A program made the translations under genes and the position numbers. This document shows, piece by piece, positions 1 to 64,000 of a stretch of DNA of 64,000 nt. The stretch is from Archaeoglobaceae archaeon (lineage in GTDB: Archaea > Halobacteriota > Archaeoglobi > Archaeoglobales > Archaeoglobaceae): assembly GCA_015520485.1 (NCBI GenBank), contig WAPX01000059.1:1-64000 (forward strand), read 5' to 3'. How positions within the stretch are numbered: position 1 is the first letter of the stretch; the number at the start of each line of letters is the position of its first letter. Below the pieces are notes generated by a model. It was not told where the DNA came from. It saw only the letters and a program-made list of their open reading frames with translations, and searched no databases.

Positions 1-27
1 AAACGTCCTGATCTTCATGACACCCAT
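1..27 (-). CDS. Possible start of a gene running off the left edge
   Basis: Read on the minus strand, an ATG at 27 is preceded by GGTGGTGGG (complement of 31-39), a good Shine-Dalgarno site, and nine codons (MGVMKIRTF) stay open to the edge. An AT-rich TATA-like stretch lies near 62-72. Too little is visible to name it. It follows the hydA terminator region on the same strand, so it could be a separately transcribed downstream gene. Confidence 0.4.
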
Positions 28-104
28 ATTCCCACCACCAAGTATTACCTTTAGAAGTACTGAATATAAAATTTTCTTACTAATTGCTACATGATTAATT
101 GCTA

Positions 105-124
105 AGAAATAAAAATAATAAAAG
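105..124 (-). terminator. T-rich terminator after the hydrogenase operon
   Basis: On the minus strand, 12 bases after the hydA stop, the transcript would run through CTTTTATTATTTTTATTTC. U-rich tracts without a strong hairpin are the usual intrinsic terminators of archaea. The assignment rests on composition and position only. Confidence 0.45.
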
Positions 125-135
125 ATATCGAAAAA

Positions 136-2037
136 TTATGAATTAGTCTTCAATTCTTTGGATCTATCCACATACTTCGTGTGAAGAAGTTCGTGGGACT
201 TCTCACTGATTGGATGTTCAAAGAATTCTTTATACATCTGCTGGATTTCTGGGTTCTCGTGGGATTTCCTGAGCGGTAGCTGCCTGTCGTGAGCGGTCAG
301 AGCGTCTACTCTCGCCTTGATCCTCTCAAAGTTCGTTGGTAACGGCTGTCCACCGCCTCCAATACATCCACCGGGACACGCCATGAACTCGATAAAGTGG
401 AACTTTGCAAACTCTCCTCCGTTTCTGATGGACTCACAAACCTTCCTCGCATTTCCAAGACCGTGTGCAACTGCCACGTTTATTTCCTTGCCATTGAGCT
501 TTATCGTGGCGACCTTTATGCCATCCAGCGTTTCGAGTTCCTCCCACTCGAGCTTCTGTAACGTTTTACCGGTAATCAACTCATACGCAGTTCTCAGGGC
601 GGCTTCCATAACTCCACCGGTTCTTCCGAATATGGCAGCTGCTCCGGTGTACTTTCCAAGCAACGTGTCTGGCCCCTCGTCTGGTAGTTTGGTTATGTCT
701 ATTCCCGCCATTCTGAGCAGCTTTGCGAATTCTCTCGTTGTGATCACAATGTCCACGTCGGGGAACTTCGGCGTATCCTCCGGAATGTGTCCGTTCTCTT
801 TCAACCACTCCCAGGCACTGCACATTTCCTCTCTCGCTCTCTCAAATTTCTTGGCTGTACACGGCATTATCGAGACGACGACTACCTTTCTCGGGTCAAT
901 TCCGAGCTTTAACGCTGCATAGGTCTTGGCAGTTGGGCCAAACATCTGCTGTGGGGATTTACAGCTCGATATGTTCGGAATCAGGTCGGGGAAGAACGTT
1001 TCACAGAACTTGATCCACCCCGGACTGCAGGAAGTGAACTGGGGCAATGTGTCCGAGACTTTTTCGAGAATTTCGTCCCTTATCTCTATTCCCTTGACGT
1101 CCTCTTTGCTTATGATTCCCGCCTTAATCAGCCTGTAGATAAACTCCGTCCCTTCTTCCATTATAGTTTCATCTGCTCCGAAGTTCGTATCCCAGATCCT
1201 GTCAAACCCCAGTCTTCTCAGAGCGGCGTATACCTTGCCCACGACAATTTCACCCGGTGGCAGTCCAAATTCCTCTCCAATGCTTACTCTGATGGATGGA
1301 GCAAACTGGACAACCACATACTTCTCCGGATCTTTCAGAGCTTCCCAGACTTTCATTGTGTTGTCGACTTCTCTCATCGCTCCAAGAGGTCTCGAATACG
1401 GGCAGAGTTCGCAGCCGTAGAATTTCTTGAAAATCTTAACCTCTTCAGTCTCAAGTCCCATCGGACAGGCGTGTATGCACTGCCCGCACCTCGTGCACCT
1501 CGCTTCGTCAATCTGGATTATACCTCTCTCCTCGTCAAAGCTCAGAGCTTCCACAGTCTGAACGGACTTGCACGTTTCGATACAGTTCTTGCACCTTATG
1601 CAGAGCTGGGGGTCGTACAGTATCGATGGCTCAGAAACCCAGCCCTCAGAGGTGCTTTTCTTTCTTTCTTCCAGAGAGATAAACCCTGCGTTCTCCGCTT
1701 CGACAGCAACGAATTCTTGCAGAAGCCTTACGAGATAACACTCCTCTTTTTCTTTTAACCAGTTGAGTCTTTCGGTAAGTTTTTCTTCAATCTGTTTTGA
1801 TTTTGTATTTATAACCATTCCGTCTTTAACCTTCAGCTGTTTCAGGGTCTTGGGATTTACGATGTTTCCGTCAACTTCGGCTATGTTGAGCAGTGGGCAA
1901 TCCTCGTTTCTTATGAACTCGAGCTGTGGAACTTCGAATGGTCTCCAGAAGCCTATTCCCTCACTTTTCATCATGTCGTAAACAGTTGCCCCTTCTTCAG
2001 CCTCAATCTCCTTTCCATCAAAAACGACTTTAACCAT
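136..2037 (-). CDS. hydA: [FeFe]-hydrogenase catalytic subunit (HydA-like)
   Basis: Catalyses reversible H2 oxidation at an H-cluster. All three H-cluster signatures are present: L1 TSCSPGW (residues 335-341), L2 MPCTAKKFE (391-399) and L3 FMACPGGCIGGGGQP (551-565). Two ferredoxin-type [4Fe-4S] motifs precede them (C146/149/152/156 and C181/184/187/191), then an extra CELC (209-212). Residues 1-80 keep a beta-grasp ferredoxin-like pattern but only one Cys (C47), so the N-terminal [2Fe-2S] cluster is gone, as are the His/Cys ligands normally found near residue 100. The second Cys of the common TSCCP is Ser; TSCSP also occurs, as far as I recall, in bacterial multimeric enzymes. Last gene of hdrA-hdrC-hdrB-mvhD-hydA, 4 bases after mvhD, with GGGGTGA upstream of the ATG. 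Function by family is near certain; partnership with Hdr is inferred from the operon. Confidence 0.95.
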   Translation of the reverse strand: MVKVVFDGKEIEAEEGATVYDMMKSEGIGFWRPFEVPQLEFIRNEDCPLLNIAEVDGNIVNPKTLKQLKVKDGMVINTKSKQIEEKLTERLNWLKEKEECYLVRLLQEFVAVEAENAGFISLEERKKSTSEGWVSEPSILYDPQLCIRCKNCIETCKSVQTVEALSFDEERGIIQIDEARCTRCGQCIHACPMGLETEEVKIFKKFYGCELCPYSRPLGAMREVDNTMKVWEALKDPEKYVVVQFAPSIRVSIGEEFGLPPGEIVVGKVYAALRRLGFDRIWDTNFGADETIMEEGTEFIYRLIKAGIISKEDVKGIEIRDEILEKVSDTLPQFTSCSPGWIKFCETFFPDLIPNISSCKSPQQMFGPTAKTYAALKLGIDPRKVVVVSIMPCTAKKFERAREEMCSAWEWLKENGHIPEDTPKFPDVDIVITTREFAKLLRMAGIDITKLPDEGPDTLLGKYTGAAAIFGRTGGVMEAALRTAYELITGKTLQKLEWEELETLDGIKVATIKLNGKEINVAVAHGLGNARKVCESIRNGGEFAKFHFIEFMACPGGCIGGGGQPLPTNFERIKARVDALTAHDRQLPLRKSHENPEIQQMYKEFFEHPISEKSHELLHTKYVDRSKELKTNS

Positions 2038-2041
2038 AAAG

Positions 2042-2464
2042 TCACCCCTTCAGAGGATTTGGTCCCAACTTCCTGATGGTGGCGTCAAATTCCTTCATGA
2101 CCTCCGCAAACTTCAAACCCTCAGAACCGCTTATCCACTCCAGTCTTACTCTCTCGGGCTCGATTCCGAGCTCTGATATGATCTCTTTGAGCCACTCATA
2201 CCTCTTCAGAGCCTTGGAGTTACCGTCCTTGTAGTGACAGTCTCCGGGGTGACACCCACCAATTAGGACTCCATCAGCACCGTTGAACAGAGCTTCAAGA
2301 ACGAACTCTGGCTCAACTCTACCACTGCAAGGAACTCTGACCACCTTCACTGTTGGAGGATAGGAATACCTCAGGCTTCCTGCAAGGTCTGCTGCCTGAT
2401 AGGTACACCAGTTACACGCAATAACTACGATGTTGGGCTCCCACTCTTCGCTTACTTCGCTCAT
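2042..2464 (-). CDS. mvhD: MvhD-type [2Fe-2S] electron-transfer protein
   Basis: A small iron-sulfur protein that in methanogens wires the [NiFe] hydrogenase MvhAG to HdrA. Visible cysteines fit the family: C17 and C20 (ACNWCTYQAADLAG), C46 (VPCSGRV), C71 and C76 (GGCHPGDCHY). At 140 residues it has the usual size. It overlaps the hdrB stop by four bases (ATGA) and is followed at once by hydA. Here no mvhA or mvhG is seen; the [FeFe] subunit takes their place, so this protein probably carries electrons between HydA and HdrA. Family assignment is strong, the rerouted role is inferred. Confidence 0.92.
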   Translation of the reverse strand: MSEVSEEWEPNIVVIACNWCTYQAADLAGSLRYSYPPTVKVVRVPCSGRVEPEFVLEALFNGADGVLIGGCHPGDCHYKDGNSKALKRYEWLKEIISELGIEPERVRLEWISGSEGLKFAEVMKEFDATIRKLGPNPLKG

Positions 2465-3420
2465 CTTTTACCACCCTCCAGAATCCTTTTAATTATCTCG
2501 TCTCTCGGCGTAACGCAGACTCCGGCCACCTGCTGGGGGTCAAAACCCATGCATATTGCGAGAAGCTGGACGTAGTGAAGAACGGGAATTGAGAAGTTTA
2601 TCTTTCCTTCCTTTCTGAGTTTTTCCTGAACGTCATCAAACTGAATCGTGCATGAGCTGCAACCGGCCACTATGAGGTCGGCGTCGAGCTCCTCTTTTAT
2701 GCACTCGAGCTTGTCTTTTGCAAGAGCAAACGATTTCTCAGGATCTGTGCTCCTCAAAGCACCTATTCCACAGCAGTCTATGAGTTTTGTGTAGTAGGGC
2801 GCTTCTGCTCCTAAGGCTTCGCAGAGCTCTCTCAGAACAACAGGATTGAACGGGTCCTTTTCCTTGTCCGGATATACTTCGGAGGGCCACAGGAAGTGAC
2901 ATCCCGGCTGGACGGCTATCGTAAGTCCGTCGAGAGTGTACTTTATAGACTCCCTGATCTTTTCCAGACCTATGTCCTTGTACAGAACCCATGCTACGTG
3001 CCTGCACTTGGCTTTTCCCTCGTATTTCTTTCCTATTTTTGCGAGGATTTCGTTAACACCGTTCATAATTTCGGGATTCTTCAGCATCTTGTGCCTTGCT
3101 TCGTTCAGGCTTGCGTAGCAGGTGTTACAGGCTGTCATAAGGTCAATTCCCTTTTCCTCGCCCAGACAGAGGTTTCTCGCCGCCACAGCGCACCAGCCAA
3201 CATCGTCAATGGACGGCATCGTCCCCCAGGTCGGGCAGCACGACTGACCTGCCAGATCGTCCAGTTCAACACCTAAAGCCGGAAAGATCTTCCTCATCGC
3301 CTGCTCAACATCAGGCCTGTTAAATGTAATGTTGCAACCCAAAAACAATCCAAACTTGAGTTTTTTCTCTTCATTTTCGTTTACGGTTTCAGCCTCCGAA
3401 ACCATAGCTTCCGAAACCAT
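2461..3420 (-). CDS. hdrB: Heterodisulfide reductase subunit B (HdrB)
   Basis: Holds the two CCG domains that bind the non-cubane [4Fe-4S] clusters which cleave disulfides. By my count the motifs are CX31CCX35CXXC (around QSCC and CNTC) and CX41CCX36CXXC (around DCCG and CSSC). The N-terminus has a 15-base tandem duplication giving MVSEAMVSEA before the conserved fold begins at KFGLFLGCN. The GAGGTGG site before 3420 supports the upstream ATG. Archaeoglobales are not known to make CoM-S-S-CoB, so the disulfide substrate is unknown; DsrC (42516-42866) is one candidate. Nine bases after hdrC. Confidence 0.93.
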   Translation of the reverse strand: MVSEAMVSEAETVNENEEKKLKFGLFLGCNITFNRPDVEQAMRKIFPALGVELDDLAGQSCCPTWGTMPSIDDVGWCAVAARNLCLGEEKGIDLMTACNTCYASLNEARHKMLKNPEIMNGVNEILAKIGKKYEGKAKCRHVAWVLYKDIGLEKIRESIKYTLDGLTIAVQPGCHFLWPSEVYPDKEKDPFNPVVLRELCEALGAEAPYYTKLIDCCGIGALRSTDPEKSFALAKDKLECIKEELDADLIVAGCSSCTIQFDDVQEKLRKEGKINFSIPVLHYVQLLAICMGFDPQQVAGVCVTPRDEIIKRILEGGKR

Positions 3421-3429
3421 AAAACCACC

Positions 3430-3996
3430 TCACCCCATGGGTATCAGACCGAGCTCGGCAAGCTTGGTGTTCTTCAAAATCGTTTTGAGCTCCTGAAGAG
3501 CTTTTTCATCAGAATCCGTTGTGGGCGGTTTTTCGGGTAAACCAACTTTTTTCCTCGCTTCTCTGCCAGTCATGTAAACTGCGTGACCGTGCTCGTACAG
3601 ACTCCTCAAGCCTTCAATTGTAAGTGTTGGGAGAGCGAAGTCCTCAACCATGAGCCTTCTCATTGCCAGCATAACTTCAAACGGTGTGACGTTTCTCGGA
3701 CAGATTTCCGTGCATCTGTTGCAGGCTACGCATGCCCAAGGCGTCATGTCGTCCAGAAGCTCTTCTCTCATACCCACAAGTATTGCCTTGATGAGCTTCT
3801 TGTTGTACCACTCGAAGCCAGTTCTTGCGAGAGGGCAGATAGAAGCGCAGGCTCCGCACTGCATGCATGCCATCAGATTTTCCGCTCCGAACTCGATTAT
3901 GAGTTTTGAAACTTTCTCCTCAAACTCCTCTTTTTCTCTTTCCGCTACCTCGGTTAGATTGATAACAGGGGGAACGCCTTCTTCTGCAAGTTCCAT
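3430..3996 (-). CDS. hdrC: Heterodisulfide reductase subunit C (HdrC)
   Basis: An electron-relay subunit between HdrA and HdrB with two [4Fe-4S] clusters. The motifs CMQCGACASICP (near residues 44-55) and CVACNRCTEICP (near 91-102) are both complete. The 188-residue length fits the family. A strong GGAGGTG site precedes the ATG and the gene starts 3 bases after the hdrA stop, so the genes are co-transcribed. The rest of the protein is mostly helical, as expected for an HdrC that docks on HdrB. Confidence 0.93.
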   Translation of the reverse strand: MELAEEGVPPVINLTEVAEREKEEFEEKVSKLIIEFGAENLMACMQCGACASICPLARTGFEWYNKKLIKAILVGMREELLDDMTPWACVACNRCTEICPRNVTPFEVMLAMRRLMVEDFALPTLTIEGLRSLYEHGHAVYMTGREARKKVGLPEKPPTTDSDEKALQELKTILKNTKLAELGLIPMG

Positions 3997-3999
3997 CGA

Positions 4000-6105
4000 T
4001 TACACCTCCACAACCTTTTTAGCAGCAATAGTTCTGATTTGAGCGAGCACCTGTTCGTACGTGAAGCCGTGCAGCGTTATTGCCTTGCTCGGACACGCTG
4101 CAGCGCAAACGCCGCATCCCTTGCAGAGCGTTTCATTTATCTTTGACTTCCTCGCGCCGTTAACCTCCACGAGCGTTATTGCGCCGTAGGGGCAGAGGTT
4201 CTCGCAAATACCGCACCCAATGCACTTCTCCTGATCAACCTCTGAGATGAGCGGTTCGACCTTCATTTTACCCGGAGCGAGCAACGACATGGCTGAAGCT
4301 GCAGCAGCCTTGGCCTGAGCCACGGAGTCCGGAATGTCCTTGGGACCCTGAGCGCAACCGCAGATGAATATACCCTCTGTCATCGTGTCAACGGGATACA
4401 GCTTGGTGTGCCTCTCTTTCAGGAAACCTTCCGCACCAACACTGATGCCGAGTTTTCTCGCCAGTTCTTTCAGGTCCATGTTTGGCTCCATAGCCGTTGC
4501 GAGAACGACTATGTCGGAAATGAGCTCCACAGGCTTGCCAAGTTCGGCATCGTATCCCTTTACGAGCAACCTCTCGTCCGGCAGCCTCTGCACGCCTCCA
4601 ATCTTGCCCTTGATTATCTTGATTCCTAGCTTCCTGCACCTCATGTAGTACTCGTCGAAGTCCTTTCCGGGTGTTCTGACGTCTATGAAGGAGATGTATA
4701 TCTCCAAGTCCGGATACTTCTCCTTCAGCAGCATCGCCTGCTTTAGCATGTACATACAGCAAACCTTGGAACAGTAGGTGTGATACCTCTCGTCTCTCGA
4801 ACCAACGCACGACACAAACGTGATTACGTGTGGTTTTCTCGCCTCAAGTTCGGCTTCTTTACCCTTCTCGATCTTCTTCTTCCATTCAAGGTACTTGGGT
4901 ATGTCAGAAGGAACGATAAGCTTACCCTCAGTCGGGCCAGTAGCAGAAATCAGCCTTTCCATCTGCAGAGCTGTAATGACGTTCGGGCTGTCGGGAGCGT
5001 ACTCCTTGAAGTGCTTCTTGTCCATAACTCTGTAACCGGTAGCAACGACTATAGACCCAACGTTCAGCTCGATAAGCTCACCATTCGGATCTCTCGGCTC
5101 ATCCCTGCTGCAAGCCCCAGTTGGACAGACCTTCTCACACGGAGCCAGAATCGGCTTTCCGTCCTTGGTCTTCCTCGGCTCCTCACCGAACCACCTTCCA
5201 CTACACCTTATGCACGCATCTGGGTCGATTACAGCCTTCTTTGGCACAGCCTGCGGGAAGGCTATGTATATCGCTCCCCTCATGTTCAGTCCCTCGTTGT
5301 ATTCGTCCGGCACTCTCGCCTTTGGTGGACAGACGTTGAGACAAGCACCGCAGCCTGTGCACTTGTTCCAGTCAACGTAAGTCTGCTTCTTTCTGACCTT
5401 TACCTTGAAGTTACCAACCGTTCCATCTACAGACTCCACTTCAGCGTAGGTTATTAGCTCGACGTTGGGGTGGTTGGCAACTTCGACCATCAGCGGTGTA
5501 AGAATACAGGCAGAACAGTCGTTTGTTGGAAAAGTCTTGTCAAGCTTGGCCATGTTTCCTCCGATTGACGGCAACTTCTCGACCAGATAAACCTTAAAGC
5601 CGGCGTTTGCCAAGTCTAAAGCTGCAAAGATTCCCGCTATACCTCCTCCAAGCACCATCACGTCCTTGTTCAGCTCTATGTAACGATCCTCTAAGGGTTC
5701 GAGCAGTCTCGCTTTAGCTACAGCAGCAGCCACAAGCAGCTTAGCTTTTTCCGTGGCTTTCTCCTTCTCATGCCAGTGCGCCCACGAACACTGATCTCTG
5801 ATGTTTGCCATTTCGAAGTAGTACTTGTTCAAACCTGCATCTTCACACGCCTTTCTGAATATTGGCTCGTGGGTTCTCGGTGTACAGGCAGCCACCACGA
5901 CTCTGTTCACAAGCCCTTTTCTGATATCCTCCTTGATTATCTCCTGTCCGGGATCGGAACACATGAAAAGGTAATCTCTTGCCACAACGACATCGGGCAG
6001 TTTTTCTGCGAATTTCCTGACCTCTTCAACGTTTACTGCTCCAGCTATGTTCTCTCCACAATGGCAGATGTATACCCCAATTCTGGGTTTGTTCTCCGCT
6101 GTCAT
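4000..6105 (-). CDS. hdrA: Heterodisulfide reductase subunit A, flavin/iron-sulfur (HdrA)
   Basis: The FAD subunit that, in methanogens, bifurcates electrons from H2 or formate to ferredoxin and a disulfide. Order of elements: N-terminal HdrA domain with GVYICHCG; FAD-binding VMVLGGGIAGIFAALDLANA (about residue 150); an inserted iron-sulfur region with CTGCGACLNVCPP and further Cys; the YCSKVCCMYML segment; and two C-terminal ferredoxin motifs, CIGCGICENLCP and CKGCGVCAAACP. No in-frame TGA, hence no selenocysteine. The start at 6105 is chosen over a GTG or TTG a few codons upstream because GGTTGGTGGG lies 4 bases before this ATG. First gene of the hydrogenase operon and divergent from hydG. 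Confidence 0.94.
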   Translation of the reverse strand: MTAENKPRIGVYICHCGENIAGAVNVEEVRKFAEKLPDVVVARDYLFMCSDPGQEIIKEDIRKGLVNRVVVAACTPRTHEPIFRKACEDAGLNKYYFEMANIRDQCSWAHWHEKEKATEKAKLLVAAAVAKARLLEPLEDRYIELNKDVMVLGGGIAGIFAALDLANAGFKVYLVEKLPSIGGNMAKLDKTFPTNDCSACILTPLMVEVANHPNVELITYAEVESVDGTVGNFKVKVRKKQTYVDWNKCTGCGACLNVCPPKARVPDEYNEGLNMRGAIYIAFPQAVPKKAVIDPDACIRCSGRWFGEEPRKTKDGKPILAPCEKVCPTGACSRDEPRDPNGELIELNVGSIVVATGYRVMDKKHFKEYAPDSPNVITALQMERLISATGPTEGKLIVPSDIPKYLEWKKKIEKGKEAELEARKPHVITFVSCVGSRDERYHTYCSKVCCMYMLKQAMLLKEKYPDLEIYISFIDVRTPGKDFDEYYMRCRKLGIKIIKGKIGGVQRLPDERLLVKGYDAELGKPVELISDIVVLATAMEPNMDLKELARKLGISVGAEGFLKERHTKLYPVDTMTEGIFICGCAQGPKDIPDSVAQAKAAAASAMSLLAPGKMKVEPLISEVDQEKCIGCGICENLCPYGAITLVEVNGARKSKINETLCKGCGVCAAACPSKAITLHGFTYEQVLAQIRTIAAKKVVEV

Positions 6106-6607
6106 GCATCCCACCAACCAGTGCTTATTATCTAAAATACTGTAATGATTACTGCCATCTTTTTAGTTTTGCAATATACTACAAAAATCTTTTGGAGGGG
6201 GTGAAAATGTTCGCCAGAACGATAATCGAACATTAATAATTAGCCAAGCCAATAATTAATAGACTAAAAACAGAAACTGAAAGTATATAAATCTGTTCAG
6301 TAATTCTGTCATTGCGACATATTTGCAGGATAATTAAAAAAACTTGGGAAAAATTGATGATAATAATGAAAATGATAATAAAAGTATTTCCAGATCTTCG
6401 ACAGATAACGTATTTTTCTTAAAACTTATTAACTATCTACCTCAGAATGCTACCTGTAGTTCGAAAAAACAACGTTTTCGCTTATCCAGACTGTATGGAC
6501 AGTTAGGCAGGCACAAATTGTGAGAAAAGTTAATATCGACGTAGCTACAGAAGTTGTTGCTGTAGTTGAGGATACCGGATATTACGTTACTTCTGGTGGT
6601 GGTTTGA
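6106..6607. promoter_or_regulatory. Divergent control region between hdrA and hydG
   Basis: About 500 AT-rich bases separate the hydrogenase operon from the maturation operon. On the plus strand a good TATA box (TATATAAAT, 6284-6292) with a purine-rich BRE-like element would give a leader of about 300 bases before hydG. Minus-strand TATA candidates for hdrA are at 6172-6180 (AGTATATTG) and 6131-6140 (GTATTTTAGA). hydG has a clear GGTGGTGG site before its ATG. No sizeable gene is supported here; only a 9-codon ORF (6207-6236). Shared control of both operons is inferred. Confidence 0.5.
6207..6236 (+). other. Nine-codon ORF with a perfect Shine-Dalgarno site
   Basis: ATG at 6207 follows GGAGGGGGTGAAA, the strongest ribosome site in the intergenic region, and encodes MFARTIIEH then TAA. 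It may be a leader peptide, the start of a deleted gene, or chance. It lies before the TATA box at 6284, so it would belong to a transcript starting further upstream. Confidence 0.3.
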
Positions 6608-8152
6608 ATGAGTACTGCAATTGCCACACCTGTAAGTGTAGAGGACTGGTTTGAAAACTTGCCTAGGAAAATAAGAGAGTGGATGGAAGAGAGAATAAAC
6701 CCGGAAGACGACTACACGAAGTACATGAAGGACGGCAGAGACTTTATAGACGAGCACAAAATCTGGAAAACAATAAAGGAGAACAGGGACGCCACGCCCC
6801 ACAGAGTTAGAATGATTATAGACAAAGCTCTTTCGACCAAGGAATGCTTAGAGCCGGAAGAAGTTGCCACGCTTTTAAACGTTAAAGACGAAGAGCTCTG
6901 GAAGGAAATTTTTGAGGCTGCCGGTGAAGTTAAGAGAGCCGTTTACGACAACAGAATCGTTACGTTTGCACCGCTCTACTGCTCAAACCTCTGCGTTGGT
7001 AACTGTCTGTACTGCGGGTTTAGAAGAGACAACAGAGTCGTAAAGAGGAAAAGGCTTTCGCTTGGAGAAGTCAGGAGAGAAGCTGAAATTTTAGCGGGAA
7101 TGGGTCACAAACGTTTGATAACATCGTACGGCGAACACCCGCTTTCGGATGCTAACTACATTGCAGACACTCTCAAAACGATATATAGCGTCAGGGTTAA
7201 AGCCAAGAAAGGCTGGGGGGAAATAAGAAGGGTAAACGTGAACGCAGCGCCCATGACAATCGAAGAGCTTGAAATGCTCAAAGAGATAGGTATTGGAACG
7301 TTTCAGGTTTTTCAGGAAACGTACCACCACGAAACGTACTACAAGGTCCACCCTTCAGATACGATAAAGGGCAACTACCACTGGAGGCTGTACTGCATGC
7401 ACAGAGCGCTTGAAGCGGGAGTTGATGATGTCGGCATTGGCGTTTTGCTTGGCCTGTACGACTGGAGATTTGAAGTCATGGGACTACTAATGCACTCCAA
7501 GGACTTAGAAGAGCAGTTTGGCGTAGGCCCTCACACTATATCCTTCCCGAGACTAAGACCGGCTGCAAATACACCGTTCGTTCAGGAAGCGAAGTACAGT
7601 GTATCCGATGAAGACTTCAAGAAGTTCATAGCAGTTGTCAGACTTTCCGTACCCTACACGGGCATGATCCTGACGGCAAGAGAGCCAGAGCACATAAGGA
7701 GGGAAGTCATTCCACTGGGCGTAACCCAGACCGATTTCGGCTCGAAAATAGGTATAGGTGCGTACAGCGATAGTTACACGAAACAGGAAGCAGAAAGACA
7801 GCAGTTCCTACTTGGAGACACCAGAGAGCTTGACGAGGGGATAAGATGGCTGGCTGAGATGGGCTACATCGTTTCGTTCTGTACGGCAGGTTACAGATGC
7901 GGAAGGACGGGAACCAAAATCATGAAGCTCCTCAAAACCGGTAAGGAGAAAGTATTCTGCAAGTTGAACGCCGTGCTGACGTACAAGGAGTACCTCGAAG
8001 ACTTTGCGAGCGAGGAGACGAAAAAGGTGGGTGAGCAGATCGTACAGAAAGAGATAGAGGAGATCAAAGAGCTCGTCCCCGAGAGGGTGTTTAAGAAGTT
8101 CTTGGAATACCTGAACAGGATCGAAAATGGGGAAAGAGACCTATACTTCTGA
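6608..8152 (+). CDS. hydG: [FeFe]-hydrogenase maturase HydG, tyrosine-cleaving radical SAM
   Basis: HydG cleaves tyrosine and builds Fe(CO)2(CN) synthons for the H-cluster. The radical SAM motif CX3CX2C is at C129, C133, C136 (CVGNCLYC), and the ETYHHETYYKVHP segment holds the His that in known HydG binds the dangler iron. The C-terminal auxiliary cluster motif, normally CX2CX22C, reads CTAGYRCGRTG: C425 and C451 stand in the usual places, but the middle Cys is Gly428, with a new Cys at 431. The rest of this region (GRTG, NAVLTYKEYLEDFAS) is typical. First gene of a tightly overlapping unit; the next ORF starts 26 bases before its stop. Confidence 0.95.
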   Translation: MSTAIATPVSVEDWFENLPRKIREWMEERINPEDDYTKYMKDGRDFIDEHKIWKTIKENRDATPHRVRMIIDKALSTKECLEPEEVATLLNVKDEELWKEIFEAAGEVKRAVYDNRIVTFAPLYCSNLCVGNCLYCGFRRDNRVVKRKRLSLGEVRREAEILAGMGHKRLITSYGEHPLSDANYIADTLKTIYSVRVKAKKGWGEIRRVNVNAAPMTIEELEMLKEIGIGTFQVFQETYHHETYYKVHPSDTIKGNYHWRLYCMHRALEAGVDDVGIGVLLGLYDWRFEVMGLLMHSKDLEEQFGVGPHTISFPRLRPAANTPFVQEAKYSVSDEDFKKFIAVVRLSVPYTGMILTAREPEHIRREVIPLGVTQTDFGSKIGIGAYSDSYTKQEAERQQFLLGDTRELDEGIRWLAEMGYIVSFCTAGYRCGRTGTKIMKLLKTGKEKVFCKLNAVLTYKEYLEDFASEETKKVGEQIVQKEIEEIKELVPERVFKKFLEYLNRIENGERDLYF

Positions 8153-8429
8153 GTTTTCCGGAGAATTTCTGGACGAGCTCGCCCGAATATCCGAAGAAGT
8201 CAGAAAGAAGTACGGAGTGTGCGTCTGGTTTGCAGAAATCTTGGGGAGGAGATGGTCATACATAGCGGGAGAGAAGGGTGAAGAGGACATATTCATGCCC
8301 CCGCACAGAGTTCAGCTTGGAGAGAGGTTAGGAGCTGTCATAGAATGTGGAGATCTACCTGAGGAAAAGATAAACGAAATCGTGTCGTTTTTGAAGAAAA
8401 AGGTTGAAAAAAGGGTTGAGATTCCATGA
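8127..8429 (+). CDS. Small unknown protein between hydG and hydF
   Basis: A 100-residue protein whose start overlaps the hydG end by 26 bases and whose stop overlaps the hydF start (ATGA). I do not recognise the family. It has one Cys pattern only (GVCVWFAE), a WSYIAGEKGEED segment, and a Lys/Glu-rich helical C-terminus (EEKINEIVSFLKKKVEKR). It does not resemble my recollection of the TM1266-type ACT regulators found in bacterial hyd operons. The tight overlap on both sides argues that it is real and works with HydG or HydF, but no function can be stated. Confidence 0.8.
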   Translation: MGKETYTSEFSGEFLDELARISEEVRKKYGVCVWFAEILGRRWSYIAGEKGEEDIFMPPHRVQLGERLGAVIECGDLPEEKINEIVSFLKKKVEKRVEIP

Positions 8430-9652
8430 AAACTCCCCGTTCTCTCAGACTGCACATAGGCATTTTTGGAAGGAGAAACGCCGGAAAGTCGACGCTCATA
8501 AACGCTCTGGCTGGAAAGGAGATAGCAGTGGTCTCAAATGTGGCTGGAACGACAACAGATCCCGTACTTTTCGATGCTGAAATAGGAAACGTTCCCGTCA
8601 CATTTATCGACACTGCAGGGATAGACGACACAGGTGAACTCGGAAAGATGAGGATAGAGAGAACTCTGGACATCCTGAGCAAGGTTGACGTTGCTCTGCT
8701 GATGGTAGATGCAACGAAGGGCTTTGGAGATTACGAGAGAAACCTTGTAAAGATTTTCAAAGAAAACAAGACCAAGTTCATCGTCGTTGTTAACAAGATA
8801 GATTTAGCTGACTACGATGACGATGAGCTCAGGAAGTACAGGCTCGTCAAAATCAGTGCAAAAAAGGGGGTGAACGTAGACAGATTGATTGACATGATGC
8901 TTAAAATCTCTCCGGACATAGATGATTCTCAGTTTTTAGACGATTTGATAGAACCGAAAGACCTTGTTATGCTGAACATACCCATAGATCTTGGTGCTCC
9001 CAAGGGAAGACTCATCTACCCACAGGTTCAGGCCATAAGAAACATACTCGACATAGGGGCTTCCTGCATAGTCGTCAAAGAGAGGGAGCTGAAGTGGGCG
9101 TTTGACGGGTTGAAGAAAAAGCCAAAGATGGTCATAACAGACTCCCATGCGTTTACAAGAGCTGCAGCAGACACACCTGAGGACGTTTCGCTCACGAGCT
9201 TTTCCATACTTGATGCCAGATTCAAAACTGGCGATCTGCCCGAGCTCATCAGAGGGCTGTCTCAGATCAAAAAGTTGAAGCCCGGAGACAGAGTGCTGGT
9301 TGCTGAAGCCTGCACTCACCACCCCTCACCAGACGACATAGGCAGGGTGAAGATACCGAGGTGGATTCGAAACATAGCTGGAGATGTCAAATTCGATCAC
9401 GTGATGGGCGGAAACTTTCCTCCCGATTTGTCCAGGTACAAATTGATAATTCACTGCGGAGCCTGCACGCTTACGAGAAGGCACATGAGGTACAGGCTGA
9501 AGAAAGCACTCGACAGCGGAGTTCCTGTGACGAACTACGGATTGGTGATAGCATTCGTTCACGGAATACTGCCGAGAGCCATAAAGATGTTTCCAGACGC
9601 CATGAAAGCGTGGAAGAAGTATTTCGATGGTTATGAAAGAAGTTGTGCGTGA
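8426..9652 (+). CDS. hydF: [FeFe]-hydrogenase maturation GTPase HydF (copy 1)
   Basis: The scaffold on which the diiron subcluster is assembled and then passed to HydA. N-terminal GTPase: P-loop GRRNAGKS (15-22), GTTTDPV, DTAG, NKID. Central dimerisation region around SHAFTRAAADTPEDVSLTSFS. C-terminal [4Fe-4S] site with C296-T-H-H (CTHHPSPDD) and HCGAC (343-347), matching the known CxHx(about 45)HCxxC pattern. DIGRVKIPRW and the NYG segment are also typical. About 408 residues, normal for the family. Overlaps its neighbours at both ends, so it is in the hydG operon. Confidence 0.95.
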   Translation: MKTPRSLRLHIGIFGRRNAGKSTLINALAGKEIAVVSNVAGTTTDPVLFDAEIGNVPVTFIDTAGIDDTGELGKMRIERTLDILSKVDVALLMVDATKGFGDYERNLVKIFKENKTKFIVVVNKIDLADYDDDELRKYRLVKISAKKGVNVDRLIDMMLKISPDIDDSQFLDDLIEPKDLVMLNIPIDLGAPKGRLIYPQVQAIRNILDIGASCIVVKERELKWAFDGLKKKPKMVITDSHAFTRAAADTPEDVSLTSFSILDARFKTGDLPELIRGLSQIKKLKPGDRVLVAEACTHHPSPDDIGRVKIPRWIRNIAGDVKFDHVMGGNFPPDLSRYKLIIHCGACTLTRRHMRYRLKKALDSGVPVTNYGLVIAFVHGILPRAIKMFPDAMKAWKKYFDGYERSCA

Positions 9653-10925
9653 GATGTTCTCGCTCGTAAAAGCGCACCACGATTTCATAAATTCGGCAAT
9701 TCCCTTAATAGCAAGTGAGAACGTCACGAGTCTGGCGGTTAGAAACGCTCTGCTGAGCGATTTTCAGCACCGCTACGCTGAAGGTTTGCCCGGACAGAGG
9801 GTTTATGCGGGCTGCGAGTTCATAGACAGGATAGAGCTGAAAGCGATTGAGCTCGCTAAAGACGTTTTTGATGTCGAACACGTAAATGTTCAGCCCACTT
9901 CCGGCAGCGTGGCAAACCTCGCCCTTTACTCCGCCTTTACAGAACCGGGAGATACAGTTGTTGCACTCAGCATTAAAGACGGCGGACACATAACGATGAA
10001 CAGGGTTGGATTAGCAGGTAAACTCGGTCTGAACGTTATCGCATTTCCTTTCGACAAACAAGAAATGAACATAGACGTCGATAGAGCTGAAAGGGTTATC
10101 AGAGAAGCTGAACCTGAGCTCGTACTTTTCGGAGCGAGCGTGTTTTTATTCCCCCACCCGGTTGAGGAGTTGAGAGACGCTGCAAAAGAGGTCGGAGCTG
10201 TAATTGCTTACGATGCGAGTCACGTTCTGGGACTCGTAGCTGGAAAGCAATTTCAAAATCCGGTGAAGGATGGAGCTGACGTCGTTACCTCTTCAACGCA
10301 CAAAACGTTTCCCGGTCCCCAGCACGGAATGGTGATGTGCAGGGCGGAGTTTGCAGAAGCGATAGACAGAGCCGTTTTTCCCGGAGTGCTGAGCAACCAC
10401 CACCTTCATAGCGTCGTGGCACTGGCTATTGCCCTCTGCGAGATGAAGGCATTTGGCAGAGATTACGCAGAGCAAACGGTTAAGAACGCAAAGGCTCTCG
10501 CTGAAGCACTCGCAGGCGAAGGGCTCAGAGTCGTTGCGGAACATAAGGGTTACACGGAATCGCACCAGGTTCTCGTGGATTTAATTCCATCCGGCTTAAG
10601 CGGGCTTAAAGCGGAAAAAATGCTCGAACAGGCCGGAATACTGGTGAACAGAAATCTGCTTCCGTGGGATAAGGAGAGGGGAAGGAACTTTAGAGACCCC
10701 TCCGGAATAAGAATTGGTGTTCAGGAAGTTACAAGGCTGGGTATGGAAGAGGACGACATGAAGGACATAGCCCGGTTCATCGCAGACGTTGTGTTTGAGA
10801 GAAAGAACGTCAGAGAAGTTTCCAGAGAGGTCGCAGAATTCAGAAAGGAGTTTACGAGAGTTGAATACTCCTTCGACAGGGGAGATGCGTACCGCTGGCA
10901 GGAGTTATGGAGCTTGGAAGAATAG
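9627..10925 (+). CDS. glyA: Serine hydroxymethyltransferase (archaeal type) in the maturation operon
   Basis: A PLP enzyme that converts serine and a tetrahydropterin (in these archaea H4MPT) into glycine and methylene-pterin. Visible signs: N-terminal IPLIASENV, HRYAEGLPGQRVYAG, the PTSGSVANLA region, and the PLP-lysine motif SSTHKTFPGPQHG (Lys near residue 229). At 432 residues it is full length. It overlaps hydF by 26 bases, and the next gene overlaps it by 19. Bacterial work has traced the H-cluster aminodithiolate bridge to serine, so an SHMT here may supply its carbons; this is an inference. It could also be the housekeeping glyA placed here by chance. Confidence 0.9.
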   Translation: MVMKEVVREMFSLVKAHHDFINSAIPLIASENVTSLAVRNALLSDFQHRYAEGLPGQRVYAGCEFIDRIELKAIELAKDVFDVEHVNVQPTSGSVANLALYSAFTEPGDTVVALSIKDGGHITMNRVGLAGKLGLNVIAFPFDKQEMNIDVDRAERVIREAEPELVLFGASVFLFPHPVEELRDAAKEVGAVIAYDASHVLGLVAGKQFQNPVKDGADVVTSSTHKTFPGPQHGMVMCRAEFAEAIDRAVFPGVLSNHHLHSVVALAIALCEMKAFGRDYAEQTVKNAKALAEALAGEGLRVVAEHKGYTESHQVLVDLIPSGLSGLKAEKMLEQAGILVNRNLLPWDKERGRNFRDPSGIRIGVQEVTRLGMEEDDMKDIARFIADVVFERKNVREVSREVAEFRKEFTRVEYSFDRGDAYRWQELWSLEE

Positions 10926-11788
10926 GGCTCAACGTAAACGGAGATGTGGATGAGGAGTTAATCGCCAGCAGATCCGCTTTAGCAGACAGGCTCGGAATTC
11001 CCGTGTGGATTGGCGAGCTCGACTGCTTAAACCCCTTTAAAACCGCTGAAATTGTTGCTGAAAACACATCATCGCCAGTGGCAGTATTCTGCTCGCCGAG
11101 CAGGAGAAGCTGTGACGAAATCAGGCGATATGCAGTAAACCTGAGGAAAAAGTACGACAACGACTTCGTTTTAACGCTCGTTCCGGGAAAAACCCGAAAA
11201 ATATCGAAGTTCGTGGAGTGCATGAGAAAGCTCAAAGATAGACTGGACATTCCCGTACTTGCCGGCTGTTCCGGTAAGAGGCTGATTGCCATAACATCAG
11301 AGGTTGCAGACGGGCTGGTTGTCAACTACTGCAATTGTCTCGATCGTCCCGATTGCCCCGATTCAAAACCCGATTCTGATTCAAAACTCAGCAGAGTTTT
11401 CACAGCCTGCTACGCAGCCTCCCTGATCTTCGAACAGCGCAGTAGCGAACTTTACGGTGAGCTGATACTTTCCTCTGCGGTAATGCTGAACAGAAGGTTG
11501 CGGCTGAATTCTGACGTTGATTTCGAGTACATCGTCAGGAACAGGGATTGCTTAAAGATTCCCGAAAAGGTTAAAAGCATTTCAAAAACTCTTGAAGCCC
11601 ATACAATCAGCGGAAGCGTGGAAGAGGTAATCAGGAGAATCGTTGAAGCTCTTAGAACGTGCAACCACGTCATTATTGGCTCCCCTTTCTTTAGAGACGA
11701 GAAGTCCGTGAAACACCTGAAAACGATCGTCGATACCGTTGAGTGTCAGGCTTCGACACAGTTAATCGAGCTGGGGGAACGGCAATGA
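10907..11788 (+). CDS. Compact Mer-like (luciferase-fold) protein
   Basis: A 293-residue protein with segments that line up, in order, with F420-dependent methylene-H4MPT reductase (Mer): GRIGLNVNG with ADRLGIPVWIGE at the N-terminus, VLTLVPGKT, LDIPVLAGCSGKRL followed by ADGLVVNYC, and at the C-terminus ISGSVEEVIRRIVEAL and IIGSPFFRDEKS. It is shorter than Mer (about 330) and weakly conserved, so a binding or altered catalytic role is possible. Overlaps SHMT by 19 bases and the radical SAM gene by four. With SHMT upstream, a role with methylene-pterin is likely but unproven. Confidence 0.6.
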   Translation: MELGRIGLNVNGDVDEELIASRSALADRLGIPVWIGELDCLNPFKTAEIVAENTSSPVAVFCSPSRRSCDEIRRYAVNLRKKYDNDFVLTLVPGKTRKISKFVECMRKLKDRLDIPVLAGCSGKRLIAITSEVADGLVVNYCNCLDRPDCPDSKPDSDSKLSRVFTACYAASLIFEQRSSELYGELILSSAVMLNRRLRLNSDVDFEYIVRNRDCLKIPEKVKSISKTLEAHTISGSVEEVIRRIVEALRTCNHVIIGSPFFRDEKSVKHLKTIVDTVECQASTQLIELGERQ

Positions 11789-12432
11789 TAAAGGTATTCA
11801 TCCTCGGAAGCAGATGTAACATGAGCTGCAGGTTCTGCATGAGCTCCGAAAAGGATCTCGAGAAAGAAGTGGTCGTCGAAAACCTCCTGAAAATGAATCC
11901 CGGAGATCTGGCAGTTTTTGCCGGTGGTGAGCCGTTGCTTTATCCTGACCTGAAGAATTTTTTGAGGATTGCCAGGTCGAGAGGTTTGAAGACGAAAATC
12001 CACACGAACGGAGTCCTCCTCAGCCAAATTGATTTCCTCGACCTCGTAGATATAGTGAACCTTCCACTCGACGGGCCGGAAGAGGTTCACGACGCCATGA
12101 GGGGTGAAGGGCACTTCAAAACAGTTATGGACGCGTTTAAAAAGCTAAACAAGCAATTCACGATAACGACAGTTCTCACGAAGAAGAACGTAAAGCACGT
12201 GGACGAGCTGGTCGAAATAGTTAACGAGCTGGCTGAAGGAAGAGAGATTCTCAACTGGAAAATTTTCAGGTTCAAGCCAAAGGGTAGAGGTTTGAAGTAC
12301 AGGGACGAGTTCGAGATAAGCGGTGAGGACTTTCTTGAAGCTACCAGTATTGCCAAAGCGGAGTCCAGCGTGAAGGTCTATGCAATCCCCGATCCAGATG
12401 CAATGAGTACAGAAGTCATTCGCAGGCAGTGA
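11785..12432 (+). CDS. Small radical SAM protein in the maturation operon
   Basis: A 215-residue radical SAM core with CX3CX2C at C11, C15, C18 (CNMSCRFC) and the GGEP motif (FAGGEPLLYPD, near 46). No SPASM or auxiliary cysteine cluster is visible at the C-terminus. The start at 11785 is chosen because the ATG overlaps the previous stop as ATGA and places the motif near the N-terminus; an upstream in-frame start at 11743 would give 14 extra residues. It is shorter than HydE (about 350) and lacks recognisable HydE features. HydE is otherwise absent from this window, so replacement of HydE is a hypothesis only. Confidence 0.85.
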   Translation: MIKVFILGSRCNMSCRFCMSSEKDLEKEVVVENLLKMNPGDLAVFAGGEPLLYPDLKNFLRIARSRGLKTKIHTNGVLLSQIDFLDLVDIVNLPLDGPEEVHDAMRGEGHFKTVMDAFKKLNKQFTITTVLTKKNVKHVDELVEIVNELAEGREILNWKIFRFKPKGRGLKYRDEFEISGEDFLEATSIAKAESSVKVYAIPDPDAMSTEVIRRQ

Positions 12433-12433
12433 T

Positions 12434-13225
12434 TTAGTCCTTCAGCATGAACTTCCCGATAAATTCAGCCATCTCCACAGCCTGCCTCGTCTCTCGAACG
12501 TTGTGGGTTCTGATGTAATCCGCTCCTTTTAAAGCTGCCAGAGCTTCAGCAACAACTGACCCGATCAGCCTGTCTTCCGGATTTTCAATCCCCAGTATCT
12601 GCCCGATAAAAGACTTTCTCGAAATGCCTGCAAGCACAGGCACGTTCAGCCCGGACTTTATCCTGTCGAGGTTTGCGATTATGCAGGCATCTCTTACGAA
12701 CCACCTTCCGTATTTCCTCCAGAAGCCGATTGCAGGGTCAGCAACAACGTTTTTACGAGGAATTCCTCTCTTCAGACACCTCCTGACCTCAGCTTTCAGA
12801 GATTTAACGGTCGAGCTAACAGCGGTGTTCTCGCTCCATTCGATCTCTCTGGCAACGACAATCACCGGTACACCGGTTCTTCTGGCAACATCCACTATTT
12901 CGTCATCGGGCTTTACTGCGTTGATCATGCACGCTCCTGCCTCAACAGCCTTTTCAGCAACGCTAGCCCTCGTCGTGTCTATGGATACGGGAATGCCGAG
13001 CTTCGATATCTCTCTTACTGCCGGGATTACCCTCCTCAGCTCTTCCTCCTCGCTTATCCATGTGTCCCTGTAGGGGGCGGTTGACATCCCGCCTACATCT
13101 ATCACGTCTGCTCCTTCTTCAATCATCTTCTCAGCCCTCTTTATAGCTGAGTCCACGTCTCTGCAAACGGAACCGCTGTAAAACGACTCAGGACTCAGGT
13201 TTATCACTCCAACGAATTTTACCAT
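12434..13225 (-). CDS. Dihydropteroate-synthase-like pterin-binding protein
   Basis: A TIM-barrel of the DHPS family, 263 residues: N-terminal GVINLSPESFYSG, then ADVIDVGGMSTAPY, PVSIDTTRASVAE, VVADPAIGF and the C-terminal GISRKSFIGQ. The family makes dihydropteroate or binds a pterin in methyl transfer. The start overlaps the end of cofE by 38 bases and its stop is one base from the convergent radical SAM stop. In archaea DHPS relatives are linked to methanopterin synthesis. Whether it serves general pterin supply or the hydrogenase locus cannot be told. Confidence 0.8.
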   Translation of the reverse strand: MVKFVGVINLSPESFYSGSVCRDVDSAIKRAEKMIEEGADVIDVGGMSTAPYRDTWISEEEELRRVIPAVREISKLGIPVSIDTTRASVAEKAVEAGACMINAVKPDDEIVDVARRTGVPVIVVAREIEWSENTAVSSTVKSLKAEVRRCLKRGIPRKNVVADPAIGFWRKYGRWFVRDACIIANLDRIKSGLNVPVLAGISRKSFIGQILGIENPEDRLIGSVVAEALAALKGADYIRTHNVRETRQAVEMAEFIGKFMLKD

Positions 13226-13961
13226 TCAGACTCCCCCAGTAGAGGCACTCTCCCGGATCAACTGTCAGACAGAACCTTTCCTCCGTAAACCTGACCTTTA
13301 AACCTCTAACTATAACCACAGGGATCATTTCGTCAGCTTCACCCATCAGGAGCTGTGAAGCTGAAGCAAGCATATCTGCGAGGTTTCTCATGGTGTTTCT
13401 CAGAGGTTTTCCGAACAAATCTCGCTTTCCTCTTTCGTCTTTTATCGCTTCGAATCCCGATGCAACCAGTGCTATTCCACAAACACCCCTTCTGAGCGGT
13501 AAAACTCTGCTATCGGATATCACCACGCCCACTCTACCGTTAACCCTTTTTTCAATCAGTCTTCTCAGCGTATCTGCAGAGCTCTGCGGATCCTCCGGGT
13601 ACAGGATCGCATACCCCTCTGGCACGTTTGACCTGTCAATTCCCGCGTTTGGCTGCAGCATACCGGATTTCAGCGTGAGCACGAATCCCTCAACGCCTCC
13701 AATTATTTCATCCGCTTCTCTCACAACGAGCTCCGCAAGTTCAGGAGAAATTCCGTACTGTCTGGAGAGTTTTAAAGCTCTGCCTGAAGGTTTAACGTCT
13801 GCCAGTCTTACGAGTCTGCCCTCACAGTAAGACACTGCCTTGCTCGAAACGACGACGATGTCTCCTTTTTTGACGAATTCTGCTACAGCATTCGCGATGT
13901 AATTCAGATCGACACCAGGCTCTATCCTGAACCTTACCGGTATCAGCTCCACTTTTTGCAT
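13188..13961 (-). CDS. cofE: Coenzyme F420-0:gamma-glutamyl ligase (CofE)
   Basis: Adds gamma-linked glutamates to F420-0 using GTP. Family motifs: VVVSSKAVSYCEGR, the GVVISDSRVLPLRRG segment, SGFEAIKDERGKRDLFGKPL and a LADMLASASQLLMGEADE helix. The start at 13961 (MQKVELIPVRF) is set by GGAGG six bases upstream on the minus strand; the open frame extends 10 codons further without support. 257 residues. Gap of 67 bases after aspA and a 38-base overlap with the DHPS-like gene. Confidence 0.9.
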   Translation of the reverse strand: MQKVELIPVRFRIEPGVDLNYIANAVAEFVKKGDIVVVSSKAVSYCEGRLVRLADVKPSGRALKLSRQYGISPELAELVVREADEIIGGVEGFVLTLKSGMLQPNAGIDRSNVPEGYAILYPEDPQSSADTLRRLIEKRVNGRVGVVISDSRVLPLRRGVCGIALVASGFEAIKDERGKRDLFGKPLRNTMRNLADMLASASQLLMGEADEMIPVVIVRGLKVRFTEERFCLTVDPGECLYWGSLNGKIRWSDKPES

Positions 13962-14028
13962 GGAGTAACCTCCGGTGTTACGGCGTGTCATCAGCTACCG
14001 CCGCTATTGACATTCTGGATACAGTACA

Positions 14029-15462
14029 TCAATCCCTGTACTCCCTGCTGACGATCTTCCTGTCGACTTTACCCTCTCCAGCAACTCCCGGCTTTACGAG
14101 TTCCTGCGGCGACAGCAAAACCTCAAGCTCTTCCTCGCTGAACAGCCCCTTTTCAAGCAAAACTTCTCTGATCGTCTTACTCTTCGTAACTGCTTCCTTT
14201 GCTATCTCAGCCGCTCTGTCGTATCCGAGGTAAGGTGCCAGAGGGGTGATCAGAGCCGGACTCCTCTCCAGATACATCCTGCACATCTCTTCATCTGCCT
14301 TAATTCCTCTTACGCACTTCTCGATCATGACCTCAACGGCATTTGTCAGTATTTCGAGTGATTCGAGCATGTTGTGAACTATTAGAGGTGCTAAAGCGTT
14401 TAGCTCGAGTTGTCCGTGTGCGGATGCCATGTTTAAGGCAACATCGTTGGACATCACCCTGATAGCAACCTGCTTTACGCACTCCAGTATGACCGGGTTG
14501 ACCTTTCCGGGCATTATCGAAGAGCCGGCCTGAACGGGAGGCAGTCTAATCTCTTTAAACGCGCTCATCAGTATCAGGTCGTTTGAAATCTTGTAGAGGT
14601 CTACCGCCAGAGCCTTGAGAAGTCCGTGCACCTCGACGAACACGTCCCAGTTCTGGGTTGGATCCACCAGATTGTCAGCTTTGGCCAGATTTAAGCCCGT
14701 GATGTCTCTCAACCTCTGGATGACCAGATGTATGTACCTCAGATCAGCGTTCAAACCCGTGCCCACTGCAGTTCCACCCAGATTTACCTGTCTTAACCTC
14801 TCCTCAACCTTGTACAGCCTCCACCTGTCTCTGGCTATCGCTTCGGCGTAAGCGCTGAACTCCTGACCGAGCGTGATTGGCACAGCATCCTGCATTTCCG
14901 TTCTTCCGAGCTTAAGAACTCCCGCAAACTCCCTTTCCTTGTCCTCCAAAGCCTGCTGAAGCTCACCAACTACTGCAGTTAGCTGTCTCAGCAGAGATAT
15001 GGCTGCAATTCTTGCAGCGGTTGGAAAGGTGTCGTTTGTCGACTGCATCTTGTTGACATCGTCGAGCGGATGCACTTTTTTACCCAGAATTTCACTCGCA
15101 CGATTCGCTATTACCTCGTTTACGTTCATGTTCAGCGAAGTTCCCGCTCCTCCCTGAAACGGATCGACTACAACATGGTCGTGCCATTTTCCTTCGATCA
15201 GCTCATCGCAAACCTGAACTATTGCCCTGGCCTTGTCCTTATCAAGGTGTTCGAGCTGCATCAGGGATAAAGCACACGCTTTTTTAACCATTGCAAAAGC
15301 TCTTATCAGCTCGGGATGGATTCTGTACCCTAGTCTAACGGTGATGGGAAAGTTTTCTCTGGCTCTCGCTGTGTGAATGCCGTAGTAAACATCAGCCGGA
15401 ATCTTCTTCTCACCCAGAAAGTCCTTCTCAACCCTCAATACTTCCACGCGTTTGCCGGACAT
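14029..15462 (-). CDS. aspA: Aspartate ammonia-lyase
   Basis: Releases ammonia from aspartate to give fumarate. It belongs to the fumarase/aspartase superfamily by the signature GSSIMPGKVNP. LGRTEMQDAVPITLGQEF and DPFQGGAGTSLNMNVNEV look like aspartase rather than fumarase. 477 residues, full length. The start overlaps the end of hydF2 by 28 bases. aspA genes are known in bacterial hydEFG clusters, and the ammonia may become the bridgehead nitrogen of the H-cluster azadithiolate; that role here is inferred from context. Confidence 0.9.
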   Translation of the reverse strand: MSGKRVEVLRVEKDFLGEKKIPADVYYGIHTARARENFPITVRLGYRIHPELIRAFAMVKKACALSLMQLEHLDKDKARAIVQVCDELIEGKWHDHVVVDPFQGGAGTSLNMNVNEVIANRASEILGKKVHPLDDVNKMQSTNDTFPTAARIAAISLLRQLTAVVGELQQALEDKEREFAGVLKLGRTEMQDAVPITLGQEFSAYAEAIARDRWRLYKVEERLRQVNLGGTAVGTGLNADLRYIHLVIQRLRDITGLNLAKADNLVDPTQNWDVFVEVHGLLKALAVDLYKISNDLILMSAFKEIRLPPVQAGSSIMPGKVNPVILECVKQVAIRVMSNDVALNMASAHGQLELNALAPLIVHNMLESLEILTNAVEVMIEKCVRGIKADEEMCRMYLERSPALITPLAPYLGYDRAAEIAKEAVTKSKTIREVLLEKGLFSEEELEVLLSPQELVKPGVAGEGKVDRKIVSREYRD

Positions 15463-16694
15463 ACCTTTGTCCTCCGAGACAAAAATTCGTAGGGAATATC
15501 TCCAACCTCAACACCTTCAAGCACCATCTTTTCGAGGGGGAACGGATCGAGGAACCTGCTGAGGTACCCCTTGAGGTAACACGCAGACAGGCCAATTGTT
15601 GTTACGCTTCCCCCCTTTTCTTTTACGTACTCAATCCTTTCGAGCATTTCATCCCTCCTCAGCCTGCAGGCGTTGCAGTGAATCACGAGCTTTTGATTGC
15701 TGTAATCCTCGATATCGCCGAATTCCACAGCGCACCCCTTCTTTTTCAGCTCTTCAACAACGAAATCTGTCCAGAAATCGTCTGGATCGTTCCTGTCCTC
15801 GCAGCACTGAACGACGAGAACCCTATCACCTCTGCTCAAGTCGTCCATAACTCTCACTCCCTTTATGAAAGCCGTCAGGTCGCCCATGTATCTCGCTTCA
15901 ATGACTGAAAACGACGTCAGAGGAGTATCTGGAATGTATGCGTTCTCAAAAGCCCTTGTATCTACAACTGTCAGGCTTATTTCTCTGTCCAGATAGTCCA
16001 GAGTTTCCTTAACGTTGTCCTCTCTTGCGATGACGCAGTACGCATCCTGATCTATCGTTTCCCTGAAAGCCCTGACCCAGATAAGCGGGAGCCTTCCCTT
16101 TGGGAACCTTATTTCCCGGGGGAACACGTAAAGTACAGCTTCTCCTCCCCTGCACAGGTCTGCAACGAGTGGAACTTCCTGATCAGCCGGAGCTCTGGGG
16201 ACTATTTCTCTCTTCAGCGTGATCAAACCCTCTCTCGTCTTCGCACTGACCTTTACAAAGGGAATGTCGTACTTCTTCGCGAGTTCAGCGATGTCTTCGT
16301 CGGATACCTCCTTTAGATCTATCTTGTTTACAACTCCAATTACGGGAATTCCGAGTTCCTTTGCCCTCTGTATTACTTTCTCTTCAAATTCCAGACCCTC
16401 ATCGAGCCTCGTGGCGTCTACTACAAGTAAAGCGAGATCCACGTCTTTCAAAACCTCTAAAGCCTTCTCAACTCTTTTCGTTCCAAGCTCACTGACGTCA
16501 TCCAGCCCTGCTGTGTCTATGAGCGTGACGGGACCTAAAGGGAGCAACTCCATTGATTTGGAGACGGGATCCGTCGTCGTACCGGGAACGTCAGACACTA
16601 TTGCAATGTCCTGATTCGTCAACGCGTTTATCAGACTCGATTTGCCGGCGTTCATCCTGCCAAAAATGCCGATTTTCGTCCTGAAACCCTTCAT
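15435..16694 (-). CDS. hydF2: Second HydF-type GTPase, altered cluster site
   Basis: A 419-residue HydF paralogue. GTPase motifs are complete: GRMNAGKSS, GTTTDPVSKSMEL, DTAGLDD, NKID. The middle region keeps DTRAFENAYIPDTPLTSFS. At the C-terminal cluster site CTHH of HydF is replaced by CCEDRND, so both His are lost, whereas HCNAC is retained; three or four Cys are still available as ligands. The GTPase part looks closer to typical bacterial HydF than copy 1 does, while the C-terminus is more diverged. First gene of hydF2-aspA-cofE-DHPS. A TATA-like GTTAAATTT lies near 16,717. It may be a partner, a carrier, or a maturase for another enzyme. Confidence 0.88.
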   Translation of the reverse strand: MKGFRTKIGIFGRMNAGKSSLINALTNQDIAIVSDVPGTTTDPVSKSMELLPLGPVTLIDTAGLDDVSELGTKRVEKALEVLKDVDLALLVVDATRLDEGLEFEEKVIQRAKELGIPVIGVVNKIDLKEVSDEDIAELAKKYDIPFVKVSAKTREGLITLKREIVPRAPADQEVPLVADLCRGGEAVLYVFPREIRFPKGRLPLIWVRAFRETIDQDAYCVIAREDNVKETLDYLDREISLTVVDTRAFENAYIPDTPLTSFSVIEARYMGDLTAFIKGVRVMDDLSRGDRVLVVQCCEDRNDPDDFWTDFVVEELKKKGCAVEFGDIEDYSNQKLVIHCNACRLRRDEMLERIEYVKEKGGSVTTIGLSACYLKGYLSRFLDPFPLEKMVLEGVEVGDIPYEFLSRRTKVCPANAWKY

Positions 16695-16862
16695 TCACGT
16701 TCATAACAGCAGATGCAAATTTAACAATTTTGCTGGTTACACTGAAATTTTATGATTTTTCACCTTTTTACAGGGCAACTCCTTGAAGTTTTTATTTCCA
16801 ATGCGTTGTTTTCTGTGGTCTTTTGTAATTTTTGTAGTTATAATCAAATTTAAATTTACGTT

Positions 16863-17591
16863 TTAATCTTTCTTCATAATGTAATGTATCTCTCTTCTGT
16901 AAACCGTAGCGTTAAGCCATCCGTTCTGCGAGCCTTTAAGAGTTAAGCTGGCAGAGTAATCATCACCCCATTTAGCACCTGAGCTCGGCCCGCTGGTTCT
17001 GGTAAGAGATATGTCCAGATGAATTACAGTATCTGGATCTGTTCTGTAGCTAACGAAAACAGGAATCCGTCTAACCCTGTATGTCCTGCTAACCGGAACG
17101 ATACCGTACGTCTGACTGGTTCGGTTTAATGTCCTGTTTAATGTTTTGTTTTGTGCGACGTTTTTGATAACGGGTAAGCTGCATTTTGTGTATAATTCGT
17201 TTAAAGGTCTGCTTGACACTCTTTTTACACCGGTATCGAGCAGAAATTTTTCGACCGGACCGTAAAGTGCGCTGTGCGATGAGTTCTCCGGAGAAGACAG
17301 CACCGGCGGAACCATGTCTATTTTTGCAGCTGTTATCTGAATGTATTTGCCGTACGGAGTGCTTACAGTACGATACCTGCAGCATCTGGCGGGATGCAGC
17401 TTCGCAATAACAGGTGGACAGGGTACCATCAGCCTGATGTCGGATAGACTGGCATTTTTCTGCCCTCCATACCAGAAAGATACGGTGTAATAACAGCTAA
17501 AGCTGTAAGTGCTCCGGAAGTGAGAAACTGCGATCAGACCGATTACAGCCAGTATTGAGCACAGCAAAATTACGAGCAATTTCTTCTGCAT
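16863..17591 (-). CDS. Hypothetical membrane-anchored exported protein
   Basis: About 242 residues. The start at 17591 (MQKKLLVILLCSILAVIGLI) gives a clear N-terminal membrane helix; the open frame extends 26 codons upstream without a reason to use them. The remainder is outward-facing in character, with repeated Thr/Asn/Arg-rich strands (TLNRTLNRTSQTYG) and several Cys. No known family recognised. It sits between hydF2 and cmk, with its own AT-rich flanks. Confidence 0.6.
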   Translation of the reverse strand: MQKKLLVILLCSILAVIGLIAVSHFRSTYSFSCYYTVSFWYGGQKNASLSDIRLMVPCPPVIAKLHPARCCRYRTVSTPYGKYIQITAAKIDMVPPVLSSPENSSHSALYGPVEKFLLDTGVKRVSSRPLNELYTKCSLPVIKNVAQNKTLNRTLNRTSQTYGIVPVSRTYRVRRIPVFVSYRTDPDTVIHLDISLTRTSGPSSGAKWGDDYSASLTLKGSQNGWLNATVYRREIHYIMKKD

Positions 17592-17672
17592 GCACGTGTC
17601 ACAGCAAAGGTGTATATATGTGTTTATAAATGTGTTCAAAACTGTAAATGTAAACTGAGAACAAAACACGGA

Positions 17673-18197
17673 TCAACAGTTAAAGTCTTTTACGGCTTCA
17701 ACTATGAGCTTTGCTATGGCTTCAGCGCTGAAGCATGCAGAGTTGAATATTATATGATAAATGCTCCAGTCGTCTATGTTTATTCCGTAGTACTTCCTGT
17801 ACCTGCTCCTCTCGTGCATTTCTCTTCTTCTCGTCTCTTCTCTCACTTTTTCAATACTTTTTCCCTCTCTTTTTGCAATTCTCTCAACTCTAACGTCCTC
17901 CGGAGCAAAAATAAATACCTTGAAAGAGTCCTCCACGACCCACGCAGACAGTCTTCCCTCAACCACTACGTTCTCCTTAGACTTGGCGAGCTCTTTTTGA
18001 GTTCTGTCTATGTAATAGTCTATTTCCTCGTTCTCTTCAGCTACTTTGCTGAACTCTTCAATCGTGTATCCCTTCTCTCTCGCCATTTGCCTGAATATCT
18101 CTCCAGCGGAAATGAGCTCGTAACCGAGCTTTTCAGCTACGAACTTTGCAACTGTTGTTGTTCCGCTGCCCGGCGGTCCGGATATTGCGATTTTCAT
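17673..18197 (-). CDS. cmk: Cytidylate kinase, archaeal type
   Basis: Phosphorylates CMP/dCMP with ATP. P-loop SGPPGSGTTTVAK at residues 6-18, then LISAGEIFRQMA and VVEGRLSAWV, a short NMP-binding layout typical of the small archaeal enzymes (174 residues). A GGGTGA site precedes the ATG. It follows the EMC3-like gene in the spc-operon tail, which is the usual euryarchaeal place for cmk. Confidence 0.93.
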   Translation of the reverse strand: MKIAISGPPGSGTTTVAKFVAEKLGYELISAGEIFRQMAREKGYTIEEFSKVAEENEEIDYYIDRTQKELAKSKENVVVEGRLSAWVVEDSFKVFIFAPEDVRVERIAKREGKSIEKVREETRRREMHERSRYRKYYGINIDDWSIYHIIFNSACFSAEAIAKLIVEAVKDFNC

Positions 18198-18253
18198 ACT
18201 TTCACCCGACCCACACAGTTATTCAGCGTAGCGTGTAATCCAGATATAATATT

Positions 18254-18892
18254 CTACATGTGAAGGGCCTTTCTTACCACCAAGGACAGAGGCATGGAAC
18301 ATATAAAGTACCAGAAGAGCCACCACGGAATCGGGAACAAGACTGTTATTATCGGATGACTCACATGTATGTGCCCGAAGAATGGAGCGTTAACGACGTA
18401 TCCGCTAACGCTCGAGTAAGCAGCTCTTAAACCGTGAGCTAAGCTGTTCCCGTATATCACGTACAGCAGCCAGTAAAATATGGGCATGGTCACTGCCAAG
18501 GAATAAGGCATAACTTTAAGCTGGGGACCCATCAGCTTGGCCTGCATCTCCCTTATTTCCGCCTGTCTCTCCTCTAACTTTTTCAGCTTGTACTTGTTGT
18601 CGCTTTTCATTGCCTCCATGTACTCCTTCTGAAACTGCATGACCTCCTTCTGTATTCTTTTCATCTCCTCCACATCTACCATTGCCCACTGGATAAGCGT
18701 GGTGTACACAGCTGTTGCAACGGCGAGAATGAATATCACCCATATCAGCGGTAGAGCCAAGAGTGGGTGTAATACGGCATCAACAGCCTTCGCTATTCCG
18801 AACAGAATTGTTTTGTCGAACACTCCGAAAAAAGTGAAAATTCCCAGAGTAATAAAAAACGCATCGACTAACCTTTTAATCGTCTCTTTCAT
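18254..18892 (-). CDS. EMC3/TMCO1-like membrane insertase (DUF106)
   Basis: Archaeal member of the Oxa1/YidC/EMC3/TMCO1 superfamily that helps insert membrane proteins. 212 residues: an N-terminal helix (VDAFFITLGIFTFF), a second at 45-70, a charged cytosolic coiled-coil hairpin (MQFQKEYMEAMKSDNKYKLKK), and two to three C-terminal helices. A GAGGTG site lies before the ATG. It stands directly downstream of secY, the classic position; many archaea have adk between them, which is missing here. Confidence 0.9.
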   Translation of the reverse strand: MKETIKRLVDAFFITLGIFTFFGVFDKTILFGIAKAVDAVLHPLLALPLIWVIFILAVATAVYTTLIQWAMVDVEEMKRIQKEVMQFQKEYMEAMKSDNKYKLKKLEERQAEIREMQAKLMGPQLKVMPYSLAVTMPIFYWLLYVIYGNSLAHGLRAAYSSVSGYVVNAPFFGHIHVSHPIITVLFPIPWWLFWYFICSMPLSLVVRKALHM

Positions 18893-18923
18893 CTCTTTAC
18901 ACCTCTATACCAATTTTAACAAA

Positions 18924-20426
18924 TCACTCCTCTCCCAGTATCTTTCTTATCATCGGGTGCATTTCCGTGAGCTGCTCTTTGGCGAGGTCTTCGTAGTACT
19001 GATACGCTATGCTGACTGCGAGCAGCAAACCCGTTCCCGTAACGTGTCCTATCGTTCCGAGCATGTTTGCTATGAGCGTTAAAGCACCGATTACAGCACC
19101 TCCAACAACTGTAACCTTTGGAATGTACCTTTCCAGAACTCTTTCAAGAGCCTTAGGGTTCTTTCTGAAACCCGGAATCTGCATCCCCGACTTGGCGAGC
19201 TGATCTGCTATGGTCTTCGGATCCATTCCAGACGTCTCCATCCAGAATATTGAGAAGAGGACACCACCTATTATCAGTATCGTTGCATCCGTGAGCAAAT
19301 GTAGAAATATCATCCAGTCAGGGGGTGGAGGTATGTGTATGTGGTAAGTTTCCGTCATGAGACGGTAGTTCTCCTTTACGAGCTCTGGTATCCAGTTGCT
19401 CGGACCTCGTATCGGGTTTAGCAGATACATTATACCGCTGACTGGCTGGGTTCCAACGTATTCTCCAAGGAACTTTATTCCGTGCCTGTAGAGTATCAAT
19501 CCGAATATTTCGATGTTTGCCTGTAAAGCTCTGACGAATATCATTGGTAAAACACTCGTGTAAATCAGCTTCAGCGGATAGCGACCTCTCGCACCTCTGA
19601 CAAACGAGTGCGAAAGCGGTATTTCAACTCTCGTTCCCTCAGCGTAAACAACCAAGAGTATAATTATAGTCGTCGTTATAAGAGCTAAAACTCCGCCATC
19701 TATGAGTACGAATTTTATTCCCGCAAGTGTTAACAGCTGAGAAGCGCTCATGTGCTGGGCTATCCAGATCCACCTCGGTATAATTCCTGCGGGAAGCTTG
19801 CTGTGGCTCGGAACAACCCAGTTTATCAAACCCGTAACGATTGCCTGAGATATTCCGGCAAGAATGAACAGGCTGACACCGCTCCCAATACCCCACTTTG
19901 AAACAACTTCGTCCATGTAAACTATCAGCACACCGCCTATGAAGAGCTGAATAAACAGCAGTGCAGATATCAATGCAGGAGAAACGCCGAAGGCTTTTGC
20001 AATCTCGAGATTTGGCTTTATAAACCCACCGAGTATCTGCGGTAAAGCTTCCAGAGCTATCATTACCAGAACCAGAAACCTCTGGAAGTCCTGATACGCT
20101 GCCTGATCATCAGGATCTGTTAAGTCCAGTTCTATTATTCCAGCACCAACTAACAGCTGAACTATAACCGATGCTGTGACTATTGGCCCTATACCCAAAG
20201 CAATTATCGTTCCACCTCTTCCTGCAAAGAATGCCCTGAAGCGGGCAAAAAGGTCTATTGATTGCGGAGATAAACCAAAAAGAGGAATATTTGAAAGAAC
20301 GAAATAGAGGAGAAGGATTGCGATCGTCCATCCAAATTTTTCTTTAAAGGGAACGTGTCTCTTCGGCCTTGCAACGCTCGGAATTTTCTCGAAGTACGGC
20401 TGAAGTTTTCTAAGGGCTTCGTCCAT
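18924..20426 (-). CDS. secY: Preprotein translocase subunit SecY
   Basis: Central channel of the Sec translocon, about ten membrane helices over 500 residues. Recognisable parts: N-terminal RPKRHVPFKEKFGWT, GIGPIVTASVIVQLL, GSGVSLFILAGI and the cytoplasmic loop with VEIPLSHSFVRGARGRYPLK. AGGAGGATG stands before the start. Co-directional with uL15 upstream, as in all spc operons. Confidence 0.97.
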   Translation of the reverse strand: MDEALRKLQPYFEKIPSVARPKRHVPFKEKFGWTIAILLLYFVLSNIPLFGLSPQSIDLFARFRAFFAGRGGTIIALGIGPIVTASVIVQLLVGAGIIELDLTDPDDQAAYQDFQRFLVLVMIALEALPQILGGFIKPNLEIAKAFGVSPALISALLFIQLFIGGVLIVYMDEVVSKWGIGSGVSLFILAGISQAIVTGLINWVVPSHSKLPAGIIPRWIWIAQHMSASQLLTLAGIKFVLIDGGVLALITTTIIILLVVYAEGTRVEIPLSHSFVRGARGRYPLKLIYTSVLPMIFVRALQANIEIFGLILYRHGIKFLGEYVGTQPVSGIMYLLNPIRGPSNWIPELVKENYRLMTETYHIHIPPPPDWMIFLHLLTDATILIIGGVLFSIFWMETSGMDPKTIADQLAKSGMQIPGFRKNPKALERVLERYIPKVTVVGGAVIGALTLIANMLGTIGHVTGTGLLLAVSIAYQYYEDLAKEQLTEMHPMIRKILGEE

Positions 20427-20474
20427 TTTTCATCCTCCTGTTATTCAGAATTTGTTATAAAAAAATTATTCAAT

Positions 20475-20996
20475 TTACATTGTTTCAACACAGCCTCCAG
20501 CAGCTTCAATCTTTTCAATTGCTTTTGGCGTGGCTTTAAAAACCGTAACCTTTATGGTTTTGTCAACTTTTCCCGCTCCAAGCAATTTCGTGTATCCAAG
20601 AGCTGTTAAGTCCACGGAATAAACATCTCCCTCCTTTTCTGCCAGTCCGTTTTCCACGAGCCTGTCTATTATGAAAGACAGGTCTCCAGCGTTTAATTCC
20701 GGGCGGGAAGAAAGGTACCTGTATGTATAGCTGTCGAGCTTGCCCCCCTCTCTGAGTTCTCTCAGCGTTTCCTTCAGAGCCTGCACAGCTCTTACGTCAG
20801 AGCGAATGCACTTCGGTCTGTTGAAACCGTACTTACCTATGTCGTACCCTTCTTTTACTGCCTTTATGTACTTGTGCTTGAACATTCCGGCGTTTCCAGA
20901 ACCGCCCCTGCAGCCCCTGCCCCTGCTGTTGTTCTTGTGCAGTCCACTGCCGCACGTTCTCGAACCCCTTATCTTCTTTACCTTCGGTTTCGGCAC
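20475..20996 (-). CDS. rpl15: Ribosomal protein uL15
   Basis: Large-subunit protein of 173 residues with the archaeal N-terminus KKIRGSRTCGSGLHKNNSRG and Gly/Arg-rich stretch. The start is GTG at 20996, preceded by GGGGTGG. The C-terminus KATPKAIEKIEAAGGCVE is the conserved uL15 end. Last ribosomal gene before secY. Confidence 0.96.
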   Translation of the reverse strand: MPKPKVKKIRGSRTCGSGLHKNNSRGRGCRGGSGNAGMFKHKYIKAVKEGYDIGKYGFNRPKCIRSDVRAVQALKETLRELREGGKLDSYTYRYLSSRPELNAGDLSFIIDRLVENGLAEKEGDVYSVDLTALGYTKLLGAGKVDKTIKVTVFKATPKAIEKIEAAGGCVETM

Positions 20997-21034
20997 GATA
21001 CCACCCCATTCGCTTTTTCAATACCACTACACCA

Positions 21035-21493
21035 CTACCTCATCTTTTCAAGAAGCTTTTCGATTTCGTCGTGTTTTCCGAGGTCTCCAAGCGGGTAGTG
21101 CCATTTTATGTTTTTCAGACCTTTCCTTGGAGGGTGAAGTCTGAACACGGGCTTCAGCTCCGGTAAATCCTTCAGAGTTGCCTTTCCCTCCACCACTGCT
21201 TTCGCAAATTCATCTATCGAAGAGTACGGAGTGTTTTCTCTAATGTACTCGTCAGTCAGTCTCCTGTTACCGACGAGTCTACCCCTTCTCCTTAAGAGCA
21301 TTGACAGCGTTTCTGCTCCAATCTCTCCGTAAGCCACGTAATCCTTCACGACCTGAAGCATTCCCCTGTACGACGGTGTGTCCGGTACGACAACGCAGTG
21401 ATAGCGCTTGTGCAGTCTGAGCATTCTTAACGTGTCCTTGATTTTTCTGTTAACGTCAACTGTCCCTCTGAGTCTCACCACTGCATACACCAT
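21035..21493 (-). CDS. rpl30: Ribosomal protein uL30
   Basis: 152 residues, the archaeal/eukaryal long form of L30. [22 protein letters not shown] at the start is typical, followed by LNRRR-like [16 protein letters not shown] and the C-terminal [27 protein letters not shown] precedes the ATG; the gene follows uS5 by six bases. Confidence 0.96.
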
Positions 21494-21499
21494 AACAAA

Positions 21500-22096
21500 T
21501 CACCTTTTTATGTACATTGTCTGTTTCAGAGCCTCGTACGTCGCTCTTGCAAAGTTTATCGTTGTTTTCGTGCTTCCCTTCGTAAAAGTCCAGACATCCT
21601 TAACTCCTGCAAATTCGAGAACTTTCCTCGCCACCTCTCCTGCAACCAGTCCGAGACCTTTTGGTCCGGGAATGAGTGTGACCCTTACGCTACCGGCAGA
21701 ACCGGTAACCTTGCACGGAATTGAATGTTCGGTGCCACATCCGCACTCCCAGGAACCACATCCCCTCTGAACCCTGAATATGTTGAGCTTGGCGTTGTTT
21801 ATTGCCTTCTGTATGGCTGGAGCTACCTGAGACGCTTTACCCACGCCCACTCCGACGTAACCGTCCTTGTTTCCAACAACAGCAGTGATTCTGAACTTCG
21901 TCCTTCTACCGCTGTCAGTCATCCTCTGAACCATTGAGATGTCGAGGACTTCATCGTAAAGGTCAGGAAGTAGAGTGTCAACTATTTCCGGTTCCTTGAG
22001 AGGGAGACCGCTCGCTATGGCCTCGTCCATCGTCTTAATCTTACCTTCAGCAACAAGTTTACCAAGTCTCGTTTTGGGAATCCACTCATCTGTCAT
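21500..22096 (-). CDS. rps5: Ribosomal protein uS5
   Basis: Small-subunit protein, 198 residues, with the dsRNA-binding segment [21 protein letters not shown] and the C-terminal [22 protein letters not shown]. Two Cys pairs ([10 protein letters not shown]) are typical of archaeal S5. Good GGGG site before the ATG. Confidence 0.97.
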
Positions 22097-22106
22097 GATT
22101 ATCCCC

Positions 22107-22667
22107 CTACATGCTCAGTATTTTTTCTTTAACCTCATCAACGTGAGAAGGAAGCTCGGAAGGTTTTAAACCTCTATCCTCGTATTTTTTAAACTTTTCA
22201 GGATTTTCCTCGTAGTAAGCTGCTATGTGCTCACCCCTGATTCTGTCGTCGTCCGGAAACACTTCCTCGCTGTGAGGAACGTCAAGACCTGCTTCCACAG
22301 CACCCCTGAGCACAGCAAAAACTCTCGATCCTCTGGTTGGAGAGTGCAAGCCTATGTCGAGTACAGCTTCTTTTATTCCCGCTTTCTCCGCCATTTTGGC
22401 TATCAGCAGGCCTGTCAGGTATGCAGCAGGAGTGTTGTTTTCGTCTCCTTTCCAGCCGTAGTCTTTCAGCTTTAAAGAGTCTACAGCCACGAGAATCCTG
22501 TCTCCCTCCTCAGCGTACTCCACTATCTGGGCAATCACTCTCCTGTTTGTAACCCTCACCACAAGTCTCGGCTTCTTGGATATGAGAAGCTTGAGCCTCT
22601 TCCTGTAGTTCGTCTTTCCTTCCCTTCTTCTCCTGTACTTTACCCTATACCTCGGACCTCTTGCCAA
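22107..22667 (-). CDS. rpl18: Ribosomal protein uL18
   Basis: Binds 5S rRNA. I place the start at TTG 22667 ([20 protein letters not shown]) because GAGGTGAT lies four bases upstream and the family begins with MATGPRY-like residues; the longer frame from GTG 22676 overlaps that ribosome site. Other features: [17 protein letters not shown] and [20 protein letters not shown]. About 186 residues. Confidence 0.93.
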
Positions 22668-22672
22668 TCCCA

Positions 22673-23125
22673 TCACCTCTTAATAATTTCCTGAGTCTGG
22701 AGGTAAGCGTTAAGGTGCGAGAGGCTTCTGAACTCTCCACCCTTGGCCTTCATATACAGCATTCTGTACGTTCTCCTGTCTATGACACCCGTATCCCTCA
22801 GCTGTCTCAGCCTCCTTCTTATCGCCCTTATCCTTATCATCCAAAGCTCTTTCTTTGGCATTCTCGCAGTTTTCTTGCCCTTTCTCCTTCCATGCCCTCT
22901 CCCTCTTCCCTTCTTTCTCTGCGCCTTTCTTGCGTTTATGCGGGCTCTGCTTATTCCTTTTACCGGCTTCCTCTTTATGGCTCCGCTCTCTATCAGCTCT
23001 CTGATGTCTTCTTTCGTGGATGCGGACGACACGTCTTCCAGAGCTTCGGGATTGATCCATATCCTATTTTCACCGCAGTTCAGGATCTGGGCAGCAAGCC
23101 TTCTCTGAAATCTCAGGTCGCTCAA
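22673..23125 (-). CDS. rpl19e: Ribosomal protein eL19
   Basis: Archaeal/eukaryal protein with a long basic helix ([19 protein letters not shown]). The likely start is TTG at 23125 ([20 protein letters not shown]): GGAGGTGAG ends four bases before it, and the GTG at 23134 lies inside that site. About 150 residues, five bases before the uL18 start. Confidence 0.92.
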
Positions 23126-23126
23126 G

Positions 23127-23528
23127 TTACTCACCTCCCTGCACGGGGTTGAGAACTTTCAGGCCGAGCTGCTTTGCTCTATCCTCTATTGCGAGCCTCT
23201 TCTTCATGCCAACTGAAGATGCTATTCTGACTGCCTGAGTTTCGGGATTTAAGCTTTCGAGCTGGGAGGGGTTGTATACGAGAACTTCCTCTTTTCCACA
23301 CGGGTGCAAACCTCTCACTTTCGAAGGAGAGCCGTATCCAACCCTGACCAAAGCTCTTCCGCTCCACTTACCACCGTACATCTGTCTGAGCTTGTTGTGC
23401 CTGCCTCTCGGTTTCCTCCACCCCTTATCTCTCAACCTGAGCTTTTTGTGTGACTCGTACCTCCTGAACTCGGGTTTTCTGCTTTTAAGCCTTCTCCTGA
23501 GCCTCAGAAGAGTGGATAGATTTTCCAT
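23127..23528 (-). CDS. rpl32e: Ribosomal protein eL32
   Basis: 133 residues with the conserved basic core FRRYESHKKLRLRDKGWRKPRG and the segment VGYGSPSKVRGLHPCGKEE. GAGGTGATAGA precedes the ATG. An archaeal/eukaryal protein not found in bacteria, in its usual spc position. Confidence 0.96.
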   Translation of the reverse strand: MENLSTLLRLRRRLKSRKPEFRRYESHKKLRLRDKGWRKPRGRHNKLRQMYGGKWSGRALVRVGYGSPSKVRGLHPCGKEEVLVYNPSQLESLNPETQAVRIASSVGMKKRLAIEDRAKQLGLKVLNPVQGGE

Positions 23529-23537
23529 TCTATCACC

Positions 23538-24092
23538 TCACGGCTTTTCGACAATGTAAATTCCGTCCTGAAAAACCCTGACGTCGAGGTTCTTTATCCT
23601 CGTCGTCTGCTCGAGGTTTGCCGCTGTCTGGCCGCACTCCTCCTTGTCAATTCCCTCGACGATTATGTCGTTGCCGTTTATCTTTACCTGAGCCCTGCCG
23701 ACTATTTTCGACCTTCTCGGATACTTTTCGCCGAGGAAGTTCTCTATAACGACCTCGTCGCCTTCAACTCTGAGCTTTACGGGGAAGTGAGAGTAAACGA
23801 GTTTGAGCCTGTACTGAAAACCCTTTGTAACTCCCGTTATCAGGTTTCTGATGTGAGAGGCAAAAGTACCGACCATCGCCCTCTGCTTTTTCTTAACGCT
23901 GTCCGTATATACCCTGACTTTATTTCCATCAACCTCTACATGCACATCCCTGAACTTCAGAACTTTCGAATTCTCTCCCTTCGGACCCCTCACATTTACC
24001 GTGTATCCCGAAACGTCACCGCCTTCAACGCTTACCTCAACACCTTCTGGAATTTCAACAACCCTTTCGACTCTCTGCTTTAACTGAAGCAT
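23538..24092 (-). CDS. rpl6: Ribosomal protein uL6
   Basis: About 184 residues with the two-domain uL6 pattern: [16 protein letters not shown] in the first and [20 protein letters not shown] in the second. Of several clustered starts I take ATG 24092 ([17 protein letters not shown]), placed four bases after GAGGGTGAT; a GTG at 24101 would lie within this site. Confidence 0.94.
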
Positions 24093-24103
24093 TACCATCA
24101 CCC

Positions 24104-24496
24104 TCAGAATACGTATGCAAGAAGTATTCCACCAAGACCCCTCTCTCTCGCCTCTCTCTGGGACATGACTCCTTTAACGGTGGATACCACGAGTATTCCC
24201 ATGTCTCTCGCCGGCAGAAATCTTTTCTCGAACTTTTCGTACTCTGTCTTTTTGACCGAGAACCTGGGCCTTACAGCTCCGCAGTCGTTTATCCTTCCCG
24301 AAAGTTCGACGACGAACATTCCACCCTGCTTGTTATCCTTGTACTCGAAACTCTTTATGTATCCGTAATCCTTCATCACTCTGAGCACATTTCCAACTAA
24401 CTTTGAAGCCGGCCTTATCTCACACTTGCCGGCTCCGCAGTTCTCAGCATTTTTTATTGCTGACATGGCATTTGAAAGAGTATCACTCAAGCTCAT
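24104..24496 (-). CDS. rps8: Ribosomal protein uS8
   Basis: 130 residues; binds helix 21 of 16S rRNA. N-terminal [16 protein letters not shown] and the C-terminal [24 protein letters not shown] are diagnostic. It follows the small uS14 gene by 33 bases. Confidence 0.97.
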
Positions 24497-24529
24497 ACAA
24501 CCACCCGATTAGCGTGAAAATTCAACTGA

Positions 24530-24682
24530 TCACCAATACTTTTTAAATCCAAGCTCGCTTGCAACTTCTCTGAAGCACTGCCTGCAGAGGTAGATACCGT
24601 ACTTTCTTATGAGCCCTGACCTCCTGCCACACCTTCTGCACTGGTTGGCGCCCCTACCAAAAATCTTCTTCCTCTCCTTCAA
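24530..24682 (-). CDS. rps14: Ribosomal protein uS14 (zinc form)
   Basis: A short gene of 50 codons with the zinc-ribbon pattern CRRCGRRSG and LCRQCF, ending [14 protein letters not shown], diagnostic for uS14. The start is likely TTG at 24682 ([14 protein letters not shown]) with AGGGGTG six bases upstream; GTG 24691 is the alternative and would add three residues. It sits between uL5 and uS8, as expected. Confidence 0.93.
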
Positions 24683-24711
24683 GGCAAACACCCCTTCTTT
24701 TTTCTTTACTA

Positions 24712-25257
24712 CTACTCAACCACAACACCGAGAGAGTTCAACCACTCCACGGTTTCTTCCCTGGTTATTCTGTGCCTCTTCCCGATTTTTGCTCTCGCAA
24801 TTTTCCTTCTCGCAACTCTGTAGCCCCTTCTCTTCAGAGAGACGCATACATCCATTCCGAATATACCCATATCCGGGTCGTAGCTAACGCCCGGCAGGTC
24901 TATGTGCTCAGCTATTCCAAATGAGAACTCTCCACTCCCAACCTGTCTCCTTCTGAGCCTGAACTCCTTTACCGTTAGAGCGTCTCTGAGAAACTTCAAC
25001 GCCCTTTCTCCCCTAAGGGTTACTTTAACGCCTATCGCCTCTCCTCTTCTGATGTCGAAGTTCTTTATCGTCTTTTCAGCGTAGGTTGCAACGGGTTTCT
25101 GACCCGTTAACTGCTCTAAGAGCTGCATCGCTTTCTTGTGCCTCTCACCGCTCTCTCCAACGCCGATGTTTATCACAACCTTGTCTATCAGTATCTCCCT
25201 CATTGGATTCTCTTTTTTCTTTGCCTCCTTTTCAACATCCGCCTGAGCAACTGCCAT
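24712..25257 (-). CDS. rpl5: Ribosomal protein uL5
   Basis: Contacts 5S rRNA and the P-site tRNA. 181 residues with [22 protein letters not shown], the LTGQKPV segment and [20 protein letters not shown]. The start at 25257 ([11 protein letters not shown]) is set by GGAGGTG six bases upstream; the open frame continues five codons further through that site. Confidence 0.95.
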
Positions 25258-25271
25258 CCACAACACCTCCA

Positions 25272-25967
25272 CTAAACTCCGAGGTCAATCACTGGCTTGC
25301 CACCGGACTTCCCAACTACGAAGACATGGTCTGCTATGGTGGTTATTTCGCCCTCTTCACTCTCTATCGTAACGAGGTTTGGTGCAGAACCCTTGACGAC
25401 CTTGTACTCCTTTACGTGCCCGAGCTCTCCGGCGTGAGTGCCTCCAACGATCATCACAAGAGCTCCGTCCTCAAACTTCAGGTGGTCAACGATTTTCATT
25501 TCCGGAATTCTTACGAGTATGCTGTCCTTTGTCCTGTACGTGTTGTCAGCAAGTATGTTCGTTCCGTCGAACAGGTTCAGCTGAACCTTACCTCCTCTGA
25601 CCACTGTTTTGTTCCTTATCTTGTACAGCTTTAAGTTACCGTCTTCAACCTCTTTTGGTACATACCTGCCTTTTTCGTCAAACAGTATTCTGTACGTTTT
25701 GTCCAGTTTTGGTATGGATATCACGTCGAACAGACCAACGGGGAATTTGTAGTCCTTCCTCACCTTTCCGTCCACGAGTATTTCCCCAGCACTGATTATT
25801 CTCCTCGCCTCTCTCGCGTTATCGGCCAGCTTCAGGTGGTCTCTGACAACCACCAGCAACGGGACTGCGTTTTTGTTGTGTGGGCCCGGACCTGTTTTGA
25901 CGATCCATTTAGCGGTTTTTCTCGGGATCTTTATGGTTTTGGGAGCAGAAAGCCTTTTCTGGTGCAT
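25272..25967 (-). CDS. rps4e: Ribosomal protein eS4
   Basis: 231 residues with an S4-like RNA-binding part (LKLADNAREARRIISAGEILVDGK) and a KOW-like C-terminal part (GGTHAGELGHVKEYKVVKG). The N-terminus HQKRLSAPKTIKIPRK is typical. Archaeal/eukaryal protein in its normal place between uL5 and uL24. Confidence 0.96.
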   Translation of the reverse strand: MHQKRLSAPKTIKIPRKTAKWIVKTGPGPHNKNAVPLLVVVRDHLKLADNAREARRIISAGEILVDGKVRKDYKFPVGLFDVISIPKLDKTYRILFDEKGRYVPKEVEDGNLKLYKIRNKTVVRGGKVQLNLFDGTNILADNTYRTKDSILVRIPEMKIVDHLKFEDGALVMIVGGTHAGELGHVKEYKVVKGSAPNLVTIESEEGEITTIADHVFVVGKSGGKPVIDLGV

Positions 25968-25976
25968 TATACCACC

Positions 25977-26330
25977 TTACTTCCTCTCAAGGATTTTTTT
26001 CCTGACGTCATCAACTTCCTTAAACTCGAGAATCATGACGTTTGACGGATGAATGGGAACCGCTACTTCCGTTCCGTCAACCTTCTTCGTCGTTGCACCG
26101 TCAACAGTAATGCGGTAGTTTTTCATGTCAACTTCAAGTATTCTACCCTCGTGACCCGCAAACTTTCCCCTCATTATCCTGACCTTATCTCCCTTCCTGA
26201 CCCTCACAGCCCTCTTCCCGTACTTCTCCCTCAGCTTCCTGCACAAGGTTGCGTGAAGCATTTTATGCCTCTGGTGAAGTTTCGCCCTGTAAAGGCTTTT
26301 TCTCTGCTTTTTCGGCTGTTTTGACTTCAT
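25977..26330 (-). CDS. rpl24: Ribosomal protein uL24
   Basis: 117 residues. N-terminal KSKQPKKQRKSLYRAKLHQR, then the KOW motif KGDKVRIMRGKFAGHEGRILEVD. GGTGGTAGC precedes the ATG. Ten bases from uL14. Confidence 0.97.
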   Translation of the reverse strand: MKSKQPKKQRKSLYRAKLHQRHKMLHATLCRKLREKYGKRAVRVRKGDKVRIMRGKFAGHEGRILEVDMKNYRITVDGATTKKVDGTEVAVPIHPSNVMILEFKEVDDVRKKILERK

Positions 26331-26339
26331 GCTACCACC

Positions 26340-26738
26340 TCAAATTATTGCAGACGCGAGAGACCCTATTTTGGTGAACCTCTCAGCCGCTTCTCTCGCA
26401 ACTGCTCCTCTTATTTCAGTTCCCTTTGGATTGCCCTTGGGATCCGTTATCACTGCAGCGTTATCCTCAAACTTAACTCTCGTTCCGTCTGGTCTGCGGT
26501 ACTCTTTCCTCTGCCTAACTATTACTGCGTAGTGAACCTGTTTCCTAATCTCGGGGCTCCCCTTCTTTACGGTAACTATGATTATGTCACCAACGCCGGC
26601 AGCGGGATACCTCCTTCTAACGCCCCTGTACCCCTTAACGGCGATTATCTCAACTTCTCTCGCTCCGGTATTGTCGGCACACACAAGCCTCGCACCGGTT
26701 GGAAGGGCTTTCGGTATTTTAGCCCTTATACTCTTCAT
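26340..26738 (-). CDS. rpl14: Ribosomal protein uL14
   Basis: 132 residues. [21 protein letters not shown] and [16 protein letters not shown] are uL14 signatures, and the archaeal end IGSLASAII is present. The ATG overlaps the uS17 stop as ATGA, so translation is probably coupled. Confidence 0.97.
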
Positions 26739-27067
26739 ACCTCCTCAGCCTCCTCAACCTTCTCAACTATCACAAAGCTCTTCGTCTTGCTTATTGGCCT
26801 GCACTCAGCCACAAGCACGACATCTCCGGGTTTTGCGTTTATGCACTTCGGATTGTGTGCGTGAAGTTTGCTCTTCTTTTTCAGGTACCTCTCGTACTTT
26901 GGAACGTATCGAAGCATCACCCTCTCTATCACTGCGGATTTTTCGTACGTCTTTACAACCCTTCCCCTGAAAACCTGCCCTCTTACGGGCAAATTACCGT
27001 GGAAGGGACAGTTTTTATCATCACACTCCCTTTCAGGAGGTCTGACATCCAAACCGATATCTCTCAT
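26735..27067 (-). CDS. rps17: Ribosomal protein uS17
   Basis: About 110 residues; archaeal form with the N-terminal extension [17 protein letters not shown] and the OB-fold part [21 protein letters not shown] run GTGATGATGATG gives four possible starts; AGGTGAT four bases before the last ATG (27067) favours that one. Confidence 0.94.
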
Positions 27068-27072
27068 CATCA

Positions 27073-27384
27073 TCACCTACAGACAGTTTTTGACCTTTTT
27101 ATTATCATGATACCTTTCTTAATCCTGTCCTCAGGTCTGAAAGCTATCAGATCCCCCCTCACCCTGAGTACCCAATTTTTATACTTAACTCGAAACGTCC
27201 TTCCAGACTTCTCTAACGTCTTAACACCTCTGTTCGTCTTTATCTTCAGAGTTTTCATCGTTTCATCCACCACAACACCTTTAATCCCGATTTCACAGGG
27301 GTTCGGGCTGTCAGCAACCTCAACCTCCAGACCTATCCACTCATCAGCTATAACGAGGGCGGGGGAGTTCTTCAGCTTCAACAA
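27073..27384 (-). CDS. rnp1: RNase P protein component 1 (Rpp29/Pop4)
   Basis: 103 residues with the Sm-like Rpp29 fold: [21 protein letters not shown], then [21 protein letters not shown]. It helps RNase P RNA process pre-tRNA 5' ends. Its start overlaps uL29 by seven bases. Placement between uL29 and uS17 is usual in euryarchaea; a SUI1/eIF1 gene often seen nearby is missing. Confidence 0.93.
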
Positions 27385-27575
27385 CGATAACCCTCCTCAG
27401 CCAGACTGAGCTTTATTCTTGCTATATCCTTCTTTATCGCCTTCAACCTGCCCGGATTTTCGAGAGCACCACCGCTTCTCGAAAGAGTTCTGAGCTTCAG
27501 AAGTTCAAGTTCCAGTTCTCTGAGCTTTTTTATCTTATCTTCTCTTTTCATTTCTCTGATCTCCTTCATCTTCAC
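27378..27575 (-). CDS. rpl29: Ribosomal protein uL29
   Basis: 65 residues, two helices: EIREMKREDKIKKLRELE and GRLKAIKKDIARIK. The start is GTG at 27575, five bases after GAGGTGAT; an in-frame ATG at 27569 is the alternative. Sits near the peptide exit tunnel in the ribosome. Confidence 0.94.
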   Translation of the reverse strand: MKMKEIREMKREDKIKKLRELELELLKLRTLSRSGGALENPGRLKAIKKDIARIKLSLAEEGYRC

Positions 27576-27586
27576 GCCGCATCACC

Positions 27587-28300
27587 TCACTCGCCACTCT
27601 TTTCTTCCGCTTTTCCCTCTTCAGCTTCACCCGTCTCTTTTTCCTTCACAGTCTCACCGGACTTTTCAGCTTCGTTAGCCTCACCCATTTCGCCCGTTTC
27701 GCTTGGCTTGACATCTTTAACTTCGAACTCATCCGGCAGAGTTACGTCCGGTGGTATTATCTTGACTGTCACTCCAAGCACTCCGAGCTTCTTTATAGCT
27801 ATGTCAAATCCCGTTTTCACCATGCTGCAAGCTGGTTCGCCTGTGTGCACCATCGTTCCGGCAAGGAACTTCTCAGTCCTCGCTCTTTCGCTCGTGAGCT
27901 TTCCACTGATTATTATCTCACAGCCCTTGGCTCCGGCGTCCATTATCCTGTAGAGAAATCTGTATCCAGCTTTTCTAAAGTACCATCCCCTCTCCAGTGC
28001 TCTTGCGAGTAGCGACGCCATCAGCTGCGCGTTGAGTTCTGGCTTCTTTATTTCCTCAACGTTTACCTGAGGGTTTTCGATTCCAAACTCTTTGAGTTTC
28101 TCGGTGAGAGCCTTTATCCTCCTCCCACCTTTACCTATAACGAGCCCCGGCCTTTCCACGAACAGCGTTACCTGAGTGCCCAGAGGAGTTCTCGTTATGT
28201 CTATTCCGCCAAACCCTGCGTTTCTGATTTCTCTGTGCATCCACTCTTTTACGTTCATCTTTTTCACTCTGTCTTCCACAAACTTTCTTTCCACTGCCAT
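27587..28300 (-). CDS. rps3: Ribosomal protein uS3
   Basis: 237 residues. KH domain with GLVIGKGGRRIKALTEKLKE (around 52-71), followed by the MVHTGEPACSMVKTGFDIAI region. The last 40 residues are an acidic low-complexity Glu/Lys tail (GETVKEKETGEAEEGKAEE), an archaeal feature. GAGGTG before the ATG. Confidence 0.97.
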   Translation of the reverse strand: MAVERKFVEDRVKKMNVKEWMHREIRNAGFGGIDITRTPLGTQVTLFVERPGLVIGKGGRRIKALTEKLKEFGIENPQVNVEEIKKPELNAQLMASLLARALERGWYFRKAGYRFLYRIMDAGAKGCEIIISGKLTSERARTEKFLAGTMVHTGEPACSMVKTGFDIAIKKLGVLGVTVKIIPPDVTLPDEFEVKDVKPSETGEMGEANEAEKSGETVKEKETGEAEEGKAEEKSGE

Positions 28301-28311
28301 TTCAGCACCTC

Positions 28312-28782
28312 TTAAGCCTCTTCCTTCGCTTCAGCCACGAATTCGACAGTCGTGTACACTTTAAACCTCGGGGTTGACCTTCCGTAAGCTCTTGGCATGT
28401 ATCTCTTGAGCTTTCTACCCATTTTGGCCTGAGCGTGCGTTATTACAAGCTCGTCCTTGTCCAGCCCCTTGTAGTCTGCGTTAGCCTCCAGGTTCTTCAG
28501 AACCTTTAGCATGTACCTCGCAGCTTTTTGAGGATACCTGCCAGCATACCAGCCTTCAAGCCCCTTTCGATGTGGAACTTTTTTCTTGTGCCTTCTGAAT
28601 GGGACTGCTCTCTTCATGGCAATCACTTCTTCAAGGTACTTCTTTGCCTCCTCGATTTTCATTCCTCTGAGTTCCCTGCATATCTCCATAGCGTGTTTAA
28701 AGCTTATTGGCATTTCGTAGCCCATGGCTCTGACGGCTTTTTCCAGATTTTCAGGAGTATACGCGTACCTGACGCGAGCCAT
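28312..28782 (-). CDS. rpl22: Ribosomal protein uL22
   Basis: 156 residues, archaeal form with long N-terminal part (YAYTPENLEKAVRAMGYEMPI) and the exit-tunnel hairpin segment near MPRAYGRSTPRFK. ATG preceded by GGTGG. Nine bases after uS19. Confidence 0.96.
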   Translation of the reverse strand: MARVRYAYTPENLEKAVRAMGYEMPISFKHAMEICRELRGMKIEEAKKYLEEVIAMKRAVPFRRHKKKVPHRKGLEGWYAGRYPQKAARYMLKVLKNLEANADYKGLDKDELVITHAQAKMGRKLKRYMPRAYGRSTPRFKVYTTVEFVAEAKEEA

Positions 28783-28791
28783 TCAACCACC

Positions 28792-29193
28792 TCATTTGAG
28801 CGGAACGAACTTGCTGCTCCTCGTAGCTCCGACACCGGGTCCGCTGTGCTTCTCGAACTTCCTCGTCAGGGCGAACTCTCCGAGTCTATGTCCTATCATT
28901 TCGGGCTTTATTTCCACCCTGATGAAGTCCTTGCCGTTGTGAACGAAAATCGTCTTCCCGACCATTTCGGGGAGAATTACCATATCCCTGCAGTGCGTTC
29001 TCACGCTGTCTTTTTTCCTGAGTTTTCTGAGTAGCTTTTCCTCCTGCTCGGTAAAACCTCTCTTAATCTTTCTCCTCTCCCTCGCAGGCAAAAGCTCGGC
29101 TACCTGTTCCAAACTCATCTGCTTGAGCTCCTCTATCGAATATCCTCTATACTTAAACTCCTTCGGCCTTACCACCTTACTCTTCAGCGCCAT
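28792..29193 (-). CDS. rps19: Ribosomal protein uS19
   Basis: About 133 residues with [23 protein letters not shown] split over the conserved core and the C-terminal [20 protein letters not shown]. The start at 29193 ([13 protein letters not shown]) has GGAGGT seven bases upstream; the open frame runs six codons further. Confidence 0.95.
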
Positions 29194-29260
29194 TATCCTT
29201 ACCTCCTGCACATTATATTTTAAGCGATGAGCGTAATATAAAAAATAAATTTTGTTAACT

Positions 29261-29974
29261 TTACTTCCTCACACCCGTCCTCCTCGCCGCTATACTGCCA
29301 ACCTTCCTGCCGGGTGGCGCGTTTCTGCTCACGGTCTTTGGCTTTCCAACGTGCTGGTGCTTGCCTCCACCAAACGGGTGATCAACAGCGTTCATCGCAA
29401 CGCCCCTCACTCTCGGCCACTTTGCCGCTTTACTCTTCATTTTGTGGTATTTCTTGCCGGCTTTTACGAAGGGCTTGTCCGTCCTTCCGCCACCTGCAAC
29501 AACGCCCACCATCGCTCTGCACATCGGGTTGAACCACTTGAGCTGACCGGAAGGCATCTGAACGAGCACTCTGTCCTCTTCGTGGGAAACAACCAGAGCA
29601 AAAGTTCCGCTCGCTCTCGCAAACTTTCCACCATCTCCTGGCTGGGATTCCACGTTGCAGACAGGAACGCCCTCCGGTATGTTTTTCAGAGTCGTTATGT
29701 TCCCCGACTTCAGCTCGACTGCTTCTCCGGCCTCTATTACGTCGCCAACACCCATGCCCTCGGTCGCTATCACGTACTCCTCTCTCCCGTCTGGTAGTTT
29801 TACGAGGGCTATTGGCGCATTTCTCGCCGGATCGTGCTCTATTGCCATGACCTTAGCTCTAATAACTTCCTTCGTGAAGGGCAGATGCCTCAAATCTGCC
29901 TTGTACTTGTGAGACGGAGCCGTGTACGTGGGGGTTCCTCTCCCCCTGTTCTGGGAAATTATGCGCTTACCCAT
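29261..29974 (-). CDS. rpl2: Ribosomal protein uL2
   Basis: 237 residues; key to subunit association and peptidyl transfer. [16 protein letters not shown] at the start and [19 protein letters not shown] near the C-terminus are signatures. GGTGG before the ATG. A 67-base gap separates it from uS19, larger than elsewhere in the superoperon. Confidence 0.97.
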
Positions 29975-29985
29975 TTCAAACCACC

Positions 29986-30231
29986 TCAGTACACTCCAAG
30001 TCTTGAGAGTACTTCTTCAGCTGAATAATCCGGACTCAGCTTTATGTACGCCTTTTTCTCACCCTTTGGCGTTATCAGGGTGTTCACCCTCTCAACCTTA
30101 ACGTTAAACAGCTTTTCAATTTCTCTTTTTATTTCAGGTTTTTTTGCGTGTGTATCGACTATTGCAGTAAGTATATTTTTCTCCAGTTCCGCCGTACTCT
30201 TTTCTGTCACGAGGAAGCACTTAATCAGCAT
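29986..30231 (-). CDS. rpl23: Ribosomal protein uL23
   Basis: 81 residues, an exit-tunnel rim protein that docks [22 protein letters not shown] and [22 protein letters not shown] are typical. The start ATG 30231 lies seven bases after GGAGG; it overlaps the uL4 end by seven bases. Confidence 0.95.
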
Positions 30232-30983
30232 AACCAACCCTCCAAAACGTTCAACGCCGATTTAGTCCAGAGAGTTAACCTGCCTGCATGAGTGCCTGGA
30301 GCGAGCAGTTCCACGTTGAGGTCTTTGGCAAGAACAACATCCACACCGGGCAGGTTTCTTACAGCGTTCATAACCGGAGAGATGCTACCAACGACTATGA
30401 GCAGGCTCTTCTTTACCTTGTACCTCCTCCCCCTCATCTTGCCCCTGCCTGCCCTGTACCTCTTGCTGTTTGCCGCTTTCTGGATGTCTTCGTAAACGCC
30501 CACAGCCTTTAACGCAGATACAGCCTCTTTTGTTCTGGAAACGTTCTCGAACTCATCCACGACGACCTTTGGTAAATCACCTTCAAAAACGTGGTTTCTC
30601 GCCCTGACGATATCGGCGTTTGCCGTTGCAGCTATGGCAGACCTGAGAGCTTTTCTCATCTCCTTTCTGTTTATCTTTTCGTCCCACTTTTTCTGCGGTT
30701 TTGGTGGATGACATCTCCTTCCCTTAACTGCCTGAGGCACCTTTGCTGCTCTGCTTCCAGTTTTAAGCCTTGGAACTCTCGCATAACCGTGTCCCGGACC
30801 CCAGTTCTCAGCGGCGTAGTCGATTCCCGAAAGCGGGTTGGGGCCGTAGGGCTGTCTCCTGTGACTCTGAATTGAGTGGACTGCTTTTCTTATTATGTCC
30901 GGCCTGAAAACTTCTTCGAATACCTCGGGTAGCTCGATTTCCTCGACAACATCTCCGTTGAGGGATAAAACCTTCGCTTTCAT
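30225..30983 (-). CDS. rpl4: Ribosomal protein uL4
   Basis: About 252 residues. The conserved loop [20 protein letters not shown] and core [20 protein letters not shown] are visible. I take ATG 30983, six bases after GGGGAG; the ATG at 30989 would sit almost on this site. The C-terminal [16 protein letters not shown] is conserved in archaea. Confidence 0.95.
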
Positions 30984-30985
30984 CT

Positions 30986-31975
30986 TCATCTCCCCTGTTT
31001 GGAAGTTGTGCTAACGTAAATGAGATTGACACCATCATACCTGGCCTTGGGTGGCCTTATGGCGTCTCTCACTCTAACAAGCCTTTTAACGCAGCCGGGA
31101 ACGCTACCGGCTATGAGCATGTACTGATTTCTGACCACTCCGTAGTGCGGAAATCCGCCGGAAGGCGTTATTTCCTCGCCGTCGTCCCCTATTTTGATAA
31201 TTCTCTTGTTGTACTCCGTCCTCTGGTGGAAACCCATCTGTCCGGCCTGTGGAACTGTCCACCTTACGTGGTGAGGATTCCAAGGCCCAAGACAGCCGAC
31301 TCTGCGGTGTTTGCTGCTTCTCGCGTGTTTGGCATCGAGGGTTATGACACCCCACCTCTTTACCGGACCCTGAAAGCCCTTGCCTTTTGTTATCGAAAGA
31401 ACGTCAACAATTGCACCCTCTTCGTAAACCTCGCCAACGCTTATCTCGTTTCCGAGCTTCGATATTGCGTAGTCGAGGGCAGAGGACACATCTCCTCCAA
31501 TCTTGTACTCCATGACGTCCGGAACCTTCTTCGGAACTCCTGTAATCAGGTATGGCTGGGTGTAGATTATCACCCTGACTTCGGCAGCATCCTCAATCTC
31601 CCTGAGCTTCTCGGGATTTCCGTTATTTTTCGGAATCTGTAACCTTCTCGAAAGCTGGGAATCAAGGCCAGATGCCCACACCTCTTCAGCTATTTCCAGA
31701 CCGTATACAGTCTTTCTGTAAACCCTAATTCCCGCAACCTTCATAGGCGGACATTCTATAACGGTTACAGGTATTACTATCTCCTCCCCGTAAGTCGGGG
31801 AGTTCTTTCTGTCATCGACTATCACAACATGCGTCATGCCGGCCTTGTAACCGGCAAAGCCGAGTGGTCTTGTTTCACTGCATTCGGGCCAAGCCCTTAT
31901 CCTTGGTACGATTCTGCTAGCTCTCTTTCTCGGGCTGTATGCAAGGGAGCCTCTTCTCGGCCTGTGTTCCTTCAT
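30986..31975 (-). CDS. rpl3: Ribosomal protein uL3
   Basis: 329 residues, the long archaeal form. HRPRRGSLAYSPRKRAS at the start, GKGFQGPVKRWG and the QMGFHQRTEYNKRI segment in the core. First ribosomal gene of the block, with AAGGTGG before the ATG and a TATA box just upstream. Confidence 0.97.
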   Translation of the reverse strand: MKEHRPRRGSLAYSPRKRASRIVPRIRAWPECSETRPLGFAGYKAGMTHVVIVDDRKNSPTYGEEIVIPVTVIECPPMKVAGIRVYRKTVYGLEIAEEVWASGLDSQLSRRLQIPKNNGNPEKLREIEDAAEVRVIIYTQPYLITGVPKKVPDVMEYKIGGDVSSALDYAISKLGNEISVGEVYEEGAIVDVLSITKGKGFQGPVKRWGVITLDAKHARSSKHRRVGCLGPWNPHHVRWTVPQAGQMGFHQRTEYNKRIIKIGDDGEEITPSGGFPHYGVVRNQYMLIAGSVPGCVKRLVRVRDAIRPPKARYDGVNLIYVSTTSKQGR

Positions 31976-32000
31976 TACCTACCACCTTTCCCGGTGTTTA

Positions 32001-32010
32001 ATTTTTAAAC
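32001..32010 (-). promoter_or_regulatory. TATA box before the ribosomal superoperon
   Basis: GTTTAAAAAT on the minus strand, 26-35 bases before the uL3 ATG, with a purine-rich BRE-like sequence (CCTGAAA) directly upstream. Transcription would start around 31980, leaving a short leader with the Shine-Dalgarno site. The upstream SPOUT gene may also read into the cluster. Confidence 0.5.
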
Positions 32011-32076
32011 TTTCAGGTTTCAAACCTTCGATTACCCTAAATTCTAAATTCAACTCGTAGCATGCCCGTTCACCGC

Positions 32077-32850
32077 TCAGACCAAACTTCGCACGAAGTT
32101 GTACACTGAAAGGCATGCAAGTACTGCCTCTTCAACTCTCACGGTCTCGGTTCCCTGATCTGGAACCAGATTCCACACCTTTCCCGTGAGCTTTACTCCG
32201 AGCCTCTCAGCGATTTCCTGAACTCCTTCTTTCGGATTTCCAAACACGAACACCGGATTTTTTACATCTTTCAGCTCTTTCAGAGACGGAACCTTACCTC
32301 TGCGGGAAGTAACGACTACTTCTTCCCGGTTGAACATATCTGCAAGTTCCACCACTCTAACCCTGTAACCCCAGTACTCTCGGGGATTCTCAACCTCAAC
32401 CACCAACGGTTTCTTCGAACAGACCCTGACGGTTACGCGGGCACCCCTTTCGAGATTGCAACCCTCCAGGAGTGCCAGGGCTTTGTATCCTATATCCACC
32501 CAGCGCGTACCGTCAGGACCAACCCGTCGTATGACGCCTTCCCTTACCTCACCTGTTTTTAAAGTTTTTGGCTTATGGGATGGTATTTTCAGGGGTGGTA
32601 ACACTCCAGCGTACTTCAAGCTGTGTTTGATCGGTATCAGGCTTTTCCTGAGGTACTGCGGAGTCACTGCATATTCGAGCAGACTGGAGATGTAATCGGA
32701 TTCGTCAAGGCGGGGGTCTCTGTAAATCAGTATTTCGTCCACTCTGAAAATAGAAGCCGCTCTCGCTATCTGACCGACCTTGTACGCCTTTATCTTCGGA
32801 TCCCTTTCGTTCAGGAGGGCAGATGAGGGTATGGCTATTGCGGTATTCAA
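32077..32850 (-). CDS. SPOUT-family RNA methyltransferase next to uL3
   Basis: 257 residues: N-terminal AIAIPSSALLNERDPK, an inserted OB-like part (EGVIRRVGPDGTRWVDIG) and a C-terminal knotted-fold region with NPVFVFGNPKEG and LVPDQGTETVRVEEAVLACL. These match the DUF171/SPOUT1 family, whose gene stands beside uL3 in many archaea and probably methylates rRNA. The exact target cannot be read from sequence. AGGTGA precedes the ATG. Confidence 0.85.
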   Translation of the reverse strand: MNTAIAIPSSALLNERDPKIKAYKVGQIARAASIFRVDEILIYRDPRLDESDYISSLLEYAVTPQYLRKSLIPIKHSLKYAGVLPPLKIPSHKPKTLKTGEVREGVIRRVGPDGTRWVDIGYKALALLEGCNLERGARVTVRVCSKKPLVVEVENPREYWGYRVRVVELADMFNREEVVVTSRRGKVPSLKELKDVKNPVFVFGNPKEGVQEIAERLGVKLTGKVWNLVPDQGTETVRVEEAVLACLSVYNFVRSLV

Positions 32851-32984
32851 TTTTTCACCTTCAGACCATTCACAGCACTGTTTTTTAAAATTGCTCTGCT
32901 TTCAGTTAATACGACTTCACGGACTGTGATCGTTTAAGCCGGTTTAAGTAAAAGGCTATAATGCAAACCTGCCGAAGCAGAAGT

Positions 32985-33473
32985 ATGAAGAGCACAAAAA
33001 TAAAAACACTCAGAAGGTTATCCCAGCTCGTCTTTCTGTTTGTCGTTCCGTACACCTTTACATTTTACAGACTCGCTTTTCTGTACCTTCTGGTTTCCGG
33101 TCTGATCTCCTCCGTAGCCGTGGGTCGTGCATTCTGCAGCTGGGTCTGCCCTCTCGGAACTCTTTACGAGTTTTACGGCACAGTAACGAAGAAAGAAAGG
33201 CCGAGATACCACTGCAGAATCGGATGTCCGTATTCAATCCCGATAGGTTTGATGAACAGGTTCAGCCTGTTCAAGATCAGGAGGGACGAAAGTAAGTGCA
33301 AACACTGCAACGTCTGCGTTTCGAGCTGTCCGGTTGGCGTGTTCGACGCTGAGATTTACGAGAGATCGAGCATGCGGTACGCATGTATAAGGTGCCTGAC
33401 ATGCATCGGCTCATGCCCGAATTCCGCTCTGAGCTTTTCTTTGACCTTCAGTAACAGGCGTCAGTTAAACTAA
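32985..33473 (+). CDS. NapH-like membrane ferredoxin
   Basis: About 162 residues. Two N-terminal hydrophobic segments (LVFLFVVPYTFTFY, FLYLLVSGLISSV), the CSWVCPLG motif of the NapH/CcoG/RdxA family, then two [4Fe-4S] motifs, CKHCNVCVSSCP and CIRCLTCIGSCP. It probably moves electrons at the membrane; partner unknown. Of two ATGs, 32985 fits a TATA-like GTTTAAGTAAA at 32941-32951 better than 32961. Its stop overlaps the convergent ftr end by four bases. Confidence 0.75.
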   Translation: MKSTKIKTLRRLSQLVFLFVVPYTFTFYRLAFLYLLVSGLISSVAVGRAFCSWVCPLGTLYEFYGTVTKKERPRYHCRIGCPYSIPIGLMNRFSLFKIRRDESKCKHCNVCVSSCPVGVFDAEIYERSSMRYACIRCLTCIGSCPNSALSFSLTFSNRRQLN

Positions 33474-34360
33474 AAAAGGTCTTTCAGGTAAATCCTGTGT
33501 TTCCCGAGTTTACCCCCGTAATTTCCAGCAGTTATTTTGACGACACCCGGTATCTTCGTGGCTGCGAGTATGCACCTTCTAATCGCCTCAGCAACGACCT
33601 CTTCACTCAATCCGTTAATCACGATTTCGTAAACTGCTCCGACTCCTTCCGGCACCTCGGAATCGACCACACCTCTCAAAGAGGGCACGTACTTCTCGTT
33701 TGTTGTTGCTTTTAAAAAGCGGTACTTATTTGCCCCCACCTTGGATCCCGATGCAACTATTCCACCGGGGAAGGGGGTCATCACACCCTCCATTTCTTTC
33801 ACAGCATTAACGCCAGCCATAGCAGCTGACAAAGCGGAGGGCTGATTGACGCCCATTATGAAGACGTTACCCCCAGCAACACCCTTAACAACTCCAAAAT
33901 CGTTCTCAACTACGAATTCTCCTTCCATCACCGGTATTGCCCAACACTTTCTTCCGTTAACTTCAACCTCCCTTTCGTACCCGTCTCCGAAGTACCTCAG
34001 CTTGTTTCCAATATCGAACCTGTCCTCCGCACTTTCCAGCCCGTCAAAAGCGTTTGCAGTTGGAGCTGTCAGGACGCACTGACCTATCCTCGCAATAAGC
34101 TGGTTTTTCAGCGCTTTTTTCGAAGTGTGGGATATCAGTATGCTGATTCCAGCCCTTCCGTCGGGAGTTTCCTCAAAGCCCAGCGTTTTTTCCACGCCAG
34201 CCTCTGCGGGACACATTATCATTGAGGTTGCAAAACCGCACGCTTCCTTAGCAGCAATTTCGGCAAGGCAGTGATTGTAAGCCGTTATTACAACTCTCGA
34301 AACGTAAACGTCAAAAGCCTCGCAGAAAGTGTCCTCTACCTCCACGCCGTTCACAAACAT
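33470..34360 (-). CDS. ftr: Formylmethanofuran:H4MPT formyltransferase
   Basis: Transfers formyl between methanofuran and tetrahydromethanopterin, the reverse direction being used in the Archaeoglobus C1 oxidation pathway. 296 residues, full length: NGVEVEDTFCEAFDVYVSR, GFATSMIMCPAEAG, FPGGIVASGSKVGANKYRFL and the end GNYGGKLGKHRIYLKDLF are signatures. No ribosome site precedes the ATG; an AATATTTATT element 10-25 bases upstream suggests a near-leaderless message. Confidence 0.96.
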   Translation of the reverse strand: MFVNGVEVEDTFCEAFDVYVSRVVITAYNHCLAEIAAKEACGFATSMIMCPAEAGVEKTLGFEETPDGRAGISILISHTSKKALKNQLIARIGQCVLTAPTANAFDGLESAEDRFDIGNKLRYFGDGYEREVEVNGRKCWAIPVMEGEFVVENDFGVVKGVAGGNVFIMGVNQPSALSAAMAGVNAVKEMEGVMTPFPGGIVASGSKVGANKYRFLKATTNEKYVPSLRGVVDSEVPEGVGAVYEIVINGLSEEVVAEAIRRCILAATKIPGVVKITAGNYGGKLGKHRIYLKDLF

Positions 34361-34411
34361 GTCTGCAGGGTGAGTTAATAAATATTAAACACTTTTGAAT
34401 TTTGAAGCAAC

Positions 34412-35176
34412 TCACGACTTTACGGATTCCAGACTCGCCTTCAGAGCGTCCATGAGCGATTCGGCGGCCTCGACCTCCTCACTTATCCTGACCTCCTTAC
34501 CCGCAAGTTTGGCGTCTATCAGCTTTATCAGAGCTTCCTTGTACTCGTCTCTGAACTCTTCGAGCCTCAGCGGCTTCTTCATGGCTATTACAAGCTTTTT
34601 CGCGAGCTCCAGCTCTTCTTCACTCACGTCAACTGACACTCCCCAGCCCGGTATTTCTTCGGGATTTCTTATCTCATCGATGTAGTGCAGCTTTGCAAGC
34701 AGAATACCTCCGTCAAAAGCTCTCAGCGCTATCAGGTTTTCCCTGCCCCTCATTCCAACCTTTCCAAGAGCCATGCTCGACGTTTCTCTCATCGCCTCCC
34801 TGAGCAGGTAGTACGCTTTTTCACCACCCCTGTCCGGGACGAGGTAGTAGAATCCGCTGTAGTAAATCAGGTTCAACTCAGACGGATCAAAGAACTGCTT
34901 TATTTCAAGATTTTTGACCGATTTAAGCGGTATCTTTTCAAAGTCCTCATCCGTGAGAATTACGTATTCGTTCTTGGAGATCTGGTATCCCTTTACGATT
35001 TCATCGTTTGAGACTTCCTTTCCGCACTTTTCGCACACCTTTCTGTACCTTATTCTGCCACCGTCTGCAGAGTGCAGGAGTGTGAACTTCACCTCTTTTG
35101 TTACAGTTGCCGGGTACATTTTGACGGGGATACTGACGAGCCCGAAGCTTATCGACCCCTTCCAGCTCGCCCTCAT
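34412..35176 (-). CDS. ku: Ku protein of prokaryotic non-homologous end joining
   Basis: Homodimeric ring that binds DNA ends and recruits a ligase. About 254 residues, bacterial-type size: RASWKGSISFGLVSIPVKMY at the start, KVCEKCGKEV zinc-like pair, SMALGKVGMRGRENLIALR and an E/K-rich C-terminal helix. ATG 35176 is preceded by GGTG; a GTG two codons upstream is possible. It lies 130 bases after a DNA ligase on the same strand, forming a minimal NHEJ pair. Confidence 0.94.
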   Translation of the reverse strand: MRASWKGSISFGLVSIPVKMYPATVTKEVKFTLLHSADGGRIRYRKVCEKCGKEVSNDEIVKGYQISKNEYVILTDEDFEKIPLKSVKNLEIKQFFDPSELNLIYYSGFYYLVPDRGGEKAYYLLREAMRETSSMALGKVGMRGRENLIALRAFDGGILLAKLHYIDEIRNPEEIPGWGVSVDVSEEELELAKKLVIAMKKPLRLEEFRDEYKEALIKLIDAKLAGKEVRISEEVEAAESLMDALKASLESVKS

Positions 35177-35305
35177 GTACACCAGTCTGTTCTAACAGGT
35201 TATAGAACTTTTGAAGTGCTCTGGAGCTGCATTTATATTTAATCAGTTATTGAGCGCTGCACCAATTTGCAGGTTAAAACAGAATACGGCCTGCAGGTAA
35301 CATAA

Positions 35306-36307
35306 CTAAACGGGCAGACATTCCTCAACGCTCTTGTCGTTTCTCAACCTGACGAAAACAGGAGCCCTGAGTTTTCCATCTCCGGTTTCCTCGAGAAACT
35401 CCACCTCGCAGACGTATACGGGTTTAACCCAGTGAACTCTCCTTTTGAACCCGGGCAGTTTTTCGATGTTGTTAAACTTCTCAACCTCTATTTCCCTGAG
35501 TCTGTCGTAAAACCAGTCTATAAATTCTCTTGTAAAACCCGTCCCCACCTGTCCTGCGTGAACGAATTTTCCGTCGTCGTAAAAAGCCAGAACGAGAGAA
35601 CCGAACTTCCCCTCTCTTTCACCCTCCCCCTCAAGCCAGCCGACAACAACACAATCAGCTGTGTTTCTTTTTTTTAGTTTTAACCACAGACTGCTCCTTT
35701 TTCCGGGAATGTATGGACTTCCAAGTTTCTTCGCCATGATTCCTTCAAGACCCATGTCGATTGCTTTTCTGTACAGTCTCTCCCCAGCACAGTTTCCGCC
35801 TGTAAAGGTTTCGGATACCGTACACCTCCTCGCTTTTTCCGTGATTTTTTCGAGGATTTCCTTTCTTTTCTCAACAGGCTTGCTGATCATCCAGCCCCTG
35901 CAGTCTTTGCCGGCGTTGACAGAGCTGTAAAGAACATCAAAAGCAATGTAAACGGCTGGTATTTTCCTGGAAAGAATTTCAATTTTCATCCTGCTGTCAA
36001 CGTGCTCTCTCTGCTGCAGCAGCTGGAAGGAGGGTTTGCCTTCCCTGAAAACCACGATTTCTCCGTCGAAAATGGCACTGGTTTTTGAGAAGTCGAGCAG
36101 GCTTTCGACGAGCTCCGGATACCTGTAAGCTATTTCCAGAAGCCTCCTGTTCTGCAGTCTCACCCTTTCCCTGTCTGTATCCACGAAGGCTATGCACCTC
36201 GTTCCGTCCCACTTCACCTCGTAGAGCCACTCTTCGCTATCGAAAGGTGAGCTTTTCATAGCGAGCATCGGTTTTATTCTGGCTGAGAACCAGTCTTCAG
36301 AAACCAT
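35306..36307 (-). CDS. ligD: ATP-dependent DNA ligase, LigD type
   Basis: Seals DNA breaks using ATP. 333 residues: the adenylation motif EVKWDGTR has the nucleophilic Lys32; later FDGEIVVF (motif III), EGIMAKKLGSPY (motif IV) and WLKLKKRNTADCVVVGW (motif V). The C-terminal OB-fold follows. No polymerase or phosphoesterase domain is attached, as in archaeal split systems. GGGTGG before the ATG and a TATA box at 36331-36340. Gene partner is Ku downstream. Confidence 0.93.
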   Translation of the reverse strand: MVSEDWFSARIKPMLAMKSSPFDSEEWLYEVKWDGTRCIAFVDTDRERVRLQNRRLLEIAYRYPELVESLLDFSKTSAIFDGEIVVFREGKPSFQLLQQREHVDSRMKIEILSRKIPAVYIAFDVLYSSVNAGKDCRGWMISKPVEKRKEILEKITEKARRCTVSETFTGGNCAGERLYRKAIDMGLEGIMAKKLGSPYIPGKRSSLWLKLKKRNTADCVVVGWLEGEGEREGKFGSLVLAFYDDGKFVHAGQVGTGFTREFIDWFYDRLREIEVEKFNNIEKLPGFKRRVHWVKPVYVCEVEFLEETGDGKLRAPVFVRLRNDKSVEECLPV

Positions 36308-36330
36308 CCACCCTTTTTCGTTATGAACAT

Positions 36331-36340
36331 ACTTTATAGT
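36331..36340 (-). promoter_or_regulatory. TATA box for the ligase-Ku operon
   Basis: ACTATAAAGT on the minus strand, 24-33 bases before the ligase ATG, with A/G-rich bases upstream. Almost the same sequence (ACTATAAAAGTA) recurs near 36467-36478, so a second start site further up is possible. Confidence 0.5.
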
Positions 36341-36370
36341 CTTTTGATTTTGTTCAGTGTTGTTTACTGG

Positions 36371-36408
36371 TTATCGTTATTTACATAGTAAATTAATTAT
36401 AACGATAA
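36371..36408. repeat. Inverted repeat upstream of ligase-Ku
   Basis: TTATCGTTAT (36371-36380) and ATAACGATAA (36399-36408) are perfect 10-base inverted arms around an 18-base AT-rich spacer. It lies 30 bases upstream of the ligase TATA box, a place for an activator or repressor site; it could also be an end of a decayed mobile element. Confidence 0.5.
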
Positions 36409-36594
36409 TAAAAACAAATAAAAAATAAAATACTAAATTAAATAATGATGTGGATTAGCTGGACTATTATACTTTTATAGTCTTCTCCATCTCACCACTC
36501 AGATAATTTCTGAATAACCCTCTTTTCCCTGAATCCCATACAAACAGTTATCCCTGTAAGAAGGACAGAGCACCTCTTTTTCACTGGTTCGTAA

Positions 36595-36825
36595 TCATAG
36601 CAGTGCAATCGCTTCAAACTGTAAGGCTTCTTTCCCCAATTTGATTACATCCTCTACTATACTTCTCAAACTCTTCAGATTTAGTCTCAATCCTTCAAAT
36701 AGCTTCTTAACGAGTTTTCTATACTTTTTCTTCTCCTTTTCTACGTTCTTCGAAAAGATAAACAGAGGATAGCTTATTAACCTTTTTAGTATTAAAGGCA
36801 CTATTCCATACCTTATCCCGATCAA
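36595..36825 (-). pseudogene. Short ORF, probable gene remnant of unknown family
   Basis: A 76-codon open frame, Lys/Leu-rich and helical (KNVEKEKKKYRKLVKKLFEGL), begins without a good start or ribosome site. Just upstream in another frame is LNRLIRFGDAILK, which suggests a frameshifted older gene. I do not recognise it. It stands in an AT-rich stretch with no other gene from 36308 to 37487. Confidence 0.3.
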
Positions 36826-37487
36826 GTTCTTGTAGTAGAAACCTTAAGGATAGCGTCTCCAAACCTGATTAGCCTATTTAGCATTTCTAAAATTAAAGTA
36901 TCTGCTTTCATGGACATTTGCAGGATAGACGTGGAAGAAGGTGTTAGAGTTCTGTAATCGATTAAGATACCAAGAATCCTTTTGTTGAATAACCCTGCAG
37001 AGTTTATTCTTTAAATCTCCTGAGGGGATTTAAGTCGAGTGATACATCCGTCCAATACAATATTAACTTTCTTCTCCTTTTTGAATTTGCGTTAAGAATT
37101 GAGAAAACGAAGTTTACAAACTGATTCAAATTTTGACATAAATGAGTAGACAGATTTTAATTTGACCTCCTCGTTAATTTTACTGTCTATTATTTTTCTG
37201 TTTTTGATTTAAGGTAACCCAATCATGTCCCGAAGAGGAGGTGAATTAGTTGTTTGTTTTTGGCGTGGGGTTGTATGGATGGAGATTGATTATTGGTTTG
37301 ATGGAACACCATATAACTGAAATAAAACTGGAGCTTTATGACCCTCTGTAATTACTGGGGTGTTAGTCTTAACACTCTCGTTTACATTAGTTATCTTTAG
37401 TTATATAAAATTATACTAAACAATTACAATAAACAAAAAATTGACAAAAACATAAATAGAACATTAAATAAAATTAAATACACTAAA
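36826..37487. other. AT-rich relic region before pyrG
   Basis: About 660 bases with no well-supported gene. Two items stand out. A TTG at 37250, five bases after GAGGAGGTGAA, opens a 33-codon frame (FVFGVGLYGWRLIIGLMEHH) ending at 37351. Next, 37346-37380 resembles the 3' end of the IS transposase relics elsewhere in the window (TAATTACTGGGGTGTTAG). The rest looks like decayed DNA and the pyrG terminator side. Confidence 0.4.
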
Positions 37488-39071
37488 TTAAATTTCCAAA
37501 CCAAAAGCAGCTTTGACGAAGCCCACGAACGGTGGAGAGGGAGAGTACGGACGGGACTTGAATTCCGGATGAAACTGCGTGCCTATGAAGAACCTGTTCT
37601 CCGGGTACTCCAGAATTTCCATTCTCCTCCCGCCGTCTGAGTAGCCGGAAAACACGAGCCCGTGTTTCTCGAACTCCGATATAAATTCAGGATTTACCTC
37701 GTAGCGATGTCTGTGCCTCTCGTAAACTTTTTCCCTGCCGTACAGCCTTCTCGCCATCGTGTTGTCCTTTATCGTTACCTCTATGTCTCCAAGCCTCATC
37801 GTGCCTCCGAGCTCGTCAACTTCCTTCTGCTCTGGAAGAAGGTCTATAACAGCGTGTTTCGTTTTTGCAAACTCGCTGCTGTTTGCGTCCTCCCAGCCTA
37901 TCACGTGCCTCGCAAACTCAATTACAGCGAGCTGGAAACCGAGACATATGCCGAGAAACGGTATGTCGTTCTCTCTCGCGTACTCTATTGCCTTTATCTT
38001 CCCTTCCGCTCCCCTCTTCCCGAATCCACCGGGAACGAGTATCCCATCAGCGTCTATTTCAATTTCGTCTTTTCCTTCAAGTCCTTCACTCTCTATCCAG
38101 AGTACGTTTACCCTGCATCCCGCCTCTATTCCGCCGTGCTTCAGAGCTTCTCTTATGCTGAGGTACGAATCCTGAACGTCAGTGTACTTTCCAACCACAG
38201 CTATTGTCACCTCTTCTTCAAGGCTTCTGAGCTTTTCAACCATTTTTTCCCATTCTCCACTCGGCTCTCTCTTCTCCAGCCCGAGTTTGGAGAGTATGTA
38301 GTCGTCAAACTTCTCCCTCCTGAACATCAGAGGGACCTCGTATATGTCCTCAGCATCCTCGGCACTTATCACAGCTTCAACCGGCACGTCGCAGAACAGT
38401 GAGATCTTCCTTTTCGTCCCCTCTTCAAGCTTTCTCGCACACCTTCCAACTATGGCATCCGGCTGTAACCCTATGCTCCTCAGCTCCTTGACGCTGTGCT
38501 GCGTCGGCTTGGTTTTCTGTTCCCCGCTTGAATCGAGAGGAACGAGAGTAACGTGAACGAGCAAAAAGTCCTCCGGCTTCTCCTCAATCTTCATCTGCCT
38601 TATTGCCTCGAGGAAGGGCATTCCCTCAATATCTCCAACTGTTCCACCTATTTCCACGAGACATATCTCTGCATCGCTCTCCTCCACAACTCTCCTTATC
38701 CAGCTTTTTATTTCATCGGTAACGTGCGGAATTATCTGAACAGTTTGACCGAGGTATTCCCCCTTTCTCTCCTTTTCTATAACGCTCCTGTAAATCTTTC
38801 CAGTCGTTATATTGTGGTTTCCTGTCAGCTCAACACCTATAAACCTCTCGTAATGTCCAAGATCGAGATCCACTTCGGTACCGTCTTTCAAAACGTAAAC
38901 CTCTCCGTGCTGAAAGGGATTCATAGTTCCTGCGTCGATGTTTATGTAAGGATCTATTTTTATAGGTATAACCTTGTAACCCATATCGACGAGAAGTCTG
39001 CCTATTGAAGCGGCAGTAATGCCCTTGCCGAGTCCGCTCATGACTCCCCCCGTCACCATTATGTACTTCAT
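37488..39071 (-). CDS. pyrG: CTP synthase
   Basis: Makes CTP from UTP and glutamine. 527 residues from ATG 39071 ([20 protein letters not shown]), chosen because GAGGTG stands six bases upstream. N-terminal amidoligase with [21 protein letters not shown] in the usual place; C-terminal glutamine amidotransferase with GICLGFQ (nucleophile Cys) and the QFHPE histidine-glutamate pair. Full length. Eleven bases after a Trm112-like gene. Confidence 0.97.
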
Positions 39072-39081
39072 TTCCAGCACC

Positions 39082-39279
39082 TCAGGAGTTTTCCACTTTT
39101 TCCCTTACGTCCGGGGGGAGCATGTTTGGTATTCCATCTTCAATGGGATATTCGGTTCCGCAGTTTTTGCAGACAAGCCTTCCTCTGACAATCTCCTCCC
39201 CGTCCTCTTCCTCCACTTCAAGTGTGAGGTCTCCCTTGCAAACAGGACAGGCAAGAATGTCGAGTAAACTCCTTCTCAT
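39082..39279 (-). CDS. Trm112-like zinc protein
   Basis: 65 residues: [20 protein letters not shown], then [20 protein letters not shown], a CxxC/CxxC ribbon with the Trm112 ending. In archaea such proteins activate methyltransferases acting on tRNA and translation factors. The start at 39279 (MRRSLLDIL) matches the family; the frame extends 14 codons upstream. Same direction as pyrG. Confidence 0.85.
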
Positions 39280-39350
39280 ATACTCCGGAAAATGGGTGAA
39301 AATATTAGCCTTTCGAACCATCCATTATTGGTGTATCGTGGGGTGATAAC

Positions 39351-39461
39351 GTGGAGCGAAGGTGTGAGAACTGCAGGTACTACAAAAAGTGTCTCGAATG
39401 GAACTGCCTGAAAAACGCTGAGGAGTGCGAGTACTTCGAACCCGTGAATGACAGTCCATGA
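39351..39461 (+). CDS. Tiny cysteine-rich protein
   Basis: A 36-codon gene, GTG start with GGGGTGATAAC directly upstream. It reads VERRCENCRYYKKCLEWNC, then LKNAEECEYFEPVNDSP, with five Cys spaced CxxCx5C, as in small archaeal metal-binding proteins. It ends 43 bases before ilvD. Too short for automatic calls; the good ribosome site and Cys pattern favour it. Function unknown. Confidence 0.55.
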   Translation: MERRCENCRYYKKCLEWNCLKNAEECEYFEPVNDSP

Positions 39462-39504
39462 CAAACGATTTATTACTTTCCCTGCCATTTCCTCCGGTGA
39501 AAAA

Positions 39505-41148
39505 ATGAGAAGTGACATAGTTAAGAGAGGTGCCGAGAAGACTGCTCACAGAGCTCTTCTCAAAGCAACAGGAATTACGGACGTGGACATGGAAAAACCG
39601 TTCATAGGTATAGCAAACGCCTACAACGACATAGTTCCCGGACACCTGATGCTCGACAGGCTAACAAAAGCGGTAAGAGAGGGTGTCTGTGCAGCAGGAG
39701 GTACTCCCTTCGAGTTCGGAGTCATGGGAATATGCGATGGAATAGCCATGGGCCACGACGGTATGAGGTACGCGCTCGCATCAAGAGAGCTGATAGCGGA
39801 TACGATAGAGGCAATGGTAAACGCTCACTGCTTCGACGGTCTCGTCGTCGTGGGTTCGTGCGACAAAATAGTTCCCGGAATGCTCATGGCTATGCTCAGA
39901 CTGGACATACCGGCTATAGCGGTAACCGGTGGCCCCATGCTCGCAGAAAGAGTGGGAAACAGAACTGTTACGATAAAAACGGCATTTGAAGCGGCGGGAG
40001 AGTACAAGGCTGGAAAAATAAGTGAAAAAGAGTTGAAGCTGTACGAAGACTACTGCGCTGCGTACTGCGGGAGCTGTCAGGGGCTTTACACTGCGAACAC
40101 AATGCAGCTTTTAACGGAAACTCTCGGCCTGAGCCTTCCCTACTGCGCAACGTCTCCCTGTGGTTCGTCGAGAAAGCTGAGAATAGCCAAGATGAGTGGA
40201 ATGAGGATAATGGAGCTCGTGAAAAACGACATCAGACCTTCAGACTTCGTTACGGAGAATTCCTTCAGGAATGCGGTAACTATGGACATGCTCGTCGGTG
40301 GTTCCACGAACACAGTCCTGCACCTCCCAGCAATAGCCAGAGAAGCCGGAATAAAGCTGAGTCTCGACATCTTCGACGAAATAAGCAGAAAAACGCCACA
40401 CATAGTTGCGATAGATCCGGCGTCAGAACACACGATTGCTGATCTGGACGAGAGTGGAGGAGTGCCCATGCTGCTCAGGAAAGCAAGGGAATACTTCAGC
40501 AACGAAATGACTGTTAGCGGACTGAGAATTTACGAAATAGCCGACAGGGCCTTTGTCAGGGGAAGAGACATAATTTCCGAACCGTCAAAACCGCTTCACA
40601 GAGAGGGAGGAATAGCGATACTCAAAGGAAATCTCGCAGAAAAGGGAAGCGTCGTGAAACAGGCAGCAGTTCAGGAAGACATGCTCAGGTTTAAAGGAAG
40701 TGCAAAGGTTTACAACTCCGAGCAGGAGGCTCTGAAGGCAATTCTCAACGGCGAGATTGATGAAGGGGACGTCGTGATAATAAGGTACATGGGGCCCAAA
40801 GGGGCTCCCGGAATGCCGGAAATGCTCCTGCCAACCGCCGCAATAGCCGGAATGGGTTTGAAGAGAGTTGCCCTGATAACAGACGGCAGGTTTAGCGGAG
40901 CGACGAGAGGACCGTGCATAGGTCACGTGGCTCCAGAGGCGATGGTGGGTGGAACCATAGCTCTGGTTGAGGAAGGAGATGTCGTGAGCATAGACATACC
41001 TGCGAGGAAACTGGAGCTCGAGGTCGATGAAGAGGAGCTTGCTGAGAGGAGGGAGAAGTGGAAGCCAGTAGAGAGAGAGCTCAAAGGCTATCTGTCCAGA
41101 TATGCGAAGCTCGTCAGCGGAGCAGATGAAGGAGCTGTTTTCAGGTAG
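39505..41148 (+). CDS. ilvD: Dihydroxy-acid dehydratase
   Basis: Third step of branched-chain amino acid synthesis, an iron-sulfur lyase. 547 residues from ATG 39505 (RSDIVKRGAEKTAHRALLKA); the frame runs 19 codons upstream, but the family begins here. Cluster region: VVVGSCDKIVPGMLMA and YCGSCQGLYTANTM; active-site region TDGRFSGATRGPCIGHVAPE. Complete and typical. Confidence 0.97.
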   Translation: MRSDIVKRGAEKTAHRALLKATGITDVDMEKPFIGIANAYNDIVPGHLMLDRLTKAVREGVCAAGGTPFEFGVMGICDGIAMGHDGMRYALASRELIADTIEAMVNAHCFDGLVVVGSCDKIVPGMLMAMLRLDIPAIAVTGGPMLAERVGNRTVTIKTAFEAAGEYKAGKISEKELKLYEDYCAAYCGSCQGLYTANTMQLLTETLGLSLPYCATSPCGSSRKLRIAKMSGMRIMELVKNDIRPSDFVTENSFRNAVTMDMLVGGSTNTVLHLPAIAREAGIKLSLDIFDEISRKTPHIVAIDPASEHTIADLDESGGVPMLLRKAREYFSNEMTVSGLRIYEIADRAFVRGRDIISEPSKPLHREGGIAILKGNLAEKGSVVKQAAVQEDMLRFKGSAKVYNSEQEALKAILNGEIDEGDVVIIRYMGPKGAPGMPEMLLPTAAIAGMGLKRVALITDGRFSGATRGPCIGHVAPEAMVGGTIALVEEGDVVSIDIPARKLELEVDEEELAERREKWKPVERELKGYLSRYAKLVSGADEGAVFR

Positions 41149-41170
41149 GTTTTGCAGGTGAGTTTTGTTA

Positions 41171-41210
41171 CAATTTATTTTTAGTATTTAATACTTTGTT
41201 ATTTATTTTA
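41171..41210 (+). terminator. T-rich terminator after ilvD
   Basis: Starting 23 bases after the ilvD stop, several T-runs (TTTATTTTTAG, ATTTATTTTA) follow within 40 bases, in the short region that ilvD shares with the convergent methyltransferase. Call by composition only. Confidence 0.4.
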
Positions 41211-41278
41211 TATGCATAAATATTTTATACCAAAATTGCTAAATGCTGTAAGAGTGCAATGCAGTAAAACACCAAACG

Positions 41279-41893
41279 TCAAACAACTCCAGATATTATA
41301 ACAACGAGCTTTCTCCAGAAAAAGTAGGGCCCCGTTTCCACGTACCTAATCTTTTTCAGCCCGGCATTTCTGTACCATTCAACACACTGCTCGGTTGTTG
41401 GGAAAAGCATAATAGACTCGGCAAATTTTCTTGCAAGAAAACTTGAAGGTTTTCTCGGTGCAAGTATTACAACTCTTCCGCCATCCTTTGTAACTCTCGC
41501 CATTTCTTCTATCCCTTTTTGCGGATCTGGCCAGTACTCTATGCTACCAGCGGAGATTGCGGCATCGAAAGAGCCGTCTTTAAAAGGCAGGTTCTCCGCA
41601 TCACCCCTCAAAAAGCTGGCCTTGGGGAACCTCCTGATTGCCTTTACCATCTGTTCGGGTGTCAGGTCAACTGCCGTAACGTTCTCCTCTCCAACCCTCC
41701 TCACTATCTCCGCAGTCGTGAATCCCGTTCCGCACCCGATTTCAACTACCCTGCTGTTTTTCTTCACTTCTGCCATATCCACTACTGTTCTGCGCATCTC
41801 GTCAGAGTAAAAAAAGGGGTTTACGAAGTCGTACACCTTGGAAAAGTACTTGTAAAAGTGCCTCGCCCTTCTCTTATCCTCCAGAATGCCCAT
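41279..41893 (-). CDS. Class I SAM methyltransferase, possibly quinone-type
   Basis: 204 residues with a Rossmann methyltransferase core: VVEIGCGTGFTTAEI (motif I), VTAVDLTPEQM, GDAENLPFKDGSFDAAIS. The N-terminus FYKYFSKVYDFVNPFFYSDEMR and C-terminal hydrophobic segment resemble UbiE/MPBQ-type quinone methylases; Archaeoglobales use menaquinone. The substrate is not decided by sequence. 26 bases after eS6 on the same strand. Confidence 0.8.
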   Translation of the reverse strand: MGILEDKRRARHFYKYFSKVYDFVNPFFYSDEMRRTVVDMAEVKKNSRVVEIGCGTGFTTAEIVRRVGEENVTAVDLTPEQMVKAIRRFPKASFLRGDAENLPFKDGSFDAAISAGSIEYWPDPQKGIEEMARVTKDGGRVVILAPRKPSSFLARKFAESIMLFPTTEQCVEWYRNAGLKKIRYVETGPYFFWRKLVVIISGVV

Positions 41894-41919
41894 GGTTAAT
41901 CACTTGCTGGTTCTAACTT

Positions 41920-42324
41920 TCAGCTCTCCTCCTCTTTCTCCTCTTTCTTGCCGAAGTACTCTTCTAGAGGCACCTTACCATGTGTTACAACTTTCATATT
42001 TATCTGAACTATGTCCCTGCTTATGACTCTGCCTCTAACGTGCTTCCTCCGTCTCAACCCCTTTTCAGTGGGGTTGAAGCCCACACCGCCTGAAAGCAGG
42101 ATTTTTTTTCTTCCGCTCCCCGGTATATCCGGTCTCATCGGGAAACCATCTCTATCACTCCCTCCAGTAATCTGAAGCTCGTAGTCCGGTGGCAATTCTA
42201 CGAGAGTTCCGTTTATCACATCTCCTATCTGCTTTCCTATCAGCTTGTTCGCGTTTGCGCCGCTGACTGTGGTCTGATAAGCTTTTCCCGTTTTTGGATC
42301 AGACACAACAACCTTAAACTCCAT
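41920..42324 (-). CDS. rps6e: Ribosomal protein eS6
   Basis: About 134 residues. EFKVVVSDPKTGKAYQ at the start and RKHVRGRVISRDIVQINMKV near the end are typical of archaeal S6e; the GVGFNP segment is also present. ATG 42324 lies five bases after GAGGTGA; GTG 42333 is less likely. Ends in an acidic EEKEEES tail. Confidence 0.95.
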   Translation of the reverse strand: MEFKVVVSDPKTGKAYQTTVSGANANKLIGKQIGDVINGTLVELPPDYELQITGGSDRDGFPMRPDIPGSGRKKILLSGGVGFNPTEKGLRRRKHVRGRVISRDIVQINMKVVTHGKVPLEEYFGKKEEKEEES

Positions 42325-42515
42325 ACGCGTCACCTCTGGTGGTTCTCCTCAAACTTTACAGGATTTATAAATCTGATTGTTCACCGTGATGAGAATAAAC
42401 GACCTGTATTTTTCAGTTTTTACACACTTAGTTTAAGAATTTATGTTCAACAGAAACACTCCCGAACCGAAAGCGAAAAAGGTAGAAATCGATAAAATGA
42501 AAATATAAAGCAGAA

Positions 42516-42866
42516 TTAGACACAGCCAGTTGGCTTCGGAAGTCCAGCAATCCTACAGGCGTCCTTAGCCGGACCCTGTGGGAACAGCTGATACAGGTAC
42601 TCCAGTGTACCCTTCTCTTTACCAAAAGTCTTCTTCATGTGTTTAACAACAAGTCTTATGGGTGGAGCTACACCATACTTAACAAAGTAGTCTCTCAGGT
42701 ATTCAATAATCGCCCAGTGATCCTCCGTCAGCTCGATTGGCTGCGGGCTAAATCTCGTGTCCTTCGCAAGAGCTTCAGCCACTTCTTTGTCCCATTCTTC
42801 CCAGTCCTGCAAAAATCCGTCCTCGTCAAGGGTCAGTTTCTTTCCTTTTACTTCCAATTCCGGCAT
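42516..42866 (-). CDS. dsrC: DsrC sulfur-trafficking protein
   Basis: Carries a trisulfide between sulfite reductase DsrAB and membrane reductases. 116 residues with FLQDWEEWDKEVAEALA, LTEDHWAIIEYLRDYF and the C-terminal arm CRIAGLPKPTGCV holding both conserved cysteines, so it is a true DsrC and not only a TusE relative. GAGGTGG before the ATG. Monocistronic here; supports a sulfate- or sulfite-reducing ancestry. Confidence 0.95.
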   Translation of the reverse strand: MPELEVKGKKLTLDEDGFLQDWEEWDKEVAEALAKDTRFSPQPIELTEDHWAIIEYLRDYFVKYGVAPPIRLVVKHMKKTFGKEKGTLEYLYQLFPQGPAKDACRIAGLPKPTGCV

Positions 42867-43056
42867 TCCATACCACCTCTTTTATTTACCTTAAACTTTC
42901 CGCATAAATAATTTACGGTATTTTTCGATTGTTTTTGAAGTCTTTTTCGCCAGAAATTTACCGTTACCCATTTTTAAACCAAATCGGCGAGTTTGGTAAA
43001 TTACTTGAATGTGCGGGGTTTGCAGGCTGTAATTAAAAACGTATAAGCTCTGAACG

Positions 43057-44241
43057 CTACCATATCGGCAGAACCTCGTCGAGTCTTTTCTGCACAATTT
43101 CCCTTATTCCAAAAAACCTCATAGCCGCTCTTGCTACTCTTTCCACCTCGTTTTCTGCAGTGTACACACCAACCATCATGGAGTTCTTTTCCTCTTCTCT
43201 CAGAGCTCGAACGAGGGGAGAGACCTCCTCCAGCGTTCTGAGTTCTCCATCAACCTCTACAAGAGCCCTGAACTCCTTCACCTCCTCTTCTTTCGGCACG
43301 TCAACTATTACGTTTTCTACATCAACCTCTGCCTCTTCAGCTATTTCCACTTCGGCTCTCTTCGCATCTATTTTTTCTGCAGGTATTCTCCACCTGCCAA
43401 CGTAAATTGCTCTTTTGAAGAGTTTTCTCTCGTCAAGTCTCTTCATAATATCTCCGGGATAGCCGCCGAGCCTTCTCAAAAAAGAAACTACATCATACTC
43501 GTCCATTTTCAGCAGCTCCACAGGCTTTATCAGTTTATCCTCTATACACCTCTCCACTGCTTTTTCGTACATCTTTCTTGCTATCCTGCAGACGTGGTGG
43601 TGGTAAACTGTTGGATACATCATGAACCTCGAAAGCAGAAGCGATTCTGCTGCTTTAAGTGCTCTGCCCTCAATCACAGGCTCCATACCCCTGAACTTTA
43701 TTCTTTCAACCAGTCTCATCAGGTCAAACACGCCGTAAGCAACACCCGTGTAGTAGGAATCTCTAACCAGATAGTCCATTCTGTCGGCGTCTATATCCCC
43801 ACTCACTATGCTGTGTCCTTCAACGATTTTTGCAATTTTTCCAAGTCGCAGACCCTCTTCTTTCAGCCTTTCTTCGAGTTCAGTTCCCCTTACAACCGGT
43901 AAGATGTTTTCGTGTTCAAACCTCAGGTACTTCCTTAACAGGTTATCGCTCGAGTGGGAGAATGGAGCATGAGCCACGTCGTGTATCAGCCCCGCTGCTA
44001 TGCACTCCCTTTTTTCCCTGTCGTCACACTCAATTCTGTCTGCGAGCTTCAGCACAACGTGCATGACTCCAATGCTGTGTTCGAACCTCGTGTGATTGGC
44101 TCCGGGATACACGAGGTTGGCAAAGCCAAGCTGTTTAACCCTCCTGAGTCTCTGAATTTGAGGAGTATCCATTATTTTAACGCACCAGTCCGGAATTGTT
44201 ATGTTTCCGTGTATTGGATCCCTTATCGTTTTTGCCGGCAT
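43057..44241 (-). CDS. HD-domain phosphohydrolase (SAMHD1/dGTPase-like)
   Basis: 394 residues. IRDPIHGNITIPDW at the start, HTRFEHSIGVMHV and AAGLIHDVAHAPFSHSSD give the H...HD...D metal site of the SAMHD1-like family; DADRMDYLVRDSYYTG is also conserved. Likely cleaves dNTPs or other nucleotides; the substrate is not certain. The ATG 44241 is chosen over a TTG at 44256. Divergent from cas1. Confidence 0.88.
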   Translation of the reverse strand: MPAKTIRDPIHGNITIPDWCVKIMDTPQIQRLRRVKQLGFANLVYPGANHTRFEHSIGVMHVVLKLADRIECDDREKRECIAAGLIHDVAHAPFSHSSDNLLRKYLRFEHENILPVVRGTELEERLKEEGLRLGKIAKIVEGHSIVSGDIDADRMDYLVRDSYYTGVAYGVFDLMRLVERIKFRGMEPVIEGRALKAAESLLLSRFMMYPTVYHHHVCRIARKMYEKAVERCIEDKLIKPVELLKMDEYDVVSFLRRLGGYPGDIMKRLDERKLFKRAIYVGRWRIPAEKIDAKRAEVEIAEEAEVDVENVIVDVPKEEEVKEFRALVEVDGELRTLEEVSPLVRALREEEKNSMMVGVYTAENEVERVARAAMRFFGIREIVQKRLDEVLPIW

Positions 44242-44388
44242 TTTGCAGAAGTTCAAACTGCGTTTGTTAGACTTTTCGGCTTTTGGATTAACGCCTGCAT
44301 AAACACCTTATGGATTAACACCTTACGGGCAAAAAGCAGTCCAAGAATTTCCAGAAAAGTTTATGTGTATCACGTTTAAAAATATATC

Positions 44389-45357
44389 ATGAAAAAGAAG
44401 AACTACTACATAATTTCTGACGGAAAACTGAAAAGACACGAAAACACGATATACTTCGAAAACGAAGACGGAAAAAGGCCAATTCCCGTAAATACGATAT
44501 ATTCTATTTACGCTCTTGCCTCTCTAACCATGACCTCCAAAGCTCTTTCCCTGCTTTCGAGCAATGGAGTTTGCATTCACTTTTTTAACAGGTACGGCTT
44601 TTACGTCGGCTCGTTCTACCCGAGAGAAACACTCGTTTCCGGAGACGTGATTGTCAGGCAAGTTGAACACTACCTCGATAAAGACAGAAGGCTGTACCTC
44701 GCCAGAGCTTTTGTTAAGGGCTCGATTATGAACATGCTGAAGGTTCTGAAATACTACGGAGCAGATACATCCGGCGTTGAAAGGGGGCTGGAGAGCCTCA
44801 GCAACGCAGGTAGCCTGCAGGAGGTAATGGGTGCGGAAGCTTCGTCGAGAAATGCGTACTATTCTGCTTTTGACGGAATTCTGAAGGAGTTTAAATTCGA
44901 GGAACGGAGCAGAAGACCGCCAAAAAACGAAGTAAACGCGTTGCTGAGCTTCGGTAACTCACTGCTCTACTCTACGGTTCTTTCCGAGATTTACCACACC
45001 CAGCTAAATCCCGCGATTTCTTACCTGCACGAACCCTTTGAAAGGAGGTTCAGCCTGGCACTGGACATAGCGGACGTTTTTAAACCCCTTCTTGTTGACA
45101 GAACCGTATTTTCGGTCGTAAACAAGGGCGTTATCGGAAAGAACGATTTCAGGAGGGATTTGAAAGGGGTTCTTCTCAACGAGAACGGAATAAAGAAGTT
45201 CCTGAAGGCTTACAACGACAAACTCGAGACTACTGTAAAACACAGAAAACTCGGCAGAAAAGTTTCCTATCAGAGACTCATAAGGCTGGAATGCTACAAA
45301 CTCGTCAAACACCTGATAGGCACAGAGAAGTACGAGCCCTTTGTAGTGTGGTGGTAG
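44389..45357 (+). CDS. cas1: CRISPR adaptation integrase Cas1
   Basis: 322 residues. Cas1 fold with the metal-binding Glu in [16 protein letters not shown], the His in [22 protein letters not shown] and the following Asp/Glu. The sequence looks like the type I-B group. A TATA-like GTTTATGTG lies about 25-30 bases before the ATG, so the message may be leaderless. cas2 follows at once. Confidence 0.96.
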
Positions 45358-45359
45358 CG

Positions 45360-45623
45360 TTGTACGTTATCGTTGTTTACGACGTGAACGTTAACAGGGT
45401 GAACAGAATTAAAAAGTTTCTGCGGAGGTACCTTTACTGGGTTCAGAACTCCGTTTTTGAAGGGGAAATAAGCGAGGCTGACCTGGAGGAAGTGAGAATG
45501 GGTTTGAATGATATTATCGATAAGAACGAGGACATGGTCGTGATATATAGGTTCAGGAGTGAGAAAGCCGTCAAAAAAGAGGTTATGGGATTCGACAAGA
45601 GCAAAGCTGACGAGATAATCTAA
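45360..45623 (+). CDS. cas2: Cas2
   Basis: About 87 residues; partners Cas1 in spacer integration. The YVIVVYDVNVNRVNRIKKFL N-terminus with the conserved Asp, and RYLYWVQNSVFEGE, are diagnostic. The start is not ATG: TTG 45360 is favoured, five bases after GGTGG; GTG 45351 or 45348 are alternatives overlapping the cas1 end. Confidence 0.94.
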   Translation: MYVIVVYDVNVNRVNRIKKFLRRYLYWVQNSVFEGEISEADLEEVRMGLNDIIDKNEDMVVIYRFRSEKAVKKEVMGFDKSKADEII

Positions 45624-45650
45624 TGTTAAAAAACAGACAGATCAGAAACG

Positions 45651-45660
45651 TTTAAGTATA
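45651..45660 (+). promoter_or_regulatory. TATA box for cas6
   Basis: TTTAAGTATA, 21-30 bases before the cas6 GTG, with GAAACG upstream as a BRE-like element. The message would be leaderless, which agrees with the missing Shine-Dalgarno site. Confidence 0.5.
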
Positions 45661-45680
45661 GTGTATTCAATATAATTACT

Positions 45681-46406
45681 GTGAGATTACAGATAACTCT
45701 TTCAGCTAAAAAAACTCCAGAATTTTTAGACTTCAACCACAACTACTGGCTTGCATCAATGATTTACCGGGCAATAGGGAGGGTTGATGCAAACACATCT
45801 CTTGAACTGCATAAACCTTCTGTTTCCAAGTTTTTTACTTTCAGCAGGTTATTCGTTAAAGATAAAAAGTTTGAAATACAGGACGGCAAAATGAAAATTT
45901 TATCGCCAGAACTCTACTTCTTTTTTTCAAGTTTAAAAAATTACTTATGCGTGTGTTTAATTGAAGGATTGCTGCAAAAGCCGGAGGTAAAAATAGGCAG
46001 TTCCGATTTTCTGGTTTCAGAAGTAAAGGTCATCAAGGAAAAGGAGATTAAGAGTAAAGCAAGATTCGTAACGCTTTCTCCGATAAACGTTACCACGGCT
46101 GAGAAGAGGAACGGAAGGTTAAGGACTGTTGATCTGTACCCCGACAATCCAAAGTTCTATGAAAACCTGAAGCAAAATCTGGTTAAAAAGTACAGGGCTT
46201 TTCACGGCAAAGAACCGGAAAGTGAGGAGCTGAACATAAAAGTTATCAGAGCCAAACCGGTAAGAATAAAGGTAAAGGATACGTACCACAGAGCATCTCT
46301 GATGGTTTTTGACGCTGAGGGCGATAGAGGTTTGCTGGAAATCGGATATAAAGCGGGATTCGGCAGCAAGACGAGCATGGGATTTGGAATGGTAAAGGTT
46401 TTATGA
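45681..46406 (+). CDS. cas6: CRISPR RNA endonuclease Cas6
   Basis: 241 residues from GTG 45681. Ferredoxin-like repeat protein with the C-terminal Gly-rich loop GYKAGFGSKTSMGFGMVKVL that defines Cas6. The middle holds RFVTLSPINVTTAE. It processes CRISPR transcripts. No effector genes (cas3, 5, 7, 8) and no CRISPR array are in the window. Confidence 0.92.
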   Translation: MRLQITLSAKKTPEFLDFNHNYWLASMIYRAIGRVDANTSLELHKPSVSKFFTFSRLFVKDKKFEIQDGKMKILSPELYFFFSSLKNYLCVCLIEGLLQKPEVKIGSSDFLVSEVKVIKEKEIKSKARFVTLSPINVTTAEKRNGRLRTVDLYPDNPKFYENLKQNLVKKYRAFHGKEPESEELNIKVIRAKPVRIKVKDTYHRASLMVFDAEGDRGLLEIGYKAGFGSKTSMGFGMVKVL

Positions 46407-46432
46407 ATTCTGCAACTGTCCTGTTTCTCACA

Positions 46433-46449
46433 ATTGTTATAATAACAAT
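46433..46449. repeat. 17-base palindrome upstream of a wHTH gene
   Basis: ATTGTTATAATAACAAT: two perfect 8-base arms around one A. It lies 26 bases before the TATA box of the wHTH gene and 27 after cas6. It could be an operator for that regulator; a terminator for cas6 is less likely, since no T-run follows. Confidence 0.45.
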
Positions 46450-46474
46450 AAAAAGGTTTTAGGTTTTAGCTAAA

Positions 46475-46482
46475 TTTATATA
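46475..46482 (+). promoter_or_regulatory. TATA box for the wHTH gene
   Basis: TTTATATA following TAGCTAAA. Transcription would start near 46505, which places the ATG 46482 outside the message and supports ATG 46518 as the start. Confidence 0.5.
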
Positions 46483-46517
46483 TGAGGTCAGTCAGACAAT
46501 CTACTGAGGAGTTGGAG

Positions 46518-46766
46518 ATGAGAGACCGTCGTTCCCGGCACGAGATTATGATTGACATACTCAGAATTGTTGTTAGAGAAGCAAATGTAACGAGGATCGT
46601 TTACGGTGCAAATATAAATTTCAAAATGGCTCAGGCATATATAACCTATATGGTAGAAAAAGGTCTGGTAGAGTCATTGTCCAGAGACGGTAAGATCTGT
46701 TACAGAATAACCGACAAAGGTCAGACTTTTCTCCAGAAGTTTTCTGAGCTTATTGAGCTGGAATAA
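46518..46766 (+). CDS. Small winged-helix DNA-binding protein
   Basis: 82 residues from ATG 46518, preceded by GAGGAGTTGGAG. A single winged helix: IMIDILRIVVREANVTRIVYG, NINFKMAQAYITYMVEKGLV and the wing LSRDGKICYRITDKGQTFL. Archaeal transcription regulators of this size are common. Next to cas6 and a palindrome, so it may control itself or the cas genes; target not known. Confidence 0.8.
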   Translation: MRDRRSRHEIMIDILRIVVREANVTRIVYGANINFKMAQAYITYMVEKGLVESLSRDGKICYRITDKGQTFLQKFSELIELE

Positions 46767-46856
46767 ATGACATAACACGACGCACATAAATAAATATATA
46801 TTTTTTTAATTTATGTAGTTTAGTAGTAGTTTTAAAGACTTCCTTACACACCAGAC

Positions 46857-47085
46857 TGATGTTGAGCTCGGCTTCTGTTCAAACCTTCTTGGCTCTGAAA
46901 AGATTGGGATTAAAATACAGGCATGAGACCTTTGGTGAATGCAGTAGAGAGTTTCTTTTCGAAGTTTAAGGGATGAAGAGGTTCTGGAACAGGTTTCCTT
47001 AAAAGTTCTTTTGAGTGCAGAGCGGGTTAGAGAGTTTTATGGTTTTCTATAACTACTGGGGATGTTTATCTTGACAGCACCTTGA
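46857..47085 (+). pseudogene. IS transposase relic, copy A
   Basis: In several frames, parts of a DDE transposase C-terminus are readable: LALKRLGLKYRHETFGE, then FFSKFK, KRFWNRFP and YNYWGCLS followed by a stop. The same DNA recurs at 63060-63305, with about 85 to 90 percent identity by eye over 47009-47075, and in reverse at 59498-60084. Frameshifts and lost start show it is dead. Likely IS6-like by the KERTKRFWN motif. Confidence 0.65.
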
Positions 47086-47190
47086 AAAGGAAGTCGCAAT
47101 ACTGAAGAGATTATTTTGAAAGATTATGGTGTATTGAGGGGGTGGAAGTTATTAAAATCATGCGAGACAATCTTACTGAAGGTGTTTCGA

Positions 47191-47649
47191 ATGCGTGACG
47201 AACTCAGAAAGTTTACCGTAAAGCCGATAGGTGTCGTGCACAACCCGAGAAAAGAAATTCCATTTCAACCGGCTTTTGCCGAAGAAGATTACACGGTGGA
47301 AATAGAAGTGTTTCCCGAGTACTCGAAAGGTCTTTACAAACTCGAAAGGTACTCACACGTAATAGTTCTGATGTACTTCCACCTGTCAAAGGACTATAGC
47401 CTGATCGTTAAACCCCACTTCAGCGATGAGTTGAGAGGAGTCTTTGCGACGCGATCTCCGAGAAGACCAAATCCAATAGCGATTTCCACAGTAAAGCTTG
47501 AAAGAGTGGAGAAAAATAAAATATACGTAAAAAATTTAGATGCCTACGATGGCACGCCTGTGCTGGATATAAAGCCCCACTCCCGCCTGCTCGATTGTCC
47601 TGAGTTCAGCAGAGATGAAATAGCGATGCACCTGAAAGGCGAAAGATAA
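47191..47649 (+). CDS. trmO: TsaA/TrmO-type tRNA methyltransferase
   Basis: About 152 residues from ATG 47191 (RDELRKFTVKPIGVVHNPRK), with AAGGTG upstream; the frame extends 25 codons into the IS relic. Family signs: PIGVVHNPRKEIPFQPAF, LRGVFATRSPRRPNPIAIS and LDAYDGTPVLDIKP. TrmO adds N6-methyl to t6A37 in tRNA using SAM in a beta-barrel fold. Ends 28 bases before sepS. Confidence 0.88.
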   Translation: MRDELRKFTVKPIGVVHNPRKEIPFQPAFAEEDYTVEIEVFPEYSKGLYKLERYSHVIVLMYFHLSKDYSLIVKPHFSDELRGVFATRSPRRPNPIAISTVKLERVEKNKIYVKNLDAYDGTPVLDIKPHSRLLDCPEFSRDEIAMHLKGER

Positions 47650-47677
47650 ATACAACCACTCCCCTTGAGTTCTGCCG

Positions 47678-49288
47678 ATGAAATTCGATGCTAAGAACTA
47701 CAGAGAACTCGTCGAAAGAGACTTCGAAAAAGCCTGGCTGGAAAGCAGAAAAGTTCTGAGTGAGAGAGACCCGAACAGTCAGTATCCCAGACTGTTTTAC
47801 GGTTTTGGAAAGGAGCACCCGCTTTTTTCAACCATACAGAAACTGAGGGAAGCTTACCTCAGACTTGGTTTTGTGGAGGTTGTAAATCCGCTTATAGTTG
47901 AAGACGTGCACGTAAAAAAGCAGTTTGGAAAGGAAGCTTTGGCCGTTCTCGACAGGTGCTTCTACCTCGCGTCTCTGCCAAAGCCAAATATCGGCATCTC
48001 TACAGAAAAAATCGAAACGATTGAGAGTATTGCCGGGAAGATGGACGAAGAAAAAATCGAAAAGCTAAGGGAAATCCTGCACATGTACAAGAAGGGAAGA
48101 ATTGACGGGGATGACCTTAGCTACGAGGTTGCGAGGGCTATTGGAGTTGACGACACGACGGCGATCAGGATAATAGACGAAGTGTTTCCGGAGTTCAAAA
48201 CGCTTGTACCCGAGCCTTTAACGCTGACGCTCAGGAGTCACATGACTGCCGGGTGGTTTTTAACTCTCAGCAAGCTTGCCGATAAACTGCCGCTGCCGAT
48301 AAAACTGTTCAGCGTGGACAGATGTTTCAGGAAAGAGCAGGGAGAAGACCCCACGAGGCTTTACACGTACTTCTCTGCGAGCTGCGTCGTAGTCGATGAA
48401 GACGTAAGCGTTGACGATGGAAAGGCAGTTGCGGAAGGGCTTTTGAGACAGTTTGGATTTAAAAAGTTTCAATTCAGGAAGGACGAGAAGAGGAGCAAGT
48501 ACTACATCCCCGGAACCCAGACCGAAGTTTTCGCGTACCACCCCGCAATAGAAGGTTCCAGCACCAAGTACTCCGACGGCTGGATAGAAATAGCGACCTT
48601 CGGCATATACTCGCCTACAGCTCTCTCTCAGTACGATATAGAATACCCCGTTATGAATCTCGGTCTCGGAGTTGAAAGGCTGTCGATGATACTGCACAGC
48701 TGCTCGGACGTCAGAAAGCTCGTATACCCTCAGTTCTACGGTGGAATAAAAGTTGAAGATGTGGATATAGCCAGAGCGATGCGGATTGACGAAGTTCCCA
48801 AGAGCGCTGCGGGAATGGAAATAGCGAGGTCGGTGATCAGGGTGGCTGAAGAGAAGGCAAACGAGAGAAGTCCGTGCTCCTTCAAAGTCTGGGAAGGAGA
48901 GATGTACGGCAGGAGCGTAAGTGTTGAGATATTTGAGAGAGAAGAAAACACAAAGCTTTGCGGTCCGGCTTACGCAAATGAGATAGTCGTTTACAGCGGC
49001 AGCATATACGGATTGCCGAGAAACGACAGGTGGGAGGAATACTTCAGAGAGGGCGTGCCAACCGGAATAAGGTACATTGACGGATTTGCCTACAGGGCAG
49101 GTAGTTTTGCAGAGAACTGCGCTGCAAGAGGTGTGAACGGAGAAATAAGAGTGAGGATGGTCGAGAGTTTGAGCGACGTTAACGTAAGACTTCAGGAAAA
49201 CGTTAGAAGGTACATATCCTCTTCAAACGGAAAAATCGACGTCAGAGGGCCGATGTTTGTTGCCATCAGGGTGAAGGTAGCTGATTAG
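47678..49288 (+). CDS. sepS: O-phosphoseryl-tRNA(Cys) synthetase
   Basis: Class II synthetase that charges tRNA-Cys with phosphoserine; SepCysS then makes Cys-tRNA. 536 residues, full length: HPLFSTIQKLREAYLRLGFVE, LRSHMTAGWFLTL (motif 2 area), FRKEQGEDPTRLYTYFSASC, and MNLGLGVERLSMILHS (motif 3). Known from methanogens and Archaeoglobus, which lack CysRS. SepCysS is not in the window. Confidence 0.96.
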   Translation: MKFDAKNYRELVERDFEKAWLESRKVLSERDPNSQYPRLFYGFGKEHPLFSTIQKLREAYLRLGFVEVVNPLIVEDVHVKKQFGKEALAVLDRCFYLASLPKPNIGISTEKIETIESIAGKMDEEKIEKLREILHMYKKGRIDGDDLSYEVARAIGVDDTTAIRIIDEVFPEFKTLVPEPLTLTLRSHMTAGWFLTLSKLADKLPLPIKLFSVDRCFRKEQGEDPTRLYTYFSASCVVVDEDVSVDDGKAVAEGLLRQFGFKKFQFRKDEKRSKYYIPGTQTEVFAYHPAIEGSSTKYSDGWIEIATFGIYSPTALSQYDIEYPVMNLGLGVERLSMILHSCSDVRKLVYPQFYGGIKVEDVDIARAMRIDEVPKSAAGMEIARSVIRVAEEKANERSPCSFKVWEGEMYGRSVSVEIFEREENTKLCGPAYANEIVVYSGSIYGLPRNDRWEEYFREGVPTGIRYIDGFAYRAGSFAENCAARGVNGEIRVRMVESLSDVNVRLQENVRRYISSSNGKIDVRGPMFVAIRVKVAD

Positions 49289-49374
49289 GTTGGTTTGATT
49301 TTTGGTCTATTTTGGAGCCTATTTTAAACAAATTAAGTATTTTTAACTAAAATTTTTGAAATGGAAATATACAA

Positions 49375-49446
49375 ATGAGTGAACCCATAAAGGGTTATCC
49401 AGCACAGCAGGCACAGCAGTTAAACTCCGGAAGGTTCAACCTCTAA
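49375..49446 (+). other. Possible 23-codon microprotein before the HEAT gene
   Basis: ATG 49375 to TAA 49446 encodes MSEPIKGYPAQQAQQLNSG plus RFNL. A TATA-like TTAAGTATT lies at about 49333-49341, so this would be the first ORF of the message, and it ends one base before the HEAT protein ATG, which has only a weak ribosome site of its own. Coupling is possible. Chance cannot be ruled out. Confidence 0.35.
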
Positions 49447-49447
49447 C

Positions 49448-49972
49448 ATGGATTGTTTTGAAAAGATCAGGGATTTCTGCTCGAAAGCAAGAGTGAGCGA
49501 TGAAGATGTGGAGGAGCTTGAGGGTTGTGAGGACGAGCTGATCGAGGCGTTTAAGAGAGAGAAGGACTGCAACGTCAGAAAGAAGCTGGTCTTTGCAATG
49601 GGTATTCTCGGAACCCGGTTTGCACCTTACCTGAAAGAAGCTCTGAAAGACGAATGCCCGTGGGTTAGAGGTTACGCAGCGGAGATGCTGGGGAAAATTG
49701 GAGTTGAGGACGATGAGCTGGTTAACCTCCTGAAGGATAGCTGTCCGTGGGTCAGACACAGAACTCTGGACGGCATTACTTGCCTCTGCGAGAGTCCCGA
49801 GTTTGCCAGAAAGGTTTACAGATACGTGCTTGAAAAACTCAAGGATTCAAGCCCCTACGTGCAGAACTACGCTATTCAGGCTCTAAAAGCCTGTCTGAAG
49901 TCTCTAAGGAGGGCTGAAATGCACAAGGAGGCCGATGAAATTGAACGGGCACTGAAAGAAATCGATTCCTGA
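49448..49972 (+). CDS. HEAT-repeat protein
   Basis: 174 residues made of about four to five HEAT-like helical pairs; recurring units are RKKLVFAMGILGTRFAPYL, CPWVRGYAAEMLGKIGV, CPWVRHRTLDGITCLCES and SPYVQNYAIQALKACL. Such proteins are scaffolds; some act on phycobilin or iron-sulfur enzymes, but no role can be claimed here. Confidence 0.8.
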   Translation: MDCFEKIRDFCSKARVSDEDVEELEGCEDELIEAFKREKDCNVRKKLVFAMGILGTRFAPYLKEALKDECPWVRGYAAEMLGKIGVEDDELVNLLKDSCPWVRHRTLDGITCLCESPEFARKVYRYVLEKLKDSSPYVQNYAIQALKACLKSLRRAEMHKEADEIERALKEIDS

Positions 49973-50064
49973 CTGCAAGTTTTAAGATTAAAAGTTAAAT
50001 AAATTGCTATAATAAACTAATAAAATGTTAATTGCTGGATTAGTTTTTCACTTTATTTTCACTT

Positions 50065-51138
50065 TTACTCTTTTATTCTGGCAATTTCCGGTTTTCTCGT
50101 TTCGTAGGCCTTCTTTATCGGTTTGGTCAGTATTGGTTTCTCCGGAATCAGACCTTCCGGCTTGTAGTACAGGATGAGTAGCATCATCACGCCGAAAAGT
50201 ATGTACTCCAGCCACACGGCTTCAACTGGTAGATGCAGGATGGAGACTATGTTCGTTTTGTAGAAGTCTATGATTTCCATGACTGTTACGAAGATGAGCG
50301 TGCCCAGCGTCACTCCCCTGTTGTTTCCGGCTCCTCCGAGCAGGATTATCAGGAACGGGTAAAACGTCCACAGCGTTCTGCCAGTAATCATAAACGAATT
50401 TGCCTGAACTCTCAGCGTGTAAAAGGATAGCAGCACTCCAGTTATTGCAGCTACTGCAGAACCAACGGCCATGGTCATAATTCTGACCTTCATTATGTCC
50501 CTTCCGTAAACCCTCACGACGTCCTCGTTTTCCTTCATAGCCCTGAGTATTCTTCCGTACGGCGTGTTCATCAGTCTCTCGAAGAACAGGTACGTCAGCA
50601 GCGCTATTAAAAGCACAATACCCACGAAGGCGAGTTTTTTGGCGTTCCCCTGCAGAAACGCGAGGAAGTCCGGAACGGAGACGCCGTAGTAGCTACCTAT
50701 TATTGCTGGATCGTAGTAGCAAATCATCGTAACAGTTTCAGCTATTGCGAGCAGCGTTATTGCGAGGTAATCCTCTCTCAGCCTCGCGCTCGGAAGTATG
50801 AAAACAGCTCCCACGATTGCTCCTATTGCTATTGCGAGCAGGAGCGTTGCTACCAGCAGAACCAGCCCGAGCGTGGGGTTGTGCTGTATATATGTGGTCA
50901 TTTCGTTGCTGACAACAGATGTTGCCGTTGATAAACCTCCAATTCCCATTTTAACTCCGTAAACAGCCATCAGTATTCTCGTCACCACTCCCCCGGCAAC
51001 AACAGACCCGACGAGGACGGAAAGAGCTTTTCCGAAGTTTGGAATACCTCCGTAGCCGTATTCCATGTTGAGGCTTAAAGAAACGATGAGGTACATTCCG
51101 AACCACAACAGTATGTTCAGTATCAGTCCGTAGAGCAA
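50065..51138 (-). CDS. livM: Branched-chain amino acid ABC permease LivM
   Basis: 357 residues, about ten hydrophobic segments, with SARLREDYLAITLLAIAETV and PYGRILRAMKENEDVVRVYGRD (the EAA-type contact loop for the ATPase). Start TTG 51138 follows GGAGGTGTAAACC. Follows livH by three bases. The ATPases LivG/LivF and the binding protein are not in the window. Confidence 0.92.
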   Translation of the reverse strand: MLYGLILNILLWFGMYLIVSLSLNMEYGYGGIPNFGKALSVLVGSVVAGGVVTRILMAVYGVKMGIGGLSTATSVVSNEMTTYIQHNPTLGLVLLVATLLLAIAIGAIVGAVFILPSARLREDYLAITLLAIAETVTMICYYDPAIIGSYYGVSVPDFLAFLQGNAKKLAFVGIVLLIALLTYLFFERLMNTPYGRILRAMKENEDVVRVYGRDIMKVRIMTMAVGSAVAAITGVLLSFYTLRVQANSFMITGRTLWTFYPFLIILLGGAGNNRGVTLGTLIFVTVMEIIDFYKTNIVSILHLPVEAVWLEYILFGVMMLLILYYKPEGLIPEKPILTKPIKKAYETRKPEIARIKE

Positions 51139-51141
51139 GGT

Positions 51142-52083
51142 TTACACCTCCTTTGCCCCTCTTTTCTGCAGTTTCTTTGCGACAAGCCTCCACTCAACTC
51201 CGGCTATTCCCTGAGGTGCTACGAGCAGCGTGACTATAATTATCGCAAGTGCCACGACCTTTCCGTAAACGAGCATACCTGCACCGAAGACAGTTGAGAG
51301 CCAGTACGTGACGAGAGATTCGGACATTCCTACAATGTACCCGCCCACGAGAGCACCGTATATGTTGTTCAACCCTCCGACTATGCTTGCTGCGAATATC
51401 GAAACTATGATTATCTCTGCTGTGGCCGGAACTATTTCCTGCTTGAAGGGCAGCAAACATCCTGCCATTGCCGCAAGAGCGCCGGACAGAAACCAGGCAA
51501 ACATCCTCGTGTACTCAACGTTGACACCCATGATCTCTGCGAGAGCCGGATTTTCCATGGACGCCCTTAAAGCAATTCCGAATTTTGTTTTGTACAGAAG
51601 TGTGAAGAGGACGGCAAACGTAACGACTATGACGAGGGTGGAGATCACGAGAATTGCTGGCATGCCAAAAATCTGGAAGTCTAAGTACGTGAACATGTAC
51701 ATCTCGCACGGACTGCCCGTGAGCTTTCCCAGATAACCGGCGTATATTCCTCTCAGGCCGAGTAAAATCAGGTCCAGTGCAAGAGTCGCAATCATCAGCG
51801 TTACAATTGTTGCTCCCCTTCGTATAAGCGGTTTGAGAACGAGGAGGTAGCTCAGCAAACCAACTATGCCCCCCATCACAAAGGCGAGCGGTAGCGATAC
51901 GTAGGGTTGTATTCTGAACAGCCGGTACACAGTCAGCGCCGTGTAAGACCCCACCACAGCAAACGAACCCTGTGCAAAGTTCGGTACAGCAGTGGTGATA
52001 TACGCTAAGGTCAGGCCAACTGCGAGTAACGCTAAGAGATTTGAGTAGATTAAAGCACCCGTGAGAACTTCCATTCCAGGCAT
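51142..52083 (-). CDS. livH: Branched-chain amino acid ABC permease LivH
   Basis: About 313 residues and eight to nine membrane helices. NFAQGSFAVVGSYTALTVYR and the loop GIALRASMENPALAEIMGVNVEY are typical. ATG 52083 is chosen because GAGGTTGA lies six bases before it; the frame extends six codons more. First gene of livHM. Confidence 0.92.
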   Translation of the reverse strand: MPGMEVLTGALIYSNLLALLAVGLTLAYITTAVPNFAQGSFAVVGSYTALTVYRLFRIQPYVSLPLAFVMGGIVGLLSYLLVLKPLIRRGATIVTLMIATLALDLILLGLRGIYAGYLGKLTGSPCEMYMFTYLDFQIFGMPAILVISTLVIVVTFAVLFTLLYKTKFGIALRASMENPALAEIMGVNVEYTRMFAWFLSGALAAMAGCLLPFKQEIVPATAEIIIVSIFAASIVGGLNNIYGALVGGYIVGMSESLVTYWLSTVFGAGMLVYGKVVALAIIIVTLLVAPQGIAGVEWRLVAKKLQKRGAKEV

Positions 52084-52277
52084 AGCTTCAACCTCATGCA
52101 AGGAATTTAAAACTTTAGCGGAGCTGTTTACTGTCGGTTAATGTCTGGTATTTTTGAAATTTCAGAGATTTAGTAGTGTTGCTGTTAGTTCTGTTTGCAG
52201 GCAGACGTTGACTGATAATTTTAAAAGTGACACAATTACATGTAATTACCTGTAAAGACTTAAAACTTGCAAAAAAT

Positions 52278-53651
52278 CTAAGCCTTAGAAACTCCAGCAC
52301 TCCTGACGAACCTTCTGACAAGAGTCGGATAGCTCAGAACGTGAACGTGAATGTAGTTGACGATCGTATTTTTTCTGGAAGCGCCGTCTCTCTCACCGTC
52401 AATGCCCTTGCCCCTTTTAACCCTGTAGGTGAATTCGAGCTTCTTTTTGGGTATCACCTTCGAGTAGTGAAATTCGTGCCCCTTCACGATGTCTCCCTTT
52501 CTAGCCACGATACTGCTCCTTTCGCATCTGTATATCGAGTAACCGAGAGCCTGAAACCTCCTGTGCATTTCTGTTTCGTACGGCATAAAGCCCACCATTT
52601 CGTATTCGCTTCTGTCAACCAGCCTGAGCTTTTCACCGAGAAACATCAGACCGCCACATTCAGCGTAAACGGGCTTTCCGGACTCGCAGAAGTCGTATAC
52701 GCTCTCTCTCAGCGACCAGTTCCTTTCCAGCTCTTCGGCAAAAACTTCGGGAAAACCACCACCGATGTAAAGAGCGTCAACGTCCGGGAGTTTTTTGTCT
52801 GAAAGAGAATCTATCACAACAACTTCAGCTCTTGCCGAGAGAGCGTCTATGTTGTCCTGATAGTAGAAGTTGAAGGATCTGTCTCTGAAGACACCAATCC
52901 TGACGTTTTTGCTTTCGCTTTTGAAAATTGGATGCTCCGGAACTTCCTCGAGTGGTGGTGCTCTCTCGGCAATTTTCACGATTTCGTCAACGTTTACGTA
53001 AGTTTCCACGAGCTCGGCAAGCCTGTCGAACAGACCCTCGAACTCTTCCTTCTTTTCGTATGCGGGAATCAAGCCGAGATGCCTGTCCGGGATTACGACG
53101 TCTTTTCTCCTCGGAATAACTCCAACCACCTTTACCTTTGCAAGCTTTTCTGCGGCGAGCCTCGCTTTCATTGCATGTCTCTCGCTCCCGACTCTGTTCA
53201 GAATCACACCTTCAATCATCACTTCGGGGTCGAACGTTTTGTAGCCGTAAATAAAAGGAGCGACCGTTCTCGACATCCTTTCCACGTTGGCTATAAGCAC
53301 GACCGGGCACTTCAGAATCTTACTGACTTCCGCCGTGCTGCCCTTCTCGTCCGTGGCGTGATGGGAGTCGTGAAGGCCCATAGTACCTTCTATAACCGCT
53401 ATGTCTGCGTTTCTGAAGTTTCTCTCGAACGTCTCAACTATGTCCACTCCGGATAGCATGAAGCTGTCGAGATTTCTGCTGTACCTTCCCGTGGCGAAGT
53501 GGTGGAAACTCGGGTCTATGAAGTCCGGGCCAACCTTGTAGGGCTGAACACGGTATCCCCTGTTGACCAGAGCTCTCATCAGGCCGATAGAAATCATCGT
53601 TTTTCCAACCCTGCTGCTCGTCCCACTGAGTATGATTCTCGGAATGTCCAT
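52278..53651 (-). CDS. Cobyrinate or Ni-sirohydrochlorin a,c-diamide synthase (CbiA/CfbB)
   Basis: 457 residues. N-terminal ATP-dependent part: SGTSSRVGKTMISIGLMRAL, VGPDFIDPSFHHFATG. C-terminal glutamine amidotransferase: YIGGGFPEVFAEEL and the catalytic Cys in YAECGGLMFLGE. The family adds amides to corrin or nickel-porphinoid precursors. Archaeoglobus makes cobalamin and has no F430-based methanogenesis, so CbiA is likelier, but the two are close. No other corrin genes nearby. Confidence 0.9.
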   Translation of the reverse strand: MDIPRIILSGTSSRVGKTMISIGLMRALVNRGYRVQPYKVGPDFIDPSFHHFATGRYSRNLDSFMLSGVDIVETFERNFRNADIAVIEGTMGLHDSHHATDEKGSTAEVSKILKCPVVLIANVERMSRTVAPFIYGYKTFDPEVMIEGVILNRVGSERHAMKARLAAEKLAKVKVVGVIPRRKDVVIPDRHLGLIPAYEKKEEFEGLFDRLAELVETYVNVDEIVKIAERAPPLEEVPEHPIFKSESKNVRIGVFRDRSFNFYYQDNIDALSARAEVVVIDSLSDKKLPDVDALYIGGGFPEVFAEELERNWSLRESVYDFCESGKPVYAECGGLMFLGEKLRLVDRSEYEMVGFMPYETEMHRRFQALGYSIYRCERSSIVARKGDIVKGHEFHYSKVIPKKKLEFTYRVKRGKGIDGERDGASRKNTIVNYIHVHVLSYPTLVRRFVRSAGVSKA

Positions 53652-53815
53652 CATGTCTGGTGAAGTTCGGCACAGAGGGTTAAAATACTTCCCGTTTTCA
53701 TTTTGTTCTGCATTTTAGCTTTGACTGGCAGTAACTTTGAGGCAGAGAATTGAGGAGAATTAATGTACCGAACCCCAACATTAATAGGGATGCGAGGCGC
53801 AAAAACAAAAAAAGC

Positions 53816-53956
53816 CTATATTGCCATAACCTTCTTTTTGAGAGCTGGAGGTCTGGGCTTCATGAGTATTCTGCTTCCGCACTTCGTGCACTGAACTCTT
53901 TCTCCCGGCTCGACATCTACTTCCGCTCCACACATGGCGCAGATGTAAACGGTCAT
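53816..53956 (-). CDS. rpoP: RNA polymerase subunit P (Rpo12)
   Basis: 46 residues: MTVYICAMCGAEVDVEPGER, then CTKCGSRILMKPRPP and a basic end. One zinc ribbon (CxxC...CxxC) and the RILMKPRP motif are diagnostic for Rpo12. A TATA-like TTAATATA at about 53977-53984 is less than 30 bases from the ATG. Upstream of the CbiA gene on the same strand, with a gap of 164 bases. Confidence 0.93.
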   Translation of the reverse strand: MTVYICAMCGAEVDVEPGERVQCTKCGSRILMKPRPPALKKKVMAI

Positions 53957-54307
53957 GGTGGTCACTGTGCTGAAAGAGTATATTAACTCTCCGATTGTCA
54001 GTTTGTACTTCTCTATTTCGAGATTGAAACAGGATTAAGATAAGGAATCAAACGCACTCGGTAACGTTACAAGATGTGCAGGAGCTCGGCAAATAAGCTT
54101 TGAAACATTTATTAAGTCCCAACATCTGTTGGATATTTAACACACTCCGTGTTCGTCAGCGTTAACAGTTATCGCTCCAATATTGCTTGGCAGTGAAATC
54201 GGAGATAACTTTCAACTCTTCTAATTTTCTCTGAAGAGCCGTGTATTAAAAAAGTTTATGAAAGTTATGTATGTCAGTAAAGCACTCTTGGTATTCAGTC
54301 AGCTGAG
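53957..54307. other. Intergenic region without a visible gene
   Basis: About 350 AT-rich bases between rpoP and the phosphohexomutase. It holds the rpoP promoter near its left end and short T-runs. A single GAGATTGAAACAGG at about 54033 resembles the end of some CRISPR repeats but is not repeated. No tRNA or ORF is seen. Confidence 0.5.
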
Positions 54308-55663
54308 TTAGCTGAGAATGCTTTTAACTACCTCCATTCCCATTTCGAGTAACTCTTTAGCCTTTTTTTCAGACTTCGATTCTGCCATTATTCTCGCTAT
54401 TGGTTCAGTTCCCGAAGGCCTGATGAGTATCCACCCGTCCTCGTATTCGACTCTTGCTCCATCCGTAAAGTCGGCATCCGGGAATTTTTCCTTTAAACCC
54501 TCGAGCAGTTTGAGCTTGTCCCTGCACGGGACTTTTGCTTTAAGTGTAACGTACTTTGGAATGTCCTTCACAAGCTCCGACAGTTTTTTACCTTCCTTTG
54601 CCATCAATTCGAGAACTCTCGACAGGCTCATGGCTCCGTCCCTCGCAAGCAGGTGTTCTGGAAAGACCAGTCCTCCATTACCTTCCCCTCCAAAAACAGC
54701 ACCCGTTTTGAGCATAGTTTCCGCAACAACGGGCGATCCAACTGCAGTGTAGATGACTTTTCCACCAGCCTCTCTGACAGCATCCTCAACGCACTTGGAC
54801 GAGGAAACTGGAGTGACAACGATACCTCCACCGTTCTTTTCCACGTAGTACTTTGCCATCAGCGCGAGCATAACGTCTTCGCTTACAAACTCTCCTCTCT
54901 CGTCCACAAAGGTGGCTCTGTCTGCATCGCCGTCGTGAGCCACACCAATGTCGGCTTTGGAGTCTCTAACGCATTGCATGAGGAATTCAACGTTCTCTTT
55001 TACAGGTTCCGGATTTCTGCATGGAAACGTACCGTCCGGATGGGCGTTAATGCTTATACATCTGCAGCCGAGCCTTCTGAGCAGTTCGGGACTCGTAACG
55101 CATCCAGCTCCGTTTCCACAGTCGAGAACGACTTTAAACTTTTTCTCCGAAATCGCATCAATGTCAACTTTTTCCATTATGCCCTCTATGTAAGTTCTTC
55201 TGCAATCCTCCACGTATACTTTGCCGACTTTATCCCACGGTACGATTCTGTAAGACTTGCTGAGGTACATTCTTTCACTCTCTTCGTCCATTGACCTCGT
55301 GAACTCTCTGCCGTCCTCCTGTATGAACTTTATACCGTTGTACTGTCTTGGATTGTGGCTCGCAGTTACGACAACTCCACCGGAAAGATCTTTTCTGCAC
55401 TTGACGTAGTACTGAAGGGCTGGAGTTGGTACGAGCCCCAGATCAACAACATCACAGCCGGCTGACGTTATTCCAGCGGTAACGGCACTCTTGAACATGG
55501 GGCTTGATAATCTGGCGTCCATTCCAACTGCGAGCGTTCCGTCTCTCAAAGTTGCTATTACTCTGCCGAGGTTAACAGCCATTTCCACAGTTAATTCTTC
55601 GTTGGCAATCCCTCTAACGCCGTCAGTACCGAAGAGCTTACCTGCTCCACCAATTCGAGTCAT
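54308..55663 (-). CDS. glmM: Phosphoglucosamine/phosphohexose mutase
   Basis: 451 residues. Family marks: GKLFGTDGVRGIAN, the phosphoserine loop VVTASHNPRQYNGIKF, metal loop AHDGDADRATFVD, sugar loop FGGEGNGG, and phosphate-binding RPSGTEPIARIMAES. In archaea these enzymes interconvert glucosamine-, mannose- or glucose-phosphates; GlmM activity is the closest name, though the exact sugar is not certain. Confidence 0.92.
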   Translation of the reverse strand: MTRIGGAGKLFGTDGVRGIANEELTVEMAVNLGRVIATLRDGTLAVGMDARLSSPMFKSAVTAGITSAGCDVVDLGLVPTPALQYYVKCRKDLSGGVVVTASHNPRQYNGIKFIQEDGREFTRSMDEESERMYLSKSYRIVPWDKVGKVYVEDCRRTYIEGIMEKVDIDAISEKKFKVVLDCGNGAGCVTSPELLRRLGCRCISINAHPDGTFPCRNPEPVKENVEFLMQCVRDSKADIGVAHDGDADRATFVDERGEFVSEDVMLALMAKYYVEKNGGGIVVTPVSSSKCVEDAVREAGGKVIYTAVGSPVVAETMLKTGAVFGGEGNGGLVFPEHLLARDGAMSLSRVLELMAKEGKKLSELVKDIPKYVTLKAKVPCRDKLKLLEGLKEKFPDADFTDGARVEYEDGWILIRPSGTEPIARIMAESKSEKKAKELLEMGMEVVKSILS

Positions 55664-55833
55664 ACTTAATTTTTAGTCCTTTAAACTATATTTTCTTTTT
55701 TGCTTTTTCCAGCCTGTTAATTTTTGATTTCTAACGATTTCTGATTTTTACTGCGCTCTTCTGTACCGTCTTCTGTACAGTAAAACTGCAAGTGTAAAAA
55801 TTACAAAAAATTAATTTTTAGATAATTTAACCT

Positions 55834-56778
55834 TTATTTAACCCTGTAAACGTAAGCAACATCTCCGTCCACAACAAAGTAGCTGTCGCCTTTTTTCATC
55901 ACCGGCTTGTCCAGAAGCTCAAAAATCTTTCTGAGGTCTTTTTCACTGCTTAAAACTACTGCTTTTTTCCCGTTCAATTCAACGTCCTCACACTCAACGG
56001 CGTATTTGTCTATCTCCCTCGTACTTTGTCTTCTAATCCTTAAATACGAGGAGTAAGCAAACAGAGGTAAAACAAAGGCTAACAGGGTTGAAGACATTCT
56101 GAGCTTGGAAACTTCAACACCGTACCCGAGAACGTCAGCTCTGTTCTCCACAGTTCTACTGAAAAACTTCGGCTTCCTGAGCCTGTGTTCCGCGTTCGTG
56201 AAGTGTAACAATCCGGAATCTCTGATCAGGGAAAAATCGTGTTTAAAGGACCCGTTGTTTACTGTAACTTCAAAGGAGATTGCGTGTTTCAGACTGCTGA
56301 CTTTCAGTTCACCGAGAGTTCTCGAAATTTTTCTGTTCAGTTCAGACACGTTTAAAGCGTAGCTCGCAGTAAAACTCTTGTTAAAGCTTCCGTTCTTTTC
56401 AAATATTCTATCCTCCCACAGTGTATATCTGCTTTTACCGAGCGTAACGAAGTACGTAACCACGCCCTTGAAAGTGTAATTTCCGGTTTTTGCCGGCACG
56501 CTGCTGAAAGTGTAGTTCAGCACCAGAGTTTTTACCAGAGAAGACGGATAGTACTTCATGCTCCTGCTGCTTCCGTAGAACCTGTTATCTTTAAAATACG
56601 CTTTATGTTTTAAAAGTCCATTTTCAACTTCGTAACCCTTCACGGATTTAACTACTTTCTCTGCCGGCATGGTCCAGGAAAGAGCTGCGAGAGAAAGAAC
56701 GATAGTGCAGACTAACAGTATCGAGAATACACAGTTTTTGCTCATAATCTTTTTTATATGGTTTCTAATTCCAGTACT
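55834..56778 (-). CDS. DUF5305-like membrane protein of the secretion island
   Basis: About 314 residues from ATG 56778, six bases after AGGTGCTG. One N-terminal membrane helix (NCVFSILLVCTIVLSLAALS), a beta-rich outer domain with PAKTGNYTFKGVVTYFVTLG, a second helix near 230-250 (LLAFVLPLFAYSSYLRIR) and a small cytosolic end. This layout matches the archaeal DUF5305 family, which often stands beside signal peptidases and TasA-like proteins, as here. Confidence 0.7.
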   Translation of the reverse strand, partial: STGIRNHIKKIMSKNCVFSILLVCTIVLSLAALSWTMPAEKVVKSVKGYEVENGLLKHKAYFKDNRFYGSSRSMKYYPSSLVKTLVLNYTFSSVPAKTGNYTFKGVVTYFVTLGKSRYTLWEDRIFEKNGSFNKSFTASYALNVSELNRKISRTLGELKVSSLKHAISFEVTVNNGSFKHDFSLIRDSGLLHFTNAEHRLRKPKFFSRTVENRADVLGYGVEVSKLRMSSTLLAFVLPLFAYSSYLRIRRQSTREIDKYAVECEDVELNGKKAVVLSSEKDLRKIFELLDKPVMKKGDSYFVVDGDVAYVYRVK

Positions 56779-56811
56779 CATATACAGCACCTGCTGAAAA
56801 ATTAATTACTG

Positions 56812-57171
56812 TTAATTACACTCAATCTTCAAATTGATTGCAGCACTGCCGCCATCCCAGTAAGCTTTAAGCAGTACCGGGGCAAAAGTTACGTTTCTTG
56901 CATGACCTGTAATAGTTAAACTTCCACCCGGAGGTATTGCAAAAGTTCTGGAATCCAGACTGACGTTAGAGCATTCTGGAGTTAAATACACGTAAACGTC
57001 TTTGTTTTCCCACAGTCTGTTGTACACGTTAACCGTTATGTTGCCCCTGACACACTTTTCGTTAACAGCTATGTAGCTGTGATTTAATCCAACCACATTT
57101 ACAACTATGCTTCTACCTCCAAAGAATGCCGTACAGGCGAGTAACAGCGCAAGGGCGAGCAACAACTTCAT
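56812..57171 (-). CDS. Small exported protein of the secretion island
   Basis: 119 residues. Signal peptide KLLLALALLLACTAFFGG, then a beta-sandwich-like domain with VNVYNRLWENKDVYVYLTPE and PPGGSLTITGHARNVT. It has four Cys in all, two or three in the mature part. GGAGG before the ATG; overlaps the signal peptidase end by four bases. No family recognised. Confidence 0.7.
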   Translation of the reverse strand: MKLLLALALLLACTAFFGGRSIVVNVVGLNHSYIAVNEKCVRGNITVNVYNRLWENKDVYVYLTPECSNVSLDSRTFAIPPGGSLTITGHARNVTFAPVLLKAYWDGGSAAINLKIECN

Positions 57172-58175
57172 ACAAACCTCCTCCTGAACTTAAATACGAC
57201 TTCATCTCCACTACCCGTTGCCAAGTAAACCAGTGAAAGAATTGAAGCAAACTCAGCGGAAAAAGCTAGAAGCGGTAAGCGGGGATCGTATTTTGCCATT
57301 TCAACTATCACTTTTTCAGGCAGTGTGTATGGATATCTGTAAATATTAATATTTTCTACATACAATCTTGTATCTAATGGAACTTTTACTTTTGCTTTAA
57401 TAATTTTATTTTTGTTCCATAAAACAAATGCAGTATCATTCAGAACAACTCTGCTGCTTTCAGCGTTTAGAACGCAAATCGAAGGAATCGGTGTTTTCTT
57501 TACTGTGAAGTTTTCCTCGAAGCTTGATCCCGGAAGGTACCATCCTTCTCTCTGCCCTCCCGCAACGGTTGAAGCGTAATCAAAGCTGATCAGACTCCAT
57601 GTACTGGTTATCGCGATCAGCAGAACCGCTACAGTTAAAGCGGAAATGATCGTGTAAAGTGTTCTGTACCTTACAACAATCTTTTTTCCTTTTTTCCTTT
57701 TTTTCTCCTTTGCAGTTATGAGCAGAGAACCCGCTGCGAGCAGCGCGAAAGCGACGTACAGGTTGTGGATTTTACCCGTGTACTTGGCTATTTTTTCTAT
57801 GTACACTCCAACTTTCGGGATTTTTACGGGTTCTCCGTTTACCGTTACAACAGTACCGGCTACATCTGACATCCTTACGGGATTCGTAGCTTTCTGGTCA
57901 GTAGCGACGTTGTTGTCTCCTTTTGTTATGTATCCGCCGCTGACCTCAGCGTAAACCCTGTGCACAGTCCAGTGACCGTTCAGTTTGAAGACGATTATCT
58001 GCCCAACGCCTCCCTTGGAAAGGGGATTTATGAAGAACAGATCTCCGACATCGAGTGTTGGCCTCATGCTGCCCGAAGTAACGTAGGACATCAGTACCGG
58101 TCTGTCGAGGGCAAAACCCGCAATTGATGTGGCAATGAATCCTACTAGCAGTAGTGTTAACAGTCTGGAAAACAT
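57168..58175 (-). CDS. Signal peptidase I with extra membrane domain
   Basis: 335 residues. SPase core: SYVTSGSMRPTLDVGD (catalytic Ser36), TVHRVY (His near 72, the archaeal replacement for Lys) and ITKGDNNVATD (Asp). After it come a helix (LYVAFALLAAGSLLI), a Lys-rich linker, another helix and an outer domain with a last helix, beyond the usual archaeal length. Probably processes the two TasA-like proteins upstream; inferred from the operon. Confidence 0.88.
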   Translation of the reverse strand: MFSRLLTLLLVGFIATSIAGFALDRPVLMSYVTSGSMRPTLDVGDLFFINPLSKGGVGQIIVFKLNGHWTVHRVYAEVSGGYITKGDNNVATDQKATNPVRMSDVAGTVVTVNGEPVKIPKVGVYIEKIAKYTGKIHNLYVAFALLAAGSLLITAKEKKRKKGKKIVVRYRTLYTIISALTVAVLLIAITSTWSLISFDYASTVAGGQREGWYLPGSSFEENFTVKKTPIPSICVLNAESSRVVLNDTAFVLWNKNKIIKAKVKVPLDTRLYVENINIYRYPYTLPEKVIVEMAKYDPRLPLLAFSAEFASILSLVYLATGSGDEVVFKFRRRFV

Positions 58176-58213
58176 AGTATATCACCAAAAAATTAAAAAA
58201 AGTTAAAGTTTGA

Positions 58214-58756
58214 TTACGGACACTTCTGTGCCTGAATGTCCATGTTGACCTGATGCATTCCAAAGCTTTCACACGTGTTGTTGAATACGAGGCCTACCTT
58301 TACTGGAGTTCCGTGCTGAACGACGAACTGAATCTGGGTTCCAGGGTTGGCTATGCTTGCCGTTCCGTTATTGTAGTAAGTTCCCGCGAAGACCTCAACT
58401 CCGCTGTTTGTTGGAACGGAAATCGTTACACATATCGGAAAGTCTCCTTTGCTGTTCTCCCACAGTTCGTTGCTGACTTCGAACACTTCTTCGAATACGT
58501 AGGTGGAGTTGTGACTCATACCCACTCCACCCCCACTCGGGTAATTGGGGTTATTGGGGCTTATGTCTATCAGCAGCTTACCGTTGTTCAGGTAGGAGTA
58601 GTTCTGCAAAGGTTTGAGGTCTATAAACTCGTTATCGTCAGCAGTGATGTTGACAGTCATCTTTCTGTCCGCTTTGTAATACCTGAAGTTAGCACCAGCA
58701 CTCACGGTTAAAGTCAGGCCAACTATCAGGAGCAGTAAACCAATTGCCTTTTTCAT
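58214..58756 (-). CDS. TasA/DUF1102-like exported protein 1
   Basis: 180 residues from ATG 58756 with GAGGTGAG upstream. Signal peptide KKAIGLLLLIVGLTLTVSAGANF, then YKADRKMTVNITADDNEFIDL and the EVFEVSNELWENS segment. It is a paralogue of the next gene. This layout is that of archaeal DUF1102 proteins, distant relatives of TasA/camelysin filament subunits; assembly into fibres is inferred. Confidence 0.75.
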   Translation of the reverse strand: MKKAIGLLLLIVGLTLTVSAGANFRYYKADRKMTVNITADDNEFIDLKPLQNYSYLNNGKLLIDISPNNPNYPSGGGVGMSHNSTYVFEEVFEVSNELWENSKGDFPICVTISVPTNSGVEVFAGTYYNNGTASIANPGTQIQFVVQHGTPVKVGLVFNNTCESFGMHQVNMDIQAQKCP

Positions 58757-58782
58757 CCACACTCACCTCTCAACTCACAAAC

Positions 58783-59364
58783 TTACTCCAGAAACTGCAG
58801 CTCAGCTGGCTCAGTTCCGAGCCTGTATGCTTTTACAGTCATCCTTGCATTCCACACGTCTCCCGGACTGTCGCCATCAGCGCTCAGGTCAACTCCTATT
58901 TTCTTTGATTGTCCGGGATGCAGCACGAAACAGACGTCCTTCCTCGCAGTGTCACTGGATGTTGCAAGAGTCTGGCTCTGCACGGAGTAAACGCCACCCT
59001 GCGGGCAGTAGAATTCGATGCTGGAAAGGTTGGAAGTTATTCTAACAACTATTGTCGTGTTTTCCCACAGGTCATTGCTCACCTCAAAAACCTCGTTAAA
59101 GTTGTACTCACTTGCCGGACTGATACCGTTACCGTATCCGGGATAGTTGGGGTTGTGCGGGGAGAAGTCAAGCACGAGTTCTCCGTTGTTTGTATCAATG
59201 TAAGCGTATGGTTGTATCGGTTTCAGGTTTATCAGTTCCGCGTCGTCGGTTGTTATATTCCAATGTATGCTTCTACTGGCGTTGTAGTCGTTGAAAGTAG
59301 CACCTACCCCTACTGCGAGGCAGATTGCTACCAGAATGCCCAGAATTCCTAACGATTTTTTCAA
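58783..59364 (-). CDS. TasA/DUF1102-like exported protein 2
   Basis: 193 residues. The TTG at 59364 is six bases after GAGGTG and gives KKSLGILGILVAICLAVG, in line with the paralogue; GTG 59373 is nearer the ribosome site. The mature part shares YNASRSIHWNITTDDAELINL, DFSPHNPNYPGYGNG and EVFEVSNDLWENT with protein 1. It is the first gene of the secretion island. Confidence 0.75.
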   Translation of the reverse strand: MKKSLGILGILVAICLAVGVGATFNDYNASRSIHWNITTDDAELINLKPIQPYAYIDTNNGELVLDFSPHNPNYPGYGNGISPASEYNFNEVFEVSNDLWENTTIVVRITSNLSSIEFYCPQGGVYSVQSQTLATSSDTARKDVCFVLHPGQSKKIGVDLSADGDSPGDVWNARMTVKAYRLGTEPAELQFLE

Positions 59365-59497
59365 TTTCGACACCTCACCTACAATAGCTTCTTGATTTTG
59401 AAAATATATATAATGATATGAAAATTAAGTTAGAGTCTTAGTTAATAAACTGTATTATGTATTACGAATACTTACTTAAAATTAGAAGGTTAGATAA

Positions 59498-60084
59498 GAA
59501 GGTGAGAACTGTCAAGATAAACGCCACCAGTAATTATATAATGCTACAAAACTCTCTAACCAGCTCTGCATTCGAAAAACTCCTAGAAATCTATTCCAGA
59601 ACCTCTTCGTCCTCTCCTTCAACTGTATTTCTCTCACCGAACGTGCCTGTATTTTAAACAACTTTGTAAAGCCTGTACAGAATCCCCTGTCAACAACAAC
59701 TTCTGGCTTGTTTTCGCAGTATTTGACTTCTCTCAAAACGTAAGCTTCAAAGTTCCCTATGCTTTCAGAAGCCTATGGTTAAGCCCTCTTTGTATCTACG
59801 TCTACAGCAGCCCAAACAAAGATTAATTTCTTCTCCAGCTTAATTTTGGTTTCGTCTATCGCTATTAACCTTCTTTCCGGTTGCTTTAAGACTTTCTTGA
59901 GTCTGTGATTAGATTCTGACCTATTCGTGACTTATCTCCTCAAAAAGAGATAAGAATTGACTTGTTTCTGAAGAAAGACCGAAGAAGTATAATAAAACTA
60001 ATATCTTTAACTCTATACCTTCCTTATTCCTTCGAAGCTTGTAGCCTTAACGTAGTCCACTAACTGCCTTAAGGTAGGTTGCAT
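59498..60084 (-). pseudogene. IS6-like transposase relic, copy C
   Basis: Almost the full transposase can be read in broken frames: [39 protein letters not shown], a [19 protein letters not shown] segment (first catalytic Asp), REVKYCENKPEVVVDRGF (second Asp) and KERTKRFWNRF to YNYWWRLS. Several stops and frameshifts. This is the most complete copy of the family in the window and shows what copies A, B and the 37346 fragment came from. Confidence 0.7.
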
Positions 60085-60275
60085 ATCTTTTATTTAGTTT
60101 ATTTATTTTTTATCCCTATTCTTGACGCTCTCCGGTGGCTACAGAAAAGGTATTTAATTTCGTTCACACTGGCTGTAAAAAAAGATCTGCCCGCAAGAAA
60201 TAAACTAAAACGCTCTAAAATCATAATTAGAACCTGCAAAGGAGTTTTAAACCTGATTATTTAAGCTTTAAAGGT

Positions 60276-60503
60276 TTAATCTCTAAACTCCTCCTCCATC
60301 TTGCTTTTACTACTGAGTTTCTTTTCAGCCTCCTTCTCCAGCTTTTCAGCCTCTAATAGCTCTCTGTACTCACCCTCCGTTAGCTCGAGAATAACTGAAC
60401 CGATATATCCGCAGTTTTTACACACGTATTTGCCGGTGATACCACCCGTGTCGAGAGTTACGTCCTTTGACTTGCATACAGGGCACACGAGAATTTTCTT
60501 CAT
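60276..60503 (-). CDS. Zinc-ribbon protein
   Basis: 75 residues: KKILVCPVCKSKDVTLDTGG, YVCKNCGYIGSVILEL, then a charged coiled-coil tail (EYRELLEAEKLEKEAEKKL). A single CxxC/CxxC ribbon. Divergent from the next gene by 50 bases. Function unknown; may bind nucleic acid. Confidence 0.8.
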   Translation of the reverse strand: MKKILVCPVCKSKDVTLDTGGITGKYVCKNCGYIGSVILELTEGEYRELLEAEKLEKEAEKKLSSKSKMEEEFRD

Positions 60504-60553
60504 TGATTCAGGTAGTGGAACCAGTTATATACTCCTTTCGCTCTTCTGTAAAC

Positions 60554-60832
60554 ATGCTCAGAAAGGTTAGGGTTACCGCCGACGACTTTGAGAGCTGGCT
60601 CAGGGAGAGGGGTTACGCAAAGATGATGGGTGAGGAAAATTTGAGGATATACCTGAATAAAGGAATGGCCGGACTGTTCTTTTCCAACAGCAACCTTTTG
60701 ATGAGCTGTCTGTTTGCGAAGCTCGGCATGCCATCGGAAAGAGTCGCCGAAAAGGTGAGAAGTGAAGTTGGAAGGAACGTTAAGAAAATTTACGCCGATA
60801 GCTACACGCTCGAAATAGAATTTGGAAATTGA
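60554..60832 (+). CDS. Conserved-looking hypothetical protein before trm56
   Basis: 92 residues from ATG 60554 ([20 protein letters not shown]). Alternating helix/strand pattern with [20 protein letters not shown] and a C-terminal [13 protein letters not shown]. Not recognised. It ends 16 bases before trm56 and is probably co-transcribed. Confidence 0.7.
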
Positions 60833-60848
60833 TTGCCCGAGGTTCTGT

Positions 60849-61406
60849 ATGCAGAGGATTTACGTTCTGAGAATTGGCCACAGACCGGAAAGGGATAAGA
60901 GAGTTTCCACCCACGTTGCACTGACTGCAAGAGCGTTTGGAGCGTGTGGAATCTACTTTGATGTGGAAGACCCGAAACTGTTTGAGAGTATTGAGGACGT
61001 TTGCAGCAGGTGGGGTAAAAATAATGGGTTTTGCGAATTTTTTGTAGAAAAGCGCAGCTGGAAATCTCTCCTGAGAAACTTTGATGGTTTAAAGGTACAC
61101 CTGACTATGTACGGTAAACCTCTAACGGAAAAACTGGATGTTATAAGAGCAGCAAAGAAAGTTCTCGTCGTCGTTGGGGCGGAAAAGGTACCCGCAGAGG
61201 TTTACGAGCTTTCAGATTTAAACGTTGCAATAGGTAACCAGCCCCACAGCGAGGTAGCAGCCTTGGCAGTCTTTCTGGACAGAATTCTCAATGTAACTTT
61301 CAGCCTCGAATTCAGAGACGCAAAGATTAGAGTTAAACCGAGTGAAAAAGGAAAGTGCGTTGTCAAATCTTCTGAAGAGAACAAAAAGGGAGAAGAAAAA
61401 TTATAA
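60849..61406 (+). CDS. trm56: tRNA (cytidine56-2'-O)-methyltransferase Trm56
   Basis: Archaeal SPOUT enzyme methylating C56 in the tRNA T-loop. [47 protein letters not shown] and [20 protein letters not shown] are diagnostic. The start ATG 60849 follows GAGG; the frame extends nine codons. 185 residues with a short Lys-rich end. Its stop is five bases from the convergent RuBisCO end. Confidence 0.94.
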
Positions 61407-61411
61407 AGGAA

Positions 61412-62827
61412 TTATATATACCACGATATCTTCTTTATAAATTCGATTCCCCTTCTAACAGCCATTTCGTCGAGCAAATCTTTTCTCTTCTCAAACTCCA
61501 GTCTCTTTCTCACGCTCTCCGGATCCATGTATCCCCACTTCTCCATCGCCTCCTTCAGCTCCCTGTGCTTTTCAGCGTACTCCACCAGACTCGACCCCTC
61601 AACAACAGCTTCAGCGGCCTGTCTCAGAGCTCTCGCTCCAGCGGAAGTGCCGCCCGGATGCCCGTGCACTCCTCCACCTGCCTGAATTGTAACGTTCCTC
61701 CCGTGAATGACAGTTAAGGCGTCAACTTTTGTTGGATCCAGTCCACCGGAGGCAACAGGCATTATTGGTTTTATGTGATCAGCAAACCTGAAGGCGAAGG
61801 AGCCGAGATAGAATTTTTCCTCGCCCTCCATGAATTCTGCAAGTTCGTGAAATCTCTTTATGAGCAGAGAACCCCCCTCCATCTTTCCGACGCCTGTACC
61901 AACGTGCAGCTGATCAACTCCTATCATTCTGTAGAGTTTTTCAAGCACCTGAAAGTTTACGCCGTAGTTTCCCCTGTGCCACGCAGCATATCCGGCTCTG
62001 TGAGCGTGCACTATCAGCCTGTGCTTTCTCGTCAGGTTTATCATGTACTCAAGAGCGGTAACTCCGAGAACGTAAACATCAAGCATTACGCAGTTGTGAC
62101 CCCTCTCAACTACCTTTTCGACCCTTTCAACCATTCTTTCTATCGAGGAGTCTGTTATGTTAACGCAGTAGATTTTTTTCTCCCCCGTTTCACTTTCAGC
62201 CCTATCCATTGCGTCAAAAACCGCGTTAAACCTCTCCTCCCACCTGCAGAAATCCTGATCAACGAGGTTCTCATCATCCTTAACGAGGTCGAGACCGTTG
62301 ACCCACGCGTTGTAGGCAACTTCAGCAAATTCTTCCGGTGCAAGACCGACCTTTGGCTTCACTATTGTTCCCACGTGAGGCCTTAAACTCCTGTCAGTTC
62401 CGACGTACTTTCTTATACCGTCCAGCCCCACCGCCGGACCCTTAAATAGCTTCTGGTACTTTTCCGGAAATACTATATCGAGAATGTACAGGCTCTCAAG
62501 CTCCTTCATCCCGAAGATGTTTCCGAGAACTGAAGCCTGAAACTGGTTAAAGTTCTTCAGGTCAAAGTGCTCGAGCGGGTAGGCTATGTAAACAAAACCC
62601 TCGTTTTCTCTGACCTTCTGAATCCTGAACACCCTTGCTCTGTAGTGCTCAAACACGTAGTCGTTCATCGTTTTGATGTCTGTCCACGTGCCAACAGACG
62701 ATTCAGAGGCTATTGCTTCCGCAAGTTTTTCGAGCTCGTACTTCCCGGAAGTGTAGAGCAGAACAACAAAATCGTTTTTGCCCGGTTCGTATTCGAAATC
62801 CAGATAAGAGTATCCCCCATATACCAT
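61412..62827 (-). CDS. rbcL: Form III ribulose-bisphosphate carboxylase
   Basis: Archaeal RuBisCO, thought to act in AMP salvage. About 471 residues: YLDFEYEPGKNDFVVLLYTS, GTIVKPKVGL (catalytic Lys), NGLDLVKDDENL (carbamylated Lys and metal ligands), HVGTGVGKMEGG (loop-6 side) and PVASGGLDPTKV. All key residues are present. ATG 62827 is chosen over GTG 62842 because a TATA box at 62850-62858 would put the GTG upstream of the transcript start. Confidence 0.95.
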   Translation of the reverse strand: MVYGGYSYLDFEYEPGKNDFVVLLYTSGKYELEKLAEAIASESSVGTWTDIKTMNDYVFEHYRARVFRIQKVRENEGFVYIAYPLEHFDLKNFNQFQASVLGNIFGMKELESLYILDIVFPEKYQKLFKGPAVGLDGIRKYVGTDRSLRPHVGTIVKPKVGLAPEEFAEVAYNAWVNGLDLVKDDENLVDQDFCRWEERFNAVFDAMDRAESETGEKKIYCVNITDSSIERMVERVEKVVERGHNCVMLDVYVLGVTALEYMINLTRKHRLIVHAHRAGYAAWHRGNYGVNFQVLEKLYRMIGVDQLHVGTGVGKMEGGSLLIKRFHELAEFMEGEEKFYLGSFAFRFADHIKPIMPVASGGLDPTKVDALTVIHGRNVTIQAGGGVHGHPGGTSAGARALRQAAEAVVEGSSLVEYAEKHRELKEAMEKWGYMDPESVRKRLEFEKRKDLLDEMAVRRGIEFIKKISWYI

Positions 62828-62849
62828 AAAGGTAATTATCACTATGAGC

Positions 62850-62858
62850 TATATTAAC
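62850..62858 (-). promoter_or_regulatory. TATA box for RuBisCO
   Basis: GTTAATATA on the minus strand, 23-31 bases before the ATG at 62827. It indicates a nearly leaderless message and fixes the start choice. Confidence 0.45.
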
Positions 62859-63059
62859 CTGTCGTCAAAAACGAAGATTTTTACAATATTTGCTTGGATT
62901 ACCAGCAGTTAAAGGGTAAGTTCGTTCTCCAGACCTCTTACCTCACAACCTTTTTTAGAGTTCGTATATCAGATCGCTCTTCCATGACCTCTGGTCGCAG
63001 ATTTTATTTTTTTATATTGTAATTTTATATTATTTTAAATGAGTATTAAGTATAGGAAT

Positions 63060-63305
63060 TTCTTAAATACTGTGAAAACGAGCCAGAAATCGTCGTTGAC
63101 GGAGGATACTGGTATTTATAGGTTCTAAAATGGGATTAAACTACAGGCACGTTTGGTAGAAACGCAGTTGAGGGGGTTCTTTTCGAGGTTTAAGGAGAGG
63201 ACGAAGAGGTTCTGGAACAAGTTTCCTTAAAAGTTCTTTTGAGTGCAGAGCTGGTTAGAGAATTTTATGGTTTTCTACAACTACTGGAGGTGGTTATCTC
63301 GACAC
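63060..63305 (+). pseudogene. IS transposase relic, copy B
   Basis: Fragments KYCENEPEIVVDGGYWYL, then YRH, RNAVEGV, EEVLEQVSLKVLLS-type shifted frames and YNYWRWLS read like the C-terminal half of the transposase at 59498-60084. DNA from 63190 matches 46950-47080 closely. Frame breaks show it is dead. The rest of the 62859-63550 gap is AT-rich and shows no gene. Confidence 0.65.
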
Positions 63306-63550
63306 CCTCAGCGCGGGGATATTACACGTCATTTTCAATAAGTTTAGGAATCGCTCTGCTCTGTTCGGACATTAGTTTTACTTCTAATCTATCCAGTGCT
63401 GAGGCATCGCTGAGCAACCTGATTTTAACATTTTTAACAGTGGAGCCAGTTGCAAATTGTATCCAACAAAATAAATAATGTTGTAAAAAACATTAAATAA
63501 AACCGCACAAAATATCTGAAAATCTGAAAACGTTTAACCACCAGCTGCTA

Positions 63551-63907
63551 TTAGCCCCTGTAAGCCTCTCCAAAATCGAACTGTATTTCCTGACTTATAA
63601 CTTCTCCGATTTCTCCGAGCAGGTTAACAAACCTCTGATAGGAGTTCACAAAGCTCACGACGCACTCCATACTGTTCAACTTACTCTGGATCTCACTCAG
63701 CTCGTTGACGAGCTGTTCATCCATTTCTCCGCTGAGCTGCATGGCCATGAACTCTCTCTGTTTCTCCTGAAACACGGCAAGAAGTCTCTGAGCTTCATCG
63801 TCTTCCTTCAAAACATTCTCTTTCTCGATAAAATCCCTATACTCTTCCGAATTCAAAATTGCTTCCGCAAGAGCCAGAGCTTTTTCCCTAACATCTTCCG
63901 ATACCAT
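63551..63907 (-). CDS. YlbF/YmcA-family protein
   Basis: 118 residues from ATG 63907, with AAGGTG upstream. All-helical: VREKALALAEAILNSEEYRDF, DEAQRLLAVFQEKQREFMAM and MECVVSFVNSYQRFVNLLGEI match the Com_YlbF fold. In Bacillus, relatives act with RNase Y in RNA turnover and biofilm/competence; archaeal members have no settled role. Divergent from a possible gene at the right edge. Confidence 0.8.
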   Translation of the reverse strand: MVSEDVREKALALAEAILNSEEYRDFIEKENVLKEDDEAQRLLAVFQEKQREFMAMQLSGEMDEQLVNELSEIQSKLNSMECVVSFVNSYQRFVNLLGEIGEVISQEIQFDFGEAYRG

Positions 63908-63971
63908 TTTCCACACCTTGGTTGTTCCGGGCTGTTTTTCATACTATTTTAAGTTTCCGGATGAACAGGTG

Positions 63972-64000
63972 ATGGTGCTGACAAGGATATGCAGGAGTAA
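63972..64000 (+). CDS. Possible gene start at the right edge
   Basis: ATG 63972 (or GTG 63975) follows ACAGGTG and opens a frame (MVLTRICRS) to the edge. Too short to identify. A TATA-like TATTTTAAG at about 63946-63954 would suit it. Confidence 0.3.

Follow-up and report, generated by a model that had tools for sequence, protein, structure and literature searches.

Organization of the locus

The window (the whole stretch of 64,000 nt analysed here) comes from a deep-sea-vent relative of Archaeoglobus within the Archaeoglobaceae and carries, at 136-6117 on the minus strand, five genes in the order HdrA-HdrC-HdrB-MvhD-HydA1:

4000-6117 (-), HdrA, 705 aa from a TTG at 6117, with an ATG at 6105; flavoprotein, proposed site of bifurcation
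3430-3996 (-), HdrC, two [4Fe-4S] clusters; TIGR03290 2e-31; matches HdrC of PDB 7bkb and 5odc
2461-3420 (-), HdrB, the subunit that reduces the disulfide; both cysteine-rich CCG motifs for noncubane clusters are present
2042-2464 (-), MvhD, [2Fe-2S] connector between the input dehydrogenase and HdrA; PF02662 (FlpD/MvhD) 2.5e-53; PDB 5odc_D 3e-48
136-2037 (-), HydA1, group A [FeFe]-hydrogenase of 633 aa with a C-terminally fused small subunit

The spacing between consecutive ORFs is 3, 9, -4 and 4 bases, in agreement with the tightly packed run of five minus-strand genes described in an earlier sequence-only reading, and purine-rich stretches precede the starts. The identities assigned to HdrA, HdrC, HdrB and MvhD in that reading were confirmed by profile matches (PF02662, PF02754, TIGR03290 and NCBIfam HdrA2), and all four proteins gave full-length matches to the solved Hdr complexes 8rvu, 5odc and 7bkb. 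HdrA matched the HdrA2 model at 4e-243 and, as its top PDB match, 8rvu HdrA over the full length (1e-208), with the FAD domain covered and the Fe-S ligands kept in the alignment. For HdrB, PF02754 (CCG) was detected twice (3.6e-30) and the CCG cysteines aligned with those of PDB 5odc_B (2e-65); the match to TIGR03288 (4e-79) was, at 266 bits, below the equivalog cut-off of 345 set for CoM-S-S-CoB heterodisulfide reductase.

HydA1 is a group A [FeFe]-hydrogenase

HydA1 matched PF02906 (Fe_hyd_lg_C, 1e-87) and PF02256 (Fe_hyd_SSU, 1.4e-23), passed the group A model TIGR02512 (451.7 bits, cut-off 405.95) and has all three H-cluster motifs (TSCSPGW, MPCTAKKFE and EFMACPGGCIGGGGQP). The motifs together with the TIGR02512 score uphold the claim that this is a true [FeFe]-hydrogenase. 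Its clusters are two [4Fe-4S] clusters and the H-cluster; in the alignment, bacterial HydA relatives have N-terminal ligands for a [2Fe-2S] and a His-Cys3 cluster that HydA1 has lost. Against the NCBIfam model for group A6, the NADH-dependent bifurcating HydABC enzymes (NF040763), HydA1 scored 597.6 bits, below the cut-off of 765, and no genes for HydB/HydC (NuoF/NuoE-like) partners were found in the hydA1 operon.

The first motif contains a serine that the bifurcating HydA of Acetobacterium woodii (7q4v) and several bacterial enzymes of the HydABC type share, so this residue does not denote a defect in HydA1. A dead or sensory enzyme, which this serine might have suggested, was rejected because A. 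woodii HydA1 has the same residue. The AlphaFold2 model of HydA1, built with eight sequences, was mediocre (pLDDT 63, with residues 97-223 unreliable) and recovered just HydA folds, with 8a6t as the top match.

A second hydrogenase and the maturases

Window base 1 is also the first base of the contig, and hydA1 ends 135 bases from that end. The following features accompany the operon in the window:

1-50 (-), contig-end overlap, an exact 50 bp shared with the start of contig C33
6608-8152 (+), HydG, radical SAM maturase for the H-cluster, in divergent orientation to hdrA; TIGR03955 481 bits, cut-off 312
8127-8429 (+), small ORF in the hydG/hydF interval, kept in relatives, without a family match
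8426-9652 (+), HydF, H-cluster maturation GTPase; TIGR03918 494 bits, cut-off 326
9627-10925 (+), serine hydroxymethyltransferase (GlyA), overlapping hydF; NF000586 495 bits, cut-off 335
14029-15462 (-), aspartate ammonia-lyase family enzyme, paired with the second HydF; NF008909 639 bits, cut-off 510
15435-16694 (-), second HydF-family GTPase; TIGR03918 358 bits, cut-off 326

Genome-wide, the 50-bp overlap is present at just these two contig ends. C33 carries hydA2-hydB-cytb-hydE, with hydA2 encoding a second, TAT-type [FeFe]-hydrogenase, and once the two contigs (C59 and C33) are joined, 108 nt separate the hydA1 stop from the first hydA2 ATG. The genome has the full maturase set, with HydG and HydF encoded in the window and HydE on C33.

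The [NiFe] large subunit is absent and the contig is archaeal

Profile searches gave no match to the [NiFe]-hydrogenase large subunit (PF00374) anywhere in the genome, which is 99.96% complete; the family was found in 34 of the 40 genomes searched and is absent from G000, G004 and G005. The lack of any trace of MvhAG noted earlier thus extends from the window to the whole genome, and a hidden [NiFe] partner encoded elsewhere, which that reading had listed among its refuting outcomes, was rejected since there is no large subunit.

With hydA1 at a contig end that stops 135 bases past the gene, an assembly or binning artefact joining a bacterial hydA to archaeal hdr genes was considered, and we regard it as extremely improbable. 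Base composition is uniform, the contig also carries ribosomal protein genes of archaeal type and six Archaeoglobaceae genomes have [FeFe]-hydrogenases. Moreover, the same HydA1-MvhD-HdrBCA arrangement, with 96-98% identity and identical junctions (L033/L039), was found in an independent assembly of a second species (G004, JALVYA010000083), which also disposes of the chimeric contig that the sequence-only reading had named as a concern. The contig is archaeal (Archaeoglobaceae). Between the two species, dN was ~0.01 and dS 0.2-0.7 for HdrA, HdrC, MvhD and HydA1, indicative of strong purifying selection.

Relatives carry the same core with other front ends

Orthologous hdrACB-mvhD-mvhG-mvhA operons are present in sister genera (G012, G022 and G016), with 82-91% identity to the window operon for HdrA and 84-90% for MvhD, and their mvhG-mvhA genes occupy the exact position of hydA1. 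Within the genus, mvhGA lies 2.2 kb from the core in G002, the Hdr-MvhD core stands alone in G001 and G003, and in G005 the core is found behind fdhAB, which encode formate dehydrogenase. Three different modules for electron input are thus found with a single core. HydA1 is solitary in the congeners G001, G002 and G003, where it is 76-79% identical, has the same domain make-up and adjoins hydG or other genes; its origin is therefore not that of an Hdr subunit, and it may function on its own. Sequence comparison revealed no MvhD substitution specific to the HydA-linked species, and thus no co-adaptation of the HydA1 interface.

At the gene level, these data support the proposed hydrogenase swap with retention of the bifurcating module, given mvhGA at the hydA1 position in relatives and the absence of [NiFe] genes here, and suggest that in archaea the HdrABC-MvhD enzyme changes its front end and retains its core. 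Import of the whole HydA-Hdr operon from bacteria was rejected, as its Hdr genes have their orthologues in operons of Archaeoglobaceae (80-91%). No HydA-Hdr neighbourhood was found in a plasmid collection, which is a poor sample of anaerobes, and the contig scan for such operons was a narrow one with two peptide patterns, so that further HydA-Hdr operons may occur in bacteria or in other archaea.

Comparison with known systems

The closest setting is the Archaeoglobus complex Mvh:Hdl, in which MvhADG is combined with HdlABC; it was described in A. profundus, and a model exists for A. fulgidus (PMC3949148). This complex belongs to the same organism family and has the same HdrACB-MvhD core, with [NiFe] MvhGA where HydA1 is found here. 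The methanogen HdrABC-MvhAGD complex (5odc) shows full-length homology for HdrA, HdrB, HdrC and MvhD, cluster ligands included, and differs in that the hydrogenase here is of the [FeFe] type and the genome is without methyl-CoM reductase; CoM-S-S-CoB is therefore an unlikely acceptor. Hdr donors are exchanged via MvhD or its homologue ElpC, also under nickel limitation (PMC12350162). Fdh-Hdr (7bkb) and Elp-Hdr (8rvu) exemplify varied donors on one Hdr core through MvhD/ElpC, with G005 as an Fdh version, whereas the predicted donor in this operon is a hydrogenase that is related neither to FdhA/ElpA nor to MvhA. The bifurcating HydABC enzymes of A. woodii, T. kivui and T. maritima share the HydA catalytic subunit, the coupling (predicted here) of H2 to a bifurcation module and, for A. 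woodii HydA1, the TSCSPGW first motif. The module here is HdrA/FAD-based and that of HydABC is HydBC/FMN; in addition, the operon lacks NuoE/NuoF-like genes and HydA1 the N-terminal ligands mentioned above.

Archaeal "hybrid" complexes reportedly join [FeFe] with [NiFe] subunits and not with an Hdr-MvhD core. These hybrids and the archaeal [FeFe]-hydrogenases are the subject of Greening et al. 2024, as cited in PMC11406978, and what the present case shares with them is an [FeFe]-hydrogenase in archaea. No description of an Hdr-[FeFe] operon was found in the literature, in a comparison made without this key survey.

Electron acceptor and proposed mechanism

One further gene in the window bears on the acceptor:

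42516-42866 (-), DsrC, candidate protein disulfide substrate; PF04358 1.6e-41; TIGR03342 153 bits, cut-off 53.5

DsrC keeps both C-terminal cysteines (DACRIAGLPKPTGCV), and dsrAB is present in the genome together with dsrC, while mcrA was found neither in this genome nor in the genus. CoM-S-S-CoB was rejected as acceptor for want of mcrA. Judging by this gene content, the disulfide is more likely of the DsrC type than CoM-S-S-CoB. The "unknown disulfide" of the sequence-only reading is thereby narrowed, and its identity as DsrC-type is what we infer.

We hypothesize that the five genes specify a soluble, electron-bifurcating H2:disulfide/ferredoxin oxidoreductase, with HydA1 substituting for the [NiFe] pair MvhAG found in Mvh:Hdl or Mvh-Hdr, and we consider this probable on the basis of the sequences. 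One electron would travel via HdrC to HdrB, whose noncubane clusters would reduce a disulfide, most likely that of DsrC or of another protein, and the other would reduce ferredoxin. HydA1 in place of MvhAG would remove the nickel requirement of H2 use. The physical complex, the electron path, bifurcation, the acceptor and the physiological direction are all features that we infer from homology and gene order.

Alternatively, HydA1 could be a stand-alone ferredoxin-dependent hydrogenase merely co-transcribed with hdrACB-mvhD, with a shared ferredoxin pool and the core fed by another dehydrogenase such as formate dehydrogenase. The solitary HydA1 of G001, G002 and G003, the fdhAB genes adjoining the core of G005 in the same genus and the MvhD without co-adaptation are all consistent with this. 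However, hydA1 comes fifth in a tightly packed operon, precisely where the sister genera have mvhGA, and no [NiFe] hydrogenase is left for the core. MvhD, known as the bridge from a dehydrogenase to HdrA (PMC12350162), is moreover under strong selection. We therefore find a stand-alone HydA1 unlikely.

A different question is whether the complex works in the opposite direction, as a confurcating enzyme in which reduced ferredoxin and a dithiol yield H2, an electron outlet in organotrophic growth. Group A [FeFe] enzymes often evolve H2, and the adjoining TAT-type HydA2-HydB-cytochrome b could handle H2 uptake, both of which speak for this direction. Archaeoglobus Mvh:Hdl, on the other hand, has been modelled as H2-consuming (PMC3949148), and direction is not something that sequence can settle; overall we see confurcation as possible but rather improbable. 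Confurcation is a variant of the bifurcating enzyme, and both can hold.

Implications

Flavin bifurcation by Hdr is central to methanogenesis and to much of anaerobic respiration, with [NiFe]-hydrogenase, formate dehydrogenase and the Elp proteins, which oxidise F420H2, as the front ends known so far. If the proposed bifurcating enzyme exists, it would add [FeFe]-hydrogenase to these as a further, nickel-free class, in a domain long thought to be without [FeFe] enzymes. Since near relatives share the core and differ in the front end, the acceptance of unrelated donors by MvhD can be tested with nearly identical cores, and an engineering route to nickel-free, H2-driven ferredoxin reduction is suggested.

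Collectively, we lean slightly towards a picture in which one Hdr-MvhD core would serve three unrelated front ends ([NiFe], formate dehydrogenase and [FeFe]) across the genus and its sister genera. In this picture the window species would be [NiFe]-independent by means of a pair of [FeFe]-hydrogenases: the first would supply the Hdr complex with electrons, and the second would be exported and linked to a cytochrome b in the membrane. The former would be part of a previously undescribed nickel-free H2:DsrC/ferredoxin bifurcating enzyme. Such an enzyme would be a likely source of electrons for DsrC when archaea reduce sulfate.

Operon structure and identity of HydA1

The sequence-only reading had proposed a tight minus-strand set of five genes joining HdrA, HdrC, HdrB and MvhD to a true [FeFe]-hydrogenase. 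Gene order, protein families and spacing all agree with this.

136-6117, minus strand: hdrA, hdrC, hdrB, mvhD and hydA1, in that order (ORFs and family searches)

The successive genes are spaced by 3, 9, -4 and 4 bases, and family searches identified all five ORFs. HdrA, HdrB, HdrC and MvhD match the chains of the solved methanogen Mvh-Hdr, Fdh-Hdr and Elp-Hdr structures, and the cluster ligands align. HydA1 (633 aa) has an [FeFe]-hydrogenase catalytic domain (PF02906, 1e-87) and a small subunit (PF02256) fused to its C-terminus, and scored above the threshold of TIGR02512, the group A model, and below that of the NADH-dependent group A6 model. The three H-cluster motifs claimed earlier were all read (TSCSPGW, MPCTAKKFE and EFMACPGGCIGGGGQP); the serine of the first is also found in the A. 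woodii bifurcating HydA and several bacterial HydABC-type enzymes. HydA1 lacks the N-terminal [2Fe-2S] and His-Cys3 ligands, both retained by its bacterial relatives, and no HydB or HydC genes lie beside hydA1, so a HydABC-type enzyme was ruled out.

The genome (1.57 Mb) is 99.96% complete, and the window contig has uniform base composition and, on reading its translated content, archaeal ribosomal protein genes. Among 59 Archaeoglobi genomes searched, the [FeFe] catalytic domain was found in only six, from two genera. One is a second species (G004), in which contig JALVYA010000083 carries hydA1-mvhD-hdrB-hdrC-hdrA and hydG-small ORF-hydF-glyA in the same order as the window, with 91-99% protein identity. 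This identical order rules out an assembly artefact. For hdrA, hdrC, mvhD and hydA1, dN of ~0.01 against dS of 0.2-0.7 between the two species indicates strong purifying selection, and these genes are presumably functional.

Apparent replacement of the [NiFe]-hydrogenase

In three genomes of sister genera (G012, G022 and G016) the operon reads hdrA-hdrC-hdrB-mvhD-mvhG-mvhA, with families confirmed and identities to the window of 82-91% (HdrA), 76-92% (HdrC), 81-89% (HdrB) and 84-90% (MvhD). hydA1 occupies exactly the mvhG-mvhA slot, bearing out the suggested hydrogenase swap that retains the core. Within the genus, G002 has mvhGA 2.2 kb downstream of the core, and in G001 and G003 the core stands by itself with mvhGA on a different contig; in G005 (L046:2243-9587), fdhA-fdhB immediately precedes hdrA-hdrC-hdrB-mvhD, a formate version of the core. 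The lack of a [NiFe] partner noted from the sequence held across the whole genome, where no large subunit was found. The same search, positive in 34 of 40 genomes, also found none in G004 and G005, which are 68% and 76% complete.

HydA1 is older than its joining to the core: its gene is solitary in G001-G003 and, in G012, sits directly behind one that encodes a shortened HdrB-like protein (L028:9446-10228). The first cysteine-rich motif of this protein is degenerate, and its gene may be what is left of an earlier operon joining Hdr to HydA. Internal support in single-gene trees is weak, with the window HydA1 and HydG nearer to G012 than to congeners, and the core nearer to G022 and G005 than to G001-G003. 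These affinities suggest that local gene exchange between genera probably took part.

A hydrogen island with maturation genes

The left ends of the window contig and of contig C33 are identical over exactly 50 bp, a 50-mer with no further occurrence in the genome. Once the contigs are joined, hydA1 and hydA2, encoding a second [FeFe]-hydrogenase, are 108 bases apart. hydG, hydF, a second hydF paralogue and genes for serine hydroxymethyltransferase and aspartate ammonia-lyase lie within the window, and the joined island holds two [FeFe]-hydrogenases and a full maturation set.

C33:24-3739 (L003): hydA2, a separate small subunit, cytochrome b, then hydE (family searches)
8127-8429: 100-aa small ORF flanked by hydG and hydF; no family match
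9627-10925: serine hydroxymethyltransferase gene, overlapping hydF
14029-16694: second HydF-family GTPase gene, overlapping the aspartate ammonia-lyase gene

The HydA2 small subunit has a twin-arginine motif (RRTFLK) and the cytochrome b is formate-dehydrogenase-gamma-like; the system is probably an exported H2-uptake enzyme. In G012, the N-terminal part of HydA2 (L034:8104-9700) is no longer an open frame and the gene looks like a pseudogene; an HdrA-MvhD fusion gene lies nearby on the same strand. In G002, genes for HydA2, HydG, HydF and GlyA share one region with the core.

The hydF-linked serine hydroxymethyltransferase gene also occurs in G004 and G002, and supply of the H-cluster bridging ligand would fit as its role. 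The second-HydF/aspartate ammonia-lyase pair is retained in G002. In the relatives examined, hydG is likewise followed by a counterpart of the small ORF. Elsewhere in the window, reading of translations revealed adjacent Ku-like and LigD-like DNA ligase ORFs (34412-36307), an archaeal instance of a bacterial-style end-joining pair, and Cas1-like and Cas6-like ORFs (44389-46406).

Proposed working and electron acceptor

Solved Hdr structures have MvhD, or the homologous ElpC, connecting the swappable donors MvhAG, FdhAB and ElpAB to HdrA, and Elp takes the place of Mvh under nickel shortage (PMC12350162). HydA1 would be a further donor to HdrA through MvhD. The main rival explanation is a stand-alone hydrogenase merely co-transcribed with the core, which may draw on another donor such as formate dehydrogenase: the solitary HydA1 of congeners shows that it can exist without the core, and MvhD has no substitution specific to HydA-linked species. 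Set beside this are the exact mvhG-mvhA slot, the strong purifying selection on mvhD and the lack of a [NiFe] large subunit in the genome. For HydA1 as donor, we infer complex formation with Hdr, the electron path, the acceptor and the direction.

The disulfide, left unnamed by the sequence-only reading, can be narrowed. For the [NiFe] counterpart in Archaeoglobus, Mvh:Hdl, a published model links H2 with both ferredoxin and a disulfide, which DsrC carries toward sulfite reduction (PMC3949148). The window genome encodes dsrAB (contig C46) and DsrC, and mcrA was not found in it.

42516-42866: DsrC gene, not adjacent to dsrAB; both C-terminal cysteines present

Given this combination, DsrC or a similar protein disulfide would be the likeliest acceptor.

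No description of an Hdr-[FeFe] operon was found in the literature searched, to which the report of archaeal [FeFe]-hydrogenases by Greening et al. 2024 (a reference in PMC11406978) does not belong; that work may include sequences from Archaeoglobi. The comparison drew on a thin sample of bacterial and other archaeal genomes. Judged from gene content and order, the known Hdr-MvhD bifurcating core would here carry a new class of input module.

Follow-up and report, generated by a model that had tools for sequence, protein, structure and literature searches.

Paired HydF paralogues of Archaeoglobaceae with reciprocal residue losses: a probable division between scaffold and GTPase switch

Why does a locus for an [FeFe]-hydrogenase encode two HydF proteins, one of which lacks the usual cluster site? 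We analyzed this question in a stretch of 64,000 nucleotides (the window) from a nearly complete (99.96%) genome, G000, of one genus of Archaeoglobaceae. HydA, the catalytic subunit of the hydrogenase and presumed client of the maturation proteins, is encoded at 136-2037 on the minus strand (TIGR02512, 451.7 bits) and carries the H-cluster motifs TSCSPGW, MPCTAK and FMACPGGC. Note that HydA residue 338 is Ser instead of Cys (TSCSP for TSCCP), at the position usually regarded as the proton relay, with the remaining H-cluster motifs intact. Genes for FlpD/MvhD-like, HdrB-like (CCG), HdrC-like (ferredoxin) and HdrA proteins follow HydA in an array (136-6117) that looks as if the [FeFe]-hydrogenase took the place of Mvh, the [NiFe] hydrogenase in the Mvh-Hdr complex. 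Beyond HdrA lie, on the plus strand, the radical SAM maturase HydG (6608-8152; TIGR03955, 480.9 bits), a 100-residue ORF without family match (8127-8429), the first HydF copy (HydF1, 408 residues; 8426-9652) and serine hydroxymethyltransferase (9627-10925; NF000586, 494.6 bits). The second copy (HydF2, 419 residues; 15435-16694) and aspartate ammonia-lyase (AspA; 14029-15462; NF008909, 639 bits) are encoded on the minus strand. The small ORF keeps its position between HydG and HydF1 in G004, G005, G012 and G002, and serine hydroxymethyltransferase lies beside HydF1 except in G012. HydE of G000 is on a different contig. Also travelling with the hyd cluster are a Mer/luciferase-like TIM-barrel protein (10907; weak match), a short radical SAM protein (11743), a Pterin_bind (DHPS-like) protein (12434-13225, minus strand) and a CofE/F420-ligase-like protein (13188-13991, minus strand).

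Both HydF reading frames are open and score above the cut-off (325.55 bits) of the curated HydF model TIGR03918, HydF1 with 493.6 bits over the complete profile (1-392 of 392) and HydF2 with 357.5 bits, confirming the initial annotation of two HydF proteins in one locus. The copies are 38% identical over 397 columns. Three HydF2 orthologues fall under the cut-off (G002, 315 bits; G003, 232 bits; G001, 228 bits). HydF2 contains the Pfam domains GTPase, HydF_dimer and HydF_tetramer; in G001 and G003 the third domain is shortened and without a Pfam match. Single-chain AlphaFold2 models had a mean pLDDT of 84.5 for the window HydF2 and 82.1 for the G001 protein, which is free of cluster residues, and Foldseek returned HydF entries as the best PDB matches of both. 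The TM-scores were 0.40-0.55 with large rmsd, mirroring domain orientation and divergence; the models therefore back the fold and nothing beyond it. At the C-terminus, HydF2 carries a tail ending in N-A-W-K-Y (15438-15488, minus strand), predicted to be disordered (pLDDT <50 at residues 403-419). The form N-x-W-K-[YW] is common to all seven HydF2 orthologues and missing from HydF1.

We compared the site residues of the two copies with a reference set of 91 HydF sequences (89 from Bacillota and Bacteroidota, and two from Thermotogales). HydF1 has the usual cluster site that had been ascribed to it, EACTHHPSPDDIGRVKI...IHCGAC, with CTHH (C296-H299) at 9311-9322 and HCGAC (H343-C347) at 9452-9466 (plus strand). 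The pattern C-x-H...HCxxC, together with S243, S263 and D306, is present in 7/7 HydF1. In HydF2 the site reads QCCEDRNDPDDFWTDFV...IHCNAC. The two His that normally follow the first Cys are missing, and an additional Cys precedes the canonical one (C297-C298, 15801-15806, minus strand), followed by ED replacing the usual TH, as originally described. The description of the cluster His as lost applies only in part: in G000 the His of HCxxC is still there (HCNAC, H339-C343; 15666-15680, minus strand), and only the CxH His (H300) is invariant in the family, being present in 91/91 reference sequences with the position after it variable. H300 is absent from all seven HydF2 and, in two of these, every cluster Cys is lost as well, so that C-x-H...HCxxC is found in none. 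S243 is replaced by T, M or I in 7/7 HydF2; S263 is kept in five and is Ala in two. The conserved His of HydF are not cluster ligands, yet are needed for [2Fe] assembly (PMC6212873). According to PMC13360658, which cites earlier work, [2Fe] is bound by Ser243 and Ser263, and Asp306 acts in bridge synthesis. The residue pattern of HydF2 occurred in none of about 95 HydF sampled, ruling out that it is a common variant of single-copy HydF, one of two findings that would have spoken against the initial annotation.

The GTPase half shows the opposite picture. It had been noted as the more typical half in the second copy, and indeed HydF2 (residues 1-168; 16191-16694, minus strand) retains 34/34 family-conserved GTPase residues, including the interswitch of the K49/G57 type, compared to 30/34 in HydF1. 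We extended the comparison to all seven genomes using columns conserved in at least 95% of the 91 reference sequences (GTPase, 34; dimer domain, 21; cluster domain, 26). HydF1 keeps 28-30 of the GTPase columns, 19-20 of the dimer columns and 25-26 of the cluster columns (26/26 in the window), whereas HydF2 keeps 32-34, 10-11 and 9-16, respectively. Every HydF1 has lost K49 and G57, two residues of the hairpin that joins switches 1 and 2, whereas no HydF2 has lost either. Every residue of the G1-G4 motifs is nonetheless retained in HydF1, and these motifs are likewise intact in HydF2.

Evolutionary rates are reciprocal as well. From pairwise distances, the ratio of GTPase-half to cluster-half rate was 2.1-4.1 for HydF1 pairs (12.9 for G001-G003) and 0.22-0.72 for HydF2 pairs (1.26 for G001-G003). 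Bacterial HydF pairs at an overall distance of 0.3-0.6 gave 0.71-1.86, and at larger divergences the ratios of both archaeal copies fall outside the bacterial range. At low divergence bacterial ratios reach 3.0-4.5, and the HydF1 pairs there (2.1-2.7) lie within that range. Thus, close HydF1 pairs alone are not decisive, since bacterial pairs scatter up to 4.5 at smaller distances. In trees, the distance of the GTPase half to the bacterial sequences was 3.05 for HydF1 and 2.55 for HydF2 (2.58 among bacteria themselves), and that of the C-terminal half 1.85 and 5.42, respectively (1.64 among bacteria).

Separate phylogenies of the two halves had been proposed as a check for recombination. Both halves gave the same grouping, and each copy forms one group with either half, which excludes that the HydF copies are fusions of halves from two sources. 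The exception is a short, probable conversion tract in G002. Here the genes for HydF1 and HydF2 lie on different contigs (L067:321-1565 and L060:3600-4889), and their GTP-binding cores, from the P-loop to G2 with switch 1 in between, agree at 101 of 102 bases; in the other genomes this region is 66-76% identical. The adjoining interswitch stays different, and the next motif is without recent exchange. This points to recent gene conversion, with an artefact of short-read assembly as the alternative. HydF2 is the probable donor, because the tract is of HydF2 type (LTNQ...PGTTTD). In the HydF tree, HydF1 and HydF2 lie on the same side of a branch with a support of only 86, and HydF2 forms a long branch. 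HydF2 may have arisen by duplication within this lineage or by separate acquisition.

HydF was detected in 7 of 55 Archaeoglobaceae genomes and all seven carry both copies; HydF2 never occurs without HydF1. Six of these genomes belong to one genus (g1) and one, G012, to a second (g8). The HydF pair of G012 (loci L064 and L065) is nested among the g1 sequences, and HydF is absent from four other g8 genomes, making a transfer of the hyd cluster between genera possible. HydF was not found in 24 sampled genomes from other families of the phylum, nor in 196 genomes around a Heimdallarchaeota locus, ruling out these Asgard archaea as donors. Among Bacillota, 196 of 349 genomes contain HydF, nearly always as a single gene; apparent second hits were mostly split matches, and genuine second copies retain the canonical cluster site. 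In Bacteroidota, 10 of 148 genomes have HydF, one copy each.

HydF2 could in principle be a decaying duplicate, as its cluster site is degraded to varying degrees and its C-terminal half evolves fast. This explanation is hardly credible. HydF2 is open in all seven genomes of two genera, its dN/dS is 0.03-0.06 (values that are rough, with synonymous sites near saturation in all pairs but G000-G004), its GTPase half is more conserved than that of HydF1, and its operon is kept. Selection and distribution thus rule out a pseudogene, the other finding that would have spoken against the initial annotation, and refute the decaying duplicate.

Is there a cluster in HydF2? The seven orthologues can be arranged by increasing loss. 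HydF2 of G000, G004, G005 and G012 has CC-x-D-R-N...HCNAC. In G002 the site is C-D-S...LCNAC, with the second His lost too and the extra Cys replaced by Ala. In G001 and G003 no cluster Cys is left and the HCxxC segment is deleted. The GTPase motifs are kept in all seven, including the two without a cluster site. It had been suggested that the second copy binds a differently ligated cluster, which would make HydF2 a second carrier or redox partner. Consistent with this, C298, C349, C352 and D306 (T. melanesiensis numbering) are kept in five genomes and the additional Cys is present in four of these five; moreover, the His are not ligands in known HydF (PMC6212873), so that a cluster could still form. 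However, the conserved function of HydF2 cannot depend on a cluster, because G001 and G003 have lost all cluster Cys and yet conserve the gene, its operon and its GTPase. In addition, none of the seven retains Ser243, a residue of the [2Fe] pocket. As the general function of HydF2, a differently ligated cluster is therefore improbable; in the other HydF2 lineages, with three Cys and an Asp, it is possible.

The same residues bear on whether each HydF serves its own hydrogenase, with HydF2 tuned to another HydA or diiron enzyme. Relatives do encode second, divergent HydA-like proteins (L067 4531-5856, 40% identical to the window HydA). A second scaffold would require the pocket residues and the cluster, however, and HydF2 has lost both, leaving this explanation very doubtful.

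We next considered the gene beside HydF2. AspA adjoins HydF2 in 7/7 genomes and never lies beside HydF1. The reading frames overlap in five, by 28 bases in four genomes (including the window) and by 23 in one, and are separated by 1 and 14 bases in the other two. In G012, HydE, HydF2 and AspA overlap in one array. Since 168 bases separate HydF2 from the next upstream ORF, it is plausible from the gene arrangement that HydF2 heads the operon, as initially annotated. In bacteria aspA usually adjoins hydF, and in vitro AspA can provide the nitrogen for DTMA, as ammonia from aspartate (PMC11736057). HydF2 could accordingly have departed from H-cluster assembly and now serve aspartase as a partner GTPase, or regulate ammonia supply under the control of GTP. 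The invariable linkage, the conserved C-terminal tail and the role of AspA in DTMA synthesis in vitro would fit such a partnership, as would the conservation of AspA (80-99% identity to the window copy), which is far above that of HydF2. We nevertheless regard it as unlikely. Linkage to aspA says little about a new partner, because it is common for ordinary bacterial HydF (PMC11736057); HydE shares the array in G012; and the reciprocal change in HydF1 would be unexplained unless HydF2 took over something from HydF1. Because aspA adjoins HydF2 in all seven genomes and HydE joins them in G012, HydF2 very probably works in H-cluster assembly.

Neither the T-protein of glycine cleavage nor a real H-protein was found in G000, G001, G002, G003, G005 and G012, and the published DTMA route needs aminomethyl-lipoyl-H-protein. 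GCV_H matches of 190-198 residues in G001-G003 proved to be tandem biotinyl-type domains (EAMKMENE) and were rejected. A clear H-protein was also missing in 9 of 38 sampled HydF-bearing bacteria. Another route to DTMA may thus be fairly common. The missing glycine cleavage system could be what HydF2 compensates for or responds to, but it does not by itself require a second HydF. The absence of these proteins from the archaeal genomes questions the generality of the published route. The Pterin_bind and CofE-like proteins of the window recall FolP and FolC2, and by this likeness the DTMA bridge may draw on a folate-type C1 pathway.

Our preferred explanation, in which we have moderate confidence, is that HydF was duplicated and its two jobs were divided, with HydF1 as the scaffold and HydF2 as the GTPase switch. 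The GTPase motifs of HydF are essential for maturation, with GTP binding acting as a switch and a role towards HydE and HydG suggested, and precursor transfer needs no GTPase activity (PMC6212873, PMC7450098). Scaffold and GTPase functions are therefore separable in principle. The cluster is likewise essential, and a variant without two cluster Cys is inactive (PMC12752695); thus, HydF2 of G001 and G003 cannot be self-sufficient. Since HydF1 has what a scaffold needs and HydF2 what a switch needs, we infer a division of labour in the cell and a role of HydF2 in maturation. The suggestion that the pair splits its roles thus stands, on reciprocal residue loss, reciprocal rates and co-occurrence in 7/7 genomes, but the likelier split is between scaffold and GTPase switch rather than between scaffold and delivery.

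In such a division, HydF1 would hold the [2Fe] precursor besides the [4Fe-4S] cluster, and would be the place where the DTMA bridge is completed before transfer to HydA. HydF2 would neither build nor carry the precursor and would be retained as a GTPase switch, presumably co-expressed with aspartase. GTP binding by HydF2 might control whether HydE/HydG, or the aspartase that produces ammonia, can dock; the partner under control is a guess. So is the physical form, most likely a HydF1-HydF2 heterodimer or a mixed dimer of dimers. Since known HydF is a dimer, a heterodimer would be the simplest arrangement. With its dimer domain much altered (10-11 of 21 conserved residues kept), HydF2 could associate through another surface, or could no longer pair with HydF1. 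Other findings also count against the division. HydF1 keeps all G1-G4 residues and may thus be a competent GTPase needing no help, and five of seven HydF2 retain three Cys and an Asp, so that these may bind a cluster. Note also that the seven HydF lineages are few and related. We propose only tentatively the stronger version, in which HydF is here an obligate two-subunit protein of a cluster-bearing scaffold and a GTPase subunit, the latter without an Fe-S cluster in some lineages. This would be the first natural separation of scaffold and switch, possibly tied to a DTMA route without the glycine cleavage system.

The purpose of the GTPase in HydF and the need for a dimer are two open questions of hydrogenase maturation (PMC6212873). 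In known HydF both functions reside on one chain and are separable only by mutation. If the separation is natural here, the subunits could be purified, omitted or swapped singly, which would allow a direct assignment of the GTP-dependent step; as HydF2 of G001 and G003 is free of a cluster site, it would offer a GTPase subunit without a confounding metal site. The HydF family itself is known. A search of the open-access literature turned up no paper that deals with paralogues of HydF or with the archaeal HydF of Archaeoglobi, and relative to this literature the pairing by reciprocal loss and the natural HydF relative without a cluster site are new.

Several known systems resemble parts of this pair. 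Thermotogales HydF (T. neapolitana 3QQ5, T. melanesiensis 5KH0 and T. maritima 5LAD) has the same three-domain layout and identical G motifs, matches HydF1 with 355 bits and HydF2 with 266 bits, and provides the first hits of the HydF2 model. There, a single protein does everything; by comparison, HydF2 is without H300, S243, the 194-203 loop residues and N375/Y376, and HydF1 is without K49 and G57. In bacterial hydF-aspA operons (PMC11736057) aspA directly adjoins hydF, as it does here, but in the seven Archaeoglobaceae genomes its neighbour is always the cluster-poor copy, never the scaffold copy. The Bacillota genomes G337, G392 and G282 likewise have two HydF genes each. In contrast to the Archaeoglobaceae pair, both of their copies carry C-x-H...HCxxC, and there is no reciprocal loss. 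Finally, the laboratory variant C353A/C356A (PMC12752695) is, like HydF2 of G001 and G003, a GTPase-bearing HydF fold without [4Fe-4S]. Alone this variant is dead, whereas its natural counterparts are maintained by selection beside an intact HydF.
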